A stretch of 64,000 nt of DNA from an uncultured Armatimonadota bacterium (GTDB lineage: Bacteria > Armatimonadota > Fimbriimonadia > Fimbriimonadales > Fimbriimonadaceae). Positions 1 through 64,000 of this stretch are shown one piece after another; the first letter of the stretch is position 1; every line of letters starts with the position of its first letter. The stretch lies in the NCBI GenBank assembly GCA_903899015.1, contig CAIUHP010000078.1:62001-126000 (forward strand), in the 5' to 3' direction. The notes beneath the pieces were generated by a model, which was not told where the DNA came from, ran no database searches, and was given only the letters and a program-made list of their open reading frames with translations. The position numbers were made by a program, and so were the translations under genes.

Positions 1-633
1 AATGGAGCGTCCGTTGGCTACCCAAAGCTTGATCGCATCGACTTGTTCATTGGTGAGGCGTTCCGATCCGGAACCCAATACGATCGTGTAGATCCCGGTG
101 TAGCCTAACGGACGGGCGGGTGCGTTTTCGGGTCGAACGTAGGTATCCAGCAAAGTGGCACCCATTTGGTTGTTCGGATTCTCGGGGCCTTCAACGTTTG
201 AGACTTGGCTTTTAGTCGACTTAATGAAAGAGAGTTCTCCCGGAACATCTCCAATCATCATCACGTGGAGCCCTTCACTGGTTACGCCTGGCACCATGAA
301 GGAAAAGTTTTGGTTGCCTTGGTCAGTTTCAAGCCGGAACTGAATGTCGTTGTATTGAACGAACGGGAAAACGGTTATGCGCTTGTTTGCGCCACGGGGA
401 AGTTCGATCGGGTAGGTAACTCCTCCACCTTGGCTGGAGACTCGCAAGAGCCCTCGCGCGTCTGCACCTCCATTTTGGATCGTAACATCGAGCGGAAGGA
501 TCGCACGACTAGGCAATTCACCCTCGAACGAAGGTCTTACGGATACCTTATAAGGATCAGAGCCCCAGGCTGGCGCAGCGATAGCCGCAACCACCAAAGG
601 AATTAGCAATATCTTGCCGAATCGCACCTTCAT
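1..633 (-). CDS. Secreted protein, N-terminal fragment (runs off the window)
   Basis: The minus strand is open from an ATG at 633 to base 1, giving 211 codons without a stop, so only the N-terminal part is present. Residues 1-24 form a typical Sec signal peptide (basic MKVRFGK, hydrophobic core, AWG before the likely cleavage site). The next 120 residues look beta-rich and soluble. Near residue 192 the pattern LTNEQVDAIKLWVANGRS resembles the segment preceding a glutamine-amidotransferase-like fold in large envelope proteins of several phyla. That resemblance is from memory and weak, and no catalytic residue is visible. The gene reads away from csaA with a 199-bp gap. The function is unknown; that it is a secreted protein is well supported. 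Confidence 0.75.
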   Translation of the reverse strand, partial: MKVRFGKILLIPLVVAAIAAPAWGSDPYKVSVRPSFEGELPSRAILPLDVTIQNGGADARGLLRVSSQGGGVTYPIELPRGANKRITVFPFVQYNDIQFRLETDQGNQNFSFMVPGVTSEGLHVMMIGDVPGELSFIKSTKSQVSNVEGPENPNNQMGATLLDTYVRPENAPARPLGYTGIYTIVLGSGSERLTNEQVDAIKLWVANGRSI

Positions 634-821
634 AAGCTCAGCCTGTCTTTCGTGTGACGGTTCTTAGTATGCAGAACGTTTGCCAATATTTTACAATTCG
701 CAAAAGCGAGAGGTTCCAATCTCCTTTGGTGGGTTTTCCCTCGCTCGAACCTTAAACTTATTTCACGCAGAATCTCCACTTAAATAGGAGTAGCCCTTCG
801 AAAATGTCATGCGACCATAGC

Positions 822-827
822 TACAAT
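822..827 (+). promoter_or_regulatory. -10 element TACAAT directly before csaA
   Basis: TACAAT lies only 5 bases before the ATG of csaA, so transcription would begin at or next to the start codon. No Shine-Dalgarno sequence is visible, which fits a leaderless mRNA. No good -35 hexamer is seen at 16-18 bp spacing. Confidence 0.4.
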
Positions 828-832
828 TTCCT

Positions 833-1162
833 ATGATTGAATGGGCTGACTTCGAAAAGGTTGAGATGCGCGTGGGAACGATTCTTCGCGCAGAGGAATT
901 TCCTGAAGCTCGGAAGCCTGCTTATAAGTTGTTTCTCGACTTTGGAGAGTTTGGAATCAAGCAGTCAAGCGCTCAAATCACGAAGGTTTACTCGCTAGAG
1001 GAGTTACCCGGAATGCAAATTATTGCGGTGACAAACTTCCCGGCCAAGCGAATTGCGGGATTCGAATCTCAAGTGTTGGTGTGCGGGTTTGACCGCGCTC
1101 CGGGCGAAGTTGTTTTGGCTCAACCGGGTCGCGAAGTGCCGAACGGAGCGCGACTCTACTAG
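833..1162 (+). CDS. csaA: CsaA-like tRNA-binding-domain protein
   Basis: This 109-residue protein is a single OB-fold tRNA-binding domain of the CsaA/YgjH type, normal in length for the family. The N-terminal signature ([17 protein letters not shown], then [12 protein letters not shown]) and the SSAQIT and [10 protein letters not shown] motifs are all present. CsaA has been described as an export-related chaperone in Bacillus, and related proteins bind tRNA; which role applies here cannot be read from sequence. The ATG at 833 is chosen because it starts the conserved domain and lies 5 bases after a TACAAT box. The gene is convergent with the SUF operon, with only 4 bases between the stop codons. 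Confidence 0.9.
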
Positions 1163-1166
1163 TAAC

Positions 1167-1547
1167 CTAAGAGTTTGAAGATCTCGGGGTAAAGCTGGTG
1201 CCACAACCGCAACTTTTGCCGGCATTTGGATTATCGAATTTGAACCCGCCACCAATGAGATTGCCGGTGTAATCAAACGTGCTGCCACGCAGGTAAACCG
1301 CTGACTTGGCGTCACAAACAATCTTCACACCGTCGAAATCGTGCTCGATATCGACGGCCTTGTGATTGGTGTCGAGCTTCATGACGTACTCCAGTCCGCT
1401 GCACCCACCACCTTTGACACCGAGTCGCAAAAATACGTCCGGGCGTGGGTCTTTAGCGACTAGTCGCTTTACTTGAGCGATCGCTTTCTCAGTTACCGAG
1501 ATCGGAAAGATCTCATTGTCGGCGGTGGTTGTTTGTTCCATAGTCAC
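1167..1547 (-). CDS. sufA: SufA/HesB-type iron-sulfur carrier protein
   Basis: This A-type Fe-S carrier (126 aa) receives clusters from the scaffold and delivers them to apo-proteins in the cytoplasm. The three family cysteines are present: C49 in the GGGCSGLEYVM motif, and C113 and C115 in the C-terminal CGCG motif. It is the last gene of the SUF operon and its start overlaps the stop of the Rrf2 regulator gene by 4 bases (ATGA), indicating translational coupling. The family assignment is firm. Whether it is functionally SufA, IscA or ErpA cannot be decided from sequence, so the symbol follows the operon context. Confidence 0.9.
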   Translation of the reverse strand: MTMEQTTTADNEIFPISVTEKAIAQVKRLVAKDPRPDVFLRLGVKGGGCSGLEYVMKLDTNHKAVDIEHDFDGVKIVCDAKSAVYLRGSTFDYTGNLIGGGFKFDNPNAGKSCGCGTSFTPRSSNS

Positions 1548-2020
1548 GAAAGAATGGTCTGGAGCCGTCGAGGCTCACTGAACAGTTGGACATTGCTCGC
1601 TGGCTCTTTTTGCTGCATAAGGTCCGCGAGCGTAATTTTGTAGATGACGTTGTCGACTGCGGTCTGAACAACTTGCCACACCGATCGGACACTGCAGTCA
1701 ATGTCGTGGGTGCAAATCGAGTTGTGCCCCGCGTGCTTATTACAGAACTCAGCGTCGTAAAGCTTGCCACCGAGAGCCGTCAGGACATCGCCAAGGATAA
1801 TTTCTTTTGATGCTCGCGCGAGCGTATAGCCGCCTGTTTGGCCACGCGTACTTTTGATGAAACCGCCCTTGCGCAAGATCATCATGAGCTTGGCGACGTG
1901 TGGTTGAGTCAGCCCTTCAAGCTTGCTGATCTCCAAAATCGTCATGCTGTCATCTGGACCTATCCTAGCAATTTGCAAAAGGCACCGCAGGCCATATTCT
2001 TCTTGGGCCGAAAACTTCAC
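1544..2020 (-). CDS. Rrf2-family transcriptional regulator (IscR/SufR-like)
   Basis: This 158-residue winged-helix regulator has the Rrf2 start (MKFSAQEEYGLRCLLQIA) and the wing segment RGQTGGYTLAR at about residues 59-69. Three cysteines at C93, C103 and C109 fall where IscR-like proteins bind a [2Fe-2S] cluster, although the spacing (x9, x5) differs from classical IscR. A second family role, nitrite or cysteine sensing, is possible. Its place inside the SUF operon, between sufT and the sufA-like gene, argues that it senses Fe-S status and controls this operon. An inverted repeat at 6889-6900 upstream of sufC is a possible binding site. Confidence 0.9.
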   Translation of the reverse strand: MKFSAQEEYGLRCLLQIARIGPDDSMTILEISKLEGLTQPHVAKLMMILRKGGFIKSTRGQTGGYTLARASKEIILGDVLTALGGKLYDAEFCNKHAGHNSICTHDIDCSVRSVWQVVQTAVDNVIYKITLADLMQQKEPASNVQLFSEPRRLQTILS

Positions 2021-2069
2021 CGGATGTTCTCCTGAGATATCTGACTGACGTTCAAAATCATGGTTTCCA

Positions 2070-2435
2070 TTAGTCGATTCCGAGCATCAGGCGGACTTCG
2101 TCACTCATCCGCTCGATCGTAAACGGTGGGTCCCAAGTGAGTTCAATCGAAACATTGCCGATACCGGGCGTGGCACGCGCGGCGCACTCGATTTCTCCGG
2201 GCAAGCTTCCAGCGACTGGGCACGCCGGAGATGTCAGGGTCATCACGATATGGGTGTTGCGATCGTCATCCACTTGAATGTCATAGATCAATCCAAGGTC
2301 ATAGACGTTAACCGGAATTTCAGGGTCGTAAACCGTTCTGAGCTGCTCGATCACTTCTGCTTCGAACAGCGATTTCTGAATACTTGTCAGGCCAAATTTT
2401 GGCGCTTCAGGTTCAGTGTCCACTTGCTTAGGCAC
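2070..2435 (-). CDS. sufT: SufT-like DUF59/MIP18 iron-sulfur maturation protein
   Basis: This 121-residue protein of the DUF59 (MIP18/PaaD-like) family helps Fe-S cluster maturation. The hallmark DPEIPVNVYDLGLIY lies at residues 37-51 and the conserved cysteine C72 is in TSPACPVAG. An N-terminal tail of about 25 residues precedes the domain. It follows sufU by 33 bases in the SUF operon, the usual context for SufT, where it supports the scaffold under high Fe-S demand. The family is clear; the specific symbol rests on neighbours. Confidence 0.9.
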   Translation of the reverse strand: MPKQVDTEPEAPKFGLTSIQKSLFEAEVIEQLRTVYDPEIPVNVYDLGLIYDIQVDDDRNTHIVMTLTSPACPVAGSLPGEIECAARATPGIGNVSIELTWDPPFTIERMSDEVRLMLGID

Positions 2436-2468
2436 TTAACGACTCCCTATAATCCAGATTTCCAAAGA

Positions 2469-2921
2469 TCACTCTGTGCTCACCTTAACTGCTTCTCCTA
2501 AAATTGCGGCATGCAACGTGTGCCACGGGAGCGTCGCACACTTGATGCGTACCGGATATTCTCGGACTCCCGCTAAAACTTCAAGGTCACCGAGGTCGGG
2601 ATGCTCCGCAACTTCGCCGGTAGCGGTTACCATTTGCTGAAACTCTCGGAAGATGGCGTCAACTTCGGCAAGGGTCTTCCCTTTGATGGTTTCCGTCATC
2701 ATGGAAGCGCTTGCGGTGGAGATAGCACAGCCACTTCCTTCGAAAGTTACTTCTTCAACCCTACCGTCATGGGTATGAATGTAAACGGTGACGTTATCTC
2801 CGCAAAGCGGATTGTGTCCCTCAGCCGAACCCGTTGGTTCTTCGAGCTTTCCACGATTGCGCGGACGCTTGTTATGGTCAAGAATGACCTCTTGATATAG
2901 CTCTCGTAAATCCATGCTCAT
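2469..2921 (-). CDS. sufU: SufU sulfur-transfer / scaffold protein
   Basis: SufU (150 aa) accepts persulfide sulfur from SufS; in Firmicutes it is a zinc-dependent sulfurtransferase. The ligand residues are visible: C40 and D42 in PLCGDNV, C65 in GSGCAIS and C128 in IKCATLPW. The length and the roughly 20-residue insert between the second and third cysteines, compared with IscU, are typical of SufU. The start overlaps the stop of sufS by 4 bases (ATGA), so the pair is translationally coupled, in line with their partnership. Confidence 0.95.
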   Translation of the reverse strand: MSMDLRELYQEVILDHNKRPRNRGKLEEPTGSAEGHNPLCGDNVTVYIHTHDGRVEEVTFEGSGCAISTASASMMTETIKGKTLAEVDAIFREFQQMVTATGEVAEHPDLGDLEVLAGVREYPVRIKCATLPWHTLHAAILGEAVKVSTE

Positions 2922-4210
2922 CCGAACATCTCCTTGACCATTAATACACCGTCCACTAATCGATCAATCTCTTCTACGGTGTTATAGAACGCGATGGATG
3001 CTCGTGCGGTCGCGGGAACTCCTAAGCGCTTCATTAACGGCATGCAGCAATGGTGTCCAGCGCGGATCGCAATTCCTTTGTGATCAAATACCGTTCCTAT
3101 GTCGTGGGGGTGAGCGCAATCCATTGTGAAGGCAAGAATGCCAGCCTTTTCCTTGGCCGTACCCGTGATTCTTACTCCGTCAATCTCACTCAGTCGCTTC
3201 ATGCCATAGGAAGTCAATTCGCTTTCGTAATTGCTGATTCCTTCAAATGCGGCATCAAGCGCAAGGCCCAAACTCATGTCCGGCGCTTGAAGTAGTCCTC
3301 TCCCGAGCCCAGCGAGATAGTCAATGGCAGCGCCCAGTCCAATGACGCCCGCAATGTTGGGCGTCCCTGCTTCAAACTTGTAAGGAAGATCGGCATAGGT
3401 CGAGCCATCAAAACTTACGGTATGGATCATGTCTCCACCCCCTTGGTAGGGTGGCATGGCTCGAAGCAAGACTTCTTTCCCGTACAACACTCCAACTCCA
3501 GTTGGTGCATACATCTTGTGGCAGCTCAGAACGTAAAAGTCGGCATCCAGGGCTTGAACGTCAATCCGGGTATGAGGACCGGCCTGTGCACCGTCGACAA
3601 GGACAACGGCTCCGACTTGATGGGCCTGAGCAATCATCCGTTGCACGGGATTGATCGTTCCAAGCGAGTTGCTGACGTGTACGATGCCGACGATTTTGGT
3701 TCGTTCCGAAAGTAACTGACCGTAAGCCTCAAGATCAATTTCACCTTGATCGGTGATAGGAATCTGGCGGACAATCGCACCGGTTTGCTGGGCGACCAAC
3801 TGCCACGGGATGATGTTGCTGTGGTGCTCCATCGTCGAGAGCAAAATCTCATCTCCCGGCTTCAGGTTTTGTCTCCCGTAAGACTGAGCGACGAGATTGA
3901 TGCTGGCAGTGCATCCAGCCGTAAAGATCACTTCATGAGAAGATGCGGCATTCAGAAACACCTGGGTCTTTTCACGTGCGACATCGTATTTCTGGGTCGC
4001 TAACTGACTAAGATAGTGCACGCCCCGATGGATATTCGCGTTTTGTTGCCGATAATATTCAGACTGCGAATCGATCACCAAGTGGGGTTTCTGGGATGTC
4101 GCACCGTTATCTAGATACACCAGAGGATAACCATTTACGAGGGTGGCCAGAATGGGAAAGTCCTTTCTGATTGCCTCAATATTAAGTGTTCTATGCGCTA
4201 TTGCGTTCAC
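2918..4210 (-). CDS. sufS: SufS group II cysteine desulfurase
   Basis: This PLP enzyme removes sulfur from L-cysteine to give alanine and an enzyme persulfide for Fe-S assembly. The PLP lysine is K232 in VLSCHKMYAPTGVG, and the persulfide cysteine is C388 in IRAGHHCCMPLM (C389 is adjacent). The ATMEHHSNI-type cofactor segment reads STMEHHSNIIPW here. At 430 residues it is about 24 longer than typical SufS (about 406). The extra length sits near residues 303-326, in the linker between the large and small domains. It is coupled to sufU by overlap and starts 2 bases after the unknown gene upstream. Confidence 0.95.
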   Translation of the reverse strand: MNAIAHRTLNIEAIRKDFPILATLVNGYPLVYLDNGATSQKPHLVIDSQSEYYRQQNANIHRGVHYLSQLATQKYDVAREKTQVFLNAASSHEVIFTAGCTASINLVAQSYGRQNLKPGDEILLSTMEHHSNIIPWQLVAQQTGAIVRQIPITDQGEIDLEAYGQLLSERTKIVGIVHVSNSLGTINPVQRMIAQAHQVGAVVLVDGAQAGPHTRIDVQALDADFYVLSCHKMYAPTGVGVLYGKEVLLRAMPPYQGGGDMIHTVSFDGSTYADLPYKFEAGTPNIAGVIGLGAAIDYLAGLGRGLLQAPDMSLGLALDAAFEGISNYESELTSYGMKRLSEIDGVRITGTAKEKAGILAFTMDCAHPHDIGTVFDHKGIAIRAGHHCCMPLMKRLGVPATARASIAFYNTVEEIDRLVDGVLMVKEMFG

Positions 4211-4212
4211 TT

Positions 4213-4677
4213 TTAACCTTCCCTAGCACTGAATTCAAATAGTTGGAGCCATTCTTGTCGCTGACGTTCCAACAATTCGGGTGGATTGTTCTTATAGGTT
4301 TGCTCCACTTGATCTACGAACGCCTCTGGCGAATGAGCCGAGAGCACGTGGTTCGTTCCCGCTTGCCGAAACCAGTACTTGCTGTTCCAGAAATCACCTT
4401 CTCGGCGATGGACAATTGCATGCCACAGAGATCCGACCGATCCAGGAATCGCCTGACAGATGGTGTGCGACCGATCAATTTCATCGATGTACAACCACAA
4501 TGCCGCAGTAACCGATGGATTGGCTTGAATTTCGCTTTGCGACACGATTGATTCAACGAGCCTGACGATGTTTGGATCGATGGTCCGAGTAGGTACAAGT
4601 TCCGGCATCGCTTGCTCAAGCGGAAGCGCTTCAAATAGAGGCTTCGTGAGAGATGCGAGCGTGTCCGGAACCGGCAT
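4213..4677 (-). CDS. Uncharacterized protein inside the SUF operon
   Basis: This 154-residue soluble protein sits between sufD and sufS, 4 bases after sufD and 2 bases before sufS, so it is co-transcribed. It has no signal peptide, membrane segment or Fe-S cysteine cluster (it has a single cysteine near residue 74). The most distinctive segment, LWHAIVHRREGDFWNSKYWF at about residues 85-104, resembles an uncharacterized family I recall from Planctomycetes and Bacteroidetes, where a His-Arg-Arg-Glu and Lys-Tyr-Trp core is conserved. I know no function. Its place suggests a link to Fe-S assembly, but operon hitchhiking is possible. Confidence 0.8.
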   Translation of the reverse strand: MPVPDTLASLTKPLFEALPLEQAMPELVPTRTIDPNIVRLVESIVSQSEIQANPSVTAALWLYIDEIDRSHTICQAIPGSVGSLWHAIVHRREGDFWNSKYWFRQAGTNHVLSAHSPEAFVDQVEQTYKNNPPELLERQRQEWLQLFEFSAREG

Positions 4678-4681
4678 GAAC

Positions 4682-6061
4682 CTATTCCCCGCCTTTCTCG
4701 GGCATATCCTGCGATTCCTTCAGCTTTGCGAAGAGCGCATTTTCTAACACTTCTCGCGCGGAAGCAATCGTGACTTTCTCAAGGACTTCGGCCGCGAACG
4801 CATAGACCAGCAAGCCGCGAGCTTCATCTTTTGGAATACCGCGCGATTGGAGATAGAACATAGAGTCCTCTCTCAACTGACCAATCGTTGCCCCGTGGGT
4901 GCATTTCACGTCGTCGGCAAAAATCTCCAACTGAGGCTTGGTATTAATCGTCGCAGTGGGAGACAGCAAAATGGCCTTGTTGGTCTGTTTGGCGTCCGTC
5001 TTTTGAGCGTCTTCGTAAACGAATATCTTGCCATTGAACACGCCCAGTGCATGATCGCCAAGAATCGCTTTGTAGACTTCGAACGAGTTGCAGTTTGGCT
5101 TAGCATGGTCGATACGAGTGTGATTATCGATCGCCTGATGTCCGAGTCCGACCGAAGCGCCGTTGAGCCAAGTCTCCGTGTGTTCCCCATCCAGCCAAAC
5201 ATTAACATCGTTTCGTGCGATATGACCGCCAAAGTTGATGTTGTTGTTAGTGTAGATCGAGTCCTCACTTTGATGAATGCTTGTCGCAGCAATGTGAACC
5301 GACTCCAGTTTCTCTTGCTGAAACTTGGTGTGCTCCAAAATCGCGGACTCACCCATGACAACCTCGGTAACTGCGTTGGTGAAGTAAACACCATCCATTC
5401 CAAGATAGGATTCCAAGAGTTTGGCGTCGCTGTTCTCTCCAAGGACAATCAACGTTCGCGGATAACTTACGAGCGGACCGTGATCTGCTTTTGAGAGATA
5501 GATGAGGTGGATCGGCTGTTCGAGAGACACCCCTTTAGGAAGGTAAACAAATGCTCCGTCAGTGAGATAGGCGGTGTTGAGATAAACAAATCGCTCATCA
5601 TTCGTTGAGCCCAGTTTCCCGGTCAAGTTCGCGATCTTGCCAAGGTGCTCGAGGATAACTTCTTCGTAGACGGTGAAACCGTCTTTAAGGCTACCGATGA
5701 AGACACCTTTCGGTAACGCGTGAGCGCTACTCAGTTCGGGAGCGTATTCGCCGTTGATAAAAACGACGTTGATGGCATCGATTGGGCCAAGCACAGATTG
5801 CTCAAGTTCGAACCGATCGATCGTTGCCCCGTACGCAGGTGCAAAACGCCCATCTTCAAGTGCTCGAAGCGACAGATACTTGAATTCTTCGTCCTTGGTG
5901 GTAGGGATACCGAACTCGGTGAAGTTGCGGAATGCCTTCTCGCGCAGAACTTGAAGTTCGTCCGGCCCGTAGGTCGCAAGCAGACCCTTCATAAGGTTGA
6001 AGTTCTCGACCAAGCTATGGGGAGTTGATTTGAGGTCAATCATTTCAGAAGTTCCAGCCAT
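4682..6061 (-). CDS. sufD: SufD subunit of the SufBCD scaffold complex
   Basis: This 459-residue beta-helix protein is of the SufB/SufD family. The N-terminal helical part (FGIPTTKDEEFKYLSL near residues 50-65) and the C-terminal GQLREDSMFYLQSRGI and KCTHGATIG segments fit SufD better than SufB. SufD lengths are usually 400-450, and SufB-specific cysteines are not evident. SufD normally forms SufBC2D with SufB and SufC, and here it directly follows sufC (2-base gap). No sufB lies beside it. A protein that replaces both would be an alternative, but the sequence reads as ordinary SufD. Confidence 0.88.
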   Translation of the reverse strand: MAGTSEMIDLKSTPHSLVENFNLMKGLLATYGPDELQVLREKAFRNFTEFGIPTTKDEEFKYLSLRALEDGRFAPAYGATIDRFELEQSVLGPIDAINVVFINGEYAPELSSAHALPKGVFIGSLKDGFTVYEEVILEHLGKIANLTGKLGSTNDERFVYLNTAYLTDGAFVYLPKGVSLEQPIHLIYLSKADHGPLVSYPRTLIVLGENSDAKLLESYLGMDGVYFTNAVTEVVMGESAILEHTKFQQEKLESVHIAATSIHQSEDSIYTNNNINFGGHIARNDVNVWLDGEHTETWLNGASVGLGHQAIDNHTRIDHAKPNCNSFEVYKAILGDHALGVFNGKIFVYEDAQKTDAKQTNKAILLSPTATINTKPQLEIFADDVKCTHGATIGQLREDSMFYLQSRGIPKDEARGLLVYAFAAEVLEKVTIASAREVLENALFAKLKESQDMPEKGGE

Positions 6062-6063
6062 AA

Positions 6064-6822
6064 CTAAGCCTTAGCGGCTAATTCCTCTTCTACAAAGGCA
6101 TAACCTTTATCTTCAAGCGCGAGAGCCAATTCCTTGCCGCCGCTCTTGACGATGCGACCTTCCATGAGAACGTGCACGTAATCGGGAACGATGTAGTTTA
6201 AGAGTCGTTGATAGTGAGTCACCACCACCACCGATCGATCGGGGCTTCGAAGTGCGTTGACTCCGTTAGAAACGACTTTCAACGCGTCGATGTCAAGTCC
6301 CGAATCGGTTTCATCGAGGATCGCAAGCGACGGTTCGAGGACGGCCATCTGGAAAATTTCGTTTCGCTTCTTCTCTCCGCCCGAGAAACCTTCGTTCACA
6401 GACCGTGAAAGGAGCGAACTGTCCATATCCATCATCTGAACCTTGCTCTTGATGTGCTTCATAAACTCTGTCATCGAGAGTTCCGCTTCTCCGCGATGCT
6501 TGCGGACGTTGTTCAGTGCCGCGCGAAGGAAGTAAGTGTTGGTTACACCAGGAATCTCGACCGGATACTGAAATGCAAGGAAAACGCCGGCCGCCGCACG
6601 CTCTTCGGGAGCGAGTTCTAGAAGATCGACTCCATTGAGTTCGACGGAACCCTCTGTGACTTCGTAACCGCTCTTGCCAGAGATGACCGATGCCAGGGTC
6701 GATTTCCCTGACCCGTTAGGACCCATGATCGCGTGAACTTCTCCTGGATTGACGGTGAGGTTGATTCCGCGAAGGATCTCTTTATCTTCGACTCGGGCGT
6801 GTAAATTCTTAATCTCTAGCAT
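6064..6822 (-). CDS. sufC: SufC Fe-S assembly ATPase
   Basis: This 252-residue ABC-type ATPase energizes the SufBCD scaffold. Walker A is GPNGSGKST at residues 34-42. The SufC-specific signature FSGGEKKRNEIFQM and the Walker B plus D-loop region AILDETDSGLDIDALK are intact, as is the H-loop (VVVTHYQRLL). It is the first gene of the minus-strand SUF operon, so the promoter and any Rrf2-controlled site should lie in 6823-7366. SufC is soluble and has no membrane partner. Confidence 0.97.
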   Translation of the reverse strand: MLEIKNLHARVEDKEILRGINLTVNPGEVHAIMGPNGSGKSTLASVISGKSGYEVTEGSVELNGVDLLELAPEERAAAGVFLAFQYPVEIPGVTNTYFLRAALNNVRKHRGEAELSMTEFMKHIKSKVQMMDMDSSLLSRSVNEGFSGGEKKRNEIFQMAVLEPSLAILDETDSGLDIDALKVVSNGVNALRSPDRSVVVVTHYQRLLNYIVPDYVHVLMEGRIVKSGGKELALALEDKGYAFVEEELAAKA

Positions 6823-7366
6823 GACTTTGACGTATCGATAGCGGCTTATATTGAGAGCCGGCCATCCTTGACACAGCTCCCGCTTGATACTACGTGTAGT
6901 TTATCTTGAAAGTTGACCAGAAAGTGTAGATTGACACTCACCGGGCTAAAGCGGGAGGAATGAGAAGTGATTTCAATACAGCACTTCTTCTATTCTATCG
7001 ATTGGATTCGTACACCGAGAAGGCTTAGTCAAACATGAAGCGAATATGAATCCAACATAAAGATCCGATTTCGGACGCAACAGAGTGTTCTTGCTTTACG
7101 GCCCCCGCAAAAGCAACTCGCAAAGCAATCACTCTACTGGCTCGATCCGTTAGTCATCGTGAATCAAGCTACCTATGGAGTGCTATTCCAGCGAGTCATA
7201 TTCGGAAGGGCTTATGACAAGCCGAAAGCCTAGCTGAATGAAAGCAACCCTCCATCTTGAATGTGACTCATCGAACAAGTGTCATCAATCGCTTTTCATA
7301 TTGAGTCATGGACCCTCTGTTCGCCCGTCGTGCGCCTCTTCCGGGTATGGTTCTTTCGTGGCTAAT
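6823..7366. other. 544-bp divergent gap between sufC and fucI
   Basis: This gap separates the divergent SUF operon and L-fucose isomerase gene and must hold both promoters. Seen in it: an inverted repeat ACTAC-GT-GTAGT at 6889-6900, and TTGACA-like hexamers at 6868-6873 and 6931-6936 on the plus strand without well-spaced -10 boxes. I found no convincing ORF, RNA gene or riboswitch here. The plus-strand ORF that extends fucI upstream to 7238 is treated as non-coding because its first 43 codons do not match the family. Confidence 0.5.
6889..6900. promoter_or_regulatory. Inverted repeat, possible Rrf2 operator for the SUF operon
   Basis: ACTAC-GT-GTAGT is a perfect 5-bp inverted repeat 67-78 bases upstream of the sufC start. 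It is the clearest dyad near that start, and the operon encodes its own Rrf2 regulator. It does not match the type 1 IscR consensus, so the link is inference only. Confidence 0.25.
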
Positions 7367-9166
7367 ATGGAACCTCTTCGCACGAATGAACCTGTGAATC
7401 GACTTCGCGGGAGACTTCCCAAAGTTGGAATTCGACCAACCATTGACGGTCGATATGGCGGTGTTCGTGAGTCTCTAGAAGAATTCACGATGCAGATGGC
7501 TCAGGCCACTGCAGACCTCATTTCTGCTACTTTGAAGCACTCTTGCGGACTACCCGTTGAGTGTGTGATTGCAGATTCGTGTATCGGTGGTTTCGCAGAA
7601 GCAGCAGATTGTGCCGAGAAGTTTGAGCGCGAAGGCGTTGGGGTCTCCCTAACGGTTACGCCTTGCTGGTGCTACGGCAGCGAGACGATGGATATGAATC
7701 CCCTGATCCCGAAAGCGATTTGGGGATTCAACGGAACGGATCGACCCGGCGCAGTCTATCTAGCCGCAACCTTGGCTGGGCATTCTCAGAAAGGTCTTCC
7801 TTGCTTCGGAATATATGGTCGCGATGTTCAGGACCTGGGCGACACTAAGATTCCTGCCGACGTGAAGGAGAAGATTCTTCGGTTCGCACGAGCGGGAATC
7901 GCCGCTGCCACGTTAAAAGGCAACGCTTATCTTGCGATGGGTGGTGTGAGCATGGGAATCGCCGGGTCGATCGTAGACCAAGACTTCTTCCAGAGTTACC
8001 TCGGAATGCGAGTTGAATCGATCGACATGAGTGAGTTCATTGGTCGCATCAATAAAGGGATTTTTGATCACGAAGAGTACGAGAAGGCACTTGCTTGGGT
8101 CAAAACCAATTGTAAGGAAGGCAAGGATTACAACACCCATCCGCGCACTCGGGAGCAGAAAGACCAAGACTGGGAAACATGCGTGAAGATGGCGCTCATT
8201 GCGCGCGACCTCATGGTGGGAAATCCAAAGTTGGCAGAGATGGGATTCCATGAGCAGGCGCGAGGACGCAATGCCATTGCATCAGGATTCCAGGGCCAGC
8301 GGCAATGGACGGACCACTTCCCCAACGGTGACTTCCTTGAGGCCATTCTGTGCAGTAGCTTCGACTGGAACGGCATTCGCCAACCGTACGTGGTTGCGAC
8401 TGAGAACGACGCCATGAACGGAGCTTCAATGCTCCTCGGCCACTTGCTCACTGGAACAGCACAAATGTTCAGTGATGTTCGCACCTATTGGTCACCTTCG
8501 GCGGTCGAGCGAGTGGCAGGACGTGCCCTTACTGGCCACGGAGAGAACGGATTCCTTCATCTCATCAACTCCGGCCCCACCGCATTAGACTGGACCGGTG
8601 AGCAATCGATCAATGGTGGACCAGCTTGCAAGCCATTCTGGGAGATCACACCGGACGAAGCACGCCAATGCCTCGATACGACCGAATGGTGCACCAGTGA
8701 CTTGGGCTACTTCCCGGCAGGCGGTTGGTCCACTGACTTCACCACTCGCGGCGGAATGCCTTGCACGATGTTCCGAATCAACCTTGTGAAAGGTCTTGGG
8801 CCGGTTATGCAGATCGCAGAAGGAACAACCATTGCTCTGCCACCGGACGTTCATGACGTGTTGGACCAGCGCACGAGCCCAACCTGGCCCACCACTTGGT
8901 TTGTTCCGCGCACGACTGGTTCCGGAGCGTTCCGAGACGTATACACGGTCATGGCTCACTGGGGCGCCAATCACGGTGCGATCAGCTACGGCCACATCGG
9001 TGCCGACCTGATCACTCTAGCATCCATGCTTCGTATTCCGGTTGATATGCACAACATTGCGGAGGAGCACGTGTACCGACCGTCAAGCTGGCACCGGTTT
9101 GGAGGATTGGAACCACAATCCGCTGACTACCGAGCATGCGCCGCTTATGGCCCACTTTACGGCTAG
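7367..9166 (+). CDS. fucI: L-fucose isomerase
   Basis: This enzyme converts L-fucose to L-fuculose (and D-arabinose to D-ribulose), a manganese-dependent step of deoxysugar catabolism in the cytoplasm. From the ATG at 7367 it has 599 residues, close to the usual 590. The longer frame from 7238 adds 43 residues with no family resemblance. Family motifs include [10 protein letters not shown] with the catalytic Glu/Asp pair, [20 protein letters not shown], and the C-terminal [20 protein letters not shown] with the catalytic His. No fuculokinase or aldolase lies next to it; the class II aldolase at 14147 is separated by six genes. The GH and sugar genes nearby suggest polysaccharide use. Confidence 0.95.
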
Positions 9167-9250
9167 ACCTTATCGCTGCTTGTGCGCCCTCATGATAAGG
9201 AAGAAGCACAAGCAGCACCTTATTTGTTCCGTCTAAGACATAATTCCGAT

Positions 9251-9481
9251 ATGAAGCAGATTCGAGAAAACGTTTACCAGATCACCTTTTCGGAACTGGG
9301 TAAGCCACCCGTAAAAGGCATGGCTCCGGTCATGGATCTTGGGCAAGTTCATCTCGACGAAGCAGACATGCGCTATATCAAAGAGCATCAGGGACTCGGC
9401 TTTGAGCCCACCTTCTTCATTAGTCGATCCGCTCCGATGGGTGGCCAATTTGTGGTTATCGGTCGGCAAGAGAAGGCCTAG
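9251..9481 (+). CDS. Small uncharacterized protein
   Basis: The protein has 76 residues starting MKQIRENVYQITFSELG. I chose the ATG at 9251 because the longer frame from 9182 overlaps the tail region after fucI with low-complexity coding. It has no membrane segment, signal or cysteine motif. It contains a helix (HLDEADMRYIKEHQG) followed by a beta-like C-terminus. It lies 84 bases after fucI and 65 bases before the cyclic-nucleotide-binding gene, on the same strand. I do not recognise a family. Base composition resembles its neighbours, and the alternating polar pattern makes a real gene likely. Confidence 0.6.
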   Translation: MKQIRENVYQITFSELGKPPVKGMAPVMDLGQVHLDEADMRYIKEHQGLGFEPTFFISRSAPMGGQFVVIGRQEKA

Positions 9482-9546
9482 CTCTTACGCTCAATCTCTG
9501 CTATAACGTTAGGGCTTGACCTTATGTCGGCCCGAGACTTCCCATT

Positions 9547-10026
9547 ATGCTGTCTGCCCCTGACCTTCAAACCTTTCAAACCAGTAGCCTCACGCGCAAC
9601 ATGAAACCGGCGGATGCCGAACTCTTGCTCTCCATGTCTTCGGAGGCCCTGTACACCGCAGGTCAGGAGCTTTTCCATCATCGGTTAGTCGATGGCGACC
9701 TTTTTCTCGTCCTCGATGGCAAGGTCAATGTTCTCACCGACGATGGCGATAAGATCATTGAAGTTGGCCCGGGAGGAATTGTGGGAGAGATCTCGTTCCT
9801 CGACGCAGGCACTCGTGATGCGAGTGCGGTTGCCGTAAATTACGTTACGGCGCTTCGATTCTCATCTGCCGAACTCCGAAAGAAGATGTGCAGCGACAAG
9901 GAATTTGGGTTTCGGGTTCTCTGCAACATCGCTCAGGTCATGTGCGCACGCATGAGAGAAGCGGAAGATCGACTCGATGCGCTGATGGATACGGCCCACG
10001 AAGCGTGGCACACTTGGGATAAGTAA
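9547..10026 (+). CDS. Cyclic nucleotide-binding (cNMP) domain protein
   Basis: This 159-residue protein consists of one cNMP-binding beta-roll (about residues 10-125) followed by a helix. The phosphate-binding cassette GEISFLDAGTRDASAVAV matches the pattern G-E-x-x-F/L...R-x-A-S/T, including the arginine that contacts the cyclic phosphate. There is no DNA-binding HTH, so it is not a CRP-like regulator. It may act as a stand-alone sensor or partner subunit. The ligand (cAMP, c-di-GMP or none) cannot be told from sequence. A strong bidirectional terminator follows it. Confidence 0.85.
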   Translation: MLSAPDLQTFQTSSLTRNMKPADAELLLSMSSEALYTAGQELFHHRLVDGDLFLVLDGKVNVLTDDGDKIIEVGPGGIVGEISFLDAGTRDASAVAVNYVTALRFSSAELRKKMCSDKEFGFRVLCNIAQVMCARMREAEDRLDALMDTAHEAWHTWDK

Positions 10027-10034
10027 CTTACTTA

Positions 10035-10074
10035 ACAGAAAAGCCCGAGGATTCCTCCTCGGGCTTTTCTGTTT
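10035..10074. terminator. Bidirectional intrinsic terminator
   Basis: A perfect 18-bp stem (arms 10035-10052 and 10057-10074) with a TTCC loop has A-rich and T-rich flanks on the two sides (TTTTTA follows on plus). It lies between convergent genes, the cNMP protein and the GH1 gene, and can stop both. Confidence 0.95.
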
Positions 10075-10088
10075 TTATGGGTGGCTGA

Positions 10089-11450
10089 TTAGCGATTAAT
10101 GCTCGCACCATTGGATTTGATGACATCTCGATACCAGTAAGCGCTGTCTTTCGGCGTTCGCTCTTGAGTCTGGTAGTTCACGTGGACCAAACCAAATCGG
10201 AACCGATAGCCTTCGTACCACTCAAAGTTGTCCATGAGGGACCACTGGAAGTAGCCGTCGATTTCAACTCCGTCGTCGATCGCTCGCTCAAGTGAACCGA
10301 GATAGCGGGACAAGAAGTCGATGCGCTGAGGATCGTGAACCTTTCCGTCGAGCGCGACCCAGTCTGATAGACCGAGACCATTTTCCGTGATCACGATCGG
10401 CTTGCCGTATCGCTCATAGAAGAACTTTGGCCCCCAGTAGAGTGCATCTGGAGTGACGGGCCAGTGATAGACCGTTCGTCCAATTCCCAGGTGATGGGGA
10501 ACACTTTCCGGCTCACCGGATGCAGCATTGGATCGAACAGTTTGGCCGTTATAGATATTTGCCCCGTAAAAATCGAGCGGTTGGCAAATCGTTTCCATGT
10601 CTCCCGCTTTTGGAACTGGGCAGTCGGAGCCGAACATTTCGACTTCCAAATCTGGATACTTGCCAAAAAACACCGGATCGTGCCACCAAGTGTTACTCCA
10701 AACTGTTTTGCCCGGAGTTGAGAATGTAGCCTCTCTCGCAGCATCAATATCAGCTTGTGAATTTGACTCGGGGATACTTGGCGCGCCAACGGGTGCCCAA
10801 CCAACTCGAGATGGCTTAGCACTTCGAGCGCGAATAACCTGGACCGCTTTACCGTGAGCAAGCATCGCATGATGACCCGCCAGAAGCACTTCCTTGAAGT
10901 TGAGTCGGTCTCCCGGTGCGTGCAAAGCTGACTGCATGCCGAGGCCAATAAAGCACTGGGGCTCGTTGAGAGTCATCCAACTTGCAACTCGATCTGACAG
11001 CTTATCCACAACGATCTGCGAGTAGTCCGCAAACCAATCGGCAGAATCTCGATTCAGCCATCCTCCCTTTAGATAAAGCTCGTAAGGCAAGTCCCAATGA
11101 AAGAGCGTGACGTGCGGCTGAATTCCATTTTCAAGTAGCTCGTCCACGAGTTTGTCGTAAAACGCCAAGCCCTTTTGGTCAACGGCTCCCACGCCCTCTG
11201 GCATGACCCGAGGCCAAGAAATGGAAAGCCGGTAATTTGGAATTCCAAGCTCTTTCATGAGAGCCGAGTCTTCTTTATAGCGGTTGAAATGGTCGCAAGC
11301 CACGTCGCCGTTTGACGCATCATTGATGGCGCCAGGGCGCTCGCAAAACATGTCCCACACGCTTCGTCCGCCGCCGACCATGTACGGAGCTCCTTCGATT
11401 TGATAAGACGCGGTCGCTACGCCCCATTGAAAGTTGGTTGGGAATGGCAT
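10089..11450 (-). CDS. GH1 family beta-glucosidase
   Basis: This 453-residue retaining glycosidase of family GH1 has no signal peptide, so it is cytoplasmic. The N-terminal GH1 signature FQWGVATASYQIEG, the acid/base E163 in TLNEPQ and the nucleophile E356 in VITENG are all present, as is the C-terminal WSLMDNFEWYEGY substrate-binding segment. It hydrolyses beta-glucosides such as cellobiose; beta-fucosidase or beta-galactosidase side activity is common in GH1. It stands alone, convergent with the cNMP gene across the shared terminator, and no sugar transporter is adjacent. Confidence 0.95.
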   Translation of the reverse strand: MPFPTNFQWGVATASYQIEGAPYMVGGGRSVWDMFCERPGAINDASNGDVACDHFNRYKEDSALMKELGIPNYRLSISWPRVMPEGVGAVDQKGLAFYDKLVDELLENGIQPHVTLFHWDLPYELYLKGGWLNRDSADWFADYSQIVVDKLSDRVASWMTLNEPQCFIGLGMQSALHAPGDRLNFKEVLLAGHHAMLAHGKAVQVIRARSAKPSRVGWAPVGAPSIPESNSQADIDAAREATFSTPGKTVWSNTWWHDPVFFGKYPDLEVEMFGSDCPVPKAGDMETICQPLDFYGANIYNGQTVRSNAASGEPESVPHHLGIGRTVYHWPVTPDALYWGPKFFYERYGKPIVITENGLGLSDWVALDGKVHDPQRIDFLSRYLGSLERAIDDGVEIDGYFQWSLMDNFEWYEGYRFRFGLVHVNYQTQERTPKDSAYWYRDVIKSNGASINR

Positions 11451-11562
11451 TTTGAACCAAGTATGGCAGTTGGAAGCATGCTAACGCGTTGACTAAATTT
11501 GGTTAAATATTTTATCGCTAAACAATTTTGGACAAGGCGGATATGCTTGTAGGGGAACCACG

Positions 11563-12012
11563 ATGACCAACCGAGAATTTGCCGACAAACTGAAGGATCT
11601 CCGAGACTTCCTCATCATCGCCGGATACGAAGAGTCCCATACGACGAGATACACCCAGATCGCTCGATTTATCGAGAAGATGCCTGAGAGCATCGAGGAC
11701 CTTCATCGCGAGCATCGGTTCACCGATATTCCGGGAGTTGGCAAGCTCGTCGCCCAATACATGCGGGAAATCATGGACAACGGGGTCAGCTCAAAACAGA
11801 TTGAGTGGGAGCAACATGCGCCAATAACCGTGCTGGAACTCGTTCGCATCCCCGGGTTAGGTCCCAAAACGGCACGTAAATTGTTCCAAGAATACGGAAT
11901 CGGTAGCCTCGCCGAACTTAAGACAGCTGACGAGGCAGGATTCGTTGCAGACATTCAGGGCGTCGGCCCTAAGTTGCTTGAGGCAATTCGACAACAGTAT
12001 CGAACGGCTTGA
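11563..12012 (+). CDS. Stand-alone helix-hairpin-helix protein like the PolX N-terminus
   Basis: This 149-residue protein resembles the N-terminal 8-kDa and fingers region of family X DNA polymerases. Helix 1 lies at residues 3-40, then come HhH motifs FTDIPGVGKLVAQY (about 48-61), LVRIPGLGPKTARKLF (about 92-107) and ADIQGVGPKLLEAI (about 130-143). The polymerase palm and the C-terminal PHP domain of bacterial PolX are absent; the ORF ends cleanly at TGA, 2 bases before the convergent gene's stop. It probably binds DNA ends or gaps through the HhH motifs. An AGGGG Shine-Dalgarno-like stretch lies 8-12 bases before the ATG. A nuclease or repair partner is not visible nearby. Confidence 0.8.
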   Translation: MTNREFADKLKDLRDFLIIAGYEESHTTRYTQIARFIEKMPESIEDLHREHRFTDIPGVGKLVAQYMREIMDNGVSSKQIEWEQHAPITVLELVRIPGLGPKTARKLFQEYGIGSLAELKTADEAGFVADIQGVGPKLLEAIRQQYRTA

Positions 12013-12014
12013 GC

Positions 12015-12410
12015 TTACTGGGCTCGCAAAACATCAAATCGACGGCCACCCAAATAGGTTGCTCCGTGAAGTAAGTCGATGTTATAGGTACCAAGCTCAG
12101 GAAGGACAAGCCCATTGATTTCGAAAACCATATCGTAAACCGTGAGCGGATGACCAGCTGGGAAATCGAAGTTGATCCGAGCCACTTCATCACCGGATGG
12201 AGCTTTGATCAGCAAGTGCATCGGCAAAACCGTCGATGCATTCGTGATCGAAGCCATGATGCAAAGGCGACCATGGGTTGCGGGAACGCTGGGCACGTTG
12301 ATCGCATTAAACAAGTTGATCAGCGTTTTGTTGTTCGTTCGCTTATCTTCGATGCACTCGTTGCACAAGACGATACCAACACACACTGGATTTTCTGGGG
12401 CGCCGCTCAT
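12015..12410 (-). CDS. DUF6941-like uncharacterized protein
   Basis: This 131-residue soluble protein has the pattern of a widespread uncharacterized family, which I recall as DUF6941: an N-terminal GIVLCNECIEDKRTNNKTLINLFNAI, then a beta-rich body ending in GTYNIDLLHGATYLGGR. Such proteins look like a single beta-sandwich; their function is unknown to me. It is preceded by the amidase gene on the same strand (18-base gap), so the two may be one transcript. It is convergent with the HhH gene. Confidence 0.75.
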   Translation of the reverse strand: MSGAPENPVCVGIVLCNECIEDKRTNNKTLINLFNAINVPSVPATHGRLCIMASITNASTVLPMHLLIKAPSGDEVARINFDFPAGHPLTVYDMVFEINGLVLPELGTYNIDLLHGATYLGGRRFDVLRAQ

Positions 12411-12428
12411 GCCTCGGATTATGCCGGA

Positions 12429-14090
12429 TTACACCTTCGATAGGTCGGGACGCCGGAGATGGAATCCAAAATGCCCCTGAATCGTCTTTGCAATCGTCAG
12501 CAGTTCATCGTCGCGATAAAGGCGGCCAATCAACGATTTTGCCAGGCTATTTCCGTTTCCATCATCGCCGAAGGGTAGCGCAACTTGCGGATGGCCACAG
12601 TAGTTGCAGTGACCCAAGATTTGCCCCGCCACACCGTTGCCAACGACAACATCCAAATCCCCTAGTTCCTGCTCAAACTTGCGCATCAACAGGGTTCGTG
12701 CTCTTTGAGCTTGTAGGTATTCCACCGCCGGGATATAGCGGCTCGCTCGGAACGTTTCCGGCCAGCTTGAATTCTTAAGCTGGTGAATTTCCGATCCTCG
12801 AGTAAAGGCATCAAAGGCGGAGCCTGCTTCGGCATCAAGTATTTGATTGACCCCATCTGGAATTGGACTGAATTTGGCGATTCTGACTGAAGCCCCTAGA
12901 TCCTTAAAGATCTTGAGAACTGGATCACTTGCCATCGAGGTTTCACTACCTATCCAACCAACCTTCAGCTTCTTGAAATCGACCCGATGTGGGAATTCAA
13001 ACGCCCGGTCAACCGATGCAAAATCATTGGGATCCGATCCTGTGATCGCGGCAAAAACCAGAGCGCAATCTTCAACCTCGCGACAGATAGGTCCGACTTT
13101 ATCCATGGTGTAGCTCAGACCCATCGCGCCGTAGCGGCTCACTCGGCCATAAGTGGGGCGGAAACCAGTGACGCGGCATCGTACGCTTGGCGAAGTGATG
13201 CTTCCGTAAGTTTCAGTACCGATGGAGAAACCAACTAATCCCGCCGCGGTGGAGCAAGCTGAGCCCGCACTTGAGCCGCTTGAGCCCTGCTTCGTGTTCC
13301 AAGGATTCTTGGTCATTCCGCGGAACCAAACATCTCCCTGAGCAAGGGCACCGTTGCTCAGTTTGGCGAGTAGAACCGCACCCGCCTCTTCCAATTTGTT
13401 GACGACGGTCGCGTTAAAATCGAAGACTTGGTGTTCGTAGGGGTCCGCTCCCCATGTTGTTGGGATTCCTTTCGTGCTAAACAGATCCTTGATTCCGTAA
13501 GGAATTCCGTGCAATGGGCCCCGAATCTTCCCTGCCTTGATTTCCGCGTCAGCTCGAGCAGCTTGGGCGAGCGCCAAGTCCTCACATAAGGTCACGACGC
13601 AGAGGAGTCGGTCACCATATTTCTTCAACCGAGCAAGATAGAGGTTGGTGAGTTCCAGCGAAGTAACTTGGCGCGTCTGAATAAGCTGTGCGAGTTCTCG
13701 TACTGAGAGAAATGCGAGGTCATCTTCCTTGATCGGGCGTGTTAGGGTTACCTGCGATCGCTTGGCAACTACTCTTGAGCGAGGTATCGAGCCGCCACCA
13801 AGAGGATGGAACGTCGTTGAGGGTTCGATTGTGAAATCGATAGGCTGATTTCGAATACCCGCATACCCTGCACGGGCCGCACGAACTTCGCCAAGAACCT
13901 TCTTGCGCTCTTCTTCCGAGAAGCTGATTCCTGCAATTTTCTCCATTGATTTCAGGTCATCGAGCGAGACATCATCTTTTGGCGCAGTAGGCGCTTGTGC
14001 GATCGCGCCCACGGGAAGAGCGGTTGTTGCAGCAGCGATGAGCATCGTTCGCAGCATTTCTTTGCGGGTGAGAGATTGATCTAGTGCCAT
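12429..14090 (-). CDS. Amidase-signature enzyme with export signal
   Basis: This 553-residue enzyme of the amidase signature family (GatA-like fold) hydrolyses an amide bond. The Ser-cisSer-Lys triad is visible: K201 in GIPYGIKDLF, cis-Ser S271 in the GSSGSS stretch and nucleophile S297 in GTETYGSI (TYGSI replaces the usual TGGSI). The N-terminus has TRKEML followed by a hydrophobic stretch ending GAIAQA, a Tat-like or Sec signal, so the enzyme is probably exported. That rules out a role in tRNA amidation. The substrate is unknown. A roughly 110-residue region precedes the catalytic domain, longer than in soluble amidases. Confidence 0.92.
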   Translation of the reverse strand: MALDQSLTRKEMLRTMLIAAATTALPVGAIAQAPTAPKDDVSLDDLKSMEKIAGISFSEEERKKVLGEVRAARAGYAGIRNQPIDFTIEPSTTFHPLGGGSIPRSRVVAKRSQVTLTRPIKEDDLAFLSVRELAQLIQTRQVTSLELTNLYLARLKKYGDRLLCVVTLCEDLALAQAARADAEIKAGKIRGPLHGIPYGIKDLFSTKGIPTTWGADPYEHQVFDFNATVVNKLEEAGAVLLAKLSNGALAQGDVWFRGMTKNPWNTKQGSSGSSAGSACSTAAGLVGFSIGTETYGSITSPSVRCRVTGFRPTYGRVSRYGAMGLSYTMDKVGPICREVEDCALVFAAITGSDPNDFASVDRAFEFPHRVDFKKLKVGWIGSETSMASDPVLKIFKDLGASVRIAKFSPIPDGVNQILDAEAGSAFDAFTRGSEIHQLKNSSWPETFRASRYIPAVEYLQAQRARTLLMRKFEQELGDLDVVVGNGVAGQILGHCNYCGHPQVALPFGDDGNGNSLAKSLIGRLYRDDELLTIAKTIQGHFGFHLRRPDLSKV

Positions 14091-14146
14091 GCCAGTTTGA
14101 TTTCGTCACCAGTTCTACGCATTCCTGCCCGGTATCCTCTGCTTAG

Positions 14147-14923
14147 ATGGAGAATCGAGTTCTAGAAGATGTAATTGCTCTTAGCTTAAAGCTGGGAGAC
14201 CCCGCAAATGATCTCGCGATTTTGGCGGAAGGGAATGCAAGTGGGCGCGTGGATAGCGACCATTTCTATGTCAAGGCCAGCGGTTACTCGATGCGCACGA
14301 TGACTGCAGAAGGGCTCACCCTTGTAAAGTTTGCTCCCATCCTTCAAGCTCTCAACGGCCCAGATCTAAGTGACGCACAAGTTCGAGATTTGCTCTCCGA
14401 GTGTCGCGCGGAAGGCAACCAAGCTCCTCGTCCATCGGTCGAGACCTTCATGCACGCTTATCTGCTCTCGTTGCCCGGAGTGCAGTACATCGGCCATACC
14501 CACCCAACACCGCTCATAAGTTTGCTCGGCATAGCGGGGTGCGAAGAGATCGCGACCCAGCGTATCTTTCCCGATGAAATTGTTTGTTGTGGTCCCGCGA
14601 CTGCTTTTGTTTCCTACACGGACCCGGGCTTGCCACTGGCGAGAGCGATTCAATCAAGCGTGGAGAGGTTTGTGGAAGTTCACGCGATGATTCCCAAAAC
14701 GATGTGGCTCCAGAATCATGGCCTCATCGCGATTGGCAAATCAGTTGGAGACGTCGAGAGTGCAACGTTTATGGGGATCAAAGCGGCTCGAGCCTGGTTA
14801 GGAGCTCTTTCGACTGGAAGAGAATTACGGCCGCTAAGTCCAGAAAATGTTGCGAGGATCCACACTCGTCCTGACGAACATTATCGGCAGGAACTCTTGT
14901 GGACGATGAAGCAGCGCAGTTAG
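14147..14923 (+). CDS. Class II aldolase/adducin family protein
   Basis: This 258-residue protein has the fuculose-aldolase fold. The zinc ligands H117 and H119 (IGHTHP) and H191 (LQNHG), the likely catalytic E99 (SVETFMHA) and the phosphate-loop segment AEGNASGRV near residue 28 are present. These proteins cleave or epimerize phosphorylated sugars, for example L-fuculose-1-phosphate or ribulose-5-phosphate; substrate cannot be set from sequence. A link to the L-fucose isomerase at 7367 is attractive but they are not in one operon. A TATCCT box at 14134-14139 sits 7 bases before the ATG. The stop overlaps that of the convergent secretin by 4 bases. Confidence 0.88.
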   Translation: MENRVLEDVIALSLKLGDPANDLAILAEGNASGRVDSDHFYVKASGYSMRTMTAEGLTLVKFAPILQALNGPDLSDAQVRDLLSECRAEGNQAPRPSVETFMHAYLLSLPGVQYIGHTHPTPLISLLGIAGCEEIATQRIFPDEIVCCGPATAFVSYTDPGLPLARAIQSSVERFVEVHAMIPKTMWLQNHGLIAIGKSVGDVESATFMGIKAARAWLGALSTGRELRPLSPENVARIHTRPDEHYRQELLWTMKQRS

Positions 14924-16371
14924 TTCTGCGGTGCTGCTTCATCGACAATTCGGGGAGTGATCATGATGATCGTCTCAACCTTCTTTCGATTCTTGGTCCG
15001 CTGAGTGAAAATCTCCCCAAGTACAGGGATATATCCTAACAGTGGGACTCGGATGATTTGATTATCTGTCGTCTGCTGAATCAAGCCCGCAATAACGATC
15101 GTCTCTCCCGACTTTACTCGGACATCTTGCGTGGATCGTCTAACCTGGGAAGAAGGGTTTCCGTTCTGTAGAACCACCGCGTCACTGACTTCAGGCTCAA
15201 GGTGCATCGTAACCGTTCCGTCATTTCCAATGAAGCCCGTGAATTTCAAGATAATTCCGGTATGGATTAACTGAATCTGGCTCGTTGGGAACGTTGTACT
15301 TCCACTTAAGAGTGAGAAGTAAGCGTCTGTGCCGACATTTACATTTGACTCACGACCTTCAATGGTCATCAGTCTTGGGTTGGCGCGTAGTGTCGCCTTG
15401 TGGTCGTTGATGAGCGCCTGAATCTTTGCGATGTCACTGAAGCCAGCCTTTTGGTAGTTGAGGCTGAGGTCTGTTCCAAGAGAAAACTTCTTGGTTGCCC
15501 AGCTAAATCCAGTGTTGAGACCATCGTCGGCAGCGACTTCTGTGATGAGAGCCTCAACGATGATCTGTCGACCCGGTTTGTCGGCTTGAGCAATGTCCGC
15601 TAGGATCTTATCAAGCAGTTGTCGAGGCGCGGAGACGCCGATTGAGTTTGTTGTTGGATCGACTGAGATATAGGGCTTGTAAGTGGCGCTCAACAGTGCC
15701 TGAATCGATGCGGCCTTCTGGTTGTGAACGGTGTAAATCTGGGTTTCTGCGAACTCGCGGAACAAGTTGGACTCAGGCAGGGCTTTACTGATTAAGTACA
15801 AACCATTGGCCTTCTTCTTCCAATAAGCCCCTGCCATAAGAGCAAGCGTGTCCATCGCCGAATCGAGGGTTGCATCCTTAAACTCAACGGTTATGTTCTG
15901 TTCCTTGACAGTGTCGTCGGGAACGATTGTGACTCCGGCTTGGCTAGAGACGTCACTGATCACACTACGAATATCTTGACTGTCGTAAAGGTTCGTTATG
16001 AGGCCGTTTGATGCGGTTGGCTTGGGCGCTTGTTTTGGCTTTGCCTGGCTTGCATCGGTTGGTGGCTTGTCTGACGTAGCTGGCTTCGCCTGGTTGGCAT
16101 CGGTCTTCTCTGAGGCGGTGTCCGAACCCGTGACCTTCGGCTTGGGAAGTTCCATGGTGAACTTTCCGTTATCAGGCACGCGGGTCGCAGTTGCTATGAC
16201 CGTCGTTGGCAGTGAGAGCACGACCGATCGAGGAACGTCCTTCACCTTGTGAAGCTTAGAGATAGCGGAAGAAAGGAGGGATCCAGATAGCGAATGGTGT
16301 CCCATTGAGCCGACCGAAAGTGAGGTAATGGCTAGTGCAGCGATGGATGCACGGTAACGTAATCGGTTCAC
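14920..16371 (-). CDS. Secretin-family outer membrane protein
   Basis: This 483-residue protein is of the type II/III secretin family (GspD/PilQ). Order: signal peptide (about 1-25), a linker rich in Gln-Ala-Lys-Pro repeats (about 88-120), an STN/N0-like domain (AGVTIVPDDTVKEQNITVEF), an N1-like domain, then the secretin C-domain with VEALITEVAADDG and the signature VPLLGYIPVLGEIF followed by KKVETIIMITPRIV. It is shorter than GspD or PilQ and has no AMIN domain. None of the ATPase, inner-membrane platform or pseudopilin genes of T2SS or T4P lie nearby. It is last in a three-gene operon with an Ig/PapD-like protein and a small secreted protein. Confidence 0.9.
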   Translation of the reverse strand: MNRLRYRASIAALAITSLSVGSMGHHSLSGSLLSSAISKLHKVKDVPRSVVLSLPTTVIATATRVPDNGKFTMELPKPKVTGSDTASEKTDANQAKPATSDKPPTDASQAKPKQAPKPTASNGLITNLYDSQDIRSVISDVSSQAGVTIVPDDTVKEQNITVEFKDATLDSAMDTLALMAGAYWKKKANGLYLISKALPESNLFREFAETQIYTVHNQKAASIQALLSATYKPYISVDPTTNSIGVSAPRQLLDKILADIAQADKPGRQIIVEALITEVAADDGLNTGFSWATKKFSLGTDLSLNYQKAGFSDIAKIQALINDHKATLRANPRLMTIEGRESNVNVGTDAYFSLLSGSTTFPTSQIQLIHTGIILKFTGFIGNDGTVTMHLEPEVSDAVVLQNGNPSSQVRRSTQDVRVKSGETIVIAGLIQQTTDNQIIRVPLLGYIPVLGEIFTQRTKNRKKVETIIMITPRIVDEAAPQN

Positions 16372-17985
16372 TTACTTGCCTCCTTTCTTCTTCTTGACTG
16401 GTGGTGGAGCGACATTTTTCTTAGGAGTTGGGATGGTGAATGGCACTAGCTTCTTCTCGTAAAGGTCTTCGGTGTATTGGTAGCTGATTTCAACTGCGTA
16501 TGCACCTGGTTTAAGGCCGAGGGGGAGCATGAGTCGGTTGTGAAGTGTGGAGCCCGGGAGGATGCCACCATCACCTAAGGGAGGAACTTCCAAAGTAGCC
16601 ACTCCGGCTAATCCACCTTCCATAACGACGGCAGAAGGGTGGGGCTGAAGGGCGATGTTGCCAAGGTTGCTTACTTCGTAATCGACACTAATCGGAACTC
16701 CGCTCACGTATCCAATTTCCTTAGCGACGATGGAAAGCTTGGGTTGAAATCGAACCTTCACCGTCTCGGGAACTCGAGCATTGCCGTAAACCTCTTCTGA
16801 CATCGAATCGCCAGTGGCGGTTCTTGCTGAGATTGCAAACCAATTATCACCCGAAGCTCCGTCATCAAGGGAAACGGTCACTCGCACGGTTGTGGTTCGC
16901 TTGGGAGCGATGGTAATTGTATCAGGCGTTAAAGTGATGCCGATGGGAGGAACCGGGCCGTCATCCAAAATCTGGAGTGCTCCGTTTGGCTGCTGAGTGA
17001 GCTTATGGGCAGTCAATCCAATGGTCAGCGGATTATCGCTTACGTTCGTAAATTTAATGGCGACCATCCGCTTGGAGTTCGGAGGAAGACTCACTTGCAA
17101 ACGACCGGGGTCCACTACAAACGGAGGCAATGAAAGCAGGGCTTTCTCGGTAAGGGGTTCGCTCTTGTTATCTCGGACGATGAAGTCGGCAACAATCGGT
17201 CGAAAAGTTCGTGTTCCCGCCTGGCAGATGGCTTGAACGCGGTACCGTCCGTCGGCCAAGACCGGAATCGACAGGTGAAGTTTGCGATTCGTCTCTGGAT
17301 AAAGGTTACGGTCGGAGTCGTATCGGGAAGCGACCAACTTACCGGTAGTCAGATTCCGAACCTGTACGTTGGCGCCAACGACCAAAAAGGCGTTGCTGGA
17401 GTTCAAGAACGGGACTTCGACAAAGTTCTCTTTCGTTGAAGCCGTTAACTCCGGTGAACCGAACTTGAGGTCCGCTTTTGGCTGGGTTCCGACGTACAGA
17501 ATGATCGGAATTTGATATTGTGTTCGAATGACACTGTTGTCACCGCTGATCGTGGGCACGATAGTTCCAAGACAGTAATAAGCTCCTGGTTCCGTCCCTT
17601 TGGGGATCGTGCATTTCAGGGGAAATACTTTCTGAGCTCTTGGCGAGACCGAGCCGGTAAATTTTGTTTCGGCAAACCAAGTAGAGCAGTCGTATTTGGT
17701 GGCTTGACCCAGAATTGGCCCGTAAGTCCACTCTTTGTAGGTAACGGGATTAATTTCGAGTTGCACCGAAAGAATGCCTGGTTCGAGATTGGTTACTCCA
17801 ATAGGCAAGGTGATCGTCGCACCAGCTTTTGCAGGTTGACGAAACATAACGGGCACAACCGCCATGCCTCTAAGTCCTTGCACCTCTGACTGCGCGAATG
17901 CGCAAACGAATAGGGTTAGGAGTCCGAGGCTTATGGAGATTTTGCTAATGTTTCTAGTTCGTGATTCCTCAGTTGATCGTAACAC
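16372..17985 (-). CDS. Secreted tandem Ig-like (PapD-chaperone-like) protein
   Basis: This 537-residue protein has an N-terminal signal peptide ending AFAQS and three Ig-like modules: about 40-255, 280-400 and 405-520. The first two have the layout of periplasmic fimbrial chaperones (VVPVMFRQPAKAGATITLPI; SPRAQKVFPLKC followed by a P-x-G-T-x-x-G-x-Y strand). The C-terminus is very basic (PVKKKKGGK). It begins inside the end of the 200-residue gene (17-bp overlap) and the secretin starts immediately after its stop, so the three form one unit. A role in holding or delivering the small secreted protein to the secretin is inference. NEW3-like or other beta-sandwich repeats are the alternative. 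Confidence 0.7.
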   Translation of the reverse strand: MLRSTEESRTRNISKISISLGLLTLFVCAFAQSEVQGLRGMAVVPVMFRQPAKAGATITLPIGVTNLEPGILSVQLEINPVTYKEWTYGPILGQATKYDCSTWFAETKFTGSVSPRAQKVFPLKCTIPKGTEPGAYYCLGTIVPTISGDNSVIRTQYQIPIILYVGTQPKADLKFGSPELTASTKENFVEVPFLNSSNAFLVVGANVQVRNLTTGKLVASRYDSDRNLYPETNRKLHLSIPVLADGRYRVQAICQAGTRTFRPIVADFIVRDNKSEPLTEKALLSLPPFVVDPGRLQVSLPPNSKRMVAIKFTNVSDNPLTIGLTAHKLTQQPNGALQILDDGPVPPIGITLTPDTITIAPKRTTTVRVTVSLDDGASGDNWFAISARTATGDSMSEEVYGNARVPETVKVRFQPKLSIVAKEIGYVSGVPISVDYEVSNLGNIALQPHPSAVVMEGGLAGVATLEVPPLGDGGILPGSTLHNRLMLPLGLKPGAYAVEISYQYTEDLYEKKLVPFTIPTPKKNVAPPPVKKKKGGK

Positions 17986-18571
17986 CGATGTTTCCTGTCC
18001 CTACAAGTTTGTAGGCACCCATCGCTTTCTCGGTTAGGTTTAGCGTACGCGTAAAAACTAACACAAGGTTGCCGTCCGTGGGTATTTGAGTCTCGACCAA
18101 AGTCAAAGATTGACCGCTAAAGCCTGAATCCGTTCCACTAACGGGCCCACTTACCAAACTTCCAATGTGCGAAGGGGTGCCCTGGTAAAGCGCCATCGAA
18201 TAGGTGATGCTTCCCATAACTGATCCAGACGAATTACCGACCATTAAAGGCTTAAAAGAATTGGCAGTAAACGTAATAGGCCGGTTTGTGTTTACTGCAA
18301 TAGCGTTTGATTCCACCTGGCTGGTGGCTGATCCAATACCAGTGACGTTGAAAACGCCACCAAAATTGCCGCTCACGCTGACATGCGTCACGTATGATTG
18401 GCTCGGTTTCTTGTTGCGGCTTTGAGCGTCCGCACCCAAAGTGTTGATGTGGTTGGCTCGATTCCAAGCCTGAATTTGCGCTGGATCATACAAAAAGGCA
18501 CGTTGCGCAAAAGGGCGTTGAGCCCCACGCGATGTGGCCGTCAGTATGGCGAGAGCAGCAAAATGCAGCAT
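17969..18571 (-). CDS. Small secreted beta-rich protein (possible structural subunit)
   Basis: This 200-residue protein starts MLHFAALAILTATSRGAQ, a short signal peptide. The mature part is rich in Gly, Ser, Thr, Asn and Val with alternating beta patterns and has no cysteine or catalytic motif, as in adhesin or pilus subunits. It is the first gene of the operon with the Ig/chaperone-like protein and secretin, and overlaps the next gene by 17 bases. I do not recognise a Pfam family. That it is the exported substrate of the other two is inference from gene order. Confidence 0.7.
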   Translation of the reverse strand: MLHFAALAILTATSRGAQRPFAQRAFLYDPAQIQAWNRANHINTLGADAQSRNKKPSQSYVTHVSVSGNFGGVFNVTGIGSATSQVESNAIAVNTNRPITFTANSFKPLMVGNSSGSVMGSITYSMALYQGTPSHIGSLVSGPVSGTDSGFSGQSLTLVETQIPTDGNLVLVFTRTLNLTEKAMGAYKLVGTGNIGVTIN

Positions 18572-18714
18572 CTTGAAATCAACCCAAACGTTCTACAGTC
18601 CCTGAAGCCTAATTGTATGTCATTTTAGCGGTTAAATGCGTCACATCTTTCCATGACGCAAAATGGGCACAGACTTTGAGGGCGATTTTTGGTCAATCGG
18701 CGCTAAGATATTCC

Positions 18715-20895
18715 ATGCCGTTTCAAATGCGTTCATGCGCAGTTTTGACCGCCCTCCTTACCGCTTCAAGTGCAATTTTCGCTGAGATGTCACCTCCTAA
18801 CACAGCAGCCAAAGCAGTCATTGGCACCACTCAGCCAACACTTGAGATTTCCTATAACGGGCACAAGATTTTCACGGGTCATTTCAGCGTCCAGAGTAGT
18901 CACGCCCGATGGCAAGACGTTTCCATGCGTTCCACCACCGATAAAGGCAGGAACAGCGAAGTCACTCAAAAGATCACTTTCTATGCCCCTTCCGGCACCG
19001 AAATCAAGCTCACCGGTTCGGTTTTAGGTTCGGGAGAGGCCTTCGCAGCGGAGACAGATTCCCCCGCTCAAGAACGATTTAGGTTGGTTCGCAACTCGGT
19101 TGGACTCGTTACGAACCTCCGAAACAATGCCATTTATGATCGGCACTCCGACTGGATGTTAGAGGGACTAGGAGATGGTGCAACCGAGATCCAGCCTACA
19201 AAAGGCTCGGCTTCTGAGACCCAATTTTACTGGTCTACGAGCGGTGCTGAACTCACACTGACATTCCGGCCGCTCTACTACCAAAAACATAAGAACATCG
19301 AATATTTCCAGCCATGGAACTATAAAGTCTGGAAAGGATCGGTAACCGGTTGGTGCTCATGGTGGGCCTACTTCACCGACATTCACGAACAAGATGTTCA
19401 ACGCATCAGTAAGATTTTTGGTGAGAAGCTTCGTGACTTTGGCTATCAGTACATTCAAATTGACGATGGATACCAATCGAGTAACGGCGGCCTTCCCAAA
19501 GACTGGTTAAATACCAACGATCACTTCCCTAGTGGCCTCAAACATCTGAGTGAAAGCATCTCTAAGGAAGGTCTCAAGCCTGCGCTTTGGACAAACGTTC
19601 ACTTCGGCGATGCTGGTTTCGTGGCTCAGCACCCTGACTGGTTTGTTCAAGATAGCGACGGTAAGAACCATAAAGGTCCGTGGATCGATTACGGCTTGGA
19701 TGCCTCGAATAAGAAAGCCGTTGACGCAGTGATTCGACCGACTTACCGCGCCCTCCACGAACAAGGTTGGGAATACATCAAAGTCGACGCGTTGCGTCAT
19801 TTGCTCTATGATGCGTCGTACCCAACCCGTGACACTTTTGCGAAGAAGGGTGTGCGGCTAGAAGATGCCTTTCGCACGTACTTGCAAACCATACGGCAAG
19901 AAGTCGGTTCTGGCACCTACATGCTTGCTTGTTGGGGAGTTCTGCCCGAGGCAGTAGGCATTGTAAATGGCTGCCGATTAGGCGGCGATGGGTTTGGACC
20001 TTCAACCCTTCAGCAGTACACCTCCTGGAACAATGTCGTTTGGCGTAATGACCCTGACCATTGCGACATTAAGCCTTTTGATCATCAAACCAATCAAATT
20101 ACTGACGGCGAAGAGAGGATTCGGCCCGTCTTGGTATCGATGGCTGGAGCACAACTCTTACTTAGCGACAAGCCGGAAGTGTATGAAAACGACGCGAACC
20201 TGGAAGGGGTCAAACGCGCCAGTCCGATTCTTTTTACAGTTCCTGGCCAGCTGTATGACTATGATTCCGTTAAAACGGACCACCTCAAGCAGGGACTTAG
20301 AAATCAAAAAGGCGGAGCGGATTCTGGTCCAATTGATGCAGACCAAAAGGGTGAAGTCTGTCCTTGGTGGATGCTGGACATCAACCAAGCCACTGGGAGT
20401 TGGTCCGTACTCACTCACATGAATTGGCACACCACTCCGATGCCTCAGAGCGAAGTCCAATTCCACGACTTGGGGCTCCCCAAAGAGAAATATTCTGTGT
20501 TCGAGTTTTGGTCAAAGAAGTATCTCGGCGACTTCGAAGACACTTTTACCGCTCGAGCACTTGATCCCAAGGACGTTGCGACTTATGCCATTCGCAAGAC
20601 ACTGGATCACCCACAGATTTTGTCGACCAGTCGACACATTAGTCAGGGCGCCGTCGACCTCAACGAAGTTGCCTGGCACTCACATGCGAAGACTTTGAGC
20701 GGAACGAGTAACGTGGTCAAGAACGATCCATACAGCCTGTTCGTGCGACTTCCAAAAGGGTTCGGGGTCAAGGGAGCCTCATTCGGCGGTCATCGTGCCG
20801 AAATTCGAACCGAAGAGCACATGGCAGAAATCAAAGTCGTCCCAGATAAGACTGGCACCCTATCCTGGCGAATCGAGTTTGTGCACACCTCTTGA
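18715..20895 (+). CDS. GH36-type alpha-galactosidase-like enzyme, exported
   Basis: From the ATG at 18715 the protein has 726 residues. The start was chosen because it opens a signal peptide (MRSCAVLTALLTASSAIFA) absent from the longer frame at 18613. A beta-rich N-domain is followed by a TIM barrel with the clan GH-D features: WCSWWAYF, YIQIDDGYQ, the probable nucleophile D358 in YIKVDAL and the probable acid/base D425 in GGDGFGP. It resembles GH36/GH27 alpha-galactosidases and related raffinose-synthase-like enzymes; the precise substrate is open. Its TGA overlaps the TTG start of the helicase gene. Confidence 0.85.
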   Translation: MPFQMRSCAVLTALLTASSAIFAEMSPPNTAAKAVIGTTQPTLEISYNGHKIFTGHFSVQSSHARWQDVSMRSTTDKGRNSEVTQKITFYAPSGTEIKLTGSVLGSGEAFAAETDSPAQERFRLVRNSVGLVTNLRNNAIYDRHSDWMLEGLGDGATEIQPTKGSASETQFYWSTSGAELTLTFRPLYYQKHKNIEYFQPWNYKVWKGSVTGWCSWWAYFTDIHEQDVQRISKIFGEKLRDFGYQYIQIDDGYQSSNGGLPKDWLNTNDHFPSGLKHLSESISKEGLKPALWTNVHFGDAGFVAQHPDWFVQDSDGKNHKGPWIDYGLDASNKKAVDAVIRPTYRALHEQGWEYIKVDALRHLLYDASYPTRDTFAKKGVRLEDAFRTYLQTIRQEVGSGTYMLACWGVLPEAVGIVNGCRLGGDGFGPSTLQQYTSWNNVVWRNDPDHCDIKPFDHQTNQITDGEERIRPVLVSMAGAQLLLSDKPEVYENDANLEGVKRASPILFTVPGQLYDYDSVKTDHLKQGLRNQKGGADSGPIDADQKGEVCPWWMLDINQATGSWSVLTHMNWHTTPMPQSEVQFHDLGLPKEKYSVFEFWSKKYLGDFEDTFTARALDPKDVATYAIRKTLDHPQILSTSRHISQGAVDLNEVAWHSHAKTLSGTSNVVKNDPYSLFVRLPKGFGVKGASFGGHRAEIRTEEHMAEIKVVPDKTGTLSWRIEFVHTS

Positions 20896-22754
20896 TTACT
20901 CACCTGTTTGAGGACGACGATGCAGTCGTGGCAGGTACGGCGGCACCCATTATCCTGCGTGACTACCAGGAGCGGGCCAAATCTGCGGTGCTTGGTGCGA
21001 AGGATCGGGGACTCCACCGAGTCATGGTGGTCATGCCGACTGGTACGGGCAAAACAACGCTCTTCTCTTCCCTCGTGGACGAGTTCGACCGCAGCTACGG
21101 TGAGACTTCGCTGGTTGTTGCTCACCGGATGGAGTTGCTTCACCAGGCGTCCAACCGAATCGCTCAGCAAGTTCCTAGGCTTCAAGTTGGAATTGAAGGT
21201 GGCGATCATACCGCTCCGTTCGAGTGTCGCGCAGTCGTCGCGGGCGTTCAGACCATTGGGCGACCCGACAGTAAACGACTGAATTGGTTTCATCCTGGCC
21301 TGCTTATCATGGATGAAGGGCATCATGCGCCGGCCGACACTTGGCAAAACGTAATGCGTCGGTTCGGGAGCTATGAAGGGGTCTGCTTTACCCTTGCGGT
21401 AACGGCTACCGACCACCGGATGGACAACAAGCCTCTCCATGGAACTGAAGAATCCATATTTGAGGACGTCGTTTTTCGGTACCCGCTGAGTCAGGCAGTG
21501 AGCGATGGCTGGCTGGTGGACCTTAAAGGGTACCGAGTTGCGACGGGAGTCGACCTATCGGGAGTAAGGACGACCGCCGGAGATTACAACGTTGGTCAGC
21601 TTGCTCGAGCCGTCAACACAGAAGCGAGAAACCATACTGCCTTCAAGCACTGGGACGAGGTCGCAAGTGATCGACGCACCATTGTTTTTTGTGTGGATGT
21701 TCAACACGCTAAGGACGTTGCCCAACTGTTTCGCGATAACGGCATCACCTCTGAGAGCGTTGATGGAACGATGCAGTCGGAAAAACGCGAGGCAGTTATG
21801 CGTCGATTCGCCTCCGGCAAAACTCAAGTTCTGACAAACGTTGACGTGGCGACGGAAGGTTTTGACATCCCCGATGTCAGCTGTGTTTTAATGCTCCGTC
21901 CAACCCAATCTTGGGGTCTTTACACTCAGATGGCGGGTCGTGGAGTACGACTTCTCCCAGGGACAGCCGACGGACTTGCGACTCCAAAAGAAAGGCGTCA
22001 TGCCATTCGATCAAGTGCAAAGCCAGATTGCTTTGTCATTGACGTCGTGGATGTCTCGTCGAAGTTCGGGCTGAACGGTCCCCCTGATGATGACGACATT
22101 AAAGAGGACAAACGGCCGGTTCCAGCAAGTGTTGCCGGACTCGTTGGATTGCCTGCCGATTTTGATTTACAAGGTCACAGCCTTTTTGAGGCCGCCAAAT
22201 GGGCCGACGAGCTGGTACCCGCCAAGCGAGCCCAACTCTTTCGTCGTCCCATGTCTTTCGAGAATCTTTCGACGGTTCTCTCGGAAGTAGATCTCATCAA
22301 GGAGCTTTCCATTCCTGAGGAGATCCTTGGCATCAGCCGGTTGGCCTGGATGAAGACCGGGGAATTTGAGTACATGTTGCCGTGCGGTTCTTCATCCTTC
22401 GAGAAAGAGCGGATTGCAAAGATTGAAATGGACCTCTTGGGAAGACTCTTCCTGACTCTTTCCTCGAATCAGATGAAATACCCGTCGATGCCGTTGGGTG
22501 ACGACCTTGCACGGGCGTTTGATGAGGCGGATCGAATGATTCGACTCACCTTCCCAGACTGTGGTCCGATCGTTCAGGCCAATGCAAGTTGGCGAGACAA
22601 ACCACCATCCGAAAAGCAGCTTGATTTGCTAAGAAAGATGATGGTTGAAGAAGAGACGATTGTTTTGCTAGAAACAATGGGACAAGCAAGGGCCCTCATT
22701 GAACAAAGAAAGCTTGGTTTGGGACGCAAGCAACGCAAGGCGAAAGGAATTTAG
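20892..22754 (+). CDS. Superfamily 2 DEAD/DEAH-type helicase
   Basis: This 620-residue SF2 helicase has all core motifs: Q-like LRDYQERA, Walker A MPTGTGKTT (K54), the DEGH box in LLIMDEGHHAP, motif III TAT, and motif VI QMAGRGVRL. It is close to the RecQ/UvrB-type restriction and phage helicase group. After the core (about residue 400) comes a C-terminal region ending with a PPSEKQLDLLRKM element seen in several such helicases, then a basic tail. The start is TTG at 20892, overlapping the TGA of the preceding glycosidase gene, which suggests coupling or a misassigned start. No nuclease or methylase partner is adjacent. Confidence 0.85.
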   Translation: MITHLFEDDDAVVAGTAAPIILRDYQERAKSAVLGAKDRGLHRVMVVMPTGTGKTTLFSSLVDEFDRSYGETSLVVAHRMELLHQASNRIAQQVPRLQVGIEGGDHTAPFECRAVVAGVQTIGRPDSKRLNWFHPGLLIMDEGHHAPADTWQNVMRRFGSYEGVCFTLAVTATDHRMDNKPLHGTEESIFEDVVFRYPLSQAVSDGWLVDLKGYRVATGVDLSGVRTTAGDYNVGQLARAVNTEARNHTAFKHWDEVASDRRTIVFCVDVQHAKDVAQLFRDNGITSESVDGTMQSEKREAVMRRFASGKTQVLTNVDVATEGFDIPDVSCVLMLRPTQSWGLYTQMAGRGVRLLPGTADGLATPKERRHAIRSSAKPDCFVIDVVDVSSKFGLNGPPDDDDIKEDKRPVPASVAGLVGLPADFDLQGHSLFEAAKWADELVPAKRAQLFRRPMSFENLSTVLSEVDLIKELSIPEEILGISRLAWMKTGEFEYMLPCGSSSFEKERIAKIEMDLLGRLFLTLSSNQMKYPSMPLGDDLARAFDEADRMIRLTFPDCGPIVQANASWRDKPPSEKQLDLLRKMMVEEETIVLLETMGQARALIEQRKLGLGRKQRKAKGI

Positions 22755-24304
22755 GGGCTGACCGGCCGAATACGCTTGGTCACATCGATAAATTTGAATG
22801 GCGTGAGCCAGCTTGAATAGAAACTTTCATCTGGAAGCTTCGTGAAATGGTCGTCAAATAGACCGTTGAAGAGCATCCTGAACGAGTTGACGGGTGTGAT
22901 TCCGGGATACAAGTTGGCCCTGACGCTCTTAGGAACGAAATAGGCATTCAAGTTAGGAAAACACTCGTTGAGATCGGATTTATCAACCGATGTCTGGCTC
23001 ATTCTCAGCTTTGAACCATGATCTCCCTGGAGAATGATCACGGGAGGTTTCGTACTCGATTTGAGAATCTGATCGACAACCTGTAAGATCCGTTTGCTGA
23101 GATAGGTTGCTTGACCGGTGTATCCGTCTCGATATTCCTTTACGGTCCCACCGTAATCAAAGAAGTCACTCGCATCCACATAGGCAAACATATGGCCGGT
23201 GGGAGCGACAGATTTCCCATTCTCGTCGAAGACAAATGGTGGGTGTGGGGCAAGAATATGAGCGAAGATGAACCGAGGTTGACTCGTGCTAACGGATTCT
23301 TGCAAGTGCGTTAGAGCGCCATTGAGATACTGGCGCCTCGAATCGTATTGACTTTCGGTCGCGACATCGTTGGAAGGTGAAACCGGAATCTCGTTTAGGA
23401 GAACCCCGGAGAAGTAGGACAGCCCATCGGCGGAATGAAACCAAAGGTCGGCGGAATAGGGTCGAACCGAGGGAAATCCGGTGGTAACAGCCTCGTATCG
23501 GTATCCGATCTTCTTCAAATACTTCGAAACTTGATTCTCGTCGATCAACCCATCTAACACGGTTCGGTCTGTCCAAGAGGGGCTCATATCCGGCAACACC
23601 TTCGGCAGATATCCCAGATTGAGCGAAGACGAAAGTGAGAGTTCGGTTTGGCAGTAATTCGATTTGGAATCCGTCGCTACGAAAAAGCCACGAGATTCAA
23701 GTCCTTTGATAAACCAGTCGTTTGAAAATCCAATGACACGCTTGAGGGAGTCCGATCTGCCGTAGCCGTCAAGGATGATGTAGTAAATGTCGGGACGATC
23801 ATCGACTTTTAGTTTCGTTTCTTGCCCAGACATGGCGCCGATCGAAGTGCCGTGCCAGGCGCTGAACCATGAAATGAGGATAGATAAGAACGGAAATCCG
23901 GCAAGGACGATACCTCCCACATTCATCGCGGATGTGAACCCATCGATTCTTTTCCACTTCCAGCATGCGAGGATGACCGCGACGATAAAGACGGCTAACC
24001 AAAATGGGAGGAAGTCTCCTCGAAACGGAATCAACTTCGAGAGCAGTTTCTGCTTGTGGACCAGATCCCACGCATGGCCAAAAGCAAAGAACAAGACAAC
24101 TGAAACCGAGGCCCCCATTGCTCCGCGTTGACTGCTTCTCAAGATCAGCCCAAGGATCAGCCAAACGAAACACGTTCCACCTAAAATGAGGAGTAGTGGC
24201 CAGACCACATCTCTTGTTGGCACTAACGCGGTGTTTAACGAATAAAGCGACAGAACAGGAAATAACCCAAACAAGATCGGATGGATCGGATTTTTTCTCA
24301 ACAT
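22751..24304 (-). CDS. Membrane-anchored sulfatase/alkaline-phosphatase-fold protein
   Basis: This 517-residue protein has about five N-terminal membrane helices (residues 8-150) and a periplasmic domain of the alkaline phosphatase superfamily. The domain opens with DIYYIILDGYGRSDSL, the first metal site with an Asp in place of Glu/Asn, and later has HILAPHPPFVF and ILQGDHGSKL with the usual Asp-His metal pair. LTA synthase and phosphoethanolamine transferases share this plan, but the YGRSD signature marks a different subgroup. It is last in an operon with a small YIDAGSGSYLLQ membrane protein and a NoeA-like methyltransferase. It probably modifies a surface glycan or lipid; the substrate is unknown. 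Confidence 0.85.
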   Translation of the reverse strand: MLRKNPIHPILFGLFPVLSLYSLNTALVPTRDVVWPLLLILGGTCFVWLILGLILRSSQRGAMGASVSVVLFFAFGHAWDLVHKQKLLSKLIPFRGDFLPFWLAVFIVAVILACWKWKRIDGFTSAMNVGGIVLAGFPFLSILISWFSAWHGTSIGAMSGQETKLKVDDRPDIYYIILDGYGRSDSLKRVIGFSNDWFIKGLESRGFFVATDSKSNYCQTELSLSSSLNLGYLPKVLPDMSPSWTDRTVLDGLIDENQVSKYLKKIGYRYEAVTTGFPSVRPYSADLWFHSADGLSYFSGVLLNEIPVSPSNDVATESQYDSRRQYLNGALTHLQESVSTSQPRFIFAHILAPHPPFVFDENGKSVAPTGHMFAYVDASDFFDYGGTVKEYRDGYTGQATYLSKRILQVVDQILKSSTKPPVIILQGDHGSKLRMSQTSVDKSDLNECFPNLNAYFVPKSVRANLYPGITPVNSFRMLFNGLFDDHFTKLPDESFYSSWLTPFKFIDVTKRIRPVSP

Positions 24305-24310
24305 CGGGCT

Positions 24311-25696
24311 TTAATGGGATCGATTTTTCAGAAGGTAAAGCGTGCGCTGAGTCCCTGAAATATCCACTTTTCGGATTATTTCGAACGCGTTATGAAACGC
24401 CAATTCGAAAGCGTCCCGATGATAGTGAGGGAAGACATCTTCTTTAGCCGCAAGCAACTTCTGGGTTTGCGAATCTTCTTTCGGTACAAATTCGATAATC
24501 AGCCATTTCCCGATTCGGGATAAGAACTGAGAGATATCCGATAGGGGAACGTTGTTTCCGATCGCTAAGTGGTGGATGAGGGCGAGCGCCATAACCACAT
24601 CAACCGGCCCTCGCTGAATTAAAGACTCGCGCTCCTGGTTGGCCCATCCGATAGCGGGGCTAGGATTCGTTAGGTCTTGAATTAAGGGCAACATTTTCGT
24701 ATCGCCCTTTCTCATCAAGTAATTCTTTTCAACGGCAGCCGGATCGATATCCCACGCCACCGTTTGAATCCCACGCTTTGATGCCAGAGCGCTGAATTCA
24801 CCGTTGTTAGCCCCCAAATCCCAGACCATTTCTGGAAGTGGCGTCACCAAATCGAGAAAATCTTGAACCAAGCGATGTTTCTCGCCCATCGAGGACTCGG
24901 AATAGTTGGTCTCGTTGTAATAGTTCGCCCACTCGGTCCCTTCTGGTTTCCAAGAGAGCTTTTCAATGAGTCCGTTCAGACTATCCACGAGTCCGAGTAG
25001 CGCGTTCTTTCCAAACGCTCCTTGCGGGGTGGCTCTTCGCTCTTCGTGTGCGGCTTTTGCTTGGAGTTTGGCGTGCAGGTGTAAGTGCATACCTACGCCT
25101 GCATTGAAACGCGTCATTGGCTTACAAATGGTGCTTGCCATATCGAGGGGAATGCCGTCGATAAAACTCGCCATTAGCCGAGAGAGACGCACGTCAACGT
25201 GACTCATCAGCACGAGCGGAGCAAGGAAGTGCTGGCAGAACTGACGATACGCGACCCACGGCTTCCCGGGTGTATATGGCTCAAAGGAGAGCGTATCGAT
25301 GAGCACAGGGTTGCCGTTATGGAACTGAATGTTGTAGGCGCTCGCATCTTTGAGCACCATATCCTTTTCGATGGCACGTCGCTGAATCTGGAGCGTTGCC
25401 AACGCGGCGGCACGGTATTGGCTGAACGACCATTCGTACGGATAGGAGATCAAAGCAACTTTTTCAGGCTTAATGACAGCAGCCGCTTCCGTACTATGGG
25501 CCAAGGTAAGATCGACTTCCTCGAACGGAACGACGAGATTCGCCCTTATCAGATCATCTAACAAACCGGATGACTTCAGGCTTGTGAAGGTCGGGAAATA
25601 GCTTGGATTGATTTGCCTAAGAAGGCAACCATCTTTCTGATAGATAAATCCGCTCGGGTCGCGAAACGACGACCCAAGCCGTTGATTATCAGACAT
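24311..25696 (-). CDS. NoeA-like SAM-dependent methyltransferase
   Basis: From the ATG at 25696 (MSDNQRLGSSFRDPSGFIYQ) this protein has 461 residues; the longer frame to 25741 lacks family similarity. The N-terminal half (about 1-270) matches the uncharacterized domain of NoeA-type proteins (DASAYNIQFHNGNPVLIDTLSFEPY). The C-terminal half is a class I SAM methyltransferase with motif I VWDLGANNGEFSALA and DVVMALALIHHL. NoeA was named in rhizobial host-specific nodulation, with no proven chemistry. It sits 1 base after the small membrane protein gene and 6 before the sulfatase-like gene, so the three are one transcript. Confidence 0.88.
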   Translation of the reverse strand: MSDNQRLGSSFRDPSGFIYQKDGCLLRQINPSYFPTFTSLKSSGLLDDLIRANLVVPFEEVDLTLAHSTEAAAVIKPEKVALISYPYEWSFSQYRAAALATLQIQRRAIEKDMVLKDASAYNIQFHNGNPVLIDTLSFEPYTPGKPWVAYRQFCQHFLAPLVLMSHVDVRLSRLMASFIDGIPLDMASTICKPMTRFNAGVGMHLHLHAKLQAKAAHEERRATPQGAFGKNALLGLVDSLNGLIEKLSWKPEGTEWANYYNETNYSESSMGEKHRLVQDFLDLVTPLPEMVWDLGANNGEFSALASKRGIQTVAWDIDPAAVEKNYLMRKGDTKMLPLIQDLTNPSPAIGWANQERESLIQRGPVDVVMALALIHHLAIGNNVPLSDISQFLSRIGKWLIIEFVPKEDSQTQKLLAAKEDVFPHYHRDAFELAFHNAFEIIRKVDISGTQRTLYLLKNRSH

Positions 25697-25697
25697 T

Positions 25698-25925
25698 CTA
25701 AGCGCTGTCTTTGCCCTTGCCTGAATGCAACTTACGAGCAACCATCAGTTTCAAATTACCAAATGCTGACTTGGCTGCGAAGGCTCCGCCGAGGATGCCT
25801 GCGAACAAGATCTGAAGGAGATAGCTTCCGGACCCTGCATCGATATAACCATGAGCAGGCTGGCAAATAGTAAAAATACAAGCGGTTGCAGCCACTAGGT
25901 TTAGAACACGATTCATTTGTTTCAT
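25698..25925 (-). CDS. Small membrane protein with YIDAGSGSYLLQ motif
   Basis: This 75-residue protein has a signal-like hydrophobic N-terminus (about 7-25), then YIDAGSGSYLLQILFAGILG leading into a second membrane helix (about 33-52) and a basic C-terminal tail. This YID(A/P)G(S/T)GS motif marks a family of tiny membrane proteins that I recall next to NoeA-like methyltransferase and sulfatase-fold genes. It is the first gene of that trio here. Two start codons (25925 and 25916) are possible. The function is unknown; a membrane anchor or partner of the trio is a guess. Confidence 0.8.
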   Translation of the reverse strand: MKQMNRVLNLVAATACIFTICQPAHGYIDAGSGSYLLQILFAGILGGAFAAKSAFGNLKLMVARKLHSGKGKDSA

Positions 25926-25965
25926 AGTTATCTTAATTGACGGGATTTCTCTTAGAGTGTTTAGT

Positions 25966-26020
25966 GTTAAGAGACTTATCTGTGGTTAGAAATCTCTTAT
26001 GCGTCTTAACTATTTCTAAC
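25966..26020. promoter_or_regulatory. Interleaved inverted repeats upstream of the NoeA trio
   Basis: Two inverted repeats interlock: GTTAAGA (25966-25972) with TCTTAAC (26004-26010), and GTTAGAAAT (25985-25993) with ATTTCTAAC (26012-26020). They lie 41-95 bases upstream of the first gene of the trio, in an AT-rich stretch. They could be operator sites or alternative RNA stems. A further 9-bp stem (26026-26034 with 26045-26053) follows. Confidence 0.35.
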
Positions 26021-26186
26021 TTGCCCGTTTCAGGTTCAGGTTTTCCTGAAACGAGGGCCTCTGTGAACCTGTAAATGACTGGTTCAAGGCCGAAATACCG
26101 ACCGACGTCAGTTAGACGAAAACAGATTCTGTTCCGCCCAGCGTTAAGGCCCTTAGGCCTATTTGCGCAACCTCTTCAGCCTGAAA

Positions 26187-26209
26187 CGTTTATCAGGGCC
26201 TGGTAAACG
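26187..26209 (-). terminator. Hairpin over the end of speE
   Basis: CGTTTATCAGG and CCTGGTAAACG form an 11-bp imperfect stem with one G-U pair on the minus strand. It overlaps the speE stop codon at 26193-26195. It has no clear U-run, so termination here is uncertain. Confidence 0.3.
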
Positions 26210-27020
26210 CAACTTCGTAAGTGGCTCGATTGAGCTTTTTGAAGTCCATTCCTTCTGCCCTTTCCGATGGATATCGCTCTTGGATGTTATTTCCGTGACT
26301 GCCCCATACAAATGCGGAGTACCCTCCGAAAGATGGGATTGCCGCAAAGTAATCTCCGGCGGCTGGGAAAATAGTCTGATATACACCAATGATATGTTCC
26401 AATGAATAAGGGCAGAAAACAGGATTATCAGCCTGAGTAACAATGAAACCTTCGGGGCTCAAAGCTGCTAAGCAATCCTTGTAGAACTCAGACGTAAAGA
26501 GTTGCTCACTTATTCCCCCCTCTTCATCTTCATAGACGTCGGTACTGTCAACGACGATCAAATCGTATTTGCGGGTCGCCCTTTTGACGAATTCAAAAGC
26601 GTCAGCGATGTGAAGGTTTACGCGAGGATCTTCGAACGCTCCGTTGCTGATGAATGGGAGATGTTTCTTTGACTCTTCCACCACACCTAGATCGATTTCG
26701 GACATATCGATATGCTCGATAGTGGAGTGTTTACAGATCTCGCGTAAAACGCCTCCATCTCCACCGCCCACTACGAGGGCAGATTTGGGATTGGGTACCG
26801 ACAATAGAGGCAGGTGAACAAGAAACTCGTGGTAGACCGCCTCATCAATCTCTGCCAGTTGAATATGCCCGTCAAGCGTCAGTATTCGACTGAATGCCTC
26901 TGTATCGTAGATATCAATCGTCTGAAATTCAGTCTGACGATGAGCAAGTTGCTCTTTGATCTGAACGGAGAGGGAAAGCTTATCGCTTCGAATCGGAACG
27001 GATAAATAAGATGGTTTCAA
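26193..27020 (-). CDS. speE: Spermidine synthase
   Basis: This 275-residue aminopropyltransferase transfers the aminopropyl group of decarboxylated SAM to putrescine. The nucleotide-binding motif LVVGGGDGGVLREICKH, the HIDMSEIDLGVVE segment and the catalytic Asp in VVDSTD are present, as is the putrescine-site QADNPVF. After VVDSTD the usual short Pro-Val-Gly-Pro loop is replaced by an acidic VYEDEEGG stretch, about 5 residues longer. No speD (SAM decarboxylase) is adjacent, so the substrate must come from a gene elsewhere. The gene is divergent from the LacI-type regulator across 281 bases. Confidence 0.92.
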   Translation of the reverse strand: MKPSYLSVPIRSDKLSLSVQIKEQLAHRQTEFQTIDIYDTEAFSRILTLDGHIQLAEIDEAVYHEFLVHLPLLSVPNPKSALVVGGGDGGVLREICKHSTIEHIDMSEIDLGVVEESKKHLPFISNGAFEDPRVNLHIADAFEFVKRATRKYDLIVVDSTDVYEDEEGGISEQLFTSEFYKDCLAALSPEGFIVTQADNPVFCPYSLEHIIGVYQTIFPAAGDYFAAIPSFGGYSAFVWGSHGNNIQERYPSERAEGMDFKKLNRATYEVAFTRP

Positions 27021-27257
27021 TGCTTGACCTTAACGAAAAAATGGGTCTCGCGAAGAGACCTCCTTTGGTTCTACCAGTTTCCAGATGTTTCATGCCCCCT
27101 TCAAAGCACTCTAGGGCCGCTCTACCCGGCCAAGAGACGAGGCAAAATGGCGGAGAAAGTTCGTTAGCCATTCGATCGAGCACGGTCATCGTCGCCGTTC
27201 AAGGCAAGCAAGTCTGGCATTTACTCGTTTCGTGACCTTACTTTGCTTTGAATCACT

Positions 27258-27271
27258 TGCCTTCGAAAGCA
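27258..27271. promoter_or_regulatory. Candidate LacI-family operator (autoregulation)
   Basis: TGCCTTCGAAAGCA is a 12-of-14 palindrome with the central CG typical of LacI/GalR operators. It lies 31-44 bases upstream of the LacI-type gene's ATG, where it would overlap the promoter. I did not see a second copy elsewhere in the window, so the regulon is unknown. Confidence 0.45.
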
Positions 27272-27301
27272 ACCGGAACGAATGGCGTATTCTGTAGATA
27301 T

Positions 27302-28342
27302 ATGGCAACCATTCGAGAAGTCGCCAGCGCATGTGGAGTCTCTACGGCGACGGTTTCGCATGTCCTCAACGGGCGATTCCAGCGGGTAAGCGAGGAAACG
27401 CGGCTGAATGTGCTTGCCAAAATGCGCGAACTTGGCTACCGGCCGCCTCCCAAGGAGGAGCATCAAAAGGCAATCAACACTCGCAACTTAGGGTTGATGG
27501 CAGAAGACCTTACTTACTCTCCCATCTTCTCAAATCCGTATTTCGGCCACGTGTTGGATGGCATCTTGGAAGCTTCTGGACTTCAAGGCTGGAGCACGAC
27601 TATCTTCATTCAAAGGATGTGGCATCAGGATATTGGGCAAGCCATCCGACGGAATTACGACGGTCGGTGCGATGGGCTTCTCCTTCTCGCACCGTTAGCA
27701 GACAGTGAAGCGGTGAACATGTTGCATCAACGAGGAGTTCCGATGGTTATGATTGGGTCGACAAGTTGGCTGAAGGGCGTTTCGAGCGTCGACATTGATA
27801 ATCGTGCCACCGCGGCGTCCGCCGTGACTTACTTGATGAAACGCGGTCATCGGAAGATTGGATATATCTCTCAAGGGCATCGGACCATCAGCTCAAGTGA
27901 GCGTGAAGAAGGCTACCGAGAAGCCCTCGCAAGCGCCGGAATCGACGTTGCCCCCCATCTTATTTTCAGTCAATGGGCATTGAGAGACGAATGGCCGGAT
28001 GGTATGGTGCGGCAGTTTCTGAAATTACCAGCAAGCCAGAGACCGACCGCATTCGTTTGTTGGAACGACCAATGCGCATGCCAAGCGATCGAAGCTTTTC
28101 AATCGGCGGGGCTTTCGATTCCGAAGGACGTCTCGTTCATCTCCATCGACGACAGCCCAGAAGCAATCAACGTCGACCCGGCATTGACCACTTTCAAACA
28201 GCCGTTGCAACTAATCGGTAAGCGATCTGTTGAGTTGCTTATCGATCACATTGGAGACGGAGGTCGCTACGCTGAGACCGTCCGTTTTTCCACGCATCTT
28301 ATCGAGCGCGAAAGTGTTGCCTCACTTCCGGTGAAGCGATAA
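27302..28342 (+). CDS. LacI-family transcriptional regulator
   Basis: From the ATG at 27302 the protein has 346 residues. The start was chosen because MATIREVASACGVSTATVSH begins the LacI HTH; the upstream 18 codons are unrelated. The hinge segment follows VLNGRFQRVSEETRLNVLAKMRELGY, then a periplasmic-binding-like sensor domain (about 65-340), including the GHRKIGYISQG and DVSFISIDDSP motifs. The ligand is probably a sugar, but no sugar gene is directly next to it; the neighbours are speE (divergent) and tolC (convergent, 9 bases). It lies close to a candidate operator at 27258. A TATTCT box 8 bases upstream suggests a very short 5' UTR. Confidence 0.93.
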   Translation: MATIREVASACGVSTATVSHVLNGRFQRVSEETRLNVLAKMRELGYRPPPKEEHQKAINTRNLGLMAEDLTYSPIFSNPYFGHVLDGILEASGLQGWSTTIFIQRMWHQDIGQAIRRNYDGRCDGLLLLAPLADSEAVNMLHQRGVPMVMIGSTSWLKGVSSVDIDNRATAASAVTYLMKRGHRKIGYISQGHRTISSSEREEGYREALASAGIDVAPHLIFSQWALRDEWPDGMVRQFLKLPASQRPTAFVCWNDQCACQAIEAFQSAGLSIPKDVSFISIDDSPEAINVDPALTTFKQPLQLIGKRSVELLIDHIGDGGRYAETVRFSTHLIERESVASLPVKR

Positions 28343-28351
28343 CTTTTTCTG

Positions 28352-29728
28352 TCACCGATCAGAGGTTCGTCCCATGGCGTGGTCGAGTGTTGCCTTGGCA
28401 ATCGCTAGGTCCGCTTTTGCAGTGACGACGTCTGTTTCTGCAGTTACAAGATTTGCTTGGGCCGTGATGACCTCTTGGAAGGTAGCTACACCCGCCTTAT
28501 ATCGTCCCTCCGCCAGTCGCACTCCTTCTTGAGCGTTGGCGACTTCTGAGGCGGCAGTGGCAATTTGTTGGTTGATCGATTTCACGTTCGTAAAGGCTCG
28601 AGCGACGTCGGCAACAACTCCCAACGAAATTTGTGTTAGCTGGGCTTCGGCTGCCTTCTTCTGAGCTTCGGCAGTGCGGACCCTCCCAAGCTTGACCCCG
28701 CCATCTACTAGAGACCAATTAAAGGTGAGGGAAATAAATCCGGTTTCGGTATCAAACGGATTATCATTCCCACGTGCAGAAACACCGGCTCCGAATGACA
28801 GGGATGGAGCATCGGTCTTGCGGGCAACGGATACTCCGAAGCCTGCGGCACGAAAACTTTCCTGGGCCGCCAAAATCTCCGGCCTACTCTTGAGTGCGAT
28901 GTCAACGAGCGCATTTGGGTCCTCGTCTCCCACAGTCGGTTCGACGGAATCGGCAAGCACAATGGGGGTTCTCGGATCGATTCCCATACTGTTGGCAAGA
29001 GTAGTGGAGGCTGTGATCACATTTTGATTGGCTTGAATCAGTTGTAAGGACGCTTGGCTGTAAACCGTTTTTGCGCTGACCAGATCAGCAGGGGCACCAA
29101 GACCTGCATTCAATTGAGCTTGTGTAAGGTCAACTTGAGCTTGTCGGCTGGTTAAGTTGGCAATATCTACTGCGACCTGTTGCTTCGCTTGGACATAAGC
29201 ATAGTAGTTTTGCTTAACTAGCAGGATGACGTCTTGGACCGACTGATCATAACTTCTCCTGGCAGAGCGTTCCAATGCGGATGCTTGACGTACTTCGTCG
29301 CGGGTCCGGTTGAAGTCAAAGATCAACTGGTTCATCGCAACTTCACCCGCCAGACCATCAAAAACGGTTCCACCCGCACCCGAAGCCCCCGTGGTGTTGT
29401 TTAGGATTTGACTCCGTGTGCCGCTCCCCGTCAGGTTCACGGTCGGGTTCAGCCCAGCTTTAGCTTGAAGGGTCTGACCGTGGGCCGCTTCGATGGAAGA
29501 CTTAGCGATCGTAAGCGAAGGTTGATGCACTAAAGCAATTCGAACCGCTTCGGCAGCGGTAAGAGGCGAGTTGGCGATAATTTGCACCGAGCTCGGGGGG
29601 CGAGTCAGTTCGATCGTCGGCAACTTCGGTGCGTCCACTGTTTTGGGCTGGATAGGCGAAGTTTGTTGTGCCGAGCTGATCGCGGCGGCGGTCGCGAATA
29701 CCGTGCAAATTGGCCAACGTGTTCTCAT
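28352..29728 (-). CDS. TolC-family outer membrane efflux protein
   Basis: This 458-residue outer membrane channel has a signal peptide (about 1-22) and the duplicated TolC coiled-coil plan: repeat one from about residue 55 to 240 and repeat two from about 265 to 455. Both contain Ala/Gln-rich alpha-helical barrel heptads and a NPxxxxTxG-like strand (GLNPTVNLTGSG). It is last in the operon adaptor-RND-MarR-TolC, and completes a tripartite pump. Its start abuts the MarR stop with no gap. Confidence 0.93.
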   Translation of the reverse strand: MRTRWPICTVFATAAAISSAQQTSPIQPKTVDAPKLPTIELTRPPSSVQIIANSPLTAAEAVRIALVHQPSLTIAKSSIEAAHGQTLQAKAGLNPTVNLTGSGTRSQILNNTTGASGAGGTVFDGLAGEVAMNQLIFDFNRTRDEVRQASALERSARRSYDQSVQDVILLVKQNYYAYVQAKQQVAVDIANLTSRQAQVDLTQAQLNAGLGAPADLVSAKTVYSQASLQLIQANQNVITASTTLANSMGIDPRTPIVLADSVEPTVGDEDPNALVDIALKSRPEILAAQESFRAAGFGVSVARKTDAPSLSFGAGVSARGNDNPFDTETGFISLTFNWSLVDGGVKLGRVRTAEAQKKAAEAQLTQISLGVVADVARAFTNVKSINQQIATAASEVANAQEGVRLAEGRYKAGVATFQEVITAQANLVTAETDVVTAKADLAIAKATLDHAMGRTSDR

Positions 29729-30247
29729 TTACTTGTCTCGTGCGTAAGAGGGAGGCAAAGGTAGCCTTTGTTCCACTTCTGCTTCGGTTAAGATGCTGTT
29801 ATCCACCGATTCGGTCGCTTTTGCGCTTGCTTCGAGCAACTCCTCTAATAGGTGAATAAATTCGACTTGCCGATCGACGGGCATGTGGTTCAAGACCGTT
29901 TCGAGCAACCGAACCCGTCGCTCTTGACGCTTTCGCATCAACTCAAGCCCAAGCGGGGTGAGCGTCAGGTGCTTAACTCGTCGATCGGTAGGGTCCTCGA
30001 TTCGAGCCAGTAGTCCGATGGCGTCGAGCCGGTTTGCCATTTGCGTGACCGCACTAACCGATAAACCTAGTTCCTCTCCCAAGCTTGAAGGTGTCCAGCT
30101 CTTGTTCCCGAGAAGCCGCATCATCCTCATTTGTCCAACCGGCAGTTCCACCAGAGGGTCATCACCCACTGGCTTAAACATAGTTCTAAGAACTCGAGGA
30201 AGTAACCCTTCCAATTTTTGGGCTCGATCGTGTGTCTTATCAGCCAA
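29729..30247 (-). CDS. MarR-family regulator of the efflux operon
   Basis: This winged-helix regulator has 172 residues from a TTG at 30247, 8 bases inside the RND gene. I prefer this start because MADKTHDRAQ opens the domain, while the ATG at 30340 would add 31 residues that overlap the RND coding sequence in another frame. The HTH (TPSSLGEELGLSVSAVTQMANRL) and the wing with DPTDRRVKHLTLTPLG are typical. MarR proteins usually repress multidrug pumps and release on ligand binding. Being inside the operon it probably controls it; a dyad at 35422-35443 is the likely site. Confidence 0.88.
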   Translation of the reverse strand: MADKTHDRAQKLEGLLPRVLRTMFKPVGDDPLVELPVGQMRMMRLLGNKSWTPSSLGEELGLSVSAVTQMANRLDAIGLLARIEDPTDRRVKHLTLTPLGLELMRKRQERRVRLLETVLNHMPVDRQVEFIHLLEELLEASAKATESVDNSILTEAEVEQRLPLPPSYARDK

Positions 30248-33200
30248 GTGTTTCTTTCTCCGGCAGAATAACTGGTGTTTGAGGATGAGGTTGTTTTTCC
30301 AAGGCTTCAGTGCTCGGGCCAACCGCACCCGCGGCAGCAAGATCCCTGGGGTTCTTTCTTATCTTTCGGGCCATATCGTCGAACAGTGTATAGACGATAG
30401 GCACGATAAACAAGGTGAGCATCGTGGAAGTCGTTAACCCGCCAACCACTGCAGTAGCCAGGGGTGCCTGAGTCTCAGATCCCTTACCAATTCCCATTGC
30501 CAACGGGAGCATACCAAGCACCGCAGCGGAAGACGTCATGAGGATCGGTCGAAGACGTGTTGGGCTCGCTGTAAGAATCGCTTCATCGCGAGGCATACCT
30601 CTGCCTCGAAGCTGATTTGTATAGTCGACGAGCAAAATTCCGTTCTTCACGACAATACCAATCAACATGAGCAAGCCGATAAAGGCGGTAATACCAAACG
30701 CTCGATTGGTCAAGAAGAGCCCCAGTACGACACCCGAGGCACAAAGCGGGACTGAGCAAAGAACGACTAGAGGAAACACGAACGACTCAAACTGCGAAGC
30801 CAAGAGCATGTAGATAAGTGCGATCGCGAGAATGACTGAAAGTCCAAGTCCAGAGAACTCATCTGCTTTTCTGCGTTGGTTGACACCAAAATCCCAATAC
30901 ATTCCGGAACTAGCGGGGAAACTCGCTTGCAACTGGTTCATCACCTTTGTTATGTCAGCTTGCACTGCACTTTCGGATCGACCGTTCACTCGGCCCGTGA
31001 TAGCGATATATCGTTGTCGATCAAGTCGATCGATCTCATTTGGTCCGAGCTTGTAGTCGGGGCTTGCTACCTGTCCTAGTACGACGTGCTTCGTCGTCGA
31101 TGTTCCCGAACTGGAACCGGCCTTGCCCCCTGAGGAAGCAAATCCTGCCACCGTTGGAACGACCGATGTCTTGCTCGAACCGCTACTGCTACTGGATGAA
31201 CTGGAATCCGAAATTTGAGGCGACGCAGATGGGGTGATCGGCATCTGCAGGAGTTCATTCACCGATTTTCGCTTGTTCTCCGGCATTTGAACGTAGATCG
31301 GATACTGGAATCCATTGTCTTGGTAATAAGTCGCGATGGTGCCACTGGTCGCGGTGCTTAGAGCATTTGCGACGTCGCTAAATGTAACGCCGAGTGCCAT
31401 AGCTTTGTCGCGATCTACTTTCCACAGAAGTTCCGGTGTCGCTTCCTGTGCGGTCTGATCAACCGATTCAAGGCCCGGTACCCCTCTCAATTCTTGGATG
31501 ACCTTCTTGGCCTGAGCTTGCACTTCCGCTTGATCGGAACCAAAGATATCAATTTCTTCGTTCGTCGCACCTCCGGTCAAGACCTGGGTGACAAGGTCGT
31601 AAGGAGTGACGATCACTCGCGCTCCCGGAACTAGCTGACCGAGCGACTTCTGGTACTGGACAATCAGGTCTAGTGTGTTGTGTTTTCTGGTTTCCTTGAG
31701 CTGAACCGTACAAGATCCCTGATAACCAATTTGAGCAGTGGACGTGCCTCTCAGACTAAGAGTTGTTCCTGCGGCCGAGAATACAACTGACACATCGGGT
31801 TGATTGGTAAGAAAATCTTCGATCTTCTTCATGCCTGCGTTTGTCGTGGTGAGAGCGGTGCCAACGGGGAACTTCATGTTGACGGTGAAATTGCCACTAT
31901 CCGTTTGCGGCAGCATTTCCGTACCGACTAGCGGCACCAACAAAAGGCTCGCTCCGGTAATGACGACTGCGCCTGCCAGAACAATAAACCGGTGCTTGAT
32001 CGCCCATTTCAGACCATGGTGATAGGAGTCATCAAGGCCATTAAACTTGCGGCCGCTCCAATCAAAGAACCGCGTAACGGGTCCAATCTTCTTGCCGGTC
32101 AGCTGGCGAAGTTCTGGGTGGGCTTCTTCGAGGACTTCCTCTTCGCGAATGAGCCGTGAGGCAAGCATCGGAACAACGGTGGTGGCGTCGAGGAGAGATA
32201 CCGCGATGGAGAAGATAACAACCAACGCAAACTGGCTGAACATCTGTCCCGATTGTCCTTTCACCAACAGAAGGGGGAAGAATACGACCATTACGGTTAT
32301 CGTTGACGCAACGACCGCTCCGGTTATTTCTTGGGATCCGGTAACCGCCGCTTCAGCGGCTCGGCGTTTGTCTCGCTCGATGTGACGGAATATGTTCTCT
32401 AAAACAACGACCGCGTCATCCACGATAAGTCCGGTTGAAAGGGCTAGACCGCTCAATGAAATCGTGTTGAGAGTGAAACCACCGAAGTAAAGAAGCGAGA
32501 AGGTGGAAATGATGGAAATAGGAATCGAGAGTGCAACAACCATCGTGGCGCGGAAGTTGCGGAGGAATGCCATCAGGATGAGTACCGCCAGTGCACCCCC
32601 GATGAGAGCGGTGTTCTTTAAGTCATCAATCGATGCCGCAATGAATCCAGCTTGCTCGTAGGCCAGTTGGAATTTCAGATAAGGGAACAGCTTTTTAACG
32701 AGAACGAGCTTGTCTTGAACGGCTTGGGCGGTCGAGATCGTGTTCGCCCCGCTTTGCTGAATGATGAGCATTCCCGCGGCAGGTTTTCCGTTGAGACGCG
32801 TAAAGATTCGCTGTTCTTGATGAATGTCTTTTACGGTCGCAACTTGCCCCAATCGGACCATTTGTCCGTTGAAGAATCCGATGGGGATATTGGCACCCTG
32901 CAATGGAGACGTGAAATAGCCGAGGGCGCGAACGGTAAATTCCGTGTTTCCTTGCTTCGCAATTCCAGCGGGAAGGTCGATGTTTTCTTGAACAATTCGT
33001 TGTTCGACTTGCGACAGCGATATACCGAAAGCTTGAAGCTTAAGTGGATCGACATCAACGATAATGGCTCGCTGCAATCCTCCGGAAGCGACGCAGCTTG
33101 CCACTCCGTTAGCCGACTCGAACATCGGAGTTACTTGATTGTCGAGAACCGTTCTCAGTTTCACAGGATCGTCGATTCCTGTGACTCCAAAGATCATGAT

Positions 33201-33620
33201 TGGCAGCTGGGATGGGTCGTACTTCGAGACGATTGGGCTCTGAAGATTTGGATCGAGAGGAAAGCTCGCTCGGGCTTTTTCTACTAGCTGTAAAACGTCA
33301 ACCGCCGCCTGACCGATGTCGGTGCCCCATTGAAACTGGACACGAACGTTCGAGTTACCTAATGTGCTTACCGAGGAAACGGAGTAGATTCCGGGAGCGG
33401 ATGAGACAGCTTCTTCGATGGGCCGAGTAACGATACTCTCCATATCTTGGGGAGCAACGTTTGTATAGGCAGTGTTGACACCAACGGTTGGAATAGTGAT
33501 CTTCGGCAGAAGATCGATTGGGAGCTTTGTTAAGCAGATCGCTCCCAAAACAACCAATGCGGCAATGCGCATCGAGACTGCAACTGGCCTTTCAACCGAA
33601 AACTTGGCAAGACTGCTCAT
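30240..33620 (-). CDS. RND efflux transporter (AcrB/MdtB type)
   Basis: This 1126-residue inner-membrane proton-driven pump has the 12-helix, two-fold RND plan. The proton-relay residues are present: the Asp pair in LIVDDAVVVLEN (TM4) and the lysine in IGIVVKNGILLVDYTN (TM10). It is longer than AcrB (about 1050) because of a roughly 50-residue insertion, about residues 795-845, rich in Ser, Gly and Thr, just before the VVLGQVASP strand of the second porter half. It follows the adaptor gene by 2 bases and overlaps the MarR gene by 8. Substrates are unknown. Confidence 0.95.
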   Translation of the reverse strand: MSSLAKFSVERPVAVSMRIAALVVLGAICLTKLPIDLLPKITIPTVGVNTAYTNVAPQDMESIVTRPIEEAVSSAPGIYSVSSVSTLGNSNVRVQFQWGTDIGQAAVDVLQLVEKARASFPLDPNLQSPIVSKYDPSQLPIMIFGVTGIDDPVKLRTVLDNQVTPMFESANGVASCVASGGLQRAIIVDVDPLKLQAFGISLSQVEQRIVQENIDLPAGIAKQGNTEFTVRALGYFTSPLQGANIPIGFFNGQMVRLGQVATVKDIHQEQRIFTRLNGKPAAGMLIIQQSGANTISTAQAVQDKLVLVKKLFPYLKFQLAYEQAGFIAASIDDLKNTALIGGALAVLILMAFLRNFRATMVVALSIPISIISTFSLLYFGGFTLNTISLSGLALSTGLIVDDAVVVLENIFRHIERDKRRAAEAAVTGSQEITGAVVASTITVMVVFFPLLLVKGQSGQMFSQFALVVIFSIAVSLLDATTVVPMLASRLIREEEVLEEAHPELRQLTGKKIGPVTRFFDWSGRKFNGLDDSYHHGLKWAIKHRFIVLAGAVVITGASLLLVPLVGTEMLPQTDSGNFTVNMKFPVGTALTTTNAGMKKIEDFLTNQPDVSVVFSAAGTTLSLRGTSTAQIGYQGSCTVQLKETRKHNTLDLIVQYQKSLGQLVPGARVIVTPYDLVTQVLTGGATNEEIDIFGSDQAEVQAQAKKVIQELRGVPGLESVDQTAQEATPELLWKVDRDKAMALGVTFSDVANALSTATSGTIATYYQDNGFQYPIYVQMPENKRKSVNELLQMPITPSASPQISDSSSSSSSSGSSKTSVVPTVAGFASSGGKAGSSSGTSTTKHVVLGQVASPDYKLGPNEIDRLDRQRYIAITGRVNGRSESAVQADITKVMNQLQASFPASSGMYWDFGVNQRRKADEFSGLGLSVILAIALIYMLLASQFESFVFPLVVLCSVPLCASGVVLGLFLTNRAFGITAFIGLLMLIGIVVKNGILLVDYTNQLRGRGMPRDEAILTASPTRLRPILMTSSAAVLGMLPLAMGIGKGSETQAPLATAVVGGLTTSTMLTLFIVPIVYTLFDDMARKIRKNPRDLAAAGAVGPSTEALEKQPHPQTPVILPEKETLG

Positions 33621-33622
33621 GA

Positions 33623-35377
33623 TTAATTACTCGTCCCAGTCGAAGTTGTCCCAGGGTTGTTTCGGTGCCTCTTTCCCGTTGTCGGGGACTCCTTGGGCAC
33701 GGTTCCGGATGCCTCCGTCGAATCCCCACTGGCAGTGCCAGCCTTGTCCGAATTTGCAGAATCAGGCGTTGCAGCAGCCGCCCTCTTTCCTTTCGGCTTG
33801 CCACCCTCGGTGACTTTTTGCTTGTCCCGAACTGCGGTGTAGCTCAAGAGAACCACTCGGTCTCCGCTTTGTAGACCGCTCGTGATGACGACATGGCTCG
33901 TGTCTTGGTCGCCGGTTGTCACGGGAACGATGTGAGCAACGTTGGAACTGTCAACCATCGTGACGGTGGAAACTCCGTCATTACCGGCGTGGACGGCTTC
34001 GCGATTCACAACTACTGGATAGGACTTCTTCGAAACAAGGAAATGGACTGCGGCATACATTCCGGGTCGAAACTTGCCTTCGGCATTATCGACGCGAATC
34101 TTAGCGGCAAACTGTCGGCTTTGAGGGTCGGCGACGTTGCTTAATTCGGTAACGGTCGCCTCAAGTTGAACTCCAGGAAGAGCATCAAAGGTCATCGTAA
34201 CGGGAGTGCCTCGAACGATGATGCCTGAATACTCGACCGGGATCGCGGTCGTGATGTAAAGCCACTTCAGATACTGAATTTCCAAAATGGAGTTCCCCGC
34301 ATTGACAACGGTTCCTACATCGGCACTTCGCTTACTGACTGTCCCATCGATGGTTGAGACCAGATTGCAGTCGGCGAGCCTTGCTTCGGCTTGGTTCAGA
34401 TTGCCAACCGCTGCATTTACGGCCGCTTGTAACGCGTCTAGTTGGGCGAGATAGGCGGGCTTTTGAGATCGCGTTGAAACCGAATACTTCAGTGCTGCTT
34501 TCGAAAGCTTAACTTTCTCGAGTGCGGCTTGAATATTGGTTGTGCCCGTCTTCTTGACGATCTGTTCATTGTCTTCCGCTGATCTGAGGGCAGCTCCTGC
34601 CGATATTTCTGCCGACTTTGCCGATTTAACCAAACCATCGGCGACATTAACGTTTGCCTCAGCCACCTTTTCAGCCGCAACTGCGTCATCAACATCCTGA
34701 GCCGCAACAAATCCTTCTTTGTACAAAGATGTCTCGCGGTTTAGCTTGGATTGAGCATTTGCGAGCGTTGCGGAAGCACTACCCTTCGATGCTTCGGCAT
34801 TGTATGTCGCCGATTTTGCAGCCGCGACTTTGGCTTGGGAGTCGATGACTGCAGAGTGAGCTTGGTGAACTTGAGCCGAATAATTTTCTCTGACCTGATC
34901 GTAGTCTGCTTGGTTACTCCTAACGGTTGCGTTGGACTGATCAATCTGTGATTCCACGTTTGTATCGGTCGGGTTTTGAATGAATTTTGCGCTCATCAGG
35001 TTCGCGCGCGCTTGGGCGAGCGCGGACTTTGCTTGTAAAACTTGACCTTCCGTTTCAGTTGGATCGATCCGAGCGAGGAGTTGACCAGTTCTCACCGGAA
35101 AGCCTTCGCGGACCTCATCGGGAAGATAAACGATTTTTCCAGTCAACTTTGGAGACAATTCGACAGCGTACGGAGCTTCGACTGATCCAACCGCTTCGTA
35201 GGTTTTGGCAACTTCATGGGCGGAAGCGCGCCCCAAAACAACATTGGCGGGGCCGTTTTTTGTGCCACTTGATCGGGCAGCAAGCTGCTTGTTCGTATCT
35301 GTCTTCTGCATGTAGCGCCAGCCAACAAGCACGAACAAAACGACGATAGGCACGCCTATGAAAACGAATTTTTTCAT
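33623..35377 (-). CDS. RND efflux periplasmic adaptor (HlyD/MFP family)
   Basis: This 584-residue adaptor is larger than the usual 370-420. It has one N-terminal membrane helix (FVFIGVPIVVLFVLVGW), a lipoyl-like half (VGSVEAPYAVELSPKLTGK, later TIDGTVSKRSADVGT), a very long alpha-helical hairpin (about 100-345) rich in Ala, Gln and Lys, a beta-barrel domain and a Ser/Thr/Ala/Lys-rich C-terminal tail of about 55 residues. It is the first gene of the operon and its promoter region carries a near-palindromic site at 35422-35443. The long hairpin fits a wide reach to TolC. Confidence 0.92.
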   Translation of the reverse strand: MKKFVFIGVPIVVLFVLVGWRYMQKTDTNKQLAARSSGTKNGPANVVLGRASAHEVAKTYEAVGSVEAPYAVELSPKLTGKIVYLPDEVREGFPVRTGQLLARIDPTETEGQVLQAKSALAQARANLMSAKFIQNPTDTNVESQIDQSNATVRSNQADYDQVRENYSAQVHQAHSAVIDSQAKVAAAKSATYNAEASKGSASATLANAQSKLNRETSLYKEGFVAAQDVDDAVAAEKVAEANVNVADGLVKSAKSAEISAGAALRSAEDNEQIVKKTGTTNIQAALEKVKLSKAALKYSVSTRSQKPAYLAQLDALQAAVNAAVGNLNQAEARLADCNLVSTIDGTVSKRSADVGTVVNAGNSILEIQYLKWLYITTAIPVEYSGIIVRGTPVTMTFDALPGVQLEATVTELSNVADPQSRQFAAKIRVDNAEGKFRPGMYAAVHFLVSKKSYPVVVNREAVHAGNDGVSTVTMVDSSNVAHIVPVTTGDQDTSHVVITSGLQSGDRVVLLSYTAVRDKQKVTEGGKPKGKRAAAATPDSANSDKAGTASGDSTEASGTVPKESPTTGKRHRNNPGTTSTGTSN

Positions 35378-35421
35378 TGTCCACTTCGCGATACTCGCCT
35401 TTACCTGTTGAAAAGGTTTAT

Positions 35422-35443
35422 AGGCATTAACTATTTATAGCCT
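35422..35443. promoter_or_regulatory. Near-palindrome, likely MarR operator of the efflux operon
   Basis: The 22-bp site AGGC-N14-GCCT matches its own reverse complement at 16 of 22 positions, with symmetric TAA...TTA inside. It lies 45-66 bases upstream of the adaptor's ATG and overlaps TATAAA-like -10 sequences on the minus strand, so binding would block transcription. The size and AT-rich core are usual for MarR sites. Confidence 0.5.
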
Positions 35444-35564
35444 TTAAAAATCGCTTTTGTTCACGCAAAAAGGTCTAAGTCAGGTAAGAGCACACTTGCT
35501 TAATAAGACCTAACCTAAAAGTGGGACTTGTGAATTGGATGCCCGAAGTTGCATCCTTCGGTTA

Positions 35565-35747
35565 ATGACTCAGCGGAGCAAACTCCCAGTTGACCCAACC
35601 CGACCTATGCGTCGGCTCGCAATCCGTAACTCAATCAATCGGGTCAAGTCGATGCTCAATAGTGTGGGAAGTCCAGACCCCACACCTGAATCAATCGCGG
35701 AAGAAGCCAAGCTGCGGGTTTACCGGTCCAAGATCGTCGAAGAGTAA
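35565..35747 (+). CDS. Possible small protein (60 aa)
   Basis: A 60-residue ORF starts MTQRSKLPVDPTRPMRRLAI and ends in a helical, charged tail (EEAKLRVYRSKIVEE). It is basic at the N-terminus and acidic-helical at the end and contains no motif I recognise. It lies 72 bases before the DUF4337 gene on the same strand. Codon use looks ordinary, but it has no visible Shine-Dalgarno sequence and no homolog that I recall, so it may be chance. Confidence 0.35.
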   Translation: MTQRSKLPVDPTRPMRRLAIRNSINRVKSMLNSVGSPDPTPESIAEEAKLRVYRSKIVEE

Positions 35748-35819
35748 TTATCTGCGCGGTTTGGGCATAAATCTGAATGAAGACCTTAATTCCTGACTTC
35801 GTCTACTACAATTGTTCTT

Positions 35820-36449
35820 GTGCCGGAAGAAATAGAAATAGAAACGAATGAGCTACAGGAAGCCATCGAAGAAATCCACAAGGAACGTGGAGAACGTGAA
35901 CAGCAGGAAAAGGCAACCGCTTGGACTCGTTATATCAGTCTTTCAACTGCGCTATTAGCAGTCTTCGCCGCAATCGGCGCTCTTCAATCCGGTTCGCTGG
36001 TAAACGAGGCAATGATTTCGCAGCTCAAAGCAGCGGATAAATGGAACGAGTATCAGTCGGCTCGCCAGAAAACTCACCTTTATACGCTTGGAGCGAACTC
36101 ACTGATCGATGCGGAGACGGTAGCAAACGGGTCAGCCACTCATCCAAAGAGTAAGGATCGTTGGGCACCTAAATCTTCGGCCGACCGAGTGAAAGAGTAC
36201 GAAGGGAAAATCCTTGGTGAAGAAGAAAAGTCAAAGGACTTATCCGAAAAAGCAAAGGATCTCGAAAAAGAAGCCAGTCACCTGATGCACAAGCATGAGC
36301 AGTTCGCGGTATCGGTCGCTTTTATTCAAGTAGCGATTGCCTTAAGCGCGATTTCAGCACTCACGAAGATTAAGCCGGTTTGGTTCGTCAGTTTGTTAGT
36401 GGGGACCGCAGGCATCTATGCGTTTCTTGCTGGCTTTTTGGGTCGCTGA
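35820..36449 (+). CDS. DUF4337-family membrane protein
   Basis: This 209-residue protein starts at GTG. It has an N-terminal cytoplasmic acidic helix (EIEIETNELQEAIEEI), a membrane helix at about 38-58 (ISLSTALLAVFAAIGAL), a long coiled-coil-like charged region (about 100-165) rich in Lys and Glu, and two membrane helices at the C-terminus (about 165-205). The order and the WNEYQSARQKTHLY motif match the widespread DUF4337 family, whose function is unknown. The GTG lies 7 bases after a TACAAT box, implying a leaderless mRNA. It is followed by the CDF exporter after 114 bases. Confidence 0.88.
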   Translation: MPEEIEIETNELQEAIEEIHKERGEREQQEKATAWTRYISLSTALLAVFAAIGALQSGSLVNEAMISQLKAADKWNEYQSARQKTHLYTLGANSLIDAETVANGSATHPKSKDRWAPKSSADRVKEYEGKILGEEEKSKDLSEKAKDLEKEASHLMHKHEQFAVSVAFIQVAIALSAISALTKIKPVWFVSLLVGTAGIYAFLAGFLGR

Positions 36450-36457
36450 TAAATTTT

Positions 36458-36560
36458 CTGTAAGGATTGGCACCGTGACATTGCCTTGGCATCACAATAC
36501 GTAAATCCTTACAGGCATCGCTTTGGGTTAATTTCTGCCAAGCGATGACTTGCTTCAAGT
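36458..36560 (+). promoter_or_regulatory. Structured leader of three hairpins before the CDF exporter
   Basis: Stem 1 is an 11-bp perfect pair (36458-36468 with 36504-36514) closing an inner bulged stem: GTGA...TCAC, and TGCC with GGCA around 36475-36494. Stem 2 pairs CATCGCTT (36516-36523) with AAGCGATG (36540-36547). Stem 3 pairs ACTTG (36548-36552) with CAAGT (36556-36560), 3 bases before the ATG. There is no U-run and no Shine-Dalgarno sequence, so control at translation start is the natural reading. A metal-sensing role is inferred only from the neighbouring exporter gene. Confidence 0.5.
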
Positions 36561-36563
36561 TTC

Positions 36564-37454
36564 ATGCACGATCACTCGAACTGCGACCACCATAAACCCG
36601 CGAGCTACAACACGGCCTTTGCCGTCGGTGTCGGTCTGAATGTCACCTTCGTTGTGGTTGAGATCGTGTATGGAATTGCGACTCGATCCCTTTCTCTGCT
36701 AGCGGATGCGGGGCATAACGTAGGAGACGTTCTCGGTTTGCTTATGGGATGGGCGGCGGCATACTTAGCAACCCGACCACCCACTGCCAAGCGTACTTAT
36801 GGCTATCGCCGATCTTCAATCCTGGCCGCTCTAGCCAACTCTTCCTTACTTTTGCTCGCGGTTGGAGCCATTGCTTGGGAAGCTATCCAGAGACTTTCCG
36901 AGCCGGTTCCGGTTCCTGGACAAGTCGTGATGGCGGTAGCCGCAATCGGGATCTTCATCAATGGGGGGACGGCACTCATGTTTGTGCGCGGGAGAAAGGA
37001 TGATCTAAATATTGAAGGGGCCTACCTTCACATGCTAACCGACGCGATCGTTGCAGCGGGCGTAGTCGTGGCCGGATACGCGATGAGGATAACTCACTAT
37101 GCATGGATCGACCCAATCTCCAGCCTCGTTATCGTGTTTCTGATTACGATGGGAAGTTGGCGTCTCCTGAGACGCTCATTTGACCTTGCGATCGATGCCG
37201 TACCCGATGGTGTCGACTCGCTTGCCGTCCGATCGTATCTTCAATCTCAACCGGGAGTCGTTGCCGTATCCGACCTTCATATCTGGGGCATGAGCACGAC
37301 CGAGACCGCACTTACCGCCCATCTCGTTATGCCGGAAGGGAGTGCAAACGATTTCGTTTCTAACCTGGCTCATGAACTGATTCATGAGTTTGGAATAAGC
37401 CATAGCACCATTCAGGTTGATCGCGAACCGGGCTCTTGTTCCCTCGCCGTTTAG
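36564..37454 (+). CDS. Cation diffusion facilitator (CzcD-like metal exporter)
   Basis: This 296-residue transporter exchanges metal ions for protons and exports Zn, Cd, Co or similar. It has six membrane helices (about 15-200) and a C-terminal cytoplasmic domain (about 205-290). Transport-site residues are visible in helix 2, LLADAGHNVGD (His and Asp pair), and in helix 5, HMLTDA. The N-terminus is His-rich (MHDHSNCDHH), as in CzcD/ZitB. The start ATG at 36564 lies directly after the third hairpin of a structured leader. Ion specificity cannot be fixed from sequence; the H..D/H..D arrangement favours zinc. Confidence 0.93.
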   Translation: MHDHSNCDHHKPASYNTAFAVGVGLNVTFVVVEIVYGIATRSLSLLADAGHNVGDVLGLLMGWAAAYLATRPPTAKRTYGYRRSSILAALANSSLLLLAVGAIAWEAIQRLSEPVPVPGQVVMAVAAIGIFINGGTALMFVRGRKDDLNIEGAYLHMLTDAIVAAGVVVAGYAMRITHYAWIDPISSLVIVFLITMGSWRLLRRSFDLAIDAVPDGVDSLAVRSYLQSQPGVVAVSDLHIWGMSTTETALTAHLVMPEGSANDFVSNLAHELIHEFGISHSTIQVDREPGSCSLAV

Positions 37455-37468
37455 CACGCTAGCGCGCT

Positions 37469-37497
37469 TCGACAACTTCTCTTCAAAGGCTTATAGT
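37469..37497 (+). promoter_or_regulatory. Promoter TCGACA-17 bp-TATAGT
   Basis: TCGACA (37469-37474) and TATAGT (37492-37497) are separated by 17 bp, each one base from consensus. The ATG at 37505 is 7 bases beyond the -10, so transcription would begin at about 37504 and the mRNA be leaderless, although AAGGAAG also precedes the ATG. Confidence 0.6.
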
Positions 37498-37504
37498 AAG
37501 GAAG

Positions 37505-39190
37505 ATGATTGGAATTCTCCTTGCTGCATCCTTGCTTGCACATCAGAACGCTTCGTCTGGCTTCAAATACAGATGGGTCTACACAATGACCAACATGTAC
37601 CGTGCCGAGGAAGCAGATCGACTCGTGGGAATCATCCAGCGGGCAAGCAAGGTGGGATACAACGGGTTGGTATTTGCTGACACAAAACTTCAAAGCCTGT
37701 CGGAAATGCCTGACTTCTACATCAAGAACTTCAAGAAGGTACAAACTGCCGCTCAAGAGAACCATATCAGCCTAATTCCGGCGGTGATGTCAGTGGGATA
37801 TTCCAACTCATTCCTTGCACATGATCCCAACCTGATCGAAGGGATGCCGGTTGTCGACGCACCCTTCACTGTCCGCAACCGGTTGGCGAATCTCGTGCCT
37901 ACGGAAGGTCAACATTTTAAGAACGGTAATTTTGAAGGTGCAAATGGCGATAAAGTAAACGGCCTATCCTACCAAGATGGCCCAGGACAGTCCAGTTTTT
38001 ACGACTCCACCACCTTTCACAATTCAGGTCATTCGATTCGAATGGAAAATCCCGGAGCAGTCAAGGAGGTTGGTGGAAATTGCCGTGTGGTGCAACAAGT
38101 ATCCACAACTCCGTTTCGACAGTATCACGTCTCTGCATGGCTCAAAACGCAGGATTTCGATCAGGCAAGCAACGTTCGAATCATCGCCCTCGACTCAAAG
38201 GGACAATCCCTCTGCTTTCAAGATTTAAGTGTCAAGCCGACTCAGGATTGGAGCAATGTCCACATCACATTTAATAGCCAAAAGGCAGAAAGTGTTAGCG
38301 TTTACATCGGCGTCTGGGGCGGCAATAAGGGCAAGATGTGGGTGGCCGATACTCAATTCGAGGAGACCGGTTTGTTGAATGTGATCCGGCGCTCAGGTTG
38401 CCCAGTTGTCGTGAAGGGTACAGACGGAACCGTGTACAAAGAAGGGGAAGACTTCGAACAAATTGTTGACCCACATTTTGGGAATATCCCTTGGCCCGGG
38501 GAATATGAGATCTACCACGCATCGCTTCCCATAAAGATCATCCCGGGAAGCCGTATTCGAGAAGGGCAACATTTACTTGTGTCGTTCTACACCGCAACCG
38601 TTACGGGAGGCGACCAGGCTAACGCCTGTGTGAGCGAGCCGGAATGGGACAAGCTTGCCATTGAAGAAGTTCACCGCGTGAACCAACTGTTTCAGCCCTC
38701 CGGATTTTTCCTTTCCCACGATGAGATGCGGGTGGCCGGTTGGTGCGCCACTTGCCAAACACGACATCTTACGCCCGGGCAAGTTCTCGCATCCAACATC
38801 GCTCGATGCGGGCAAATCATTAAACAGGAACATCCTGGTGCAGAGATGTTTGTGTGGTCGGACATGTTTGACCCGTACCACAACGCACACAATAACTACT
38901 ATCTGGTTAACGGAGATCTTAAAGGTTCCTGGCTTGGTCTTCCTCCGGAAACCGTCATCGTCAATTGGAATTCGGGGGATGCAAAGAATAGTCTGCCTTT
39001 CTTCGATGAAAAGGGATTTGGTCAAATATTGGCGGGATTCTACGACGGTCCTGTGGAGAGCATTAAGGGTTGGCTCAACGATGCAAAATCCCTCAAGCAT
39101 TTGAAAGGCGTCATGTATACGACTTGGGTTGGGGATTATTCCAAATTAGAGAAGTTCGCTCAGGTCGCTTGGGGAACAGGTAGAAAATAA
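37505..39190 (+). CDS. Exported TIM-barrel-like glycosidase-type protein
   Basis: This 561-residue protein has a short signal peptide (MIGILLAASLLAHQ). The first part (about 20-120) looks like the start of a TIM barrel (RWVYTMTNMYRAEEADRLVG...GYNGLVFADTK). A beta-rich carbohydrate-binding-like insert occupies about 135-290. The barrel seems to resume with GFFLSHDEMRVAGWCATC (a possible catalytic Asp-Glu pair), FVWSDMFDPYHN and VNWNSGD, as in GH20-like enzymes. I cannot name the family. It begins a plus-strand group with a galactonate-dehydratase-like enzyme (27-base gap) and a ceramidase-like protein. A role in glycan use is inferred. Confidence 0.6.
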   Translation: MIGILLAASLLAHQNASSGFKYRWVYTMTNMYRAEEADRLVGIIQRASKVGYNGLVFADTKLQSLSEMPDFYIKNFKKVQTAAQENHISLIPAVMSVGYSNSFLAHDPNLIEGMPVVDAPFTVRNRLANLVPTEGQHFKNGNFEGANGDKVNGLSYQDGPGQSSFYDSTTFHNSGHSIRMENPGAVKEVGGNCRVVQQVSTTPFRQYHVSAWLKTQDFDQASNVRIIALDSKGQSLCFQDLSVKPTQDWSNVHITFNSQKAESVSVYIGVWGGNKGKMWVADTQFEETGLLNVIRRSGCPVVVKGTDGTVYKEGEDFEQIVDPHFGNIPWPGEYEIYHASLPIKIIPGSRIREGQHLLVSFYTATVTGGDQANACVSEPEWDKLAIEEVHRVNQLFQPSGFFLSHDEMRVAGWCATCQTRHLTPGQVLASNIARCGQIIKQEHPGAEMFVWSDMFDPYHNAHNNYYLVNGDLKGSWLGLPPETVIVNWNSGDAKNSLPFFDEKGFGQILAGFYDGPVESIKGWLNDAKSLKHLKGVMYTTWVGDYSKLEKFAQVAWGTGRK

Positions 39191-39217
39191 CCGTCCAAAG
39201 TAAGCTAACGACCATCA

Positions 39218-40396
39218 ATGAAGATCACTGGGATTCAAACGTTTGTGTGCAATGCGCGGATGCGCAACTGGATCTTTGTCAAGGTTCTCACGGACCAACC
39301 AGGGCTCTACGGGTGGGGCGAAGCAACGCTTGAATGGCACACTCGAGGTGTTCTAGGATCCATTCAAGACCTCGAGCCGCTCCTCATTGGAGAGGACCCT
39401 CGGCGAATTGAGTATTTGTGGCAGATCATGTATCGCCAACACTTTTGGCATGGCAATGGAATCACTCGAGCTACCGCAATCAGTGGAATCGATATCGCTT
39501 TGTGGGACATTTTAGGGAAGGTACATGGCGTGCCATGTCACCAGCTTTGGGGCGGGCCCGTTCGAGACACCATCCGTCTTTACTCACACCTAGGCGGCGG
39601 CAAAATGGAGGATTTCTACGAGACCACACCTGCCGATGCAGGAAGGTTTGCGGACTTGGCTCTGAAAGCTGTCGAAGATGGTTTCACCGCTTTCAAGACC
39701 ATGGCAGTTCCCGAAACCATGCCGCTAGAAGGGCTTCGGCCGGTCAAATATGCTGAAGCTTGCGTGAAGGCGATGCGAGAAGCGGTTGGAGACGAAATCG
39801 ACATCATGGTGGATTGTCATGCTCGACCTTCGCCGAGGATGGGGCATCTTTTTGCAAAGGCGCTCGAACCTTACGGCCTGTATTGGCTCGAAGAGCCATG
39901 TTGGCCTGAAGTCTCAGAGGATATCGCGGCGATTCAGCGCTCGGTTACAACACCGATCGCAACCGGAGAGCGCTTGTCTGGAATTCATGCCTTTCGAGAC
40001 CTCCTCGATAAGAAAGCGTGCAGCATTATTCAGCCAGACCTAACCCATTGCGGTGGACTATCGGAAGGTCGAAAAATCGCGGCACTTGCGGAAGCACATC
40101 GCGTTTCAATGGCTCCTCATAATCCCCAAGGTCCGGTAAGTACAGCTGCTTCGATTGAATTTGGGTTTGCAACGCCCTCGTACATCATCTGCGAAGCCGT
40201 CCATCGAGATGTACCCTGGCGAAAAGATGTCGTTATCGAAGGATTTGAAGTTGAAACGAAGGGCCGAATTGTTCGTCCAAACACCCGCCCCGGTCTTGGA
40301 ATCGAGATCGATGAGACGGAAATTTTGAAGCACCCGTTCGAACAAGAACTGCCTCAGCGAACATTTTACGCAGATGGAAGTGTTGGGGACTGGTAG
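39218..40396 (+). CDS. Galactonate dehydratase-like enolase-superfamily enzyme
   Basis: This 392-residue enzyme of the mandelate racemase/DgoD branch dehydrates a sugar acid such as D-galactonate or a related aldonate. Metal ligands are D199 (MVDCHAR), E225 or E226 (WLEEPCW) and E251 (ATGERL); H301 in APHNPQGP is the likely general acid, with H201 nearby. The length (about 390) and [12 protein letters not shown] are typical of the DgoD group. It follows the glycosidase-like gene by 27 bases. Exact substrate is uncertain since many sugar acids are used by this branch. Confidence 0.87.
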
Positions 40397-40545
40397 AGAC
40401 TCGCCAAATCCTATATAGTTCTATCTCGGATAGAGTGCGAACCGTGTAAAAACGGGTTCGTCATATCTTGAGAACGATTGCGGCTGGTTTTCATTAACCT
40501 TTGGCTAACGAATCGGCGGTAAACAGTCGGCCTAGGGGGGCACTG

Positions 40546-41934
40546 ATGCCTGACTTTCGACAACCATCATTTCACGGAATCATTGGAATCGCGCGGGAAG
40601 AAATCACCCCGCCAGTTGGAATCTATGCTCGCAATTGGGGAGCATCGGATCACGATATCGTCGATGACGTCCATCGTCCACTCACTGCGACCGCCATCAC
40701 TATGCGCACGAGTGCGGATGCATCACCTCTGGTGCTCATCTCCCTCGACTTAGGGTGGTGGCGACGGAAAGAGGATGAATGGTTCATTCGCGGATACGTG
40801 ATTGAACAACTCAACCTGGATCCGGCACGGGTCATTGTCGCGCTCACGAACACCCATTCGGGACCTTCCATTTGCATGGAAGACGCCGATAAGCCCGGTG
40901 GAAACCTTATTCGACCGTACTTGAACCTCGTTCGTGACAACGTGTTACGCATCGTCCGAGAAGCGTTCCGAACCGCCAAACCCGCGACCTTGGCTTGGAG
41001 CTATGGACGTTGCCGCCTCGCCAAAAACCGAGATCAGTGGGATCCAGTCCGCAACGCATTCCTCTGTGGATTCGATGAACGATCTCCCGCAGACCCAGTG
41101 CTGCTGGTGGGATTGATTGTTTCAGACGAAGGGACCACGATTGGAACGATCGTCAATTACGCTTGCGCTCCGACTTCGCTTGGTTGGGAAAACCGAGTCA
41201 TCTCTCCGGACTACATCGGGTCGATGCGCGAGTTAGTTGAAGAGAACACCAAGGCGTTGTGCATGTTCCTCCAAGGCGCGTCAGGTGAGATGGCACCCAA
41301 GGATCAATATGCAAGTGACACCGAAATCGCAGACCGAAATGGTCGAGAATTAGGTTATGCCGTGCTCTCCACTTTACAATCGATGATGCCTCCCGGCTTC
41401 AAGCTGCATCACGGACGAACTATTCACTCCGATGCGGATCTAGCGATTTGGGATTACGTTGAAGACCAGCCAAGTTCCTCAATCGAAGCCACCATTCACA
41501 CCGTGGAAGTCCCACTCAAACCGATGCCAAGTGTGGAAGAGGTTGAAGAAAAGATGCGGCTCAGTGAAGATCGCACCATGATTGAGCGATTGAGACGCGA
41601 GCGACACGTGCTTCATACCGTTGGAAGTGAAGAAACAGTTCGGGTACCGGTGTGGCTGTGGGTTGCCGGGGACACACTGTTCTTAGGTTGCCCAGGTCAG
41701 CCTTATTCGTTGCTTCAACGACATTTGCGCCTGCATTTTGTAGACAAAGCAGTGGTCGCGATCAACATCGCAAACGGCTGGTACGGCTACTTGCCGCCGC
41801 GTGAGCTTTATGACAAAGAGGTGTACTCAGTTCATGAGACTCCGTTTGCAAAGGGCTCACTGGAGTTCATGATTCACGGCAGTCTGAATCAGTTCGAACG
41901 TCTCTGCAAGTTGAACCCGGCGGTTTACGCATAA
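40546..41934 (+). CDS. Neutral ceramidase-like hydrolase domain protein
   Basis: This protein has 462 residues from the ATG at 40546, which has AGGGGGG 5-11 bases upstream; the TTG at 40501 would add 15 residues. The fold resembles the N-terminal domain of neutral/alkaline ceramidases: GIAREEITPPVG, the metal-site-like NTHSGPS at about residue 105, and QGASGEMAP. In sugar-catabolism loci such proteins lack any known sphingolipid link and may be hydrolases of other esters or amides. It has no signal peptide. It follows the dehydratase gene (149 bases) and ends at a shared terminator. Confidence 0.75.
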   Translation: MPDFRQPSFHGIIGIAREEITPPVGIYARNWGASDHDIVDDVHRPLTATAITMRTSADASPLVLISLDLGWWRRKEDEWFIRGYVIEQLNLDPARVIVALTNTHSGPSICMEDADKPGGNLIRPYLNLVRDNVLRIVREAFRTAKPATLAWSYGRCRLAKNRDQWDPVRNAFLCGFDERSPADPVLLVGLIVSDEGTTIGTIVNYACAPTSLGWENRVISPDYIGSMRELVEENTKALCMFLQGASGEMAPKDQYASDTEIADRNGRELGYAVLSTLQSMMPPGFKLHHGRTIHSDADLAIWDYVEDQPSSSIEATIHTVEVPLKPMPSVEEVEEKMRLSEDRTMIERLRRERHVLHTVGSEETVRVPVWLWVAGDTLFLGCPGQPYSLLQRHLRLHFVDKAVVAINIANGWYGYLPPRELYDKEVYSVHETPFAKGSLEFMIHGSLNQFERLCKLNPAVYA

Positions 41935-41937
41935 GAA

Positions 41938-41972
41938 ATCGCTCGACAGACTCCATTGTCTGTTCGAGCGAT
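41938..41972. terminator. Bidirectional terminator hairpin
   Basis: Arms 41938-41951 and 41958-41972 form a 14-bp stem with one bulged base and a TCCATT loop, between the convergent ceramidase-like and fasciclin genes. U-runs are weak on both sides. Confidence 0.6.
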
Positions 41973-41995
41973 GTTCCTTGTGAGTCGCTTACGGA

Positions 41996-42568
41996 TTAGT
42001 TCGGCATCAGGACTTTGTCGATGACCTGGATGACTCCGTTCGATTGATAAACATCATAGGTGGAGATGCTTGCGACTCCGCCTTTTTCATCCTTTACGAC
42101 GATGTTCATCGGGCCATTCATCATGAACGTCAAGGTTCCACCATTGAGCGCCTTAACCATGAACATTCCGCCGTTTTTGCGGATGCCAGCCTTGAGAGCC
42201 TTCGAGTCGTACAAGCCTGCAACGACGTGGTAAGTCAAGATCTTTGTGAGGGTGTCCTTATTCTCAGGCTTCACAAGGGTATCAACCGTGCCATCTGGCA
42301 AAAGCTTGAATGCGCCGTTCGTAGGAGCGAAAACGGTTAAGGGGCCCTTGCCTTTCAATGCGTCGACGAGACCGGCGGCCTTTACTGCCGCGACGAGCGT
42401 GGTGTGATCGGGAGAATTGACGGCATTACCGACAATATCCATCGACTTCATCATCGAGGCACCGCCAACCATTGGGTTATTGTCCATGGCCTTGTCTTGG
42501 CTAACAGCTGCGATTGCGCCGAATGAAAGGGATGCGAATGCAACTAAGGTTGTGAGTTTGAAATTCAT
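41996..42568 (-). CDS. Secreted fasciclin-domain (FAS1) protein
   Basis: From the ATG at 42568 (MNFKLTTLV) this protein has 190 residues and a signal peptide (about 1-24). The start is set by AGGAGA 7-12 bases upstream; the longer frame to 42637 has no signal. The FAS1 domain (about 45-190) shows H1-like GKGPLTVFAPTNGAFKLLPD and the H2-like LTYHVVAGLYDS and IQVIDKVLMP segments. FAS1 proteins mediate surface adhesion or, in bacteria, sit with anti-sigma factors or stress genes. It is the only gene with the five-copy phased repeat at 42655-42703 in its upstream region. Confidence 0.92.
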   Translation of the reverse strand: MNFKLTTLVAFASLSFGAIAAVSQDKAMDNNPMVGGASMMKSMDIVGNAVNSPDHTTLVAAVKAAGLVDALKGKGPLTVFAPTNGAFKLLPDGTVDTLVKPENKDTLTKILTYHVVAGLYDSKALKAGIRKNGGMFMVKALNGGTLTFMMNGPMNIVVKDEKGGVASISTYDVYQSNGVIQVIDKVLMPN

Positions 42569-42654
42569 TTTAGGTTCTCCTGTCGGGCGTCTTTTCGTGA
42601 TCACCCGACGATTACAAGGAGAGTGTGCAACGTTCAAAAGCCGGTTTTTCAGGA

Positions 42655-42703
42655 TGATCGATAGATGATCAGAGCATGATCAGAAGGTGATTGTTAAATG
42701 ATC
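42655..42703 (+). repeat. Five TGATC/TGATT direct repeats at exact 11-bp spacing
   Basis: TGATC occurs at 42655, 42666, 42677 and 42699 and TGATT at 42688, each exactly 11 bp apart, upstream of the fasciclin gene (87 bases from its ATG). The six-base separation between cores is variable in sequence. An 11-bp period puts all copies on one face of the helix, as in tandem sites of OmpR/PhoB-type response regulators and SARP activators. The same motif occurs three times before the ferritin-like gene (59911-59937). Confidence 0.85.
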
Positions 42704-42788
42704 TCTTGGCTGGGACCTTTCGCATTTTGGGCCCAGAAATAGAGCTGCTCAACCCCTCGGAGTGTGCAGCTTGTCACCTACAGGGCAT

Positions 42789-44387
42789 CTACTTTGCGCC
42801 GAGCATATCTTCCCGTTCGAAGAAGCGAACGGTTGGATTTTTCTCTTCCAGGTACTTGAGCGGCCAACTTCCTGTGACGAGGACAGCGGTGTTCCCTTTT
42901 CGGGTTTGAACCGGGCGGGCATTGGTGCCCCAATAAACTTCAGACAGGACCTTGGGATCGGCCTCAAGGTATCGAATAAGGTCGTACGGGAGTGGCTCGA
43001 GCAGAATGTCGACGCCATATTCGCTCTTTAATCGATACTGAATGACTTCAAACTGAAGTTTTCCGACGACACCTAGGATTGGATCTCGACGATGGGCTCG
43101 AACATCCAAGAATAGGTCGCTTAAACCCTCATCGCAGAGCTGCTCGATTCCTTTTTCGAAATGCTTGAATCGCTCGATGCTTCGATTGGTTAACACGGCA
43201 AACATTTCCGGTGCGAACGGTGTGAGTTCGTTGTAATGGAGATGCTCACCGACGCACACGGTGTCGCCTAAGTTGTAGAGTCCAGGATTTGTTAAACCTA
43301 CAATATCGCCCGGATAGGCATCTTCGACGGTTTCTCGATCCTGAGCGAACAATCGTTGGGGACGAGTCAGACGGATATCTTTGTTGAGACGCGTGTGCCT
43401 GACCGACATGTCCTTTTCGAAGTGCCCAGACACCACTCGCAAAAAGGCGATTCGGTCTCGATGGTTGGGATCCATGTTGGCTTGGATCTTGAAAACGAAG
43501 CCGCTGAAATTCTCTTCCGTGGGTTGGACTTTCCGCTCCTCAGCATTGCGTAAGCCGGGGGTTGGAGCCATCTCCATGAATTCGTTTAAGAATAGCTCCA
43601 CTCCGAAGTTTGTGATCGCACTGCCAAAGAAAACGGGCGTAAGCTCTCCACTGAGAACCGCTTCCATGTTGAAAGTTTCACCTGCAATGTCGATCAGGTC
43701 GATCTCATCATTTAAGGTCTTAATCTCTTCGGCGGTAAGGTGCTCACTTATTTTGGGATCGTCGAGATCCATGATAATCACGGGAGCCCGGCCCGAACCA
43801 TGGGCGACACGCTGGAAGAGGTGAACCTGTCTTGTTCCTCGGTGATAAACGCCCTTGAAATAACTTCCCTGTCCGATTGGCCAGTTCATCGCCACGCTCT
43901 TAATTCCAAGCACATCTTCGACTTCTGTCAAAAGAGCGAGCGGACCAATGCCGTCGTGATCAAGTTTATTGATGAACGTGAAGATCGGAATGCCGCGTTG
44001 TCGGCAAACCGCAAACAGTTTCTTAGTTTGAGCTTCAACACCCTTCGCATTGTCGATCAACATGACCGCGCTATCGGCGGCCGTGAGCGTTCGATAAGTA
44101 TCTGCGCTGAAGTCGTCGTGACCGGGAGTGTCCAATAGATTGAGGACATGGTCTCGGTATTCAAACTGCAAAACGGTCGACGTGATCGAAATCCCTCGTT
44201 GTTTTTCTAGCTCCATCCAGTCGGAAGTGGCTTTGCGTTGGTTCTTTCTTGCGGTAACCGCACCTGCTAATTGGATCGCACCACCGTAAAGCAGAAGCTT
44301 TTCGGTCAGGGTCGTTTTTCCGGCGTCCGGGTGCGAGATAATCGCAAAAGTCCGACGGCGCGATATTTCAGTTTCAAGTGGGCTCAT
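42789..44387 (-). CDS. prfC: Peptide chain release factor 3
   Basis: This 532-residue translational GTPase recycles class I release factors. The G-domain motifs are present: G1 SHPDAGKTTL at about 19-28, the G3 DTPGHDD and G4 NKLDHD. An RF3-specific C-terminal region (RFKHFEKGIEQL...DILLEPLPYDL) follows. The start MSPLETEISRRRTFAI matches the usual RF3 N-terminus. The gene is alone, with about 435 bases to the ilv leader on the other side. Confidence 0.96.
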   Translation of the reverse strand: MSPLETEISRRRTFAIISHPDAGKTTLTEKLLLYGGAIQLAGAVTARKNQRKATSDWMELEKQRGISITSTVLQFEYRDHVLNLLDTPGHDDFSADTYRTLTAADSAVMLIDNAKGVEAQTKKLFAVCRQRGIPIFTFINKLDHDGIGPLALLTEVEDVLGIKSVAMNWPIGQGSYFKGVYHRGTRQVHLFQRVAHGSGRAPVIIMDLDDPKISEHLTAEEIKTLNDEIDLIDIAGETFNMEAVLSGELTPVFFGSAITNFGVELFLNEFMEMAPTPGLRNAEERKVQPTEENFSGFVFKIQANMDPNHRDRIAFLRVVSGHFEKDMSVRHTRLNKDIRLTRPQRLFAQDRETVEDAYPGDIVGLTNPGLYNLGDTVCVGEHLHYNELTPFAPEMFAVLTNRSIERFKHFEKGIEQLCDEGLSDLFLDVRAHRRDPILGVVGKLQFEVIQYRLKSEYGVDILLEPLPYDLIRYLEADPKVLSEVYWGTNARPVQTRKGNTAVLVTGSWPLKYLEEKNPTVRFFEREDMLGAK

Positions 44388-44782
44388 TGGGCAGGATTAC
44401 GGGGCTAGCAGAGAATTGGAGAAGCTAAAGGATACCTTGTGAACCTATGACACCATTCCGGGCCAGGCCTTGGAGTGAGGGGTTGAGATCCGTTGCAGAA
44501 GTCCATGACTACCTGCGTATTCAGCGTGTAGTTTGAATCTACGATGTTATTTCACGAGCGGTTTACTCGTCTATATTCGCCACCGAGGCGTTGCCGGTGA
44601 TTTATATCCAGCTCGATACCGTTGAAGGTTCAAATCGGCGGATGTAAACGGTGGCACGAACCTTCCAGCGCCCGCGGCCCTTGGTTTTGGATTGCGAGCT
44701 ATGGCAAGGCGAGATGGACTGGGCGCAGGCTTGTTAAGAAACTATTATTTCGTCGGGCTCGGACCGCGCACCAGCGGGTGGG
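44388..44782. other. Gap without genes between prfC and the ilv promoter
   Basis: No convincing gene, tRNA or repeat is visible in this stretch. The minus-strand prfC promoter must lie near 44390-44450. A GGTTCAAATC near 44631 mimics a T-loop but has no pairing arms. Confidence 0.5.
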
Positions 44783-44813
44783 TTGGCAAAAAACTTTAAA
44801 CCTGGTGTATGAT
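44783..44813 (+). promoter_or_regulatory. Promoter of the ilv operon (TTGGCA-19 bp-TATGAT)
   Basis: TTGGCA (44783-44788) and TATGAT (44808-44813) match consensus at 5 of 6 positions each, though the 19-bp spacing is long. The GTG start of the leader peptide lies 9 bases beyond the -10, so the transcript would begin about 2-3 bases before it. Confidence 0.55.
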
Positions 44814-44822
44814 AGATCCCAC

Positions 44823-44939
44823 GTGTTAACACGAGCCGAAGTCAATAAGGTCGCTTTCAACGTTCGAGTACTCCTTGGACTTAGCCTCCTTGCGCTTCTT
44901 AGCCTTATTCTTGGACTTATTAGCGGAAGTCCAACGTAA
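44823..44939 (+). CDS. ilv leader peptide (attenuation)
   Basis: This 38-codon ORF (GTG to TAA) has a C-terminal run in which residues 16-33 hold ten leucine codons, two isoleucine and one valine codon out of 18 (VLLGLSLLALLSLILGLI). This is the expected control region of a branched-chain amino acid leader peptide, sensing charged Leu, Ile and Val tRNA. The stop is 3 bases before the antiterminator-capable segment at 44943. A small hydrophobic membrane protein is the alternative, but an attenuator and ilvB follow directly. A second in-frame GTG at 44805 lies inside the -10 and is unlikely. The product is probably not a functional protein. Confidence 0.8.
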   Translation: MLTRAEVNKVAFNVRVLLGLSLLALLSLILGLISGSPT

Positions 44940-44942
44940 CGC

Positions 44943-45006
44943 CCGGGAAGCTAGAAAGAAGCTCAAAACCTTAAGAAGGCCTTCCCGGTAAACCGGGAAG
45001 GCCTTC
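44943..45006 (+). terminator. ilv attenuator: antiterminator segment and terminator hairpin
   Basis: The terminator is a 14-bp perfect stem (44975-44988 with 44993-45006) and TAAA loop. Segment 44943-44950 (CCGGGAAG) is identical to part of the right arm, so it can instead pair with 44981-44988 as an antiterminator. A ribosome that finishes the leader peptide covers 44943-44950 and lets the terminator form; one stalled on Leu, Val or Ile codons leaves it free. The U-run after the stem is weak (GGTGCTTTAG). Confidence 0.75.
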
Positions 45007-45115
45007 GGTGCTTTAGTGGTCAACGATTGCCCTCTTCAGCAGTGTGAATCGCGGAAAAGTGTCCGCCGACGAAGAAGTCGGTTCAAGAACCCACCGTTGG
45101 GTATGGGAGCGAATT

Positions 45116-46849
45116 ATGAACCGATCCGGTGCAAAGATAGTTATGGAAGCCCTCGTTCGCGAGGGAGTGGATACCATTTTTGGTTATCCAGGTGGCGTAG
45201 TGCTGCCACTTTACGACGAGATGCTGAACTGGCCGCAAGTGCGCCATGTACTTGTACGACACGAGCAGTGTGCTGCTCACATGGCAGATGGCTATGCAAG
45301 AGCGACCGGAAAGGTCGGCGTTTGCTTGGCAACCAGTGGTCCGGGTGCCACCAACCTAGTGACTGGGATTGCTACGGCCATCATGGACGGAATTCCGATG
45401 GTTGCCATTACCGGAAACGTCAATTCTTGGGCGATTGGTAAAGACGCATTCCAAGAGACAGACATTCAGGGAATCACCATTCCTATCACGAAGCACAACT
45501 ACCTGGTGACCGACATCAATGAGTTGCCTCAAGTGCTTGCAGAAGCTTTCTACTTGGCGAATACAGGTCGAAAGGGTCCGGTTTTGGTGGACATTCCTAA
45601 AGACGTCTTCACGGCGATGACGGAAGCCGAGTTCCCAACAACCATTCATCGACGCGGTTATACCGTCGCAGGTGCGCCCCCTCAAGATCAGATTGACGAA
45701 GCGGTTCGGCTGATTACCGAAGCTAAACGCCCAGTCATGATTGCGGGTGCAGGCGTGCTGCACTCAGGCGCAATGGACGAGTTGCGGAAGTTTGCGGAGA
45801 CCACGAATATCCCGGTCATCAATTCGCTCCTGGGATTGGGATCGTTTCCCCGCGATCACGAACTTTCGATTGGCATGATGGGAATGCACGGAGAAGCAGC
45901 CGGAACCCTTGCCGTTCAAGAGGCCGACCTTGTGCTTGGAGTTGGCATTCGGTTCGATGACCGACTCACGGGCAACACCAACGGATTCGCTCCAAAAGCC
46001 AAAATCGTACACTTTGACCTGGACCCAAGTGAGATTGGAAAGACAGTAAGTCCAGTGGCATTCGTGTTGGGGGACCTAAAGCTCAGCCTCGAAGCTGTCA
46101 ATAAGTTGGTCCAGCCCACCGAGCGCCCAGAATGGACCGCTCAGGTTCGCAAATGGCAGGACACTTATCCCCTCGTCGTACCGGAGGGCCGCTTCCTCTC
46201 ACGCACTGTTCTCCAAGGCCTCAATAATCACACGGACGGCCAAGCAATTGTTGCGACCGACGTCGGACAGCATCAAATGTGGACCGCGCAGTTCTACAAG
46301 ATGAAAAAGCCACGTAGCTTCCTTTCATCTGGCGGATTAGGAACGATGGGCTATGGCTTCCCGGCCGCAATGGGCGCTAAGTTTGCTCGACCAGATGAAG
46401 AAGTCTGGGCGGTGGTAGGCGACGGTGGTTTCCAGATGACGCTCCAGGAACTACAGACAGCAGTGGAATACAACTGTAACGTAAAAATCTGTTTGCTCAA
46501 CAATGGCTTCCTCGGAATGGTTCGTCAATGGCAGGAGCTGTTCTATGACAACCGGCACAGCCACGTAGCGATGGGTTCGCCCGATTTCGGCAAGCTTGCC
46601 GACGCTTATGGAGTTCAATTCTTCCGATGTTCACGACTTGAAGATCTCGAAGCGACCCTTGCAGGTGCTTCGGCTCACGATGGTCCCGTACTCTGCGAGT
46701 TCGTTGTCGAAATGGAAGAGAACGTCTTCCCAATGGTCGGCCCAGGCGCCTCCAACAGCAGCCTAGTCATGGACCCTGATTTAGAGCCGAGCGAAGCGGC
46801 CCACCACGTTGGAGCCTTCGAAACAACCCATGCCGGGGTGAAACAGTAA
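45116..46849 (+). CDS. ilvB: Acetolactate synthase large subunit
   Basis: This catalytic subunit (577 aa) makes acetolactate from two pyruvates, or acetohydroxybutyrate from pyruvate and 2-ketobutyrate, the first step of Val, Ile and Leu synthesis. The ATG at 45116 has GGGAG 7-11 bases upstream; the frame from 45044 adds 24 residues without family match. The catalytic glutamate is in RHEQCAAHMADGYARATG, and the TPP motif is GDGGFQMTLQELQTA...NNGFLGM. FAD-binding AHS features are standard. It overlaps ilvN by 1 base, indicating coupling. Expression is under the upstream attenuator. Confidence 0.97.
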   Translation: MNRSGAKIVMEALVREGVDTIFGYPGGVVLPLYDEMLNWPQVRHVLVRHEQCAAHMADGYARATGKVGVCLATSGPGATNLVTGIATAIMDGIPMVAITGNVNSWAIGKDAFQETDIQGITIPITKHNYLVTDINELPQVLAEAFYLANTGRKGPVLVDIPKDVFTAMTEAEFPTTIHRRGYTVAGAPPQDQIDEAVRLITEAKRPVMIAGAGVLHSGAMDELRKFAETTNIPVINSLLGLGSFPRDHELSIGMMGMHGEAAGTLAVQEADLVLGVGIRFDDRLTGNTNGFAPKAKIVHFDLDPSEIGKTVSPVAFVLGDLKLSLEAVNKLVQPTERPEWTAQVRKWQDTYPLVVPEGRFLSRTVLQGLNNHTDGQAIVATDVGQHQMWTAQFYKMKKPRSFLSSGGLGTMGYGFPAAMGAKFARPDEEVWAVVGDGGFQMTLQELQTAVEYNCNVKICLLNNGFLGMVRQWQELFYDNRHSHVAMGSPDFGKLADAYGVQFFRCSRLEDLEATLAGASAHDGPVLCEFVVEMEENVFPMVGPGASNSSLVMDPDLEPSEAAHHVGAFETTHAGVKQ

Positions 46850-47340
46850 TGAGTACGCACCAACACACCATCACTGCTCTCGTTCAGAACGAGGCAGGAA
46901 CTATCAACCGTCTCGTCTCACTGTTTCGCCGTCGCGGCTTCTCGCTCGCAAGCTTCAATGCGGGCGATTGCGAAGATCCCGGCTTTAGCCGATTGACCTT
47001 CATCGTCAACGGTGATGACGCAGTTGTAAGCCAGTGCCTCAAGCAACTCAACAAGCTCATTGATGTGGTTGAGTGCGAGGACCTAGTCAGCGAACAGAGC
47101 GTACAACGAGAGTTGGCCCTCATCCGCGTCGAGCCCACTGAGGAGCAAAGACAGTCGGTTTACAACATCGTCAACGAATTCATGGCCCGTACCCCTCGAT
47201 CGACTCTGACGAGCATCGTTGTGGAGCAAGTTTCCGATGTTTCCAATTTGGAAAGACTCATCGCAGCTCTCACTCCTTACAACATCACCGAAATCGTCCG
47301 AACCGGCACCGTCGCAATGAAGGTAGAGGCTCAGGCTTAA
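46849..47340 (+). CDS. ilvN: Acetolactate synthase regulatory small subunit
   Basis: This 163-residue regulatory subunit has an N-terminal ACT domain ([18 protein letters not shown]...[21 protein letters not shown]) that binds valine and a C-terminal ALS_ss_C domain (about 85-160). It activates IlvB and gives valine feedback inhibition. It begins at the last base of the ilvB stop codon, as in many ilvBN pairs. The length matches IlvH/IlvN; the symbols are interchangeable here. Confidence 0.96.
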
Positions 47341-47375
47341 ACCGCATTCCACCTCACAAAACGAATCAACAAAAC

Positions 47376-48371
47376 ATGGCAATTATTTATTACGAAAAAG
47401 ACGTTCAACCAGAAATCATCAAGGGCCTCAAAGTCGGAATCGTGGGTTATGGTTCCCAGGGTCACGCACATGCGCTCAACCTACGAGACAGCGGCGTCGA
47501 TGTACGAGTTGGACTACATGAAGGCAGTAAATCAAAGGCGAAAGCGGAAGAAGGTGGCTTAGTTGTCGAATCCGTTGCGGGACTTACCCAATGGGCGGAC
47601 GTTCTCATGTTCTGCACTCCAGACGTCCCGATGGGTGATATTTACAGTGAGAGCGTAGCTCCTCATCTTCGACCGGGCCAAACTTTGCTTTTCGCACATG
47701 GCCTCAATATCCATTACGGGTTGATCACTCCTCCCGATTTTGTAAACGTTGCCATGGTAGCCCCGAAGGGCCCCGGTCACCGACTTCGAGCGGAGTATGT
47801 AAACGGTGCAGGTATGCCGGCACTCGTAGCCGTTCAGCAAGACGCCACTGGGAACGCGAAACAGATCGCTATGAGCTACGCCTGGGGAATCGGCAGCGCC
47901 AAGGCTGGCATTCTGGAGACGACATTCAAGGAAGAAACCGAGACCGACCTGTTCGGCGAGCAAGCGGTCCTGTGTGGTGGACTCAGTGCCCTCATTAAGG
48001 CCGGTTTCGACACGCTTGTTGAAGCAGGTTACCAACCAGAAGCCGCTTATTTTGAATGCCTTCACGAGACGAAGCTGATTGTTGACCTCCTCTATGAAGG
48101 CGGCTTGGACTACATGCGCTACTCCATTAGCGACACCGCAGAATGGGGCGACTACACTGCCGGACCGAAGGTCATTAACGAGCAGTCGAAGCAAGCGATG
48201 AAGGAGCTACTGAAGGATATTCAAGACGGCACATTCGCGAAGGACTGGATCGCCGAAAATCGAAACGGTCGACCTCGCATGAATCAGTATCGTGCGGATG
48301 AGAGCGGCTTGCTTCTGGAGAAAGTTGGCAAAGAACTGCGCGCTTTGATGCCGTTCATTAACGCCAAGTAG
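47376..48371 (+). CDS. ilvC: Ketol-acid reductoisomerase
   Basis: This 331-residue class I enzyme turns acetolactate into 2,3-dihydroxyisovalerate using NADPH and Mg. The dinucleotide motif [18 protein letters not shown] (about 22-39) is followed by the C-terminal knotted domain with the metal ligands in [10 protein letters not shown] and ECLHE. It follows ilvN by 35 bases. It is typical in length (about 330) and sequence. Confidence 0.97.
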
Positions 48372-48385
48372 AGACGCGAACTCAG

Positions 48386-48432
48386 CAGAACGACGGAGGT
48401 TCCGAGTGAACTCCCGATCCTCCTTCGTCCTG
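48386..48432 (+). terminator. Imperfect hairpin after ilvC
   Basis: Arms 48386-48399 and 48419-48432 pair at 12 of 14 positions around a 19-base loop, in the 74-base gap between ilvC and the ABC ATPase gene. It may reduce read-through, or act as a processing site. There is no U-run, so it is a weak call. Confidence 0.3.
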
Positions 48433-48445
48433 CCAGATCGATGCC

Positions 48446-49234
48446 ATGCAGCCCCTCATTGAACTTAACAACGTGACGATCATCCGCAATCAGCGGGTGG
48501 CGTTAGATAACGTGTCGGTTACCATCGAGAAGGGTGAAAATGTAGCGATATTTGGTCCAAATGGATGTGGGAAATCCTCGCTTGTAAAAACGATTACGAG
48601 AGACCTCTATCCATACGGTCGCCAAGGATCAGTTCGCGTTGCAGGCTTCGATCGATGGAATCTCTTTGATCTAAGGAAGATCCTGGGGATCGTGTCGAAC
48701 GAACTGCAGGCGTTTTGCTCGAAAGAAGTCACCGGACTGGATTTCGCGGTATCCGGATTCTTCGGAAGTTATGGTGTTTTAGAGCCATACGAAGTGACGC
48801 CCGAGATGCGAGACCTCGCGATGGACTCACTCTTTCGCTTGGATGCAGGACATTTGGCCAATCGACGAACGGACGAACTGTCTAGCGGTGAGGGGAGGCG
48901 CGTACTGATTGCGAGGGCACTCGTGCATCAGCCCTCGTCCCTACTACTCGATGAACCGACAACGAGCCTCGATATCAAGTCAGGAAGTCTCCTGATGCGC
49001 TCATTACGCAAAATCCTGAGCGGCGGAACCAATTTCATACTAGTGACTCATCATGTGGAGGAGATCCTTCCTGAGATTAAGAGAGTGATTCTGATGCGTG
49101 ATCAGAAGATTTTCGCGGATGGTCCCACCGACGAAATCATGACGTCCAAGACTTTGTCCGAGCTGTTCCAAACCGAGATCATCTTGAATCGTTCGAACGA
49201 CCGGTTCCATGCCCGACTAGAGGCAATAGCATGA
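48446..49234 (+). CDS. Stand-alone ABC-type ATPase
   Basis: This 262-residue ABC ATPase has Walker A GPNGCGKSS at residues 37-45, an atypical signature LSSGEGRR in place of LSGGQ, Walker B LLLDEPTTSLD and an H-loop (LVTHHVEEI). It resembles the ATP-binding subunits of metal or small-molecule importers and the ModF-like group. No permease or binding-protein gene lies nearby, so the partner is unknown, or it acts outside transport. It overlaps the methyltransferase gene by 4 bases (ATGA), and both lie between ilvC and ilvD. Confidence 0.85.
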   Translation: MQPLIELNNVTIIRNQRVALDNVSVTIEKGENVAIFGPNGCGKSSLVKTITRDLYPYGRQGSVRVAGFDRWNLFDLRKILGIVSNELQAFCSKEVTGLDFAVSGFFGSYGVLEPYEVTPEMRDLAMDSLFRLDAGHLANRRTDELSSGEGRRVLIARALVHQPSSLLLDEPTTSLDIKSGSLLMRSLRKILSGGTNFILVTHHVEEILPEIKRVILMRDQKIFADGPTDEIMTSKTLSELFQTEIILNRSNDRFHARLEAIA

Positions 49235-49866
49235 TCTCTGAATACCAAACCGCCGAAAAAGCGCTGGCATATTTAGAGATCGCCGACTCGATTCCATGTC
49301 GGGCACAAGGGGAAAGGGTGGTTTTGGAGCTACTTCCAAAATCAATCAATCGCGTGCTTGACTTGGGAACAGGAGATGGAAGGCTTCTTACTCTCGTGTT
49401 GTTAGCTCATCCGAACGCTCACGGAATCGCCACCGATTTCTCGCCTACGATGCTTGAAAAAGCTCGCGTACGATTTGATCAGGACGCTCGCGTCGAGGTC
49501 TTATCTCATGATTTTCGCGATTCCATTCTCAAGTGGGGTGAACTCGATGCAGTGGTATCAAGTTTTGCCATTCACCATGTTGAGGATGATCGTAAATTTG
49601 AGATCTACCAAGAAATCTTTCAAATCCTCAAGCCCGGAGGGGTCTTCGTCAACCTCGAACACGTGGCATCTCCGACCGAGAAACTCCACGATGATTTTCT
49701 TTCTGCGATGGGAATGACTCGGGAATCCGAGGACCAGTCCAACCGCTGTCTATCCGCCTCGACTCAACTTTCGTGGCTCAGTCAAATAGGCTACGAAAAC
49801 GTTGACTGCTTCTGGAAATGGCGGGAACTGGCCGTCCTTTCTGGAGCCAAACCAAATATAAGCTAA
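49231..49866 (+). CDS. Class I SAM-dependent methyltransferase
   Basis: This 211-residue methyltransferase has motif [16 protein letters not shown], the acidic residue in [28 protein letters not shown] and [15 protein letters not shown]. It resembles the Tam (trans-aconitate methyltransferase)-like and UbiE-like group, and the substrate cannot be told. The start overlaps the stop of the ABC ATPase gene by 4 bases and the gene ends 8 bases before ilvD, so it is part of the ilv transcript. Its relation to branched-chain synthesis is not obvious. Confidence 0.85.
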
Positions 49867-49873
49867 ACCAACC

Positions 49874-51565
49874 ATGGACCCAAGACACAAATCAAAAACG
49901 ATCACCGAAGGCGCCGACAAGACGGCGAACCGAGCCATGCTTCGCGCAATGGGGCTCGGCGACAAGGATATGACGCAACCATGGGTTGGTGTCGCCACTG
50001 TCTGGAGCGAGGCAACTCCGTGCAACGTTAATTTGCACGAGCAAGGTCAGGCAGTTGCCGAAGCAATTACCGCAAACGGGGCGACCAGTCGACGGTTTAA
50101 CACCATTTCTGTCAGCGACGGAATTGCCATGGGCCATGACGGAATGAAAGCTTCACTCATTTCTCGTGAAGTTATCGCCGACTCGGTAGAGCTCATGATG
50201 CGAGGTCATTGCTACGACGGATTAGTTGGAGTCGCGGGCTGTGACAAGAGCCTTCCCGGAATGCTGATGGTCATGGCACGCCTGGACGTGCCGAGTGTTT
50301 TCCTATACGGCGGAACGATCATGCCTGGTCGCTACAAAGATAAGGACGTCACGATTCAGGACGCGTTTGAGGCGGCTGGCGCTTACGCGGCGGGCACAAT
50401 TACAAAGGATGAACTCCACGCGATTGAGTGCGCGGTTTGTCCAGGCGCGGGCGCATGTGGTGGCCAATACACAGCGAACACCATGGCTTGTGTAGCCGAA
50501 GCGCTCGGCATGGCGCTGCCCGGATCATCTTCACCTCCCGCTGAGTCTGAGGATCGAGACGCATTTCTTAAGCAAGCGGGAGCAGCCATTGTTGCGGCCC
50601 TCCATTCCGGTCTGAAGCCAAGCGACATCCTCACACGGAAGGCATTTGAGAATGCAATCGCGATTGGAGCCGCCACCGGAGGAAGCACAAACGTGGCTCT
50701 CCACATTCCTGCGATTGCCCATGAACTTGGCATTACGATCACGTTCGAAGACATTCAGGAGATCAGTCACCGCACGCCAACTCTAGCGAGCCTCCGTCCC
50801 GGCGGCAAGTACGTTATGCTCGATTTGCATAAGGTTGGAGGAGTTCCGGTCGTCCTGAAAGCCATGCTTGACGCAGGTTGTTTGCATGGAAACGTCATGA
50901 CCATCACGGGCAAAACGATGGCTGAGAACCTAAAGGACGTAGTCGTTCCGAAGGGACAAGATGTTGTGAGCACCCATGAGAACCCGTTCTCTCCCACTGG
51001 AGGATTAGCGATCGTCAAGGGGAACTTGGCCCCTGACGGAGGCGTCATCAAAACTGCCGGTGTAACTCGCCTAGCTTTGACAGGACCGGCCAAAGTTTTT
51101 GATGGTGAAGAGGCGACGATGGCAGCGGTACAGGCTCGTCAGATTGAGCGTGGCGACATCGTTGTCATTCGTTATGAAGGTCCAAAAGGTGGGCCAGGAA
51201 TGCGAGAAATGCTTGGTGTAACTTCTGCGATCGTCGGCCAGGGTCTCGGCTATGATGTAGCCTTGTTGACGGACGGTCGATTCAGCGGAGCGACCCGCGG
51301 CTTGATGGTGGGACATGTCGGTCCAGAAGCCTTCGATGGTGGTCCCATCGCTCTCGTTCAGAACGGAGACATCGTGACAGTCGATGCCGAAAACGGGGTT
51401 CTGTCCTTTGAGATTTCGGACGAAGAGCTAGCGAAGCGCCGAGCGGCGTGGCAACCACCCAAGCGACACCTTTCCGGTGTTCTCGCGAAATATGCGGCTC
51501 AGGTCGGCCCGGCATACCAGGGTGCTGTCACTCATCCAGGCCCCGAGCACAAGCAATTGGGCTAG
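49874..51565 (+). CDS. ilvD: Dihydroxy-acid dehydratase
   Basis: This 563-residue Fe-S dehydratase converts 2,3-dihydroxyisovalerate and its ethyl analogue into the 2-oxo acids. Cluster and metal cysteines are visible in [14 protein letters not shown] and [16 protein letters not shown], along with [20 protein letters not shown]. The length fits the common (about 560-residue) branch. It closes the ilv operon (8 bases after the methyltransferase). The Fe-S cluster links it to the SUF operon at 1167-6822. Confidence 0.97.
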
Positions 51566-51619
51566 CCCTTTGTTAGTGTGATTGTTTGTGATTTGGCCCG
51601 CAAGCTCCAACGTCGGAAC

Positions 51620-51648
51620 TTGGTTTTAGGGCAAATGTCTAGTAAGAT
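51620..51648 (+). promoter_or_regulatory. Promoter TTGGTT-17 bp-TAAGAT before gltB
   Basis: TTGGTT (51620-51625) and TAAGAT (51643-51648), 17 bp apart, precede gltB. The predicted 5' UTR is about 30 bases. Confidence 0.5.
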
Positions 51649-51686
51649 GCATTCCCGGTTGGTAATGGGGCCCCGGACTCGTCGCA

Positions 51687-54600
51687 ATGGTTCGCGACAC
51701 GTTTGGAGGCACCTTGTACGAAGTCAACAGAAACGGAAAGACGATCCTTGAATCGGACGCCTGCGGTATCGGTTTTCTCGCCAGTAGGCGAGGAGTTGCC
51801 GAGCGACGTATTATCGATGTCGCTCTCGATATCGCTAAACGTTACGATCACCGTGGTGCGCCGGGGCATGGCGCGGGTGTTCAGCTCGACATCCCGTGGC
51901 CGATGTTGCTTGATCGCTTCTCCGAACATTCCAAGCTGATCGCCCAGCGCGATGTAGCGCTCGGTATGTTCTTCCTGCCGTACGAGGCCGCCCTTCGACG
52001 TCAATGCGTTGAAGTCGTTGAGGAACTGGCCGCAAGTGCGGGAGCACCGGTTCTACAGTGGGCTGACGTTCCGATCAACAAGAGCGCTTTGCCTGCGGAC
52101 AGTGGCGCACTCAGAACCCTTCCGACGGTGAGACAGGCACTCTTCAAGAGGCCCTCCGACTTGGGTGAAGAAGGTTGGTTCGCCTGTCGATACCTGCTAC
52201 GCCTTGCACTTGATCGTGTTCTTCACGAGTTAGCGGGAGACGAATTTTCGATCACGAGCCTTTCCAACCGCACCGTTGTCTATAAGGGACTTGCCGAGCT
52301 ATCAAAGATCGGTGAACTGTATCCCGACCTTGAGAACCCCCATTTCGCTTCTCGATACGTTCTCTTCCATAGCCGATACTGCACCAACACAACGACCGCA
52401 TGGAGGCGCGCTCAGCCCTTCTGGTCAATCGCACACAACGGAGAAGTTTCCACGATTGCCGGCAACGTTGCTTGGATGAAAGCGATTGGTGGCGATCTCA
52501 TTAAGAATCTCGTCGAGCGGCATCCTTCCCTATCCAAGATTGCGATGCAGGTTTCTTCGATCGTCTGCGCAGGTGGCTCGGATACTGCGAACCTAGACGA
52601 TATGGTGATTGCCCTTCTGGCCGGTGGAATGTCATATCCCCAAGCCCTTTTGGCACTCCTACCAGGCGCTTCATCGGTACTTCACCCAGATGATCCGCTT
52701 CGAGGATTTTACAAGGCGGCGTCTGTTTACCTTGGCGCTTGCGATGGCCCAGCCGCAATTCTAGGCTGCGACGGTGACCATGCGGTTGCTCACCTCGACC
52801 GCAACGGCTTGCGTCCCCTTTGGTTTGTAACGACGAAGGATTACGCTATGGCGGCGAGCGAACTTACTGGCCACATCGACTTGGGTCCGGTGGACATCCA
52901 GCGCGTGATGGGTCCCGGTGAAACCATCGCGATCAACCTCGCAAACGGAAAGGTCTTGTTCGATGATGCGGTTTCACGTGAAGTGACCCACGATCCCTTC
53001 CCATCTCCCGAAAATCGAATCGTTGTTGGGCGGGAGAGCGAACCGACTCATGTACTGCCAGCCGAAGAACTCAACCGAGTTCAAGCCGCGTTTGGTATGA
53101 AACGAGAAGACGTCGACGTGATCATAGACTCGTTGATGAACGCTGGCAAACCTGCGGTAGGTTCGATGGGTGACGACACTTCGCCTTCCGCTTTGTTGGA
53201 CAGTATGCCTCGACGTATTGAGGATTACTTCAAGCTTCGGTTTGCTCAAGAAACGAGCCCCCCCGTCGACCCCATTCGCGACGAATGGGTATTTGATACT
53301 TCTTGCGTGATCGGAGATCGCGGCGGCCTTTGGTCGTTTACGGAAGCGCCTTTGTACGATTTCGATTCCCGAATCCTTTCGACGGGGCATCTGGAATGGC
53401 TGAAATCACAACCGGGCGTCAAGGTCGTTCCGATTCTTTTCGACGCATCGTGTGGCGAAGAAGGAATCGAAACTGCGATCAGCGCTGCAGTAGGCTACGC
53501 CACCCAGGCTGCACGAGACGCATCGGTCCTGATTATTTCTGACCGGTATCCCAACAAGCATGAAGCCCCGCTTCCGGCACTTCGAGTATTGAGCCGCCTT
53601 CACCAAAGATTGGTCGATCTTGGCTTGAGAAGCAAGATCGGACTCGTTGCGGACGTAGGCGCATGGGACGTTCACCACGTATCGCTTTTAATCACATTAG
53701 GAACCGACGCCGTTTGTCCCTGGCTGGGTTGTATTTCGTCAGGAGAAAAGGAGCCATCCTATCTTAAGGGCCTCCGTTCTGGCTTCCTTGAGTGCATGTC
53801 GATGATGGGAGTGACTCCGTCGTCTGCCTATTGCGGTGCTCGACTCATCGAGGCGATTGGCTTAGATTCTAAGTTGATGAAGGACGAGTTCCCAGGAGTG
53901 CCCGTGCACCTCGGAGGGATCACGGCGGACATTCTGGATATGGAGTGGTTCTCATTCTATAAGGAAGCTTTTTCCGAAGAATTTGACGGTTCCCTAGTGG
54001 ATGCAGGAGAATATCGGCATTCAAAGACAGGACGAAAGCACGCAAACAATGCGGAGATCGTCCGCGCACTCCATTCAGCAAGCGGTTTCACCAAGAAGAT
54101 TCACAGCGCCGAGCCAGGCACGTGGGAAGCATATAAAGACTACAGTTCGCTGGTCAACGAGCGCGAGCCGATCACACTTTTGGACTGTATTACGTTTAAA
54201 AAGAGTAATCCCATTCCGATCGATGAAGTCGAGTCGGAAGAAAGCATTCTGTGGCGTTTCATGGCTCCCGGAATGAGTGAAGGAGCACTTTCTGAACCAG
54301 CCCACCGTGCGGTTGCGAAGGGGCTCAACACGGTATACCGCTATTGCCGCATCAAGTTCGTTCAGGCCGGCAAGCCGATTCCTGGAGGCATTGGACCGGT
54401 TGCAAACTCGGGAGAAGGCGGTTTTGAGAAGGACCGAATCGGTAAGAAAGACGGTAATCGAAGCATCCAATATGCGGGTGGCCGATTCACGATCACGCCG
54501 ATGACCGCATCTTGTGCGGATGAAGTGGAAGTTAAGTTCGCTCAGGGAGCGAAGCCAGGAAAGGGTGGGCAGTTACCTGGAAAGAAGGTTACTGCCAAGG

Positions 54601-56201
54601 TTGCCCGACAACGCGGATGCGAGCCCGGTTATGAACTCGTCTCCCCTCCGATCAATCACAACCTATACTCAATTGAAGACGTCAAGCTGATGATTGAGAG
54701 TTGGAGACACCTCAATCCAAAGGTAAACTGCGCCTTGAAGTACGTCGCCACTTACGGCATTGAAATGGTCTGCGTGGGCGGTGTTAACGCCGGTGCCAAC
54801 CGTCTGCACATCAGTGATGGCTGTGGTGGAACGGGTGCTGCAAAGCGCGTGGATCAGAAGAGTGCGGGCGCGCCGGTTGTCGCTGTACTGCCTACCGTCC
54901 AAGATCTGCTCATGGAAGAGAATGCCCGACACCTCGTTGAGGTGAGTGTTGACGGCGGCATTCAAACCGGCCAACAGGCGCTCAAGATGTTCCTTTTGGG
55001 TGCGGACCGTGTTGGTTTCGGCACGAGTTTGCTAATCGCAATTGGATGCTCCATGCTGCGAAAGTGCCACTTGAGTGGACCCGATCCTTCCGACCCGACG
55101 GGTAAGCGACGACTTGGCTGTACGCCAGGTATTGCCACCCAAGACCCTCAGTGGATCGCCCGATTTGCAGGAGATAGTAAGCACATAGCTCGAATGCTGC
55201 AATTTGCAGCACGAGAAGTTCGTGAGCAGATGGCGGAAATGGGTATCCATAAGCTGTCGGAAGTGATTGGACGTCGAGAATTGCTTGAACGAAAGTCGAA
55301 CCTCGAAGGCAAAGCAGCACTCATCGACCTCAGCAACATCGTTCGAGCCCCCCATGGCCGCATGGAATTGCGCGATTACGCGACTCAAACACGAACCCAC
55401 TTGCCTAAGCTTGATGAGTACGAATTGAGCATCGTGCAGCGAGCATTGATGGGTGAAGATGTTGAGCTTACTGGCTTCTTGACCAACGAGAAGCGATGCG
55501 TCGGTATTGCATCGGCGGGAGAAATTGCACGATCTTACGGCGATCATGGACTACCGTCCGGATCGATCCACTTTATTCATTCCGGCGCAGCCGGCCACTT
55601 CTATGCGGCTTATGCGGTTGATGGAATGAGCTTCCGACTGACTGGTGTCGCGGCAGACTCCTGTTTCACAGCAAGCTATGGCGGCACACTCGCGATTTTG
55701 CCTCCCAAGGGAAGCAAAGATGGTCTTGCGCTTGTAGGCAACACCTTTGGCTATGGAGCTCGTGGCGGCTCCGTTTACATTGCGGGACGGGCAGGCAATC
55801 GCTTCGGCATCTGTCTTCGCAAGAATCACGAAGGAGGCGGTCCCCAGATCGTCGTGGAAGGGGTTGAAGCCAATGCATTCCAATACATGACGGGAGGCAC
55901 GGCGGTTGTGCTCGGCCCTACCGGCGTGAATCTGGGAGCGGGCATGACTGGTGGCTGCGTTTTCTTGCTGAATGCCAACTTTAAAAAGCTGAATTCGGCA
56001 TACGTCCAAGGATTGCCACTCGATGAAGAGGATGCTTCCATTGTTCGAGGAATGATTCAAGATCACTATCAAGCAACCCAAAGCAAAGTCGCAAAGAAGG
56101 TCTTGGAGTCGTTTGACGCGGCAAAGTTCACGAAGGTGGTAACCGTCCTCAAGCCCGAGTTCGTTTCCGACGCACCTTCCCTTATGGCCTCGCTTTCCTA
56201 A
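51687..56201 (+). CDS. gltB: Glutamate synthase large subunit
   Basis: This 1504-residue enzyme makes two glutamates from glutamine and 2-oxoglutarate. Order: N-terminal glutaminase with the nucleophile C27 in SDACGIGFLASRRG (a propeptide of about 26 residues), central and FMN-binding domains, and a C-terminal beta-helix domain (GSIHFIHSGAAGHF and the following repeats). The 3Fe-4S cysteines are C1121 and C1127 and then C1145: C-x5-C-x17-C instead of the usual C-x5-C-x4-C, a 13-residue insertion. No gltD (small subunit) is adjacent. A promoter at 51620 precedes it. Confidence 0.96.
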   Translation: MVRDTFGGTLYEVNRNGKTILESDACGIGFLASRRGVAERRIIDVALDIAKRYDHRGAPGHGAGVQLDIPWPMLLDRFSEHSKLIAQRDVALGMFFLPYEAALRRQCVEVVEELAASAGAPVLQWADVPINKSALPADSGALRTLPTVRQALFKRPSDLGEEGWFACRYLLRLALDRVLHELAGDEFSITSLSNRTVVYKGLAELSKIGELYPDLENPHFASRYVLFHSRYCTNTTTAWRRAQPFWSIAHNGEVSTIAGNVAWMKAIGGDLIKNLVERHPSLSKIAMQVSSIVCAGGSDTANLDDMVIALLAGGMSYPQALLALLPGASSVLHPDDPLRGFYKAASVYLGACDGPAAILGCDGDHAVAHLDRNGLRPLWFVTTKDYAMAASELTGHIDLGPVDIQRVMGPGETIAINLANGKVLFDDAVSREVTHDPFPSPENRIVVGRESEPTHVLPAEELNRVQAAFGMKREDVDVIIDSLMNAGKPAVGSMGDDTSPSALLDSMPRRIEDYFKLRFAQETSPPVDPIRDEWVFDTSCVIGDRGGLWSFTEAPLYDFDSRILSTGHLEWLKSQPGVKVVPILFDASCGEEGIETAISAAVGYATQAARDASVLIISDRYPNKHEAPLPALRVLSRLHQRLVDLGLRSKIGLVADVGAWDVHHVSLLITLGTDAVCPWLGCISSGEKEPSYLKGLRSGFLECMSMMGVTPSSAYCGARLIEAIGLDSKLMKDEFPGVPVHLGGITADILDMEWFSFYKEAFSEEFDGSLVDAGEYRHSKTGRKHANNAEIVRALHSASGFTKKIHSAEPGTWEAYKDYSSLVNEREPITLLDCITFKKSNPIPIDEVESEESILWRFMAPGMSEGALSEPAHRAVAKGLNTVYRYCRIKFVQAGKPIPGGIGPVANSGEGGFEKDRIGKKDGNRSIQYAGGRFTITPMTASCADEVEVKFAQGAKPGKGGQLPGKKVTAKVARQRGCEPGYELVSPPINHNLYSIEDVKLMIESWRHLNPKVNCALKYVATYGIEMVCVGGVNAGANRLHISDGCGGTGAAKRVDQKSAGAPVVAVLPTVQDLLMEENARHLVEVSVDGGIQTGQQALKMFLLGADRVGFGTSLLIAIGCSMLRKCHLSGPDPSDPTGKRRLGCTPGIATQDPQWIARFAGDSKHIARMLQFAAREVREQMAEMGIHKLSEVIGRRELLERKSNLEGKAALIDLSNIVRAPHGRMELRDYATQTRTHLPKLDEYELSIVQRALMGEDVELTGFLTNEKRCVGIASAGEIARSYGDHGLPSGSIHFIHSGAAGHFYAAYAVDGMSFRLTGVAADSCFTASYGGTLAILPPKGSKDGLALVGNTFGYGARGGSVYIAGRAGNRFGICLRKNHEGGGPQIVVEGVEANAFQYMTGGTAVVLGPTGVNLGAGMTGGCVFLLNANFKKLNSAYVQGLPLDEEDASIVRGMIQDHYQATQSKVAKKVLESFDAAKFTKVVTVLKPEFVSDAPSLMASLS

Positions 56202-56210
56202 GCGTGGGCG

Positions 56211-56239
56211 GGAGACCATCGACTTTACCGATGGTCTCC
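56211..56239. terminator. Bidirectional terminator between gltB and cbiO
   Basis: A perfect 11-bp stem (56211-56221 with 56229-56239), loop ACTTTAC, followed by TTTAAT on plus. It ends just before the cbiO stop codon at 56241-56243 on the opposite strand. Confidence 0.85.
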
Positions 56240-56240
56240 T

Positions 56241-56990
56241 TTAATCTCCGATCAGGTTAGCGCTTCGAAGTAATGGCAGGTCTTCAAGAATGTCCGCAGC
56301 GGATCCAATTCTAAGGACCCGATGATCTTCGCCAAGGACGATTGCTTTGTCGGCAATGAGAGGCACCGTCTCAAGAGAATGGGTGGCAACAATCGTCGTT
56401 TTGCCCGCCGATTGAATCTGCTTGAGCGTGTTTACCAACCACGTTTGTGATCGAGGGTCCAAACCGAGAAAGGGTTCGTCGAGAATTAAGACTTCGGGAT
56501 TCATCGTGAGCACAGAAGCGATGACGACTTTGCGTTTTTCTCCTCCACTCAGTCGAAAGGGCGGTCGATCTGACAGGTGACCGATTCCCAGAAATCCGAG
56601 AATGCCCGTGACTCTCTCCTGAACTTCCGTTTTACTCAAACCTAGTTGTACGGGTCCAAAGGCCAACTCTTCGAAGACGGTTGCATTAAAGAGTTGAGCA
56701 TCTGCGTTCTGAAACACGAAGCCCACTGATTGTCGGAACGTGGATGAGGAATCTACTGACTTAAGAGAATGCTCGCTTAGCAAGCTACCTTGGAAATAGA
56801 CTTCACCGTCAGTCGGGAAAAGGAGACCATCCAGAATGCGTAATAAGGTTGATTTCCCGCTTCCATTCGCGCCGAGAACGACTGTTCGATCTCCGTTTTC
56901 GATGGATGCCGACACTGATTCCAGCGCAAAACTACCGTCGGGATAGCGATACGAAACGTTTCGGAGGTCAAAAAGCATGGAGACTCCCAT
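56241..56990 (-). CDS. cbiO: ECF cobalt/nickel transporter ATPase CbiO
   Basis: This 249-residue ATPase energizes the CbiMNQO transporter. Walker A GANGSGKST, signature LSGGEKRKVVIA and Walker B EVLILDEPFLGLDPRS are intact. The H-loop THSLETVPLIADKAIVL is typical of the CbiO branch. Its start lies 22 bases inside the end of the cbiM-N-Q gene, so the pair is translationally coupled. Confidence 0.95.
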   Translation of the reverse strand: MGVSMLFDLRNVSYRYPDGSFALESVSASIENGDRTVVLGANGSGKSTLLRILDGLLFPTDGEVYFQGSLLSEHSLKSVDSSSTFRQSVGFVFQNADAQLFNATVFEELAFGPVQLGLSKTEVQERVTGILGFLGIGHLSDRPPFRLSGGEKRKVVIASVLTMNPEVLILDEPFLGLDPRSQTWLVNTLKQIQSAGKTTIVATHSLETVPLIADKAIVLGEDHRVLRIGSAADILEDLPLLRSANLIGD

Positions 56991-58839
56991 GAAAAACGGT
57001 CAGGATCAGAATGGTAAGTGATGTCAGAACGGCCAATCCGTCGCGAGCAGTCCACCGATCAGGATCCGCCATATGTCTTGACGTTGGGAGCGTACGGGAT
57101 GTCATCGCCCAGTGCATCTCCTCTGTGAACGCGACGCTTTTTGCAAATAGGACGGCGGTTCCGTTCCCCATATATCGCCTCGCTTCCTGAGCACTGCAAG
57201 CACCTACTTGGCGCGAAGTTCGTGCTTGTACCATCTCAGCAAGCATTTCGAAGACCACAAACAAGTAGCGGTAGGAGAGGTTGGCTGTGGTCACCATCGT
57301 GGCCGATAAGCCACATTGCTTTAACGAGTTTAGTAGCGCGTTCCAGCGCGTCGTCTGGCGCCAAAGAAGGGCAAGGGCAATACCATCGGCGAGCCTCAGC
57401 AAGATCGTCGCCGAGGCGACGAGACCAGAAACGCGAAAAGTTCCTTCGCGGAAACTGACCGGAATCGCCACAATGAGCCCGAAGAAAATCACCGCACCAC
57501 CGACTCGGACGATCATTGCCCCCATCGGAATGCGAGATGTTAGCGCAAGACCAACGACACCAACCGCGATGCCAGAGAGCACCCAGTTCGATTGGCTCAT
57601 TCCAACCGTGATGAGTAGCATGAGGATAACAAGCATCTTTGGGGCAGGTTGGATAGTTTGCAGGAAGCCAGGTGCCCGTGCAGTGGCGTCGGAATCGGAA
57701 GTTTTTTCAAGTGAAGCTTGAATGCGCAAGAGCGTTCTCTCAAACCATGGCGCCTTCACGCGGTGGCTTTCTTGGATGGGCGGGTTTGGTTTCGTTAACC
57801 AATCTGGAATGTCCGATTTACAGGAATGAAGCTGAACCGAACGGACCGAATCGGATTTCGCGTGACGGAACAAGCCATAGACAAAGAGACCGACGACTCC
57901 ACATCCGAGCAGCGCGCTAACCAAGTAACCGACGACCAACCACCACCCAGCAGTCATTCCATGAAAGCCATAGTCGGGCAGAATTGGGTGAAATACAGGA
58001 TGTGACTGGGCCAGCCCTTTGGGCTCGTATCCAACCATCTTTTTGATCTCCTCCAGCTCCCATTCTCCCCAGGCGCTTCCGCTCGCGATCAATCCAAGAG
58101 GAGTTAGCGCTAGGATCCATCCAAGCATTCTGATCAAACGAAGCTGAGTTCCCACCCGAACCCGGCTCTGTGATTCGAAGTGTTCAGGAAAAGTTCGGTA
58201 GAGATAAGCAAGGCATCCAACGGTGAGAATGGCTTCTGCTGGCCCAACAACGATTAGGTGAGTGCCAACCATAGCTGGAACGGAAATGTCGAGTCCAAAG
58301 GGGCAGTAAAGCGCTCGACCCGATAAATCGTGAGCAACCAAAGGTTGGAGTCCTAGAATCACTCCCGCAGCCAAACTGGCGGCCGCGGTGCCGAAAAAAG
58401 CACCGACCGCTCCCGCGAGTGTTATCCGCCGAATGTTGGATAAATCGCGGCCGCATAGTAGGCGATAGATTCCATAGCCAACCATCGGAGCCACAAGCGC
58501 CATGTCAAAGCAATTTGCTCCAAATGAGAGAATGCCCCCATCACCGAATAAGAGCGCCTGAATAGCTAATGTCAGGCTCATTCCCAAGATTGCAGCCCAC
58601 GGGCCAACTAGAATCGCCAGGAGCACTGCCCCCAAGGCGTGAGCGGTTGTTCCGCCGAACGCTGGAATATTGAACATCTGGATGGCAAAACAAAATGCCG
58701 ATCCGATGGCAAGCATGGGCACTTTTCGGGAACTGATGTGGGCGGCGCTCTTTCTAGTGGCAACCATCCAAACTGGGATCATTACTCCAAAGGCGACCGC
58801 TTCAGTGGCCGGGCTCAAATAAGCGTCTGGGATATGCAT
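56968..58839 (-). CDS. CbiM-CbiN-CbiQ fusion of an ECF cobalt/nickel transporter
   Basis: This 623-residue fusion has CbiM at residues 1-220, starting MHIPDAYLSP (the N-terminal Met-His that binds the metal). A CbiN/PDGLE-like part with two membrane helices and a periplasmic loop lies at about 235-330. CbiQ is at about 360-623, with the coupling motif near QVGACSAQEARRYMGN. Usually these are three genes, cbiM, cbiN and cbiQ; gene fusion of M and N is common, while M-N-Q in one chain is unusual. Substrate is Co or Ni. A possible structured leader with terminator lies at 58908-59039. Confidence 0.9.
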   Translation of the reverse strand: MHIPDAYLSPATEAVAFGVMIPVWMVATRKSAAHISSRKVPMLAIGSAFCFAIQMFNIPAFGGTTAHALGAVLLAILVGPWAAILGMSLTLAIQALLFGDGGILSFGANCFDMALVAPMVGYGIYRLLCGRDLSNIRRITLAGAVGAFFGTAAASLAAGVILGLQPLVAHDLSGRALYCPFGLDISVPAMVGTHLIVVGPAEAILTVGCLAYLYRTFPEHFESQSRVRVGTQLRLIRMLGWILALTPLGLIASGSAWGEWELEEIKKMVGYEPKGLAQSHPVFHPILPDYGFHGMTAGWWLVVGYLVSALLGCGVVGLFVYGLFRHAKSDSVRSVQLHSCKSDIPDWLTKPNPPIQESHRVKAPWFERTLLRIQASLEKTSDSDATARAPGFLQTIQPAPKMLVILMLLITVGMSQSNWVLSGIAVGVVGLALTSRIPMGAMIVRVGGAVIFFGLIVAIPVSFREGTFRVSGLVASATILLRLADGIALALLWRQTTRWNALLNSLKQCGLSATMVTTANLSYRYLFVVFEMLAEMVQARTSRQVGACSAQEARRYMGNGTAVLFAKSVAFTEEMHWAMTSRTLPTSRHMADPDRWTARDGLAVLTSLTILILTVFHGSLHAF

Positions 58840-58907
58840 GGCGGAGGAAGTTCTCTCACACTCGCATCATCAAGAGCGGATAGGACGCCCACCATTTTAC
58901 TAAAACG

Positions 58908-59039
58908 AACAACCTCCGAACCTGAACAGGCTCGAAGGTTGTTAAAGTGCTTCGGTAGATGAAGGCTCCAAAGTTAGCACCTGGGAGAGGGACACGCCAA
59001 CTAAAGATTTGTGAACATCCGCGGAGCCTTCACCTACCG
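58908..59039 (-). ncRNA. Candidate riboswitch-like RNA with intrinsic terminator before the ECF transporter
   Basis: On the minus strand a 17-bp stem (5' arm 59039-59023, 3' arm 58969-58953, one G-U pair) encloses a second 7-bp stem (59002-58996 with 58978-58972, one G-U) and a small hairpin. Ten bases later comes a 17-bp terminator hairpin (58943-58927 with 58924-58908, two G-U) followed by CGUUUUAG. All four non-Watson-Crick pairs are G-U on this strand and A-C on the other, so the minus-strand RNA is the functional one. It ends 68 bases before cbiM-N-Q. Cobalamin (B12-box), M-box and NiCo motifs are not recognisable. It starts 7 bases after the ferritin-like gene's stop and may instead be that mRNA's 3' end. 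Confidence 0.5.
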
Positions 59040-59046
59040 GCCAGAA

Positions 59047-59826
59047 CTAGCCGGGAGGGTTACCAACTAGTCCCGTGCCGCTTGGGACAAATCCAGGGTT
59101 GAACGTGACCGCTACTGTGTTGCTAGCGCTCGCGCTGAGGAAAGGTGTAAGGGCCGTGACCACCTGGCTGATTGATGTCAGTCCGAACGTTCTCTCATAG
59201 ACACTATTGTTCGGTGGCGTCACGGTCTCTGCCGTGCCTGAAAGCCCGGTCGTCGTGCTTAGTCCGAGGTCACCGGCAGCGGTGCGGATAAGCGTTCTGT
59301 GATCGCTCTCAACACCCATGATCTGAGCCGCTAACACTCTGAGTCCAGGAGAAGAAAGGTTCTTTACACCAATCAAGTAAGCCGCAATGAACGCTTCTTC
59401 AAGCGTGGTCATCACGTTAATCGTCGTTTGAACGTCAGTGAACATTCCCGTCGGGAAATAGTAATTCAATGGGGCATCGGTATTGCCGGTAGCGCCTTTG
59501 AGGAGGTTGTAATGGAACATTTCCTCGTTGAGCGCCGCTGAGAAGTAGGCCTGGTCGCTGGCATTCAGTCCGGTGTAAATTGCCGACGCGTTGAACGCGG
59601 TGTACATCGAAACAGCAAGAGCTTCAGCGATCTTTGCTGCACCTAGGATTTGAGCATCCCCGGTGCTGGCGCCAGTTCCGGAGGTCGTTGAGCTTGTGCC
59701 ACTTCCACCACAACCAGCAAGAATTCCACCTGCTACGAGGGAAGCACCTGCCATTCCCACTCCTTTCAGAAATTGTCGGCGATCTACGCCTGCAGTCATG
59801 GGTTCCAATTCCTTTATGTTCTTCAT
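59047..59826 (-). CDS. Tat-exported ferritin-like lipoprotein
   Basis: From the ATG at 59826 this protein has 259 residues. AGGAG lies about 7 bases upstream, so I prefer it over the longer frame to 59916. The N-terminus carries a twin-arginine signal (DRRQFLKGVGMAG) with a lipobox-like LAGC, so it is a Tat-exported lipoprotein or secreted protein. The mature part (about 55-210) is a four-helix ferritin-like domain with iron-ligand patterns NEEMFHYNLL and GVESDHRTL. A Thr/Ser/Gly linker follows the signal. Related proteins are often found with stress or polysaccharide genes; the iron function is inferred. Three phased TGATC sites adjoin its promoter. Confidence 0.87.
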   Translation of the reverse strand: MKNIKELEPMTAGVDRRQFLKGVGMAGASLVAGGILAGCGGSGTSSTTSGTGASTGDAQILGAAKIAEALAVSMYTAFNASAIYTGLNASDQAYFSAALNEEMFHYNLLKGATGNTDAPLNYYFPTGMFTDVQTTINVMTTLEEAFIAAYLIGVKNLSSPGLRVLAAQIMGVESDHRTLIRTAAGDLGLSTTTGLSGTAETVTPPNNSVYERTFGLTSISQVVTALTPFLSASASNTVAVTFNPGFVPSGTGLVGNPPG

Positions 59827-59881
59827 CGATAATCTCCTTTCCATCTGGCCCCCGATTGAGGTGGCTTTCGGCGATGTAAAG

Positions 59882-59910
59882 ATCGTATCTCGGGAAGGTT
59901 TTGAGGTCCA
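59882..59910 (-). promoter_or_regulatory. Promoter TGGACC-17 bp-TACGAT of the ferritin-like gene
   Basis: On the minus strand TGGACC (59910-59905) and TACGAT (59887-59882) are 17 bp apart. The -35 is poor (4 of 6), as in activator-dependent promoters, and is the end of the third TGATC repeat unit. The 5' UTR would be about 50 bases. Confidence 0.45.
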
Positions 59911-59937
59911 GATCAAAAACCGATCATATTTCGATCA
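59911..59937 (-). repeat. Three TGATC direct repeats at exact 11-bp spacing
   Basis: On the minus strand TGATC occurs at 59937, 59926 and 59915 (start positions), exactly 11 bp apart, immediately upstream of the ferritin-like promoter's -35. This repeats the arrangement upstream of the fasciclin gene (42655-42703). Tandem sites abutting -35 are typical of PhoB-like activation. The divergent oxidoreductase gene could share control. Confidence 0.8.
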
Positions 59938-60006
59938 TTTTATTTAAGGGCATCTTTTAGGCTGAATCGCCAGTTGCGAGAGGTGGTTTGAACTCGCGTG
60001 GCTTGC

Positions 60007-60012
60007 TACAAT
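60007..60012 (+). promoter_or_regulatory. -10 element TACAAT before the oxidoreductase gene
   Basis: TACAAT lies 5 bases before an in-frame GTG at 60018, exactly as for csaA. The SD-led ATG at 60093 is the better coding start, so transcription from here probably gives a 75-base 5' UTR. No good -35 is seen. Confidence 0.4.
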
Positions 60013-60092
60013 CAATCGTGCCAACCCACCCAGATTTCCTGCCGACCGGACGCCCTACTGTGGGTGCGAAGCGCTCATACGGGGAGGTACCC

Positions 60093-61133
60093 ATGTCGGA
60101 CCGGCTAGGAATCGGAGTGCTAGGTCTGCACGAAGGACACACCCTTTTGATTGGACTTCGCGCTTCAGGCTTATGTCGGGCGGTTGCGGGATGCGATCTA
60201 AGTTCGGCAAAACGGGCTCAAGCACTGGAGTCAACTCCAGAACTATTTGTTACGGAGTCTTACGAGGAAATGCTGGGCAGACACGATGTTCGGATCGTCG
60301 CCATCTATACGCCAGATGCTCACCACGCTGCCCACATTGAACAGGCTTTTCTGGCTGGCAAAGATGTGATCTGCACCAAGCCCCTCGTGAACGATCTATC
60401 GGTTGCGAACCGGCTCAAGGAATTGGCTGTTCAAACGGGTCGTCGACTCCAAGTGGGTCAATCCACTCGATTTGGCGAGCCGTTTCAACGTCAACGGGAG
60501 CATTTTGAAGAAGGTCGTCTTGGAGAATTAGAAGTCGTCGATGCCCATTACAACCATCGAATGGATTGGCTTTACGAAAAGAGCCCGTGGAGCATCTCGG
60601 AAACTCATTGGGCCTATCTCGGACTGAGTCACCCGATTGACCTGGTCACTTGGTATCTTGGCCCGATTCGAGAGGTCCACGCCTTTGGAACGATCACCGC
60701 TCTCGGCACCCGATACCGATTGGAGACTCCCGACGCGATCACCGTGAACTTGATGGGTGAATCCGGTCGCATTGGTCGAGTACTTGGTAACTACGGATTT
60801 CACGAATTACCCAAAGCGCGATCGCTCATCGAGTGCCAACTCATGGGTTCCAAAGGTACATCCATTGCCCGCTATCCCGAGCTACGCTTTACCTACACAG
60901 ACGGAGTGAAGGAGCAGGACGAGGATTATGAGCATTCGATGACAGGCTATTATTCGCGGCACGAGTTAAAAGGGATGCATTACGGCGAGTTCTGTAACTA
61001 TGCCGACTATTTCGCTTCGAAGCTCTTAAGCGGCGAGCCAAATTCGCCCGACCTCACCGAAGGTCTCGAGACCGTTGCCGTCATGGATGCCGTCGTCCGA
61101 TCTTTGCAGGAAGGTCGGTCAGTTTCGATTTAG
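60093..61133 (+). CDS. Gfo/Idh/MocA-family oxidoreductase
   Basis: This 346-residue NAD(P)-dependent oxidoreductase starts at ATG 60093, with GGGGAGG 6-12 bases upstream. The frame back to 59988 adds 35 residues with no family match. The Rossmann motif is GIGVLGLHEGHTLLIGL (the usual third Gly is replaced by His), and the EKP-type motif reads DVICTKPLVNDL. The C-terminal domain includes WSISETHWAYLGLSHPIDL. Such enzymes act on sugars or sugar derivatives; the substrate is unknown. Two hairpins follow the stop (61147-61171 and 61213-61237). Confidence 0.9.
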   Translation: MSDRLGIGVLGLHEGHTLLIGLRASGLCRAVAGCDLSSAKRAQALESTPELFVTESYEEMLGRHDVRIVAIYTPDAHHAAHIEQAFLAGKDVICTKPLVNDLSVANRLKELAVQTGRRLQVGQSTRFGEPFQRQREHFEEGRLGELEVVDAHYNHRMDWLYEKSPWSISETHWAYLGLSHPIDLVTWYLGPIREVHAFGTITALGTRYRLETPDAITVNLMGESGRIGRVLGNYGFHELPKARSLIECQLMGSKGTSIARYPELRFTYTDGVKEQDEDYEHSMTGYYSRHELKGMHYGEFCNYADYFASKLLSGEPNSPDLTEGLETVAVMDAVVRSLQEGRSVSI

Positions 61134-61146
61134 TCAAGCGTCAGAC

Positions 61147-61171
61147 CGCCAGCAATGGGATTGGGCTGGCG
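61147..61171 (+). terminator. Hairpin just after the oxidoreductase gene
   Basis: A 7-bp GC-rich stem (61147-61153 with 61165-61171) begins 14 bases after the TAG stop. There is no U-run. Confidence 0.35.
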
Positions 61172-61212
61172 AGTTCCCTTTCTTGCACACTCGCAGCACC
61201 TCACTTCCGGAA

Positions 61213-61237
61213 GGAATCGATCTATACGGTCGATTCC
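61213..61237 (+). terminator. Second hairpin, probable terminator
   Basis: GGAATCGA (61213-61220) pairs with TCGATTCC (61230-61237), 8 bp with a 9-base loop, followed by TATAAAAATAT. With the hairpin at 61147-61171, and a further 7-bp stem at 61298-61304 with 61309-61315, it fills the 219-base gap before the prepilin-like gene. Confidence 0.45.
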
Positions 61238-61352
61238 TATAAAAATATCCCTCAAGCGCTCATGAGGTGATCTCAAATCGATATCGCTTGTTGCATCGAC
61301 TGGGAATCCCCAGTCCTTGCGCAAATAAAAGACCGAGGATCACTCAAGGTTC

Positions 61353-62090
61353 TCAATAAGCCTGATACTCGCCGTACAGTTCGTGGCCTTGGAAAGGGGC
61401 TCGGGCTTTACTGAAGGCACTCCACTTAGCGTGTCCTTCAGCGTAAATGCCGTTGCTTCCTTTCGTATGACGATCGGGAGAAATAGCGATTGGGTTGACG
61501 ATGTCGGATGCGCTGCCGGGGATTTCAGTTTCGCCGAGCCAGGGATGGAAGTGAACATCGCAAAAGTTGTCTCGACGCTCAGCGATATAGATCGATTGAG
61601 CAGGAGCTGGAATGTCGCTGGAAGTTGCGCCAAACAGATAGTAGGCATTTAACAAAAAGCTGCTCAACGGCCCTGGAGGCGAGGCAAGAGGATTTGAACC
61701 AATACAATTCTGATTAGCATCCAGCAACTTCAATCCGTGAGGATCAGGATCGGTTGGGCATACGTAGAGCTGAGTCTTGTTTGTATCCTTGCTTGCGACA
61801 TAGGGCAAAAGTTTGTCGAACGGCGATCCGAAGTCGATTGCCTCAAGTTGAGCTTCGTTATCGTCAACAAGCGGGTTGAACGTTGAAGGATGCTCTTGCG
61901 GGTATCGATCATCGTAATCGCCAAGATAGATCATGAGGGCGACCCCAATTTGACGACCGTTTGAGAGACATTGCGTCTTCTTGGCAGCTTCTTTTGCTTG
62001 CGCGAAAACGGGGAAAAGGATGGCGGCGAGAATCGCGATGATGGCAATCACGACGAGTAATTCGATAAGGGTAAATGCGTTCTTTCTCAA
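61353..62090 (-). CDS. Type IV prepilin-like protein (DUF1559/H-X9-DG type)
   Basis: This 245-residue protein begins [20 protein letters not shown], a prepilin signal cleaved before the Phe, with the long conserved N-helix reaching [19 protein letters not shown] (about 25-44). This version of the helix is characteristic of Armatimonadota and Planctomycetes. The rest is a secreted head with a few cysteines and, late, a segment [21 protein letters not shown] typical of the H-X9-DG class (here with EGH in place of DG). It is probably a pseudopilin or surface protein. It reads convergently with the oxidoreductase and is 92 bases downstream of the gene at 62183. Confidence 0.92.
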
Positions 62091-62182
62091 TGGATGTTTC
62101 CGATAGGTTCAAAGGACACGTGCCTTCGGGAAATAAAGGCGCGCAAATGGGCAAGCGAACGGACGTGTTCGCGCATCGGAAC

Positions 62183-62632
62183 CTAGGAGAACGCTGGGGG
62201 ACGTGTGCGAGGGGACCGTGATGATGCAGGAATCAGTGCCTTAAACGCAGGTGGTTGAAGAGCGAACGTCACCCGAGAAGTCAGAATTGGGTCCGGCTCC
62301 ATCGAAACAAAAAGCTCAGATTTCGGGGGAGTGGGAAGTGCATGTTCTGCACTCTTCTTTTCAGCACACTTACACTGGACAAAGCCCTTGTCGCCTGGCT
62401 TCGGTGCTACAGACTTATAGCCAAGGATGCAGCCACATTTGTCTTTTACGGCTACTCGAATGGCTTGAATGGGTGCAGTAGGGCATTGGAGTCCCGCTTG
62501 TGTTTGCGGTGATACTTTCAAGGCAGAGCAAAGTAAGAACAGGCAAGCAACAAACAATGCGAAGAAATTGATTCTTCGAGCCAGTTTGCCCCTCCCTTCT
62601 CGTTTTGCAATGCTAGCCATCGACCGCTTCAT
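62183..62632 (-). CDS. Secreted Cys-containing uncharacterized protein
   Basis: This 149-residue frame from 62632 (or 145 from the ATG at 62620) has a basic N-terminus and one hydrophobic stretch (about 24-42), giving a signal peptide or anchor. The mature part has cysteines in a pattern CPTAPIQAIRVAVKDKCGC and CKC, then a Pro-rich, Ser/Arg-rich tail. No family is recognised. The region also holds two antisense frames of about 80 residues that I take as shadows. The start and even the coding status are less certain than for its neighbours. Confidence 0.55.
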   Translation of the reverse strand: MKRSMASIAKREGRGKLARRINFFALFVACLFLLCSALKVSPQTQAGLQCPTAPIQAIRVAVKDKCGCILGYKSVAPKPGDKGFVQCKCAEKKSAEHALPTPPKSELFVSMEPDPILTSRVTFALQPPAFKALIPASSRSPRTRPPAFS

Positions 62633-62650
62633 CTTACCGCCGAAACTAAC

Positions 62651-64000
62651 TTATGGGACGCGTTTGTATGGCGTATATCCTTTTGAATCCATATACGAGT
62701 AGACCCGAACAGTCCTAGCAGGAACATGTACTTCCGCCATTCCGGAGTAGACGGTCTTCGTAGATCCGTCCATAAGATCTTTCATTACGCCACCGTTCAT
62801 CAAACGTCCGTCACGGAACGAGACTGTCTCCGTGACCGCTTCCTCGCTTGGGTTAGCGAGGACCACGATCGAATCCATCGTCCGTTCGGTGTGCCGGGCG
62901 AAACCGAGAAGTTTCTCGCAGTCAAGAGCCACATAATCGCCGATCCGCAGGGCCCGATGGGTTTTGCGCAGGTTTGTGAGGCGCTTTACCCAAGCAAGTT
63001 CTGGGTTAGAGTCTTTGACTAAGTCCCATCGCATGGGTCCGCGACTACCGGGATCGCCTTTTCCTTCCATGCCAACTTCGACTCCGTAATAGAGGACAGG
63101 ACAACCGGGCAGCGTGAACTGCAAAATCTGAGCCATATGCCGTTCTTTCTCATCGGGCAGGATCGACTCTAAGCGATCGGTATCGTGATTATCGAGGATC
63201 AGCCACGATTTAAGCAGAGATTCAATTCCTGCGTCAGTCACCATGCGCTCAAGAAGTCGATTTGCAGTACGGACTGGCAATTTCCCCGCGATCATATCGA
63301 GGGATATTCTTCGGGCGTAGAAATTCATGATCCCGTCCATCGCAGGTACCCAGCCTTGAGGATAGTTCCACGCCTCTCCTACCACCACACTATCTGGTTT
63401 GGCCTTATGGGCGGCGGCGGTGATCTCGCCGAGATACTTGGGTCCAAGTTCAAATGCGGTATCTAAACGCCATCCGTCGACGCCATCCCGTAAATATTTC
63501 TGAACCACCGAATCGGTTCCACTGTAGAGCGCTTTTTGAACCAACGGGCTCTCTATTTTCACTTCCACGAGGTTGGCCGAGTTAATCCAAGAACGATAGC
63601 CACGAGCATATTCAGGTCCGAAGAAGAACCAATCTCTAAACGGGCTTTGGGGATCCCGTAGTGCTGATTGAAACTTGGGACTGTTTCGACCAATGTGGTT
63701 GAACACACCATCAAGCATGAGCTTCATCCCTTTTCCGTGAAGGGACTTTGCAAGTTCGACGACGTCCTTTCTCGTTCCGTACTCGGGTGCAACTTCTGCC
63801 CAATCGAGAGCATCGTATTTGTGATTCGAAAGTGCAGACTGAATTGGATTGAGATAGAGAACATCCGCTCCTAAACCTTGGATATAGTCCAATTTCCCGC
63901 GAGTGCTCTTTAAGTCGCCGCCCCAAAAGGCAAGCTCGTGCGTCCACATACCGAGTTGTTTGTCTTCGTGTCCGCCAACGGGTACTTCGGACCAAGGGTG
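62651..64000 (-). CDS. GH13 alpha-amylase family enzyme, N-terminal part outside the window
   Basis: The frame is open from the window edge, so the start lies beyond 64000; 449 residues are seen. The (beta/alpha)8 catalytic core has region I DGVFNHIG, region II GWRLDTAFE (nucleophile Asp), region III VVGEAW (acid/base Glu) and region IV LDNHDTDR. GGDLKSTRGKLDYIQGLGADVLYLNPI fits the neopullulanase/cyclomaltodextrinase group, as does HKYDALDW. A C-terminal beta domain ends the protein. It acts on alpha-glucans such as maltodextrins; whether it is exported cannot be seen. Confidence 0.93.
   Translation of the reverse strand, partial: HPWSEVPVGGHEDKQLGMWTHELAFWGGDLKSTRGKLDYIQGLGADVLYLNPIQSALSNHKYDALDWAEVAPEYGTRKDVVELAKSLHGKGMKLMLDGVFNHIGRNSPKFQSALRDPQSPFRDWFFFGPEYARGYRSWINSANLVEVKIESPLVQKALYSGTDSVVQKYLRDGVDGWRLDTAFELGPKYLGEITAAAHKAKPDSVVVGEAWNYPQGWVPAMDGIMNFYARRISLDMIAGKLPVRTANRLLERMVTDAGIESLLKSWLILDNHDTDRLESILPDEKERHMAQILQFTLPGCPVLYYGVEVGMEGKGDPGSRGPMRWDLVKDSNPELAWVKRLTNLRKTHRALRIGDYVALDCEKLLGFARHTERTMDSIVVLANPSEEAVTETVSFRDGRLMNGGVMKDLMDGSTKTVYSGMAEVHVPARTVRVYSYMDSKGYTPYKRVP

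Follow-up and report, generated by a model that had tools for sequence, protein, structure and literature searches.

Three genes on the minus strand of the window (the whole stretch of 64,000 nucleotides that was analysed) encode a small exported protein, an exported chaperone-like protein with immunoglobulin (Ig)-like domains and a secretin (Table 1). As an earlier note on this DNA had stated, the genes overlap or abut: the Ig gene overlaps the small gene by 17 bases and is separated from the secretin gene by a 0-base gap. Both the Ig gene and the secretin gene have GTG starts. The three closest relatives of the locus (L021, L022 and L023) were equally compact, the Ig gene overlapping the secretin gene by 4 bases and the small gene by 17–20 bases. 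Promoter and terminator sites predicted at the locus were no more numerous than in shuffles.

Table 1. Features of the three-gene locus (window coordinates; residue numbers in brackets)
Feature	Position	Strand	Basis
Small exported pilin-like protein, 200 aa	17969..18571	-	ORF; N-terminus hydrophobic by reading
Candidate donor-strand motif R-x-F-x-Y (24-28) in N-terminal extension	18488..18502	-	Homologue conservation; putative role
Pilin-like beta domain (57-200)	17972..18403	-	Model and homologue alignment
Chaperone-like exported protein of 537 aa; two tandem two-domain units, making four Ig-like domains	16372..17985	-	ORF, model, hhalign
Domain 1 (41-165), opens first unit	17491..17865	-	Model
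Last strand of domain 1 (153-165), candidate donor strand	17491..17529	-	Alternating hydrophobic; role inferred
Domain 2 (170-271)	17173..17478	-	Model
Domain 3 (283-404), opens second unit	16774..17139	-	Model and fold match
Domain 4 (415-518)	16432..16743	-	Model and fold match
Lys-rich C-terminal tail, alike in genus-level homologues	16375..16401	-	Sequence
Secretin, 483 aa	14920..16371	-	ORF, Pfam, tree
N0/STN-like region (130-196), weak	15784..15984	-	Pfam under cut-off
Secretin_N domain (210-269)	15565..15744	-	PF03958, E 1.6e-7
Secretin pore domain (319-477)	14941..15417	-	PF00263, E 5.5e-37

The Ig protein had been described as having three modules, a count corrected here to four beta domains in the structural model. 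Its two halves aligned to each other (hhalign probability 99.9, E 8.8e-33), indicating a tandem duplication of a two-domain unit. The family profile matched EfmWxLIP1, a binder of WxL surface proteins, with E 3.3e-13, which points to homology with WxLIP at the level of sequence comparison; the Pfam WxLIP domains were matched under the cut-off (E 0.019 and 0.025), and no Pfam PapD match was found. The best fold match to the model of domains 3 and 4 was the WxLIP 9i25_C (Z 18.1, 5.2 Å over 225). Chaperones of chaperone–usher systems were also matched, namely CfaA (4ncd, Z 13.6), CsuC (5d6h, Z 12.9), FimC, Caf1M and PapD, the whole set lying at Z about 12–13.6. These PapD/WxLIP-like domains fit the idea, raised in the earlier note, that a chaperone-like protein acts together with a secretin. 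When the halves were compared with six E. coli K-12 chaperone profiles, the hhalign probability was 20.5 % at best and not significant, and a link to these chaperones by sequence alone was set aside.

The last strand of domain 1 is a candidate donor strand. Among 30 homologues, the hydrophobic fractions at positions 153, 155, 157, 159, 161, 163 and 165 were 0.90, 0.80, 0.93, 0.90, 1.0, 1.0 and 1.0, compared with 0.17–0.47 at the intervening positions (except 0.80 at 162), and most of this hydrophobic run was missing from the equivalent strand of domain 3. The cleft of PapD carries a basic pair, Arg8/Lys112; the Ig protein alignment has conserved basic columns, identified by sequence. No C-terminal transmembrane helix was found in the sequence or the model, the Lys-rich tail taking its place.

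No family for the small protein was found in Pfam or NCBIfam. Its model was of moderate confidence (pLDDT 74, 8 sequences) and over residues 57–200 resembled pilin domains, namely 3me0_B (Z 9.1), PapG 6cd2_B (Z 9.0, 2.3 Å over 104), FimG (Z 8.5) and CsuA/B (Z 8.0). VIA Z values of 8–9 barely exceed those of common beta sandwiches, a Pyrodictium cannula protein scored like the pilins (Z 8.7) and the Foldseek E was only 1.6e-3. In the fold comparison the matched pilin domains ended on strand F and the small protein ended together with them; the modelled chain stops on its last strand, and the C-terminal Asn was invariant in 10 homologues. A pilin-like subunit whose beta sandwich is incomplete is the reading proposed for this model, and the ending on strand F likewise fits the pairing of chaperone-like protein and secretin raised in the earlier note. 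In the N-terminal extension, a region of low model confidence (pLDDT under 60), Y28 of the R-x-F-x-Y motif was invariant and F26 was present in at least nine of the 10 genus-level homologues; as a candidate donor strand, this motif suggests subunit–subunit exchange. Sequence comparisons of the small proteins gave nothing significant: the single PDB match to their profile (E 5.5) was taken as chance, and 16 E. coli K-12 pilin profiles gave hhalign probabilities under 1 %.

The third gene encodes a secretin, as the earlier note had read it, with scores of 127.4 bits for Secretin (cut-off 27.5) and 31.9 bits for Secretin_N (cut-off 28.2). Matches to its region 130–196 were all under the cut-off (STN, E 0.027; GspD N0, E 0.022; FecR_C, E 0.0018). 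The protein belongs to the same pore family as the T2SS secretin GspD and the T4P secretin PilQ, whose structures it matched. Its closest relatives in the tree were not ordinary T2SS/T4P secretins: all 28 Ig-linked secretins placed in a tree (that of the window and 27 others) formed one clade with an SH-aLRT of 98, whereas 50 other secretins, among them T2SS/T4P and other secretins from the same genomes, fell outside it. The tree left out the split secretin of L020, a fragment from L103 and four loci repeating other places. Ig and secretin distances were correlated (Mantel r 0.69, 25 pairs, none of 2000 permutations as high), in part through shared ancestry.

Known secretins serve systems that have an ATPase or a phage particle. 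The claim that no T2SS/T4P ATPase or platform gene lies nearby held for the whole of the window's contig, C78, where neither PF00437 nor PF00482 was found, and a motif scan of the window recovered a single prepilin-like ORF (61353–62090), about 43 kb off. Matches to PF00437/PF00482 occur elsewhere in the genome, on contigs C28, C30, C48, C73, C79 and C109, and below the cut-off on C101. The secretin might therefore act as a T2SS/T4P accessory, secreting the small protein with an ATPase and platform coded on those contigs, and its resemblance to GspD and PilQ agrees with this. We nevertheless regard such borrowing as improbable, given that the Ig-linked clade includes none of the remaining secretins from the genomes it represents and that the contigs of both trio copies in the window's own genome carry no ATPase or platform gene.

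The possibility that the three genes do not co-occur elsewhere was not borne out. The Ig–secretin gene order was found, above chance, in at least 22 of 291 Armatimonadota genomes; both this order and trios were counted in 22 genomes of 13 families, these counts being lower bounds because the profile scan scored up to five candidates per genome. The Ig proteins were tabulated as 52 ORFs, comprising 30 with a length of 500 aa or more, 14 two-domain proteins and eight partial or odd ones (three with a secretin); L106 (E 7.7e-4) is absent from the table. A secretin followed downstream on the same strand for 27 of the 30 four-domain proteins compared with none of the 14 two-domain relatives. One four-domain protein, L077, had no secretin in the 1.8 kb remaining on its contig, and L026 had no small protein upstream. 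An initial scan of genome contigs returned no relative, and an alignment-based rescan returned seven loci, all from Fimbriimonas sp. or uncultured Armatimonadetes and all places already in the set. A profile search of plasmids and phages found no match.

Secreted ORFs upstream of the Ig genes were enriched in a G-x-Y-type terminal-strand motif at their end (26/59, compared with 21/245 controls; Fisher p 1.2e-9). The motif-bearing set also includes longer proteins, of 522 aa in L076 and 374 aa in L077, lengths as expected of tip adhesins or large WxL proteins. Some loci carry multiple subunit genes, three in the case of L024. If the secretin were simply an export gate, it would release monomeric, soluble proteins for which alone the Ig protein serves as periplasmic carrier, with no donor-strand chemistry. 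The wide differences among the small proteins of different families would suit a gate of this kind, and the evidence for donor strands consists of resemblance only. The recurrence of the G-x-Y motif, the pilin-like fold of the small protein and the presence of several subunit genes per locus make it very unlikely, less probable still than recruitment of a T2SS/T4P ATPase.

The main rival explanation comes from the WxL/WxLIP clusters of Gram-positive bacteria, in which a DUF916-DUF3324 protein accompanies small and large WxL proteins. In a published study (PMC10599100), these clusters likewise combine a single WxLIP with one small and one large subunit, and AlphaFold predicts that the WxL sandwich is completed by a strand from a WxLIP hairpin. 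Like the trio, they are compact, with a small and sometimes a larger subunit, and EfmWxLIP1 is both the only sequence-level relative of known structure and, as a WxLIP, the best fold match of the Ig protein. The trio could accordingly form a WxL-like surface complex, in which the Ig protein remains in the final complex and holds the small proteins, no polymer is made and the secretin serves as exit only. The trio's genome differs in having an outer-membrane pore with a dedicated secretin, its Ig protein is doubled and has a Lys-rich tail in place of a C-terminal membrane helix, and none of 22 small proteins matched a WxL Pfam family (E up to 5). The candidate donor motif in the extension, moreover, suggests exchange between subunits. 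We consider a WxL-like complex unlikely, though a serious contender. WxL-domain chains were absent among the 50 fold matches listed for the small protein, which is not evidence either way.

Donor-strand fibres of outer-membrane bacteria are known to exit via ushers. The trio resembles the chaperone–usher systems (archaic Csu, class 5 CFA/I, type 1 and P pili) in a two-domain Ig chaperone fold, a pilin-like subunit ending on strand F, tandem subunit genes in some loci and the absence of an ATPase from the contig. It differs in its tandem-doubled chaperone, in lacking a significant sequence match and in having a secretin instead of an usher: no Pfam usher (PF00577) was found in the window's own genome, and one of the 291 Armatimonadota genomes had a match above the cut-off. 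Together, the pilus-subunit-like protein, the doubled pilus-chaperone-like protein and the secretin suggest an undescribed means of transporting or assembling surface proteins at the outer membrane; a literature search found no description of an equivalent system.

The reading that we favour, by a modest degree of belief, is a donor-strand chaperone–subunit pair with a dedicated secretin exit replacing the usher and yielding a surface fibre or chain. The small protein would be the subunit, whose incomplete beta sandwich awaits a strand and whose N-terminal extension could serve as donor. The Ig protein would act as a doubled WxLIP/PapD-like periplasmic chaperone, binding the subunit by offering the long alternating-hydrophobic strand of domain 1 to its groove. 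Subunits would pass through the secretin and polymerise, donor-strand exchange rather than an ATPase providing the drive. The earlier suggestion that a chaperone-like protein and a secretin form an unusual exit for a fibre is partly supported: the pairing in place of an usher withstands both tests set for it, as the gene order recurs and the secretin has its own clade, whereas the export of a fibre is something we infer. That the locus represents a separate pilus-building route, with ATPase-free fibre assembly by a doubled WxLIP/PapD-type chaperone and a dedicated secretin in place of the usher, is a more tentative proposal, and we hold it a little more doubtful than not.

If true, such an ATPase-free chaperone–secretin pathway would link the Gram-positive WxL system with the chaperone–usher pathway. 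If a secretin works for an Ig chaperone together with pilin-like subunits, then donor-strand systems can exchange their exit gate. The Ig protein also places a relative of Gram-positive WxLIP proteins in outer-membrane bacteria, and a common origin of WxL surface complexes and chaperone–usher pili becomes testable.

The connection made in the earlier note with the fimbriae that gave the genus its name found no support. Among the candidates scored, 15 of 20 same-genus genomes had no Ig profile match, and the trio was therefore rejected as the maker of these fimbriae. The genomes without a match include the only single-contig one of the genus (5,231,762 bases), putatively that of the type strain, F. 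ginsengisoli Gsoil 348, whose genome paper associates the fimbriae with type IV pilus genes.

The chaperone-like unit of the two-domain Armatimonadota relatives showed homology to both halves of the Ig protein (hhalign E 5.5e-34 and 3.5e-28), and small secreted proteins lie upstream of it, as in the trio. Unlike the trio, these relatives adjoin a large downstream protein of 500–970 aa instead of a secretin; 12 of the 14 have this large neighbour, and the three scanned carried C-terminal CarboxypepD_reg/SdrD_B domains.

Read from its parts, the three-gene locus (trio) is most likely a donor-strand system in which the usher is exchanged for a secretin; gene association, fold and homology were computed, and from these we infer binding, passage through the pore and polymerization. 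The trio described in the earlier note was recovered with all its ORFs in place. The gene for the small pilin-like protein (200 aa) shares 17 bases with that for the Ig protein (537 aa), and the secretin gene (483 aa) starts at the base directly after the Ig gene. The window corresponds to positions 62001–126000 of contig C78 (genome G000). A second copy was present in the same genome (G000, 99.87 % complete). Searches of the open-access PubMed Central literature gave no account of fibre export by a chaperone working with a secretin.

Coordinates of the trio, its neighbours and related loci
Feature	Location	Position	Strand	Remark
Trio	Window	14920–18571	Minus	
Amidase-like gene	Window	12429–14090		Beyond secretin; named by reading only
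Aldolase-like gene	Window	14147–14923		Beyond secretin; named by reading only
α-Galactosidase-like gene	Window	18613–20895	Opposite to trio	Upstream of trio; named by reading only
ORF with prepilin-type N-terminus	Window	61353–62090		Distant from trio
Second copy (L020), small protein	G000:C39	240–881		
Second copy, Ig protein	G000:C39	1170–2759		
Second copy, secretin	G000:C39	2756–3868 + 3840–4274		Two overlapping ORFs (2756–4274): frameshift or assembly error
Two tandem four-domain Ig genes preceding one secretin	L074 (G214:C88)	5695–9542		
LuxR-type HTH-like gene	L025	10363–11769		Upstream of trio copy; by reading
LuxR-type HTH-like gene	L026	8862–10166		As L025; no small secreted protein upstream

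The Ig protein search gave matches in six of 61 genomes of the same and related species, and Ig-family profile A1 (11 rows) matched at least 39 of 291 Armatimonadota genomes and at least five of 20 of the same genus. From the surroundings of Ig matches, 52 Ig ORFs were tabulated (30 of ≥500 aa, 14 two-domain, eight partial or broken). Of the 30, 27 had a secretin gene on the same strand no more than 4 kb downstream; in the other three the contig stopped 242 bases on (L030), the secretin was a fragment only (L103) or none occurred within 1.8 kb downstream (L077). A secretin also lay beside three of the eight partial or broken ORFs. The gene order recurred, with Ig protein and secretin together in at least 22 genomes of 13 families.

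The window secretin matched Pfam Secretin (127.4 bits) and Secretin_N (31.9 bits), and is an ordinary pore by family, since the family profile matched GspD, PilQ, RcpA, phage export and T3SS secretin structures. In a tree of 82 rows (28 secretins linked to Ig genes, 50 others and four references; PF00263 matches listed for 11 genomes), built by a quick method without bootstrap and arbitrarily rooted, all 28 Ig-linked secretins fell on one side of a single branch (SH-aLRT 98), apart from the 50 others and so not grouped with the other secretins of the same genomes; there was one label change versus a shuffled mean of 23.6. On sequence grounds the trio secretin is a predicted dedicated component of the Ig system. 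Ig and secretin distances were correlated (Mantel r 0.69, 25 pairs, 0 of 2000 permutations as high), part of which is due to common descent. Three tandem secretin-like genes were observed in four distant genomes (L150, G119:C26; L152, G246:C67; L153, G062:C31; L162, G253:C2); these were the other secretins nearest the Ig-linked clade, with weak support.

Secretion ATPases (PF00437) were located on contigs C48, C30, C109, C73 and C28 of the same genome, and below cut-off on C101, and platform proteins (PF00482) on C30, C48, C109 and C79. Neither matched C78, the trio contig, in agreement with the proposed absence of a T2SS or T4P machine nearby, or C39; without ATPase or platform on its contig, the trio does not belong to T2SS/T4P. 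Usher PF00577, the mark of the chaperone–usher pathway, had no match in this genome and was above cut-off in one of the 291 Armatimonadota genomes; having no usher, the trio is not a member of that pathway either. A suggested tie to the fimbriae of the genus name did not hold: the F. ginsengisoli genome paper relates fimbriae to type IV pilus genes and a same-genus genome, putatively F. ginsengisoli, had no Ig profile match, so that the trio does not explain the name.

The 200 aa protein had no Pfam match. Its model (pLDDT 74, eight sequences) was confident chiefly at residues 61–180 and the C-terminus, and its best VIA fold matches were pilin domains: PapG (3me0_B, Z 9.1, 3.3 Å over 110; 6cd2_B, Z 9.0, 2.3 Å over 104), the CFA/I tip adhesin (8.9), FimG (8.5), CfaB (8.3) and CsuA/B (8.0). 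Cannula proteins matched about as well (8.7), and the top Foldseek E value was 1.6e-3. The small protein and the matched pilin chains stop at the same place in the alignment; strand F would therefore terminate both, with no strand G behind. N-terminal to the pilin-like domain lies a low-confidence extension of ~40 residues with conspicuously conserved F26 and Y28. Small secreted proteins of distant loci differed from this one: no Pfam family was common to any two of 22 scanned, and no sequence-profile link to E. coli pilins was found. Among the secreted ORFs that precede Ig genes, 26 of 59 had a terminal [GA]-x-[YF] plus 7–14 residues, versus 21 of 245 control ORFs, and some of the 26 look like chance.

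For the Ig protein, Pfam gave weak matches of Ig type, all below cut-off (fn3_5, E 2.3e-5; WxLIP_PGBD, E 0.019; WxLIP_HBD, E 0.025). The model (pLDDT 81.5, eight sequences) has four beta domains (41–165, 170–271, 283–404 and 415–518), not the three modules first described. In profile comparisons the halves matched each other (prob 99.9, E 8.8e-33), as did domains 1 and 3 (E 3.4e-23) and 2 and 4 (E 1.7e-16), with no match between 1 and 2; the protein therefore consists of a two-domain unit duplicated in tandem. Profile A6 of this family (29 rows) matched EfmWxLIP1 (9i1y, 9i25; E 3.3e-13) over positions 39–286, the first half. EfmWxLIP1 was also the nearest fold to the second half (Z 18.1, 5.2 Å over 225), followed by CfaA (13.6), CsuC (12.9), SfaE (12.6), then FimC, Caf1M and PapD; the 4–6 Å rmsd of these model matches probably reflects domain angle. 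Ciliary central-apparatus chains headed the Foldseek list, and fold alone would therefore name no function. The chief rival reading, a WxL-like surface complex, draws on WxLIP being the sole relative at sequence level for which a structure exists. With no WxL proteins found and no membrane helix, the trio falls outside the WxL cluster. Despite lacking membership of either, the trio may work like both the chaperone–usher pathway and the WxL cluster. According to PMC10599100, WxLIP has a hairpin that is disordered by itself and that, by prediction, enters WxL and completes the WxL sandwich. In 30 homologues, hydrophobic columns alternate across 13 residues of the last strand of domain 1, an alternation largely absent from the equivalent strand of domain 3, and the preceding hairpin is among the less confident parts (blocks 141–160, pLDDT 74 and 68); by analogy, this hairpin and strand would play a role similar to that of the WxLIP hairpin.

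The two-domain relatives (about 265–390 aa) matched each half of the Ig protein (profile comparison, E 5.5e-34 and 3.5e-28). None of the 14 had a secretin nearby, and 12 had a protein of 500–970 aa closely downstream. All three such proteins scanned carried C-terminal CarboxypepD_reg and SdrD_B-type domains, and none matched the usher. At L091–L093, L096–L099, L101, L102 and L105, a 650–970 aa protein adjoins the two-domain WxLIP/PapD-like protein, and small secreted beta-rich proteins are encoded upstream; these ten loci are a candidate usher-like system outside the Pfam usher family.

Follow-up and report, generated by a model that had tools for sequence, protein, structure and literature searches.

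TGATC arrays with an 11-bp period as candidate operators of a STAND ATPase regulator in Fimbriimonadales

Promoters with pho boxes, which are controlled by PhoB/OmpR regulators, contain direct repeats with an 11-bp period that replace the −35 element and have the core CTGTCAT. In a study of a Mycobacterium pilus, TGATC is said to occur together with an 11-bp direct repeat. MalT multimerises and cooperatively occupies several MalT boxes (PMC4381067), and SARPs bind 11-bp repeats at the −35 region, where they contact sigma region 4 (PMC10936776; PMC5930380). Our literature searches returned next to nothing on transcription factors or the sites that they bind in Fimbriimonadales (Armatimonadota), nothing that joins fasciclin with DUF4331, and nothing that joins fasciclin with ferritin-like proteins, a regulon and a sigma factor. 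The genome described here carries direct repeats of the same 11-bp period before a small number of genes. We propose, with a probability of about three in four, that these arrays are the operators of a positively acting STAND ATPase, with activation resembling that by MalT.

Phased TGATC arrays in the window and in the genome

The window, which is the whole 64-kb stretch of DNA that was analysed, contains two phased arrays. The first (positions 42655..42703, plus strand) was read directly as an exact triplet plus extensions, with TGATC at 42655, 42666, 42677 and 42699 and TGATT at 42688, exactly the five sites at an 11-bp period that the original prediction had placed before the fasciclin gene. 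The second, for which the same motif and period had been claimed, lies at 59911..59937 on the minus strand and consists of three exact boxes, TGATCG-N5-TGATCG-N5-TGATCT. This array runs parallel to the adjoining ferritin-like gene and the first is opposed to the fasciclin gene. The opposite orientation described earlier is real; however, the polarity of the fasciclin array is less marked than first claimed because its boxes 2 and 3 are TGATCA palindromes. A further TGATC at 42598 is out of phase with the fasciclin array, and a TGATC pair at 37822, which sits within a coding gene, was discarded as an array. An Rfam search of the fasciclin region returned no match, and an RNA element is therefore not indicated.

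Dinucleotide-preserving shuffles of the window give an expectation of 0.21 for the TGATC triplet with up to two mismatches, versus six overlapping matches found, all of which are confined to the two arrays. When all 5-mers were searched on the plus strand at periods of 8 to 15, exact triplets in the 64 kb occurred only at period 11. In the fasciclin array the repeated 5-mers are ATGAT and TGATC, and in the 59911 array it is GATCA, which is the TGATC core on the opposite strand. A pattern search of the 4.94-Mb assembly that contains the window found three exact copies of TGATC-N6-TGATC-N6-TGATC, versus about 0.009 expected in random sequence, and the backward-read control of this pattern gave no exact match in the genome. 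All three copies are intergenic and precede the fasciclin gene, the Tat-exported ferritin-like gene and a small ORF, respectively. The genome search thus added a further intergenic site, that before the small ORF, to the two already noticed, and near-exact sites were found in relatives too, several of them ahead of genes for exported proteins, so that the proposed search for more sites had a positive outcome. The third triplet, on contig 25, comes after the 3′ end of the gene for a 691-aa regulator and is followed by an 87-aa ORF and then by a convergent lpxC-like gene (named by eye). The other two-mismatch matches that were checked (6/6) all fall inside ORFs of 369–845 codons and fit the chance rate. 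The comparison with the interior of genes therefore does not refute the prediction, as the exact triplets are intergenic and the six weaker matches lie within ORFs.

The present genome is labelled G000 below, and the relatives compared with it are G002, G018, G020, G021, G022, G033 and G073. Exact triplets occur in six of 85 genomes of the family, four of which belong to the genus of G000 and two to other genera. G018 has exact sites before both the ferritin-like ortholog and the small ORF, G022 before the former and G020 before the latter. Near-exact sites are found before the fasciclin gene in G022 (one mismatch) and G020 (two mismatches), with the relative orientation seen in G000, before the small ORF in G022 and G021, and, with one mismatch, upstream of the ferritin-like gene of G021. 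The aligned sites differ between species in their spacer bases and keep the 11-bp period constant, so that the comparison of orthologous upstream regions bears out the expectation of conserved spacing with variable spacers. The exact triplets in G033 and G073 were examined by eye and are near-perfect short tandem repeats (TGATCGGTCGT; TGATCCGAAAG/TGATCCGAGAG); they were set aside for this reason and because neither genome has a match to the regulator.

Two other readings concern the repeat itself. The array might be a cluster of GATC methylation sites for a methylation-sensitive, SeqA-like protein, which would suit the GATC found in most boxes and their helical spacing; this is very improbable, because the degenerate boxes TGATT, TGAGC, TGACC, TGGCC and TGAGT lose GATC yet hold the period. 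Equally improbable is a chance or selfish repeat, given that the sites go with promoters and with a single regulator gene and that the chance rate is only 0.009 per genome. That the arrays are operator elements is strongly supported.

Target genes and promoter anatomy

The fasciclin-domain exported protein is encoded at 41996..42568 on the minus strand (Pfam Fasciclin, 4.7e-30), about 87 bp from the array, and its start ATG at 42568 agrees with the starts of its orthologs. The ferritin-like gene (59047..59826, minus strand) encodes a 259-aa protein identified by a Pfam Ferritin_2 match (1e-13), a Tat signal and its orthologs. The 87-aa ORF (L001:1655-1918) is conserved and tied to the array and the regulator; it has no match in Pfam or NCBIfam and no obvious export signal. 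It bears a DCFWHD motif near its start and PG..GP near its end, and distant homologs of it occur in regulator-less genomes. Near-exact sites also precede the gene of an exported DUF4331 protein in G020 (L083:1579-2355; reversed array upstream, one mismatch) and that of an exported 195-aa protein of an uncharacterised family in G021 (L082:1606-2190; reversed array with up to four boxes). These assignments support a small regulon of about three genes, mostly for exported proteins, under the control of the arrays. The earlier suggestion of a small regulon of surface proteins holds in that the targets are mostly exported, and has to be qualified for the third target, the small ORF. Near the ferritin-like region, the ORF at 61353-62090 of the window has, by eye, a type IV pilin-like N-terminal signature.

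Next to the ferritin-like gene, a −35-like hexamer, TGGACC (59905..59910, minus strand), touches the third box at a position that is conserved in the aligned forward sites, and a −10-like hexamer, TACGAT (59882..59887, minus strand), follows after a 17-bp spacer. Alignment of ten forward sites gives the consensus A-N2-TGATCGgaAAATGATCGg-N3-tTGATCT, and in most of them GATACAA or GATACGA begins at a fixed distance of 21 nt after the third TGATC. The composite pattern TGATC-N6-TGATC-N32-GATA was matched exactly six times, in six genomes; every match is a true site, and the backward control gave none. The forward promoters appear to be of the sigma70 type (TTGTGA/TGGACC, 17 bp, TACAAC/TACGAT), with the third box meeting a poor −35, and the promoters of the ferritin-like gene and the small ORF would by analogy be arranged as class II activator promoters.

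The array is reversed at the fasciclin genes of the genus, at the DUF4331 gene and at the exported-protein gene of G021. The fasciclin promoters have a CTCyTTTGTAA-like element in common, with the conserved −10-like sequence CCTTGTAATC (42610..42619, minus strand; aligned by eye in G000, G022 and G020). The distance from this −10-like element to the nearest box is 38 nt in G000 and 50 nt in G020 and G022, values about one helical turn apart. The conserved CCTTGTAATC is likely to be a promoter element of the fasciclin gene. The fasciclin site of G002 is forward and more degenerate, with TGGCC as its third box.

A predicted STAND ATPase regulator gene accompanies the array

The 691-aa regulator gene is located outside the window, on contig 25 (~G000:C25:130227-132296). 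A first search for the protein covered the 85 genomes of the family, and a subsequent profile search covered 113 of the order, six of which encode it: G000, G018, G020, G021, G022 and G002, the last belonging to another genus. The array is present in every one of the six. Five (G000, G020, G021, G022 and G002) have it directly 3′ of the regulator gene, where it begins about 10–90 bp past the stop codon. The next gene in G002 encodes fasciclin, which brings regulator, array and fasciclin together in one locus, and in G018 the array and the small ORF lie about 10 kb downstream of the regulator on the same contig (G018:C68:2336-12540). Within the genus, exact triplets are restricted to genomes with the regulator (4/4; hypergeometric p 0.001).

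Orthologous genes in regulator-less genomes have no array. For the orthologs of the ferritin-like gene and the small ORF and for the closest orthologs of the fasciclin gene, the best triplet within 300 bp upstream had 0–2 mismatches in genomes with the regulator and 3–6 in those without it (Mann-Whitney p 2e-4; array-less paralogs were part of the test). Periods of 9, 10, 12 and 13 gave no signal in this comparison. In a single-gene IlvC tree with modest to weak support, G000, G018, G020 and G022 are grouped, and G021 and G002 are placed elsewhere; part of the co-occurrence of regulator and array reflects shared ancestry, because the six genomes are related.

When 84,980 species genomes were scanned with two peptide patterns, which may miss distant relatives, the regulator was found only in these Fimbriimonadales, in one Chloroflexi MAG and in one Rhodothermaceae MAG fragment. 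The Chloroflexi homolog (L107:5998-8085) is 44% identical and has no TGATC arrays within 14 kb, and its operator may differ from the TGATC array. In the Rhodothermaceae fragment, the homolog runs into the edge of its contig.

Since the array occurs only in genomes with the STAND regulator gene, this regulator is the probable reader, an identity that we infer from its co-occurrence and synteny with the array. The original prediction was right in seeing a multi-copy activator site and a small regulon, and its choice of an OmpR/PhoB-type regulator or a SARP as the binder is not supported. Head-to-tail dimers of an OmpR/PhoB-family response regulator could bind the array as they do pho boxes over the −35; the geometry fits and nine Trans_reg_C matches are encoded in G000. 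However, such regulators are present in 20/20 genomes of the genus and the array in five only, and in the flanks that were read none was seen beside the sites, where the STAND gene adjoins the sites of the small ORF and, in G002, that of the fasciclin gene; we consider this reading unlikely. Binding by a SARP, a BTAD-domain activator, is less likely still. SARPs use direct repeats spaced by 11 or 22 bp near the −35 (PMC10936776; PMC5930380) and BTAD proteins are encoded in G000, but these proteins occur in 17/20 genomes of the genus, most of them array-less, the flanks that were read contain no linked BTAD gene, and the linked regulator has no BTAD match. Because both families are found in most or all genomes of the genus, neither tracks the array.

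The third candidate, a TetR repressor whose gene adjoins that of the regulator, is hardly credible as the reader. In G000 and G022 the tetR and regulator genes diverge from a stretch that contains the palindrome GGAAYGATCRTTCC, which shares the GATC core of the boxes, and G020 has a weaker form of it; against this, no tetR adjoins the regulator in G021 or G002, both of which bear arrays, and the arrays consist of direct repeats that no GGAA/TTCC dyad flanks. The palindrome (TTCTGGAATGATCGTTCCAGAA at L014:8140-8153, G000 contig 25) is probably the operator of TetR itself, and this tetR is next to an AcrB-type efflux gene.

The STAND regulator is predicted to combine a STAND ATPase, a GNAT-fold middle part and a C-terminal helix-turn-helix that is most like sigma region 4. 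The N-terminal part is a P-loop NOD-type ATPase, with GPGGVGKT invariant in the six regulators and an AAA_16 match of 4.4e-7, slightly under the Pfam cut-off. An AlphaFold2 model of the whole protein, built on seven homologs, has a moderate pLDDT of 74.8. Its best PDB fold match is MalT (8bob; Foldseek E 5.4e-6), in an alignment of high rmsd that is largely confined to the ATPase part, and residues 357–540 match GNAT folds (FeeM, 2g0b; Z 13.1) at moderate model confidence. The C-terminal 120 residues, modelled alone, form a helix-turn-helix with a pLDDT of 95, which is the putative DNA-binding domain. Most of its highest-ranking matches, including the best, are sigma region 4 structures, with moderate Z scores of about 6–8 (up to 8.1) and a Foldseek probability of up to 0.99 at an E of about 0.4; one of them was solved on −35 DNA. 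At the sequence level, an NCBIfam SigF match is weak (E 0.086). The LuxR-type EL222 ranks below sigma region 4, from which its fold is hard to tell apart, and the regulator has no match to GerE, BTAD or Trans_reg_C in Pfam.

Proposed activation and comparison with known activators

In the probable mechanism, the STAND regulator binds the array cooperatively and switches on about three genes. A signal together with ATP would cause the regulator to oligomerise, and the DNA-binding domains of the oligomer would cooperatively fill the TGATC(G) boxes, one for each helical turn, on a single face of the DNA, with one reading head per turn by analogy with MalT and the SARPs. Such one-box-per-turn binding would account for the strict 11-bp period, for copy numbers of three or more and for the fact that one or two boxes can be degenerate. 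At the forward promoters, the last box abuts a weak −35, and a regulator bound there could therefore touch the polymerase and recruit it, as MalT, PhoB and SARP activators do; it would act as an activator rather than a repressor. The fasciclin array is reversed and further upstream, which suggests that the regulator activates this gene over a distance or by touching the polymerase elsewhere. A more specific version is tentative and has somewhat less than an even chance: the STAND ATPase, with its sigma region 4-like head, would polymerise along the promoter and so set one −35-type reader per turn, the nearest box would hand over to the housekeeping sigma, and the GNAT-fold sensor would switch the assembly. 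If true, a polymerising STAND ATPase of this kind would be a separate route to activation from direct repeats, distinct from those of SARP, PhoB and MalT.

The proposed pair of regulator and operator for Fimbriimonadales was derived from sequence alone and is open to a direct binding test. The set is small, with one regulator, one operator and two or three targets, which suits the study of STAND activators beyond MalT and AfsR, and one switch would connect poorly understood exported proteins, namely fasciclin, the Tat ferritin-like protein and DUF4331.

The array resembles the pho boxes of PhoB/OmpR in its 11-bp direct repeats over the −35. However, its core is unlike CTGTCAT, no linked OmpR-type two-component genes were seen and its taxonomic distribution is different. 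The operators of the SARPs AfsR and PimR likewise consist of two or three direct repeats with an 11-bp period near a poor −35 (PMC10936776; PMC5930380), whereas the core of the array is TGATCG, the linked protein lacks a SARP domain, and its last repeat reaches the −35, unlike that of the SARP operators, which is placed 8 bp from the −10. E. coli MalT is, like the regulator, a STAND ATPase with an N-terminal nucleotide-binding oligomerisation part, a middle part and a C-terminal helix-turn-helix. The two differ in the middle part, which is a predicted GNAT fold in the regulator and a SUPR/TPR sensor in MalT, in the C-terminal domain, which in the regulator is most like sigma region 4, and in the box sequence and the strict 11-bp triplet.
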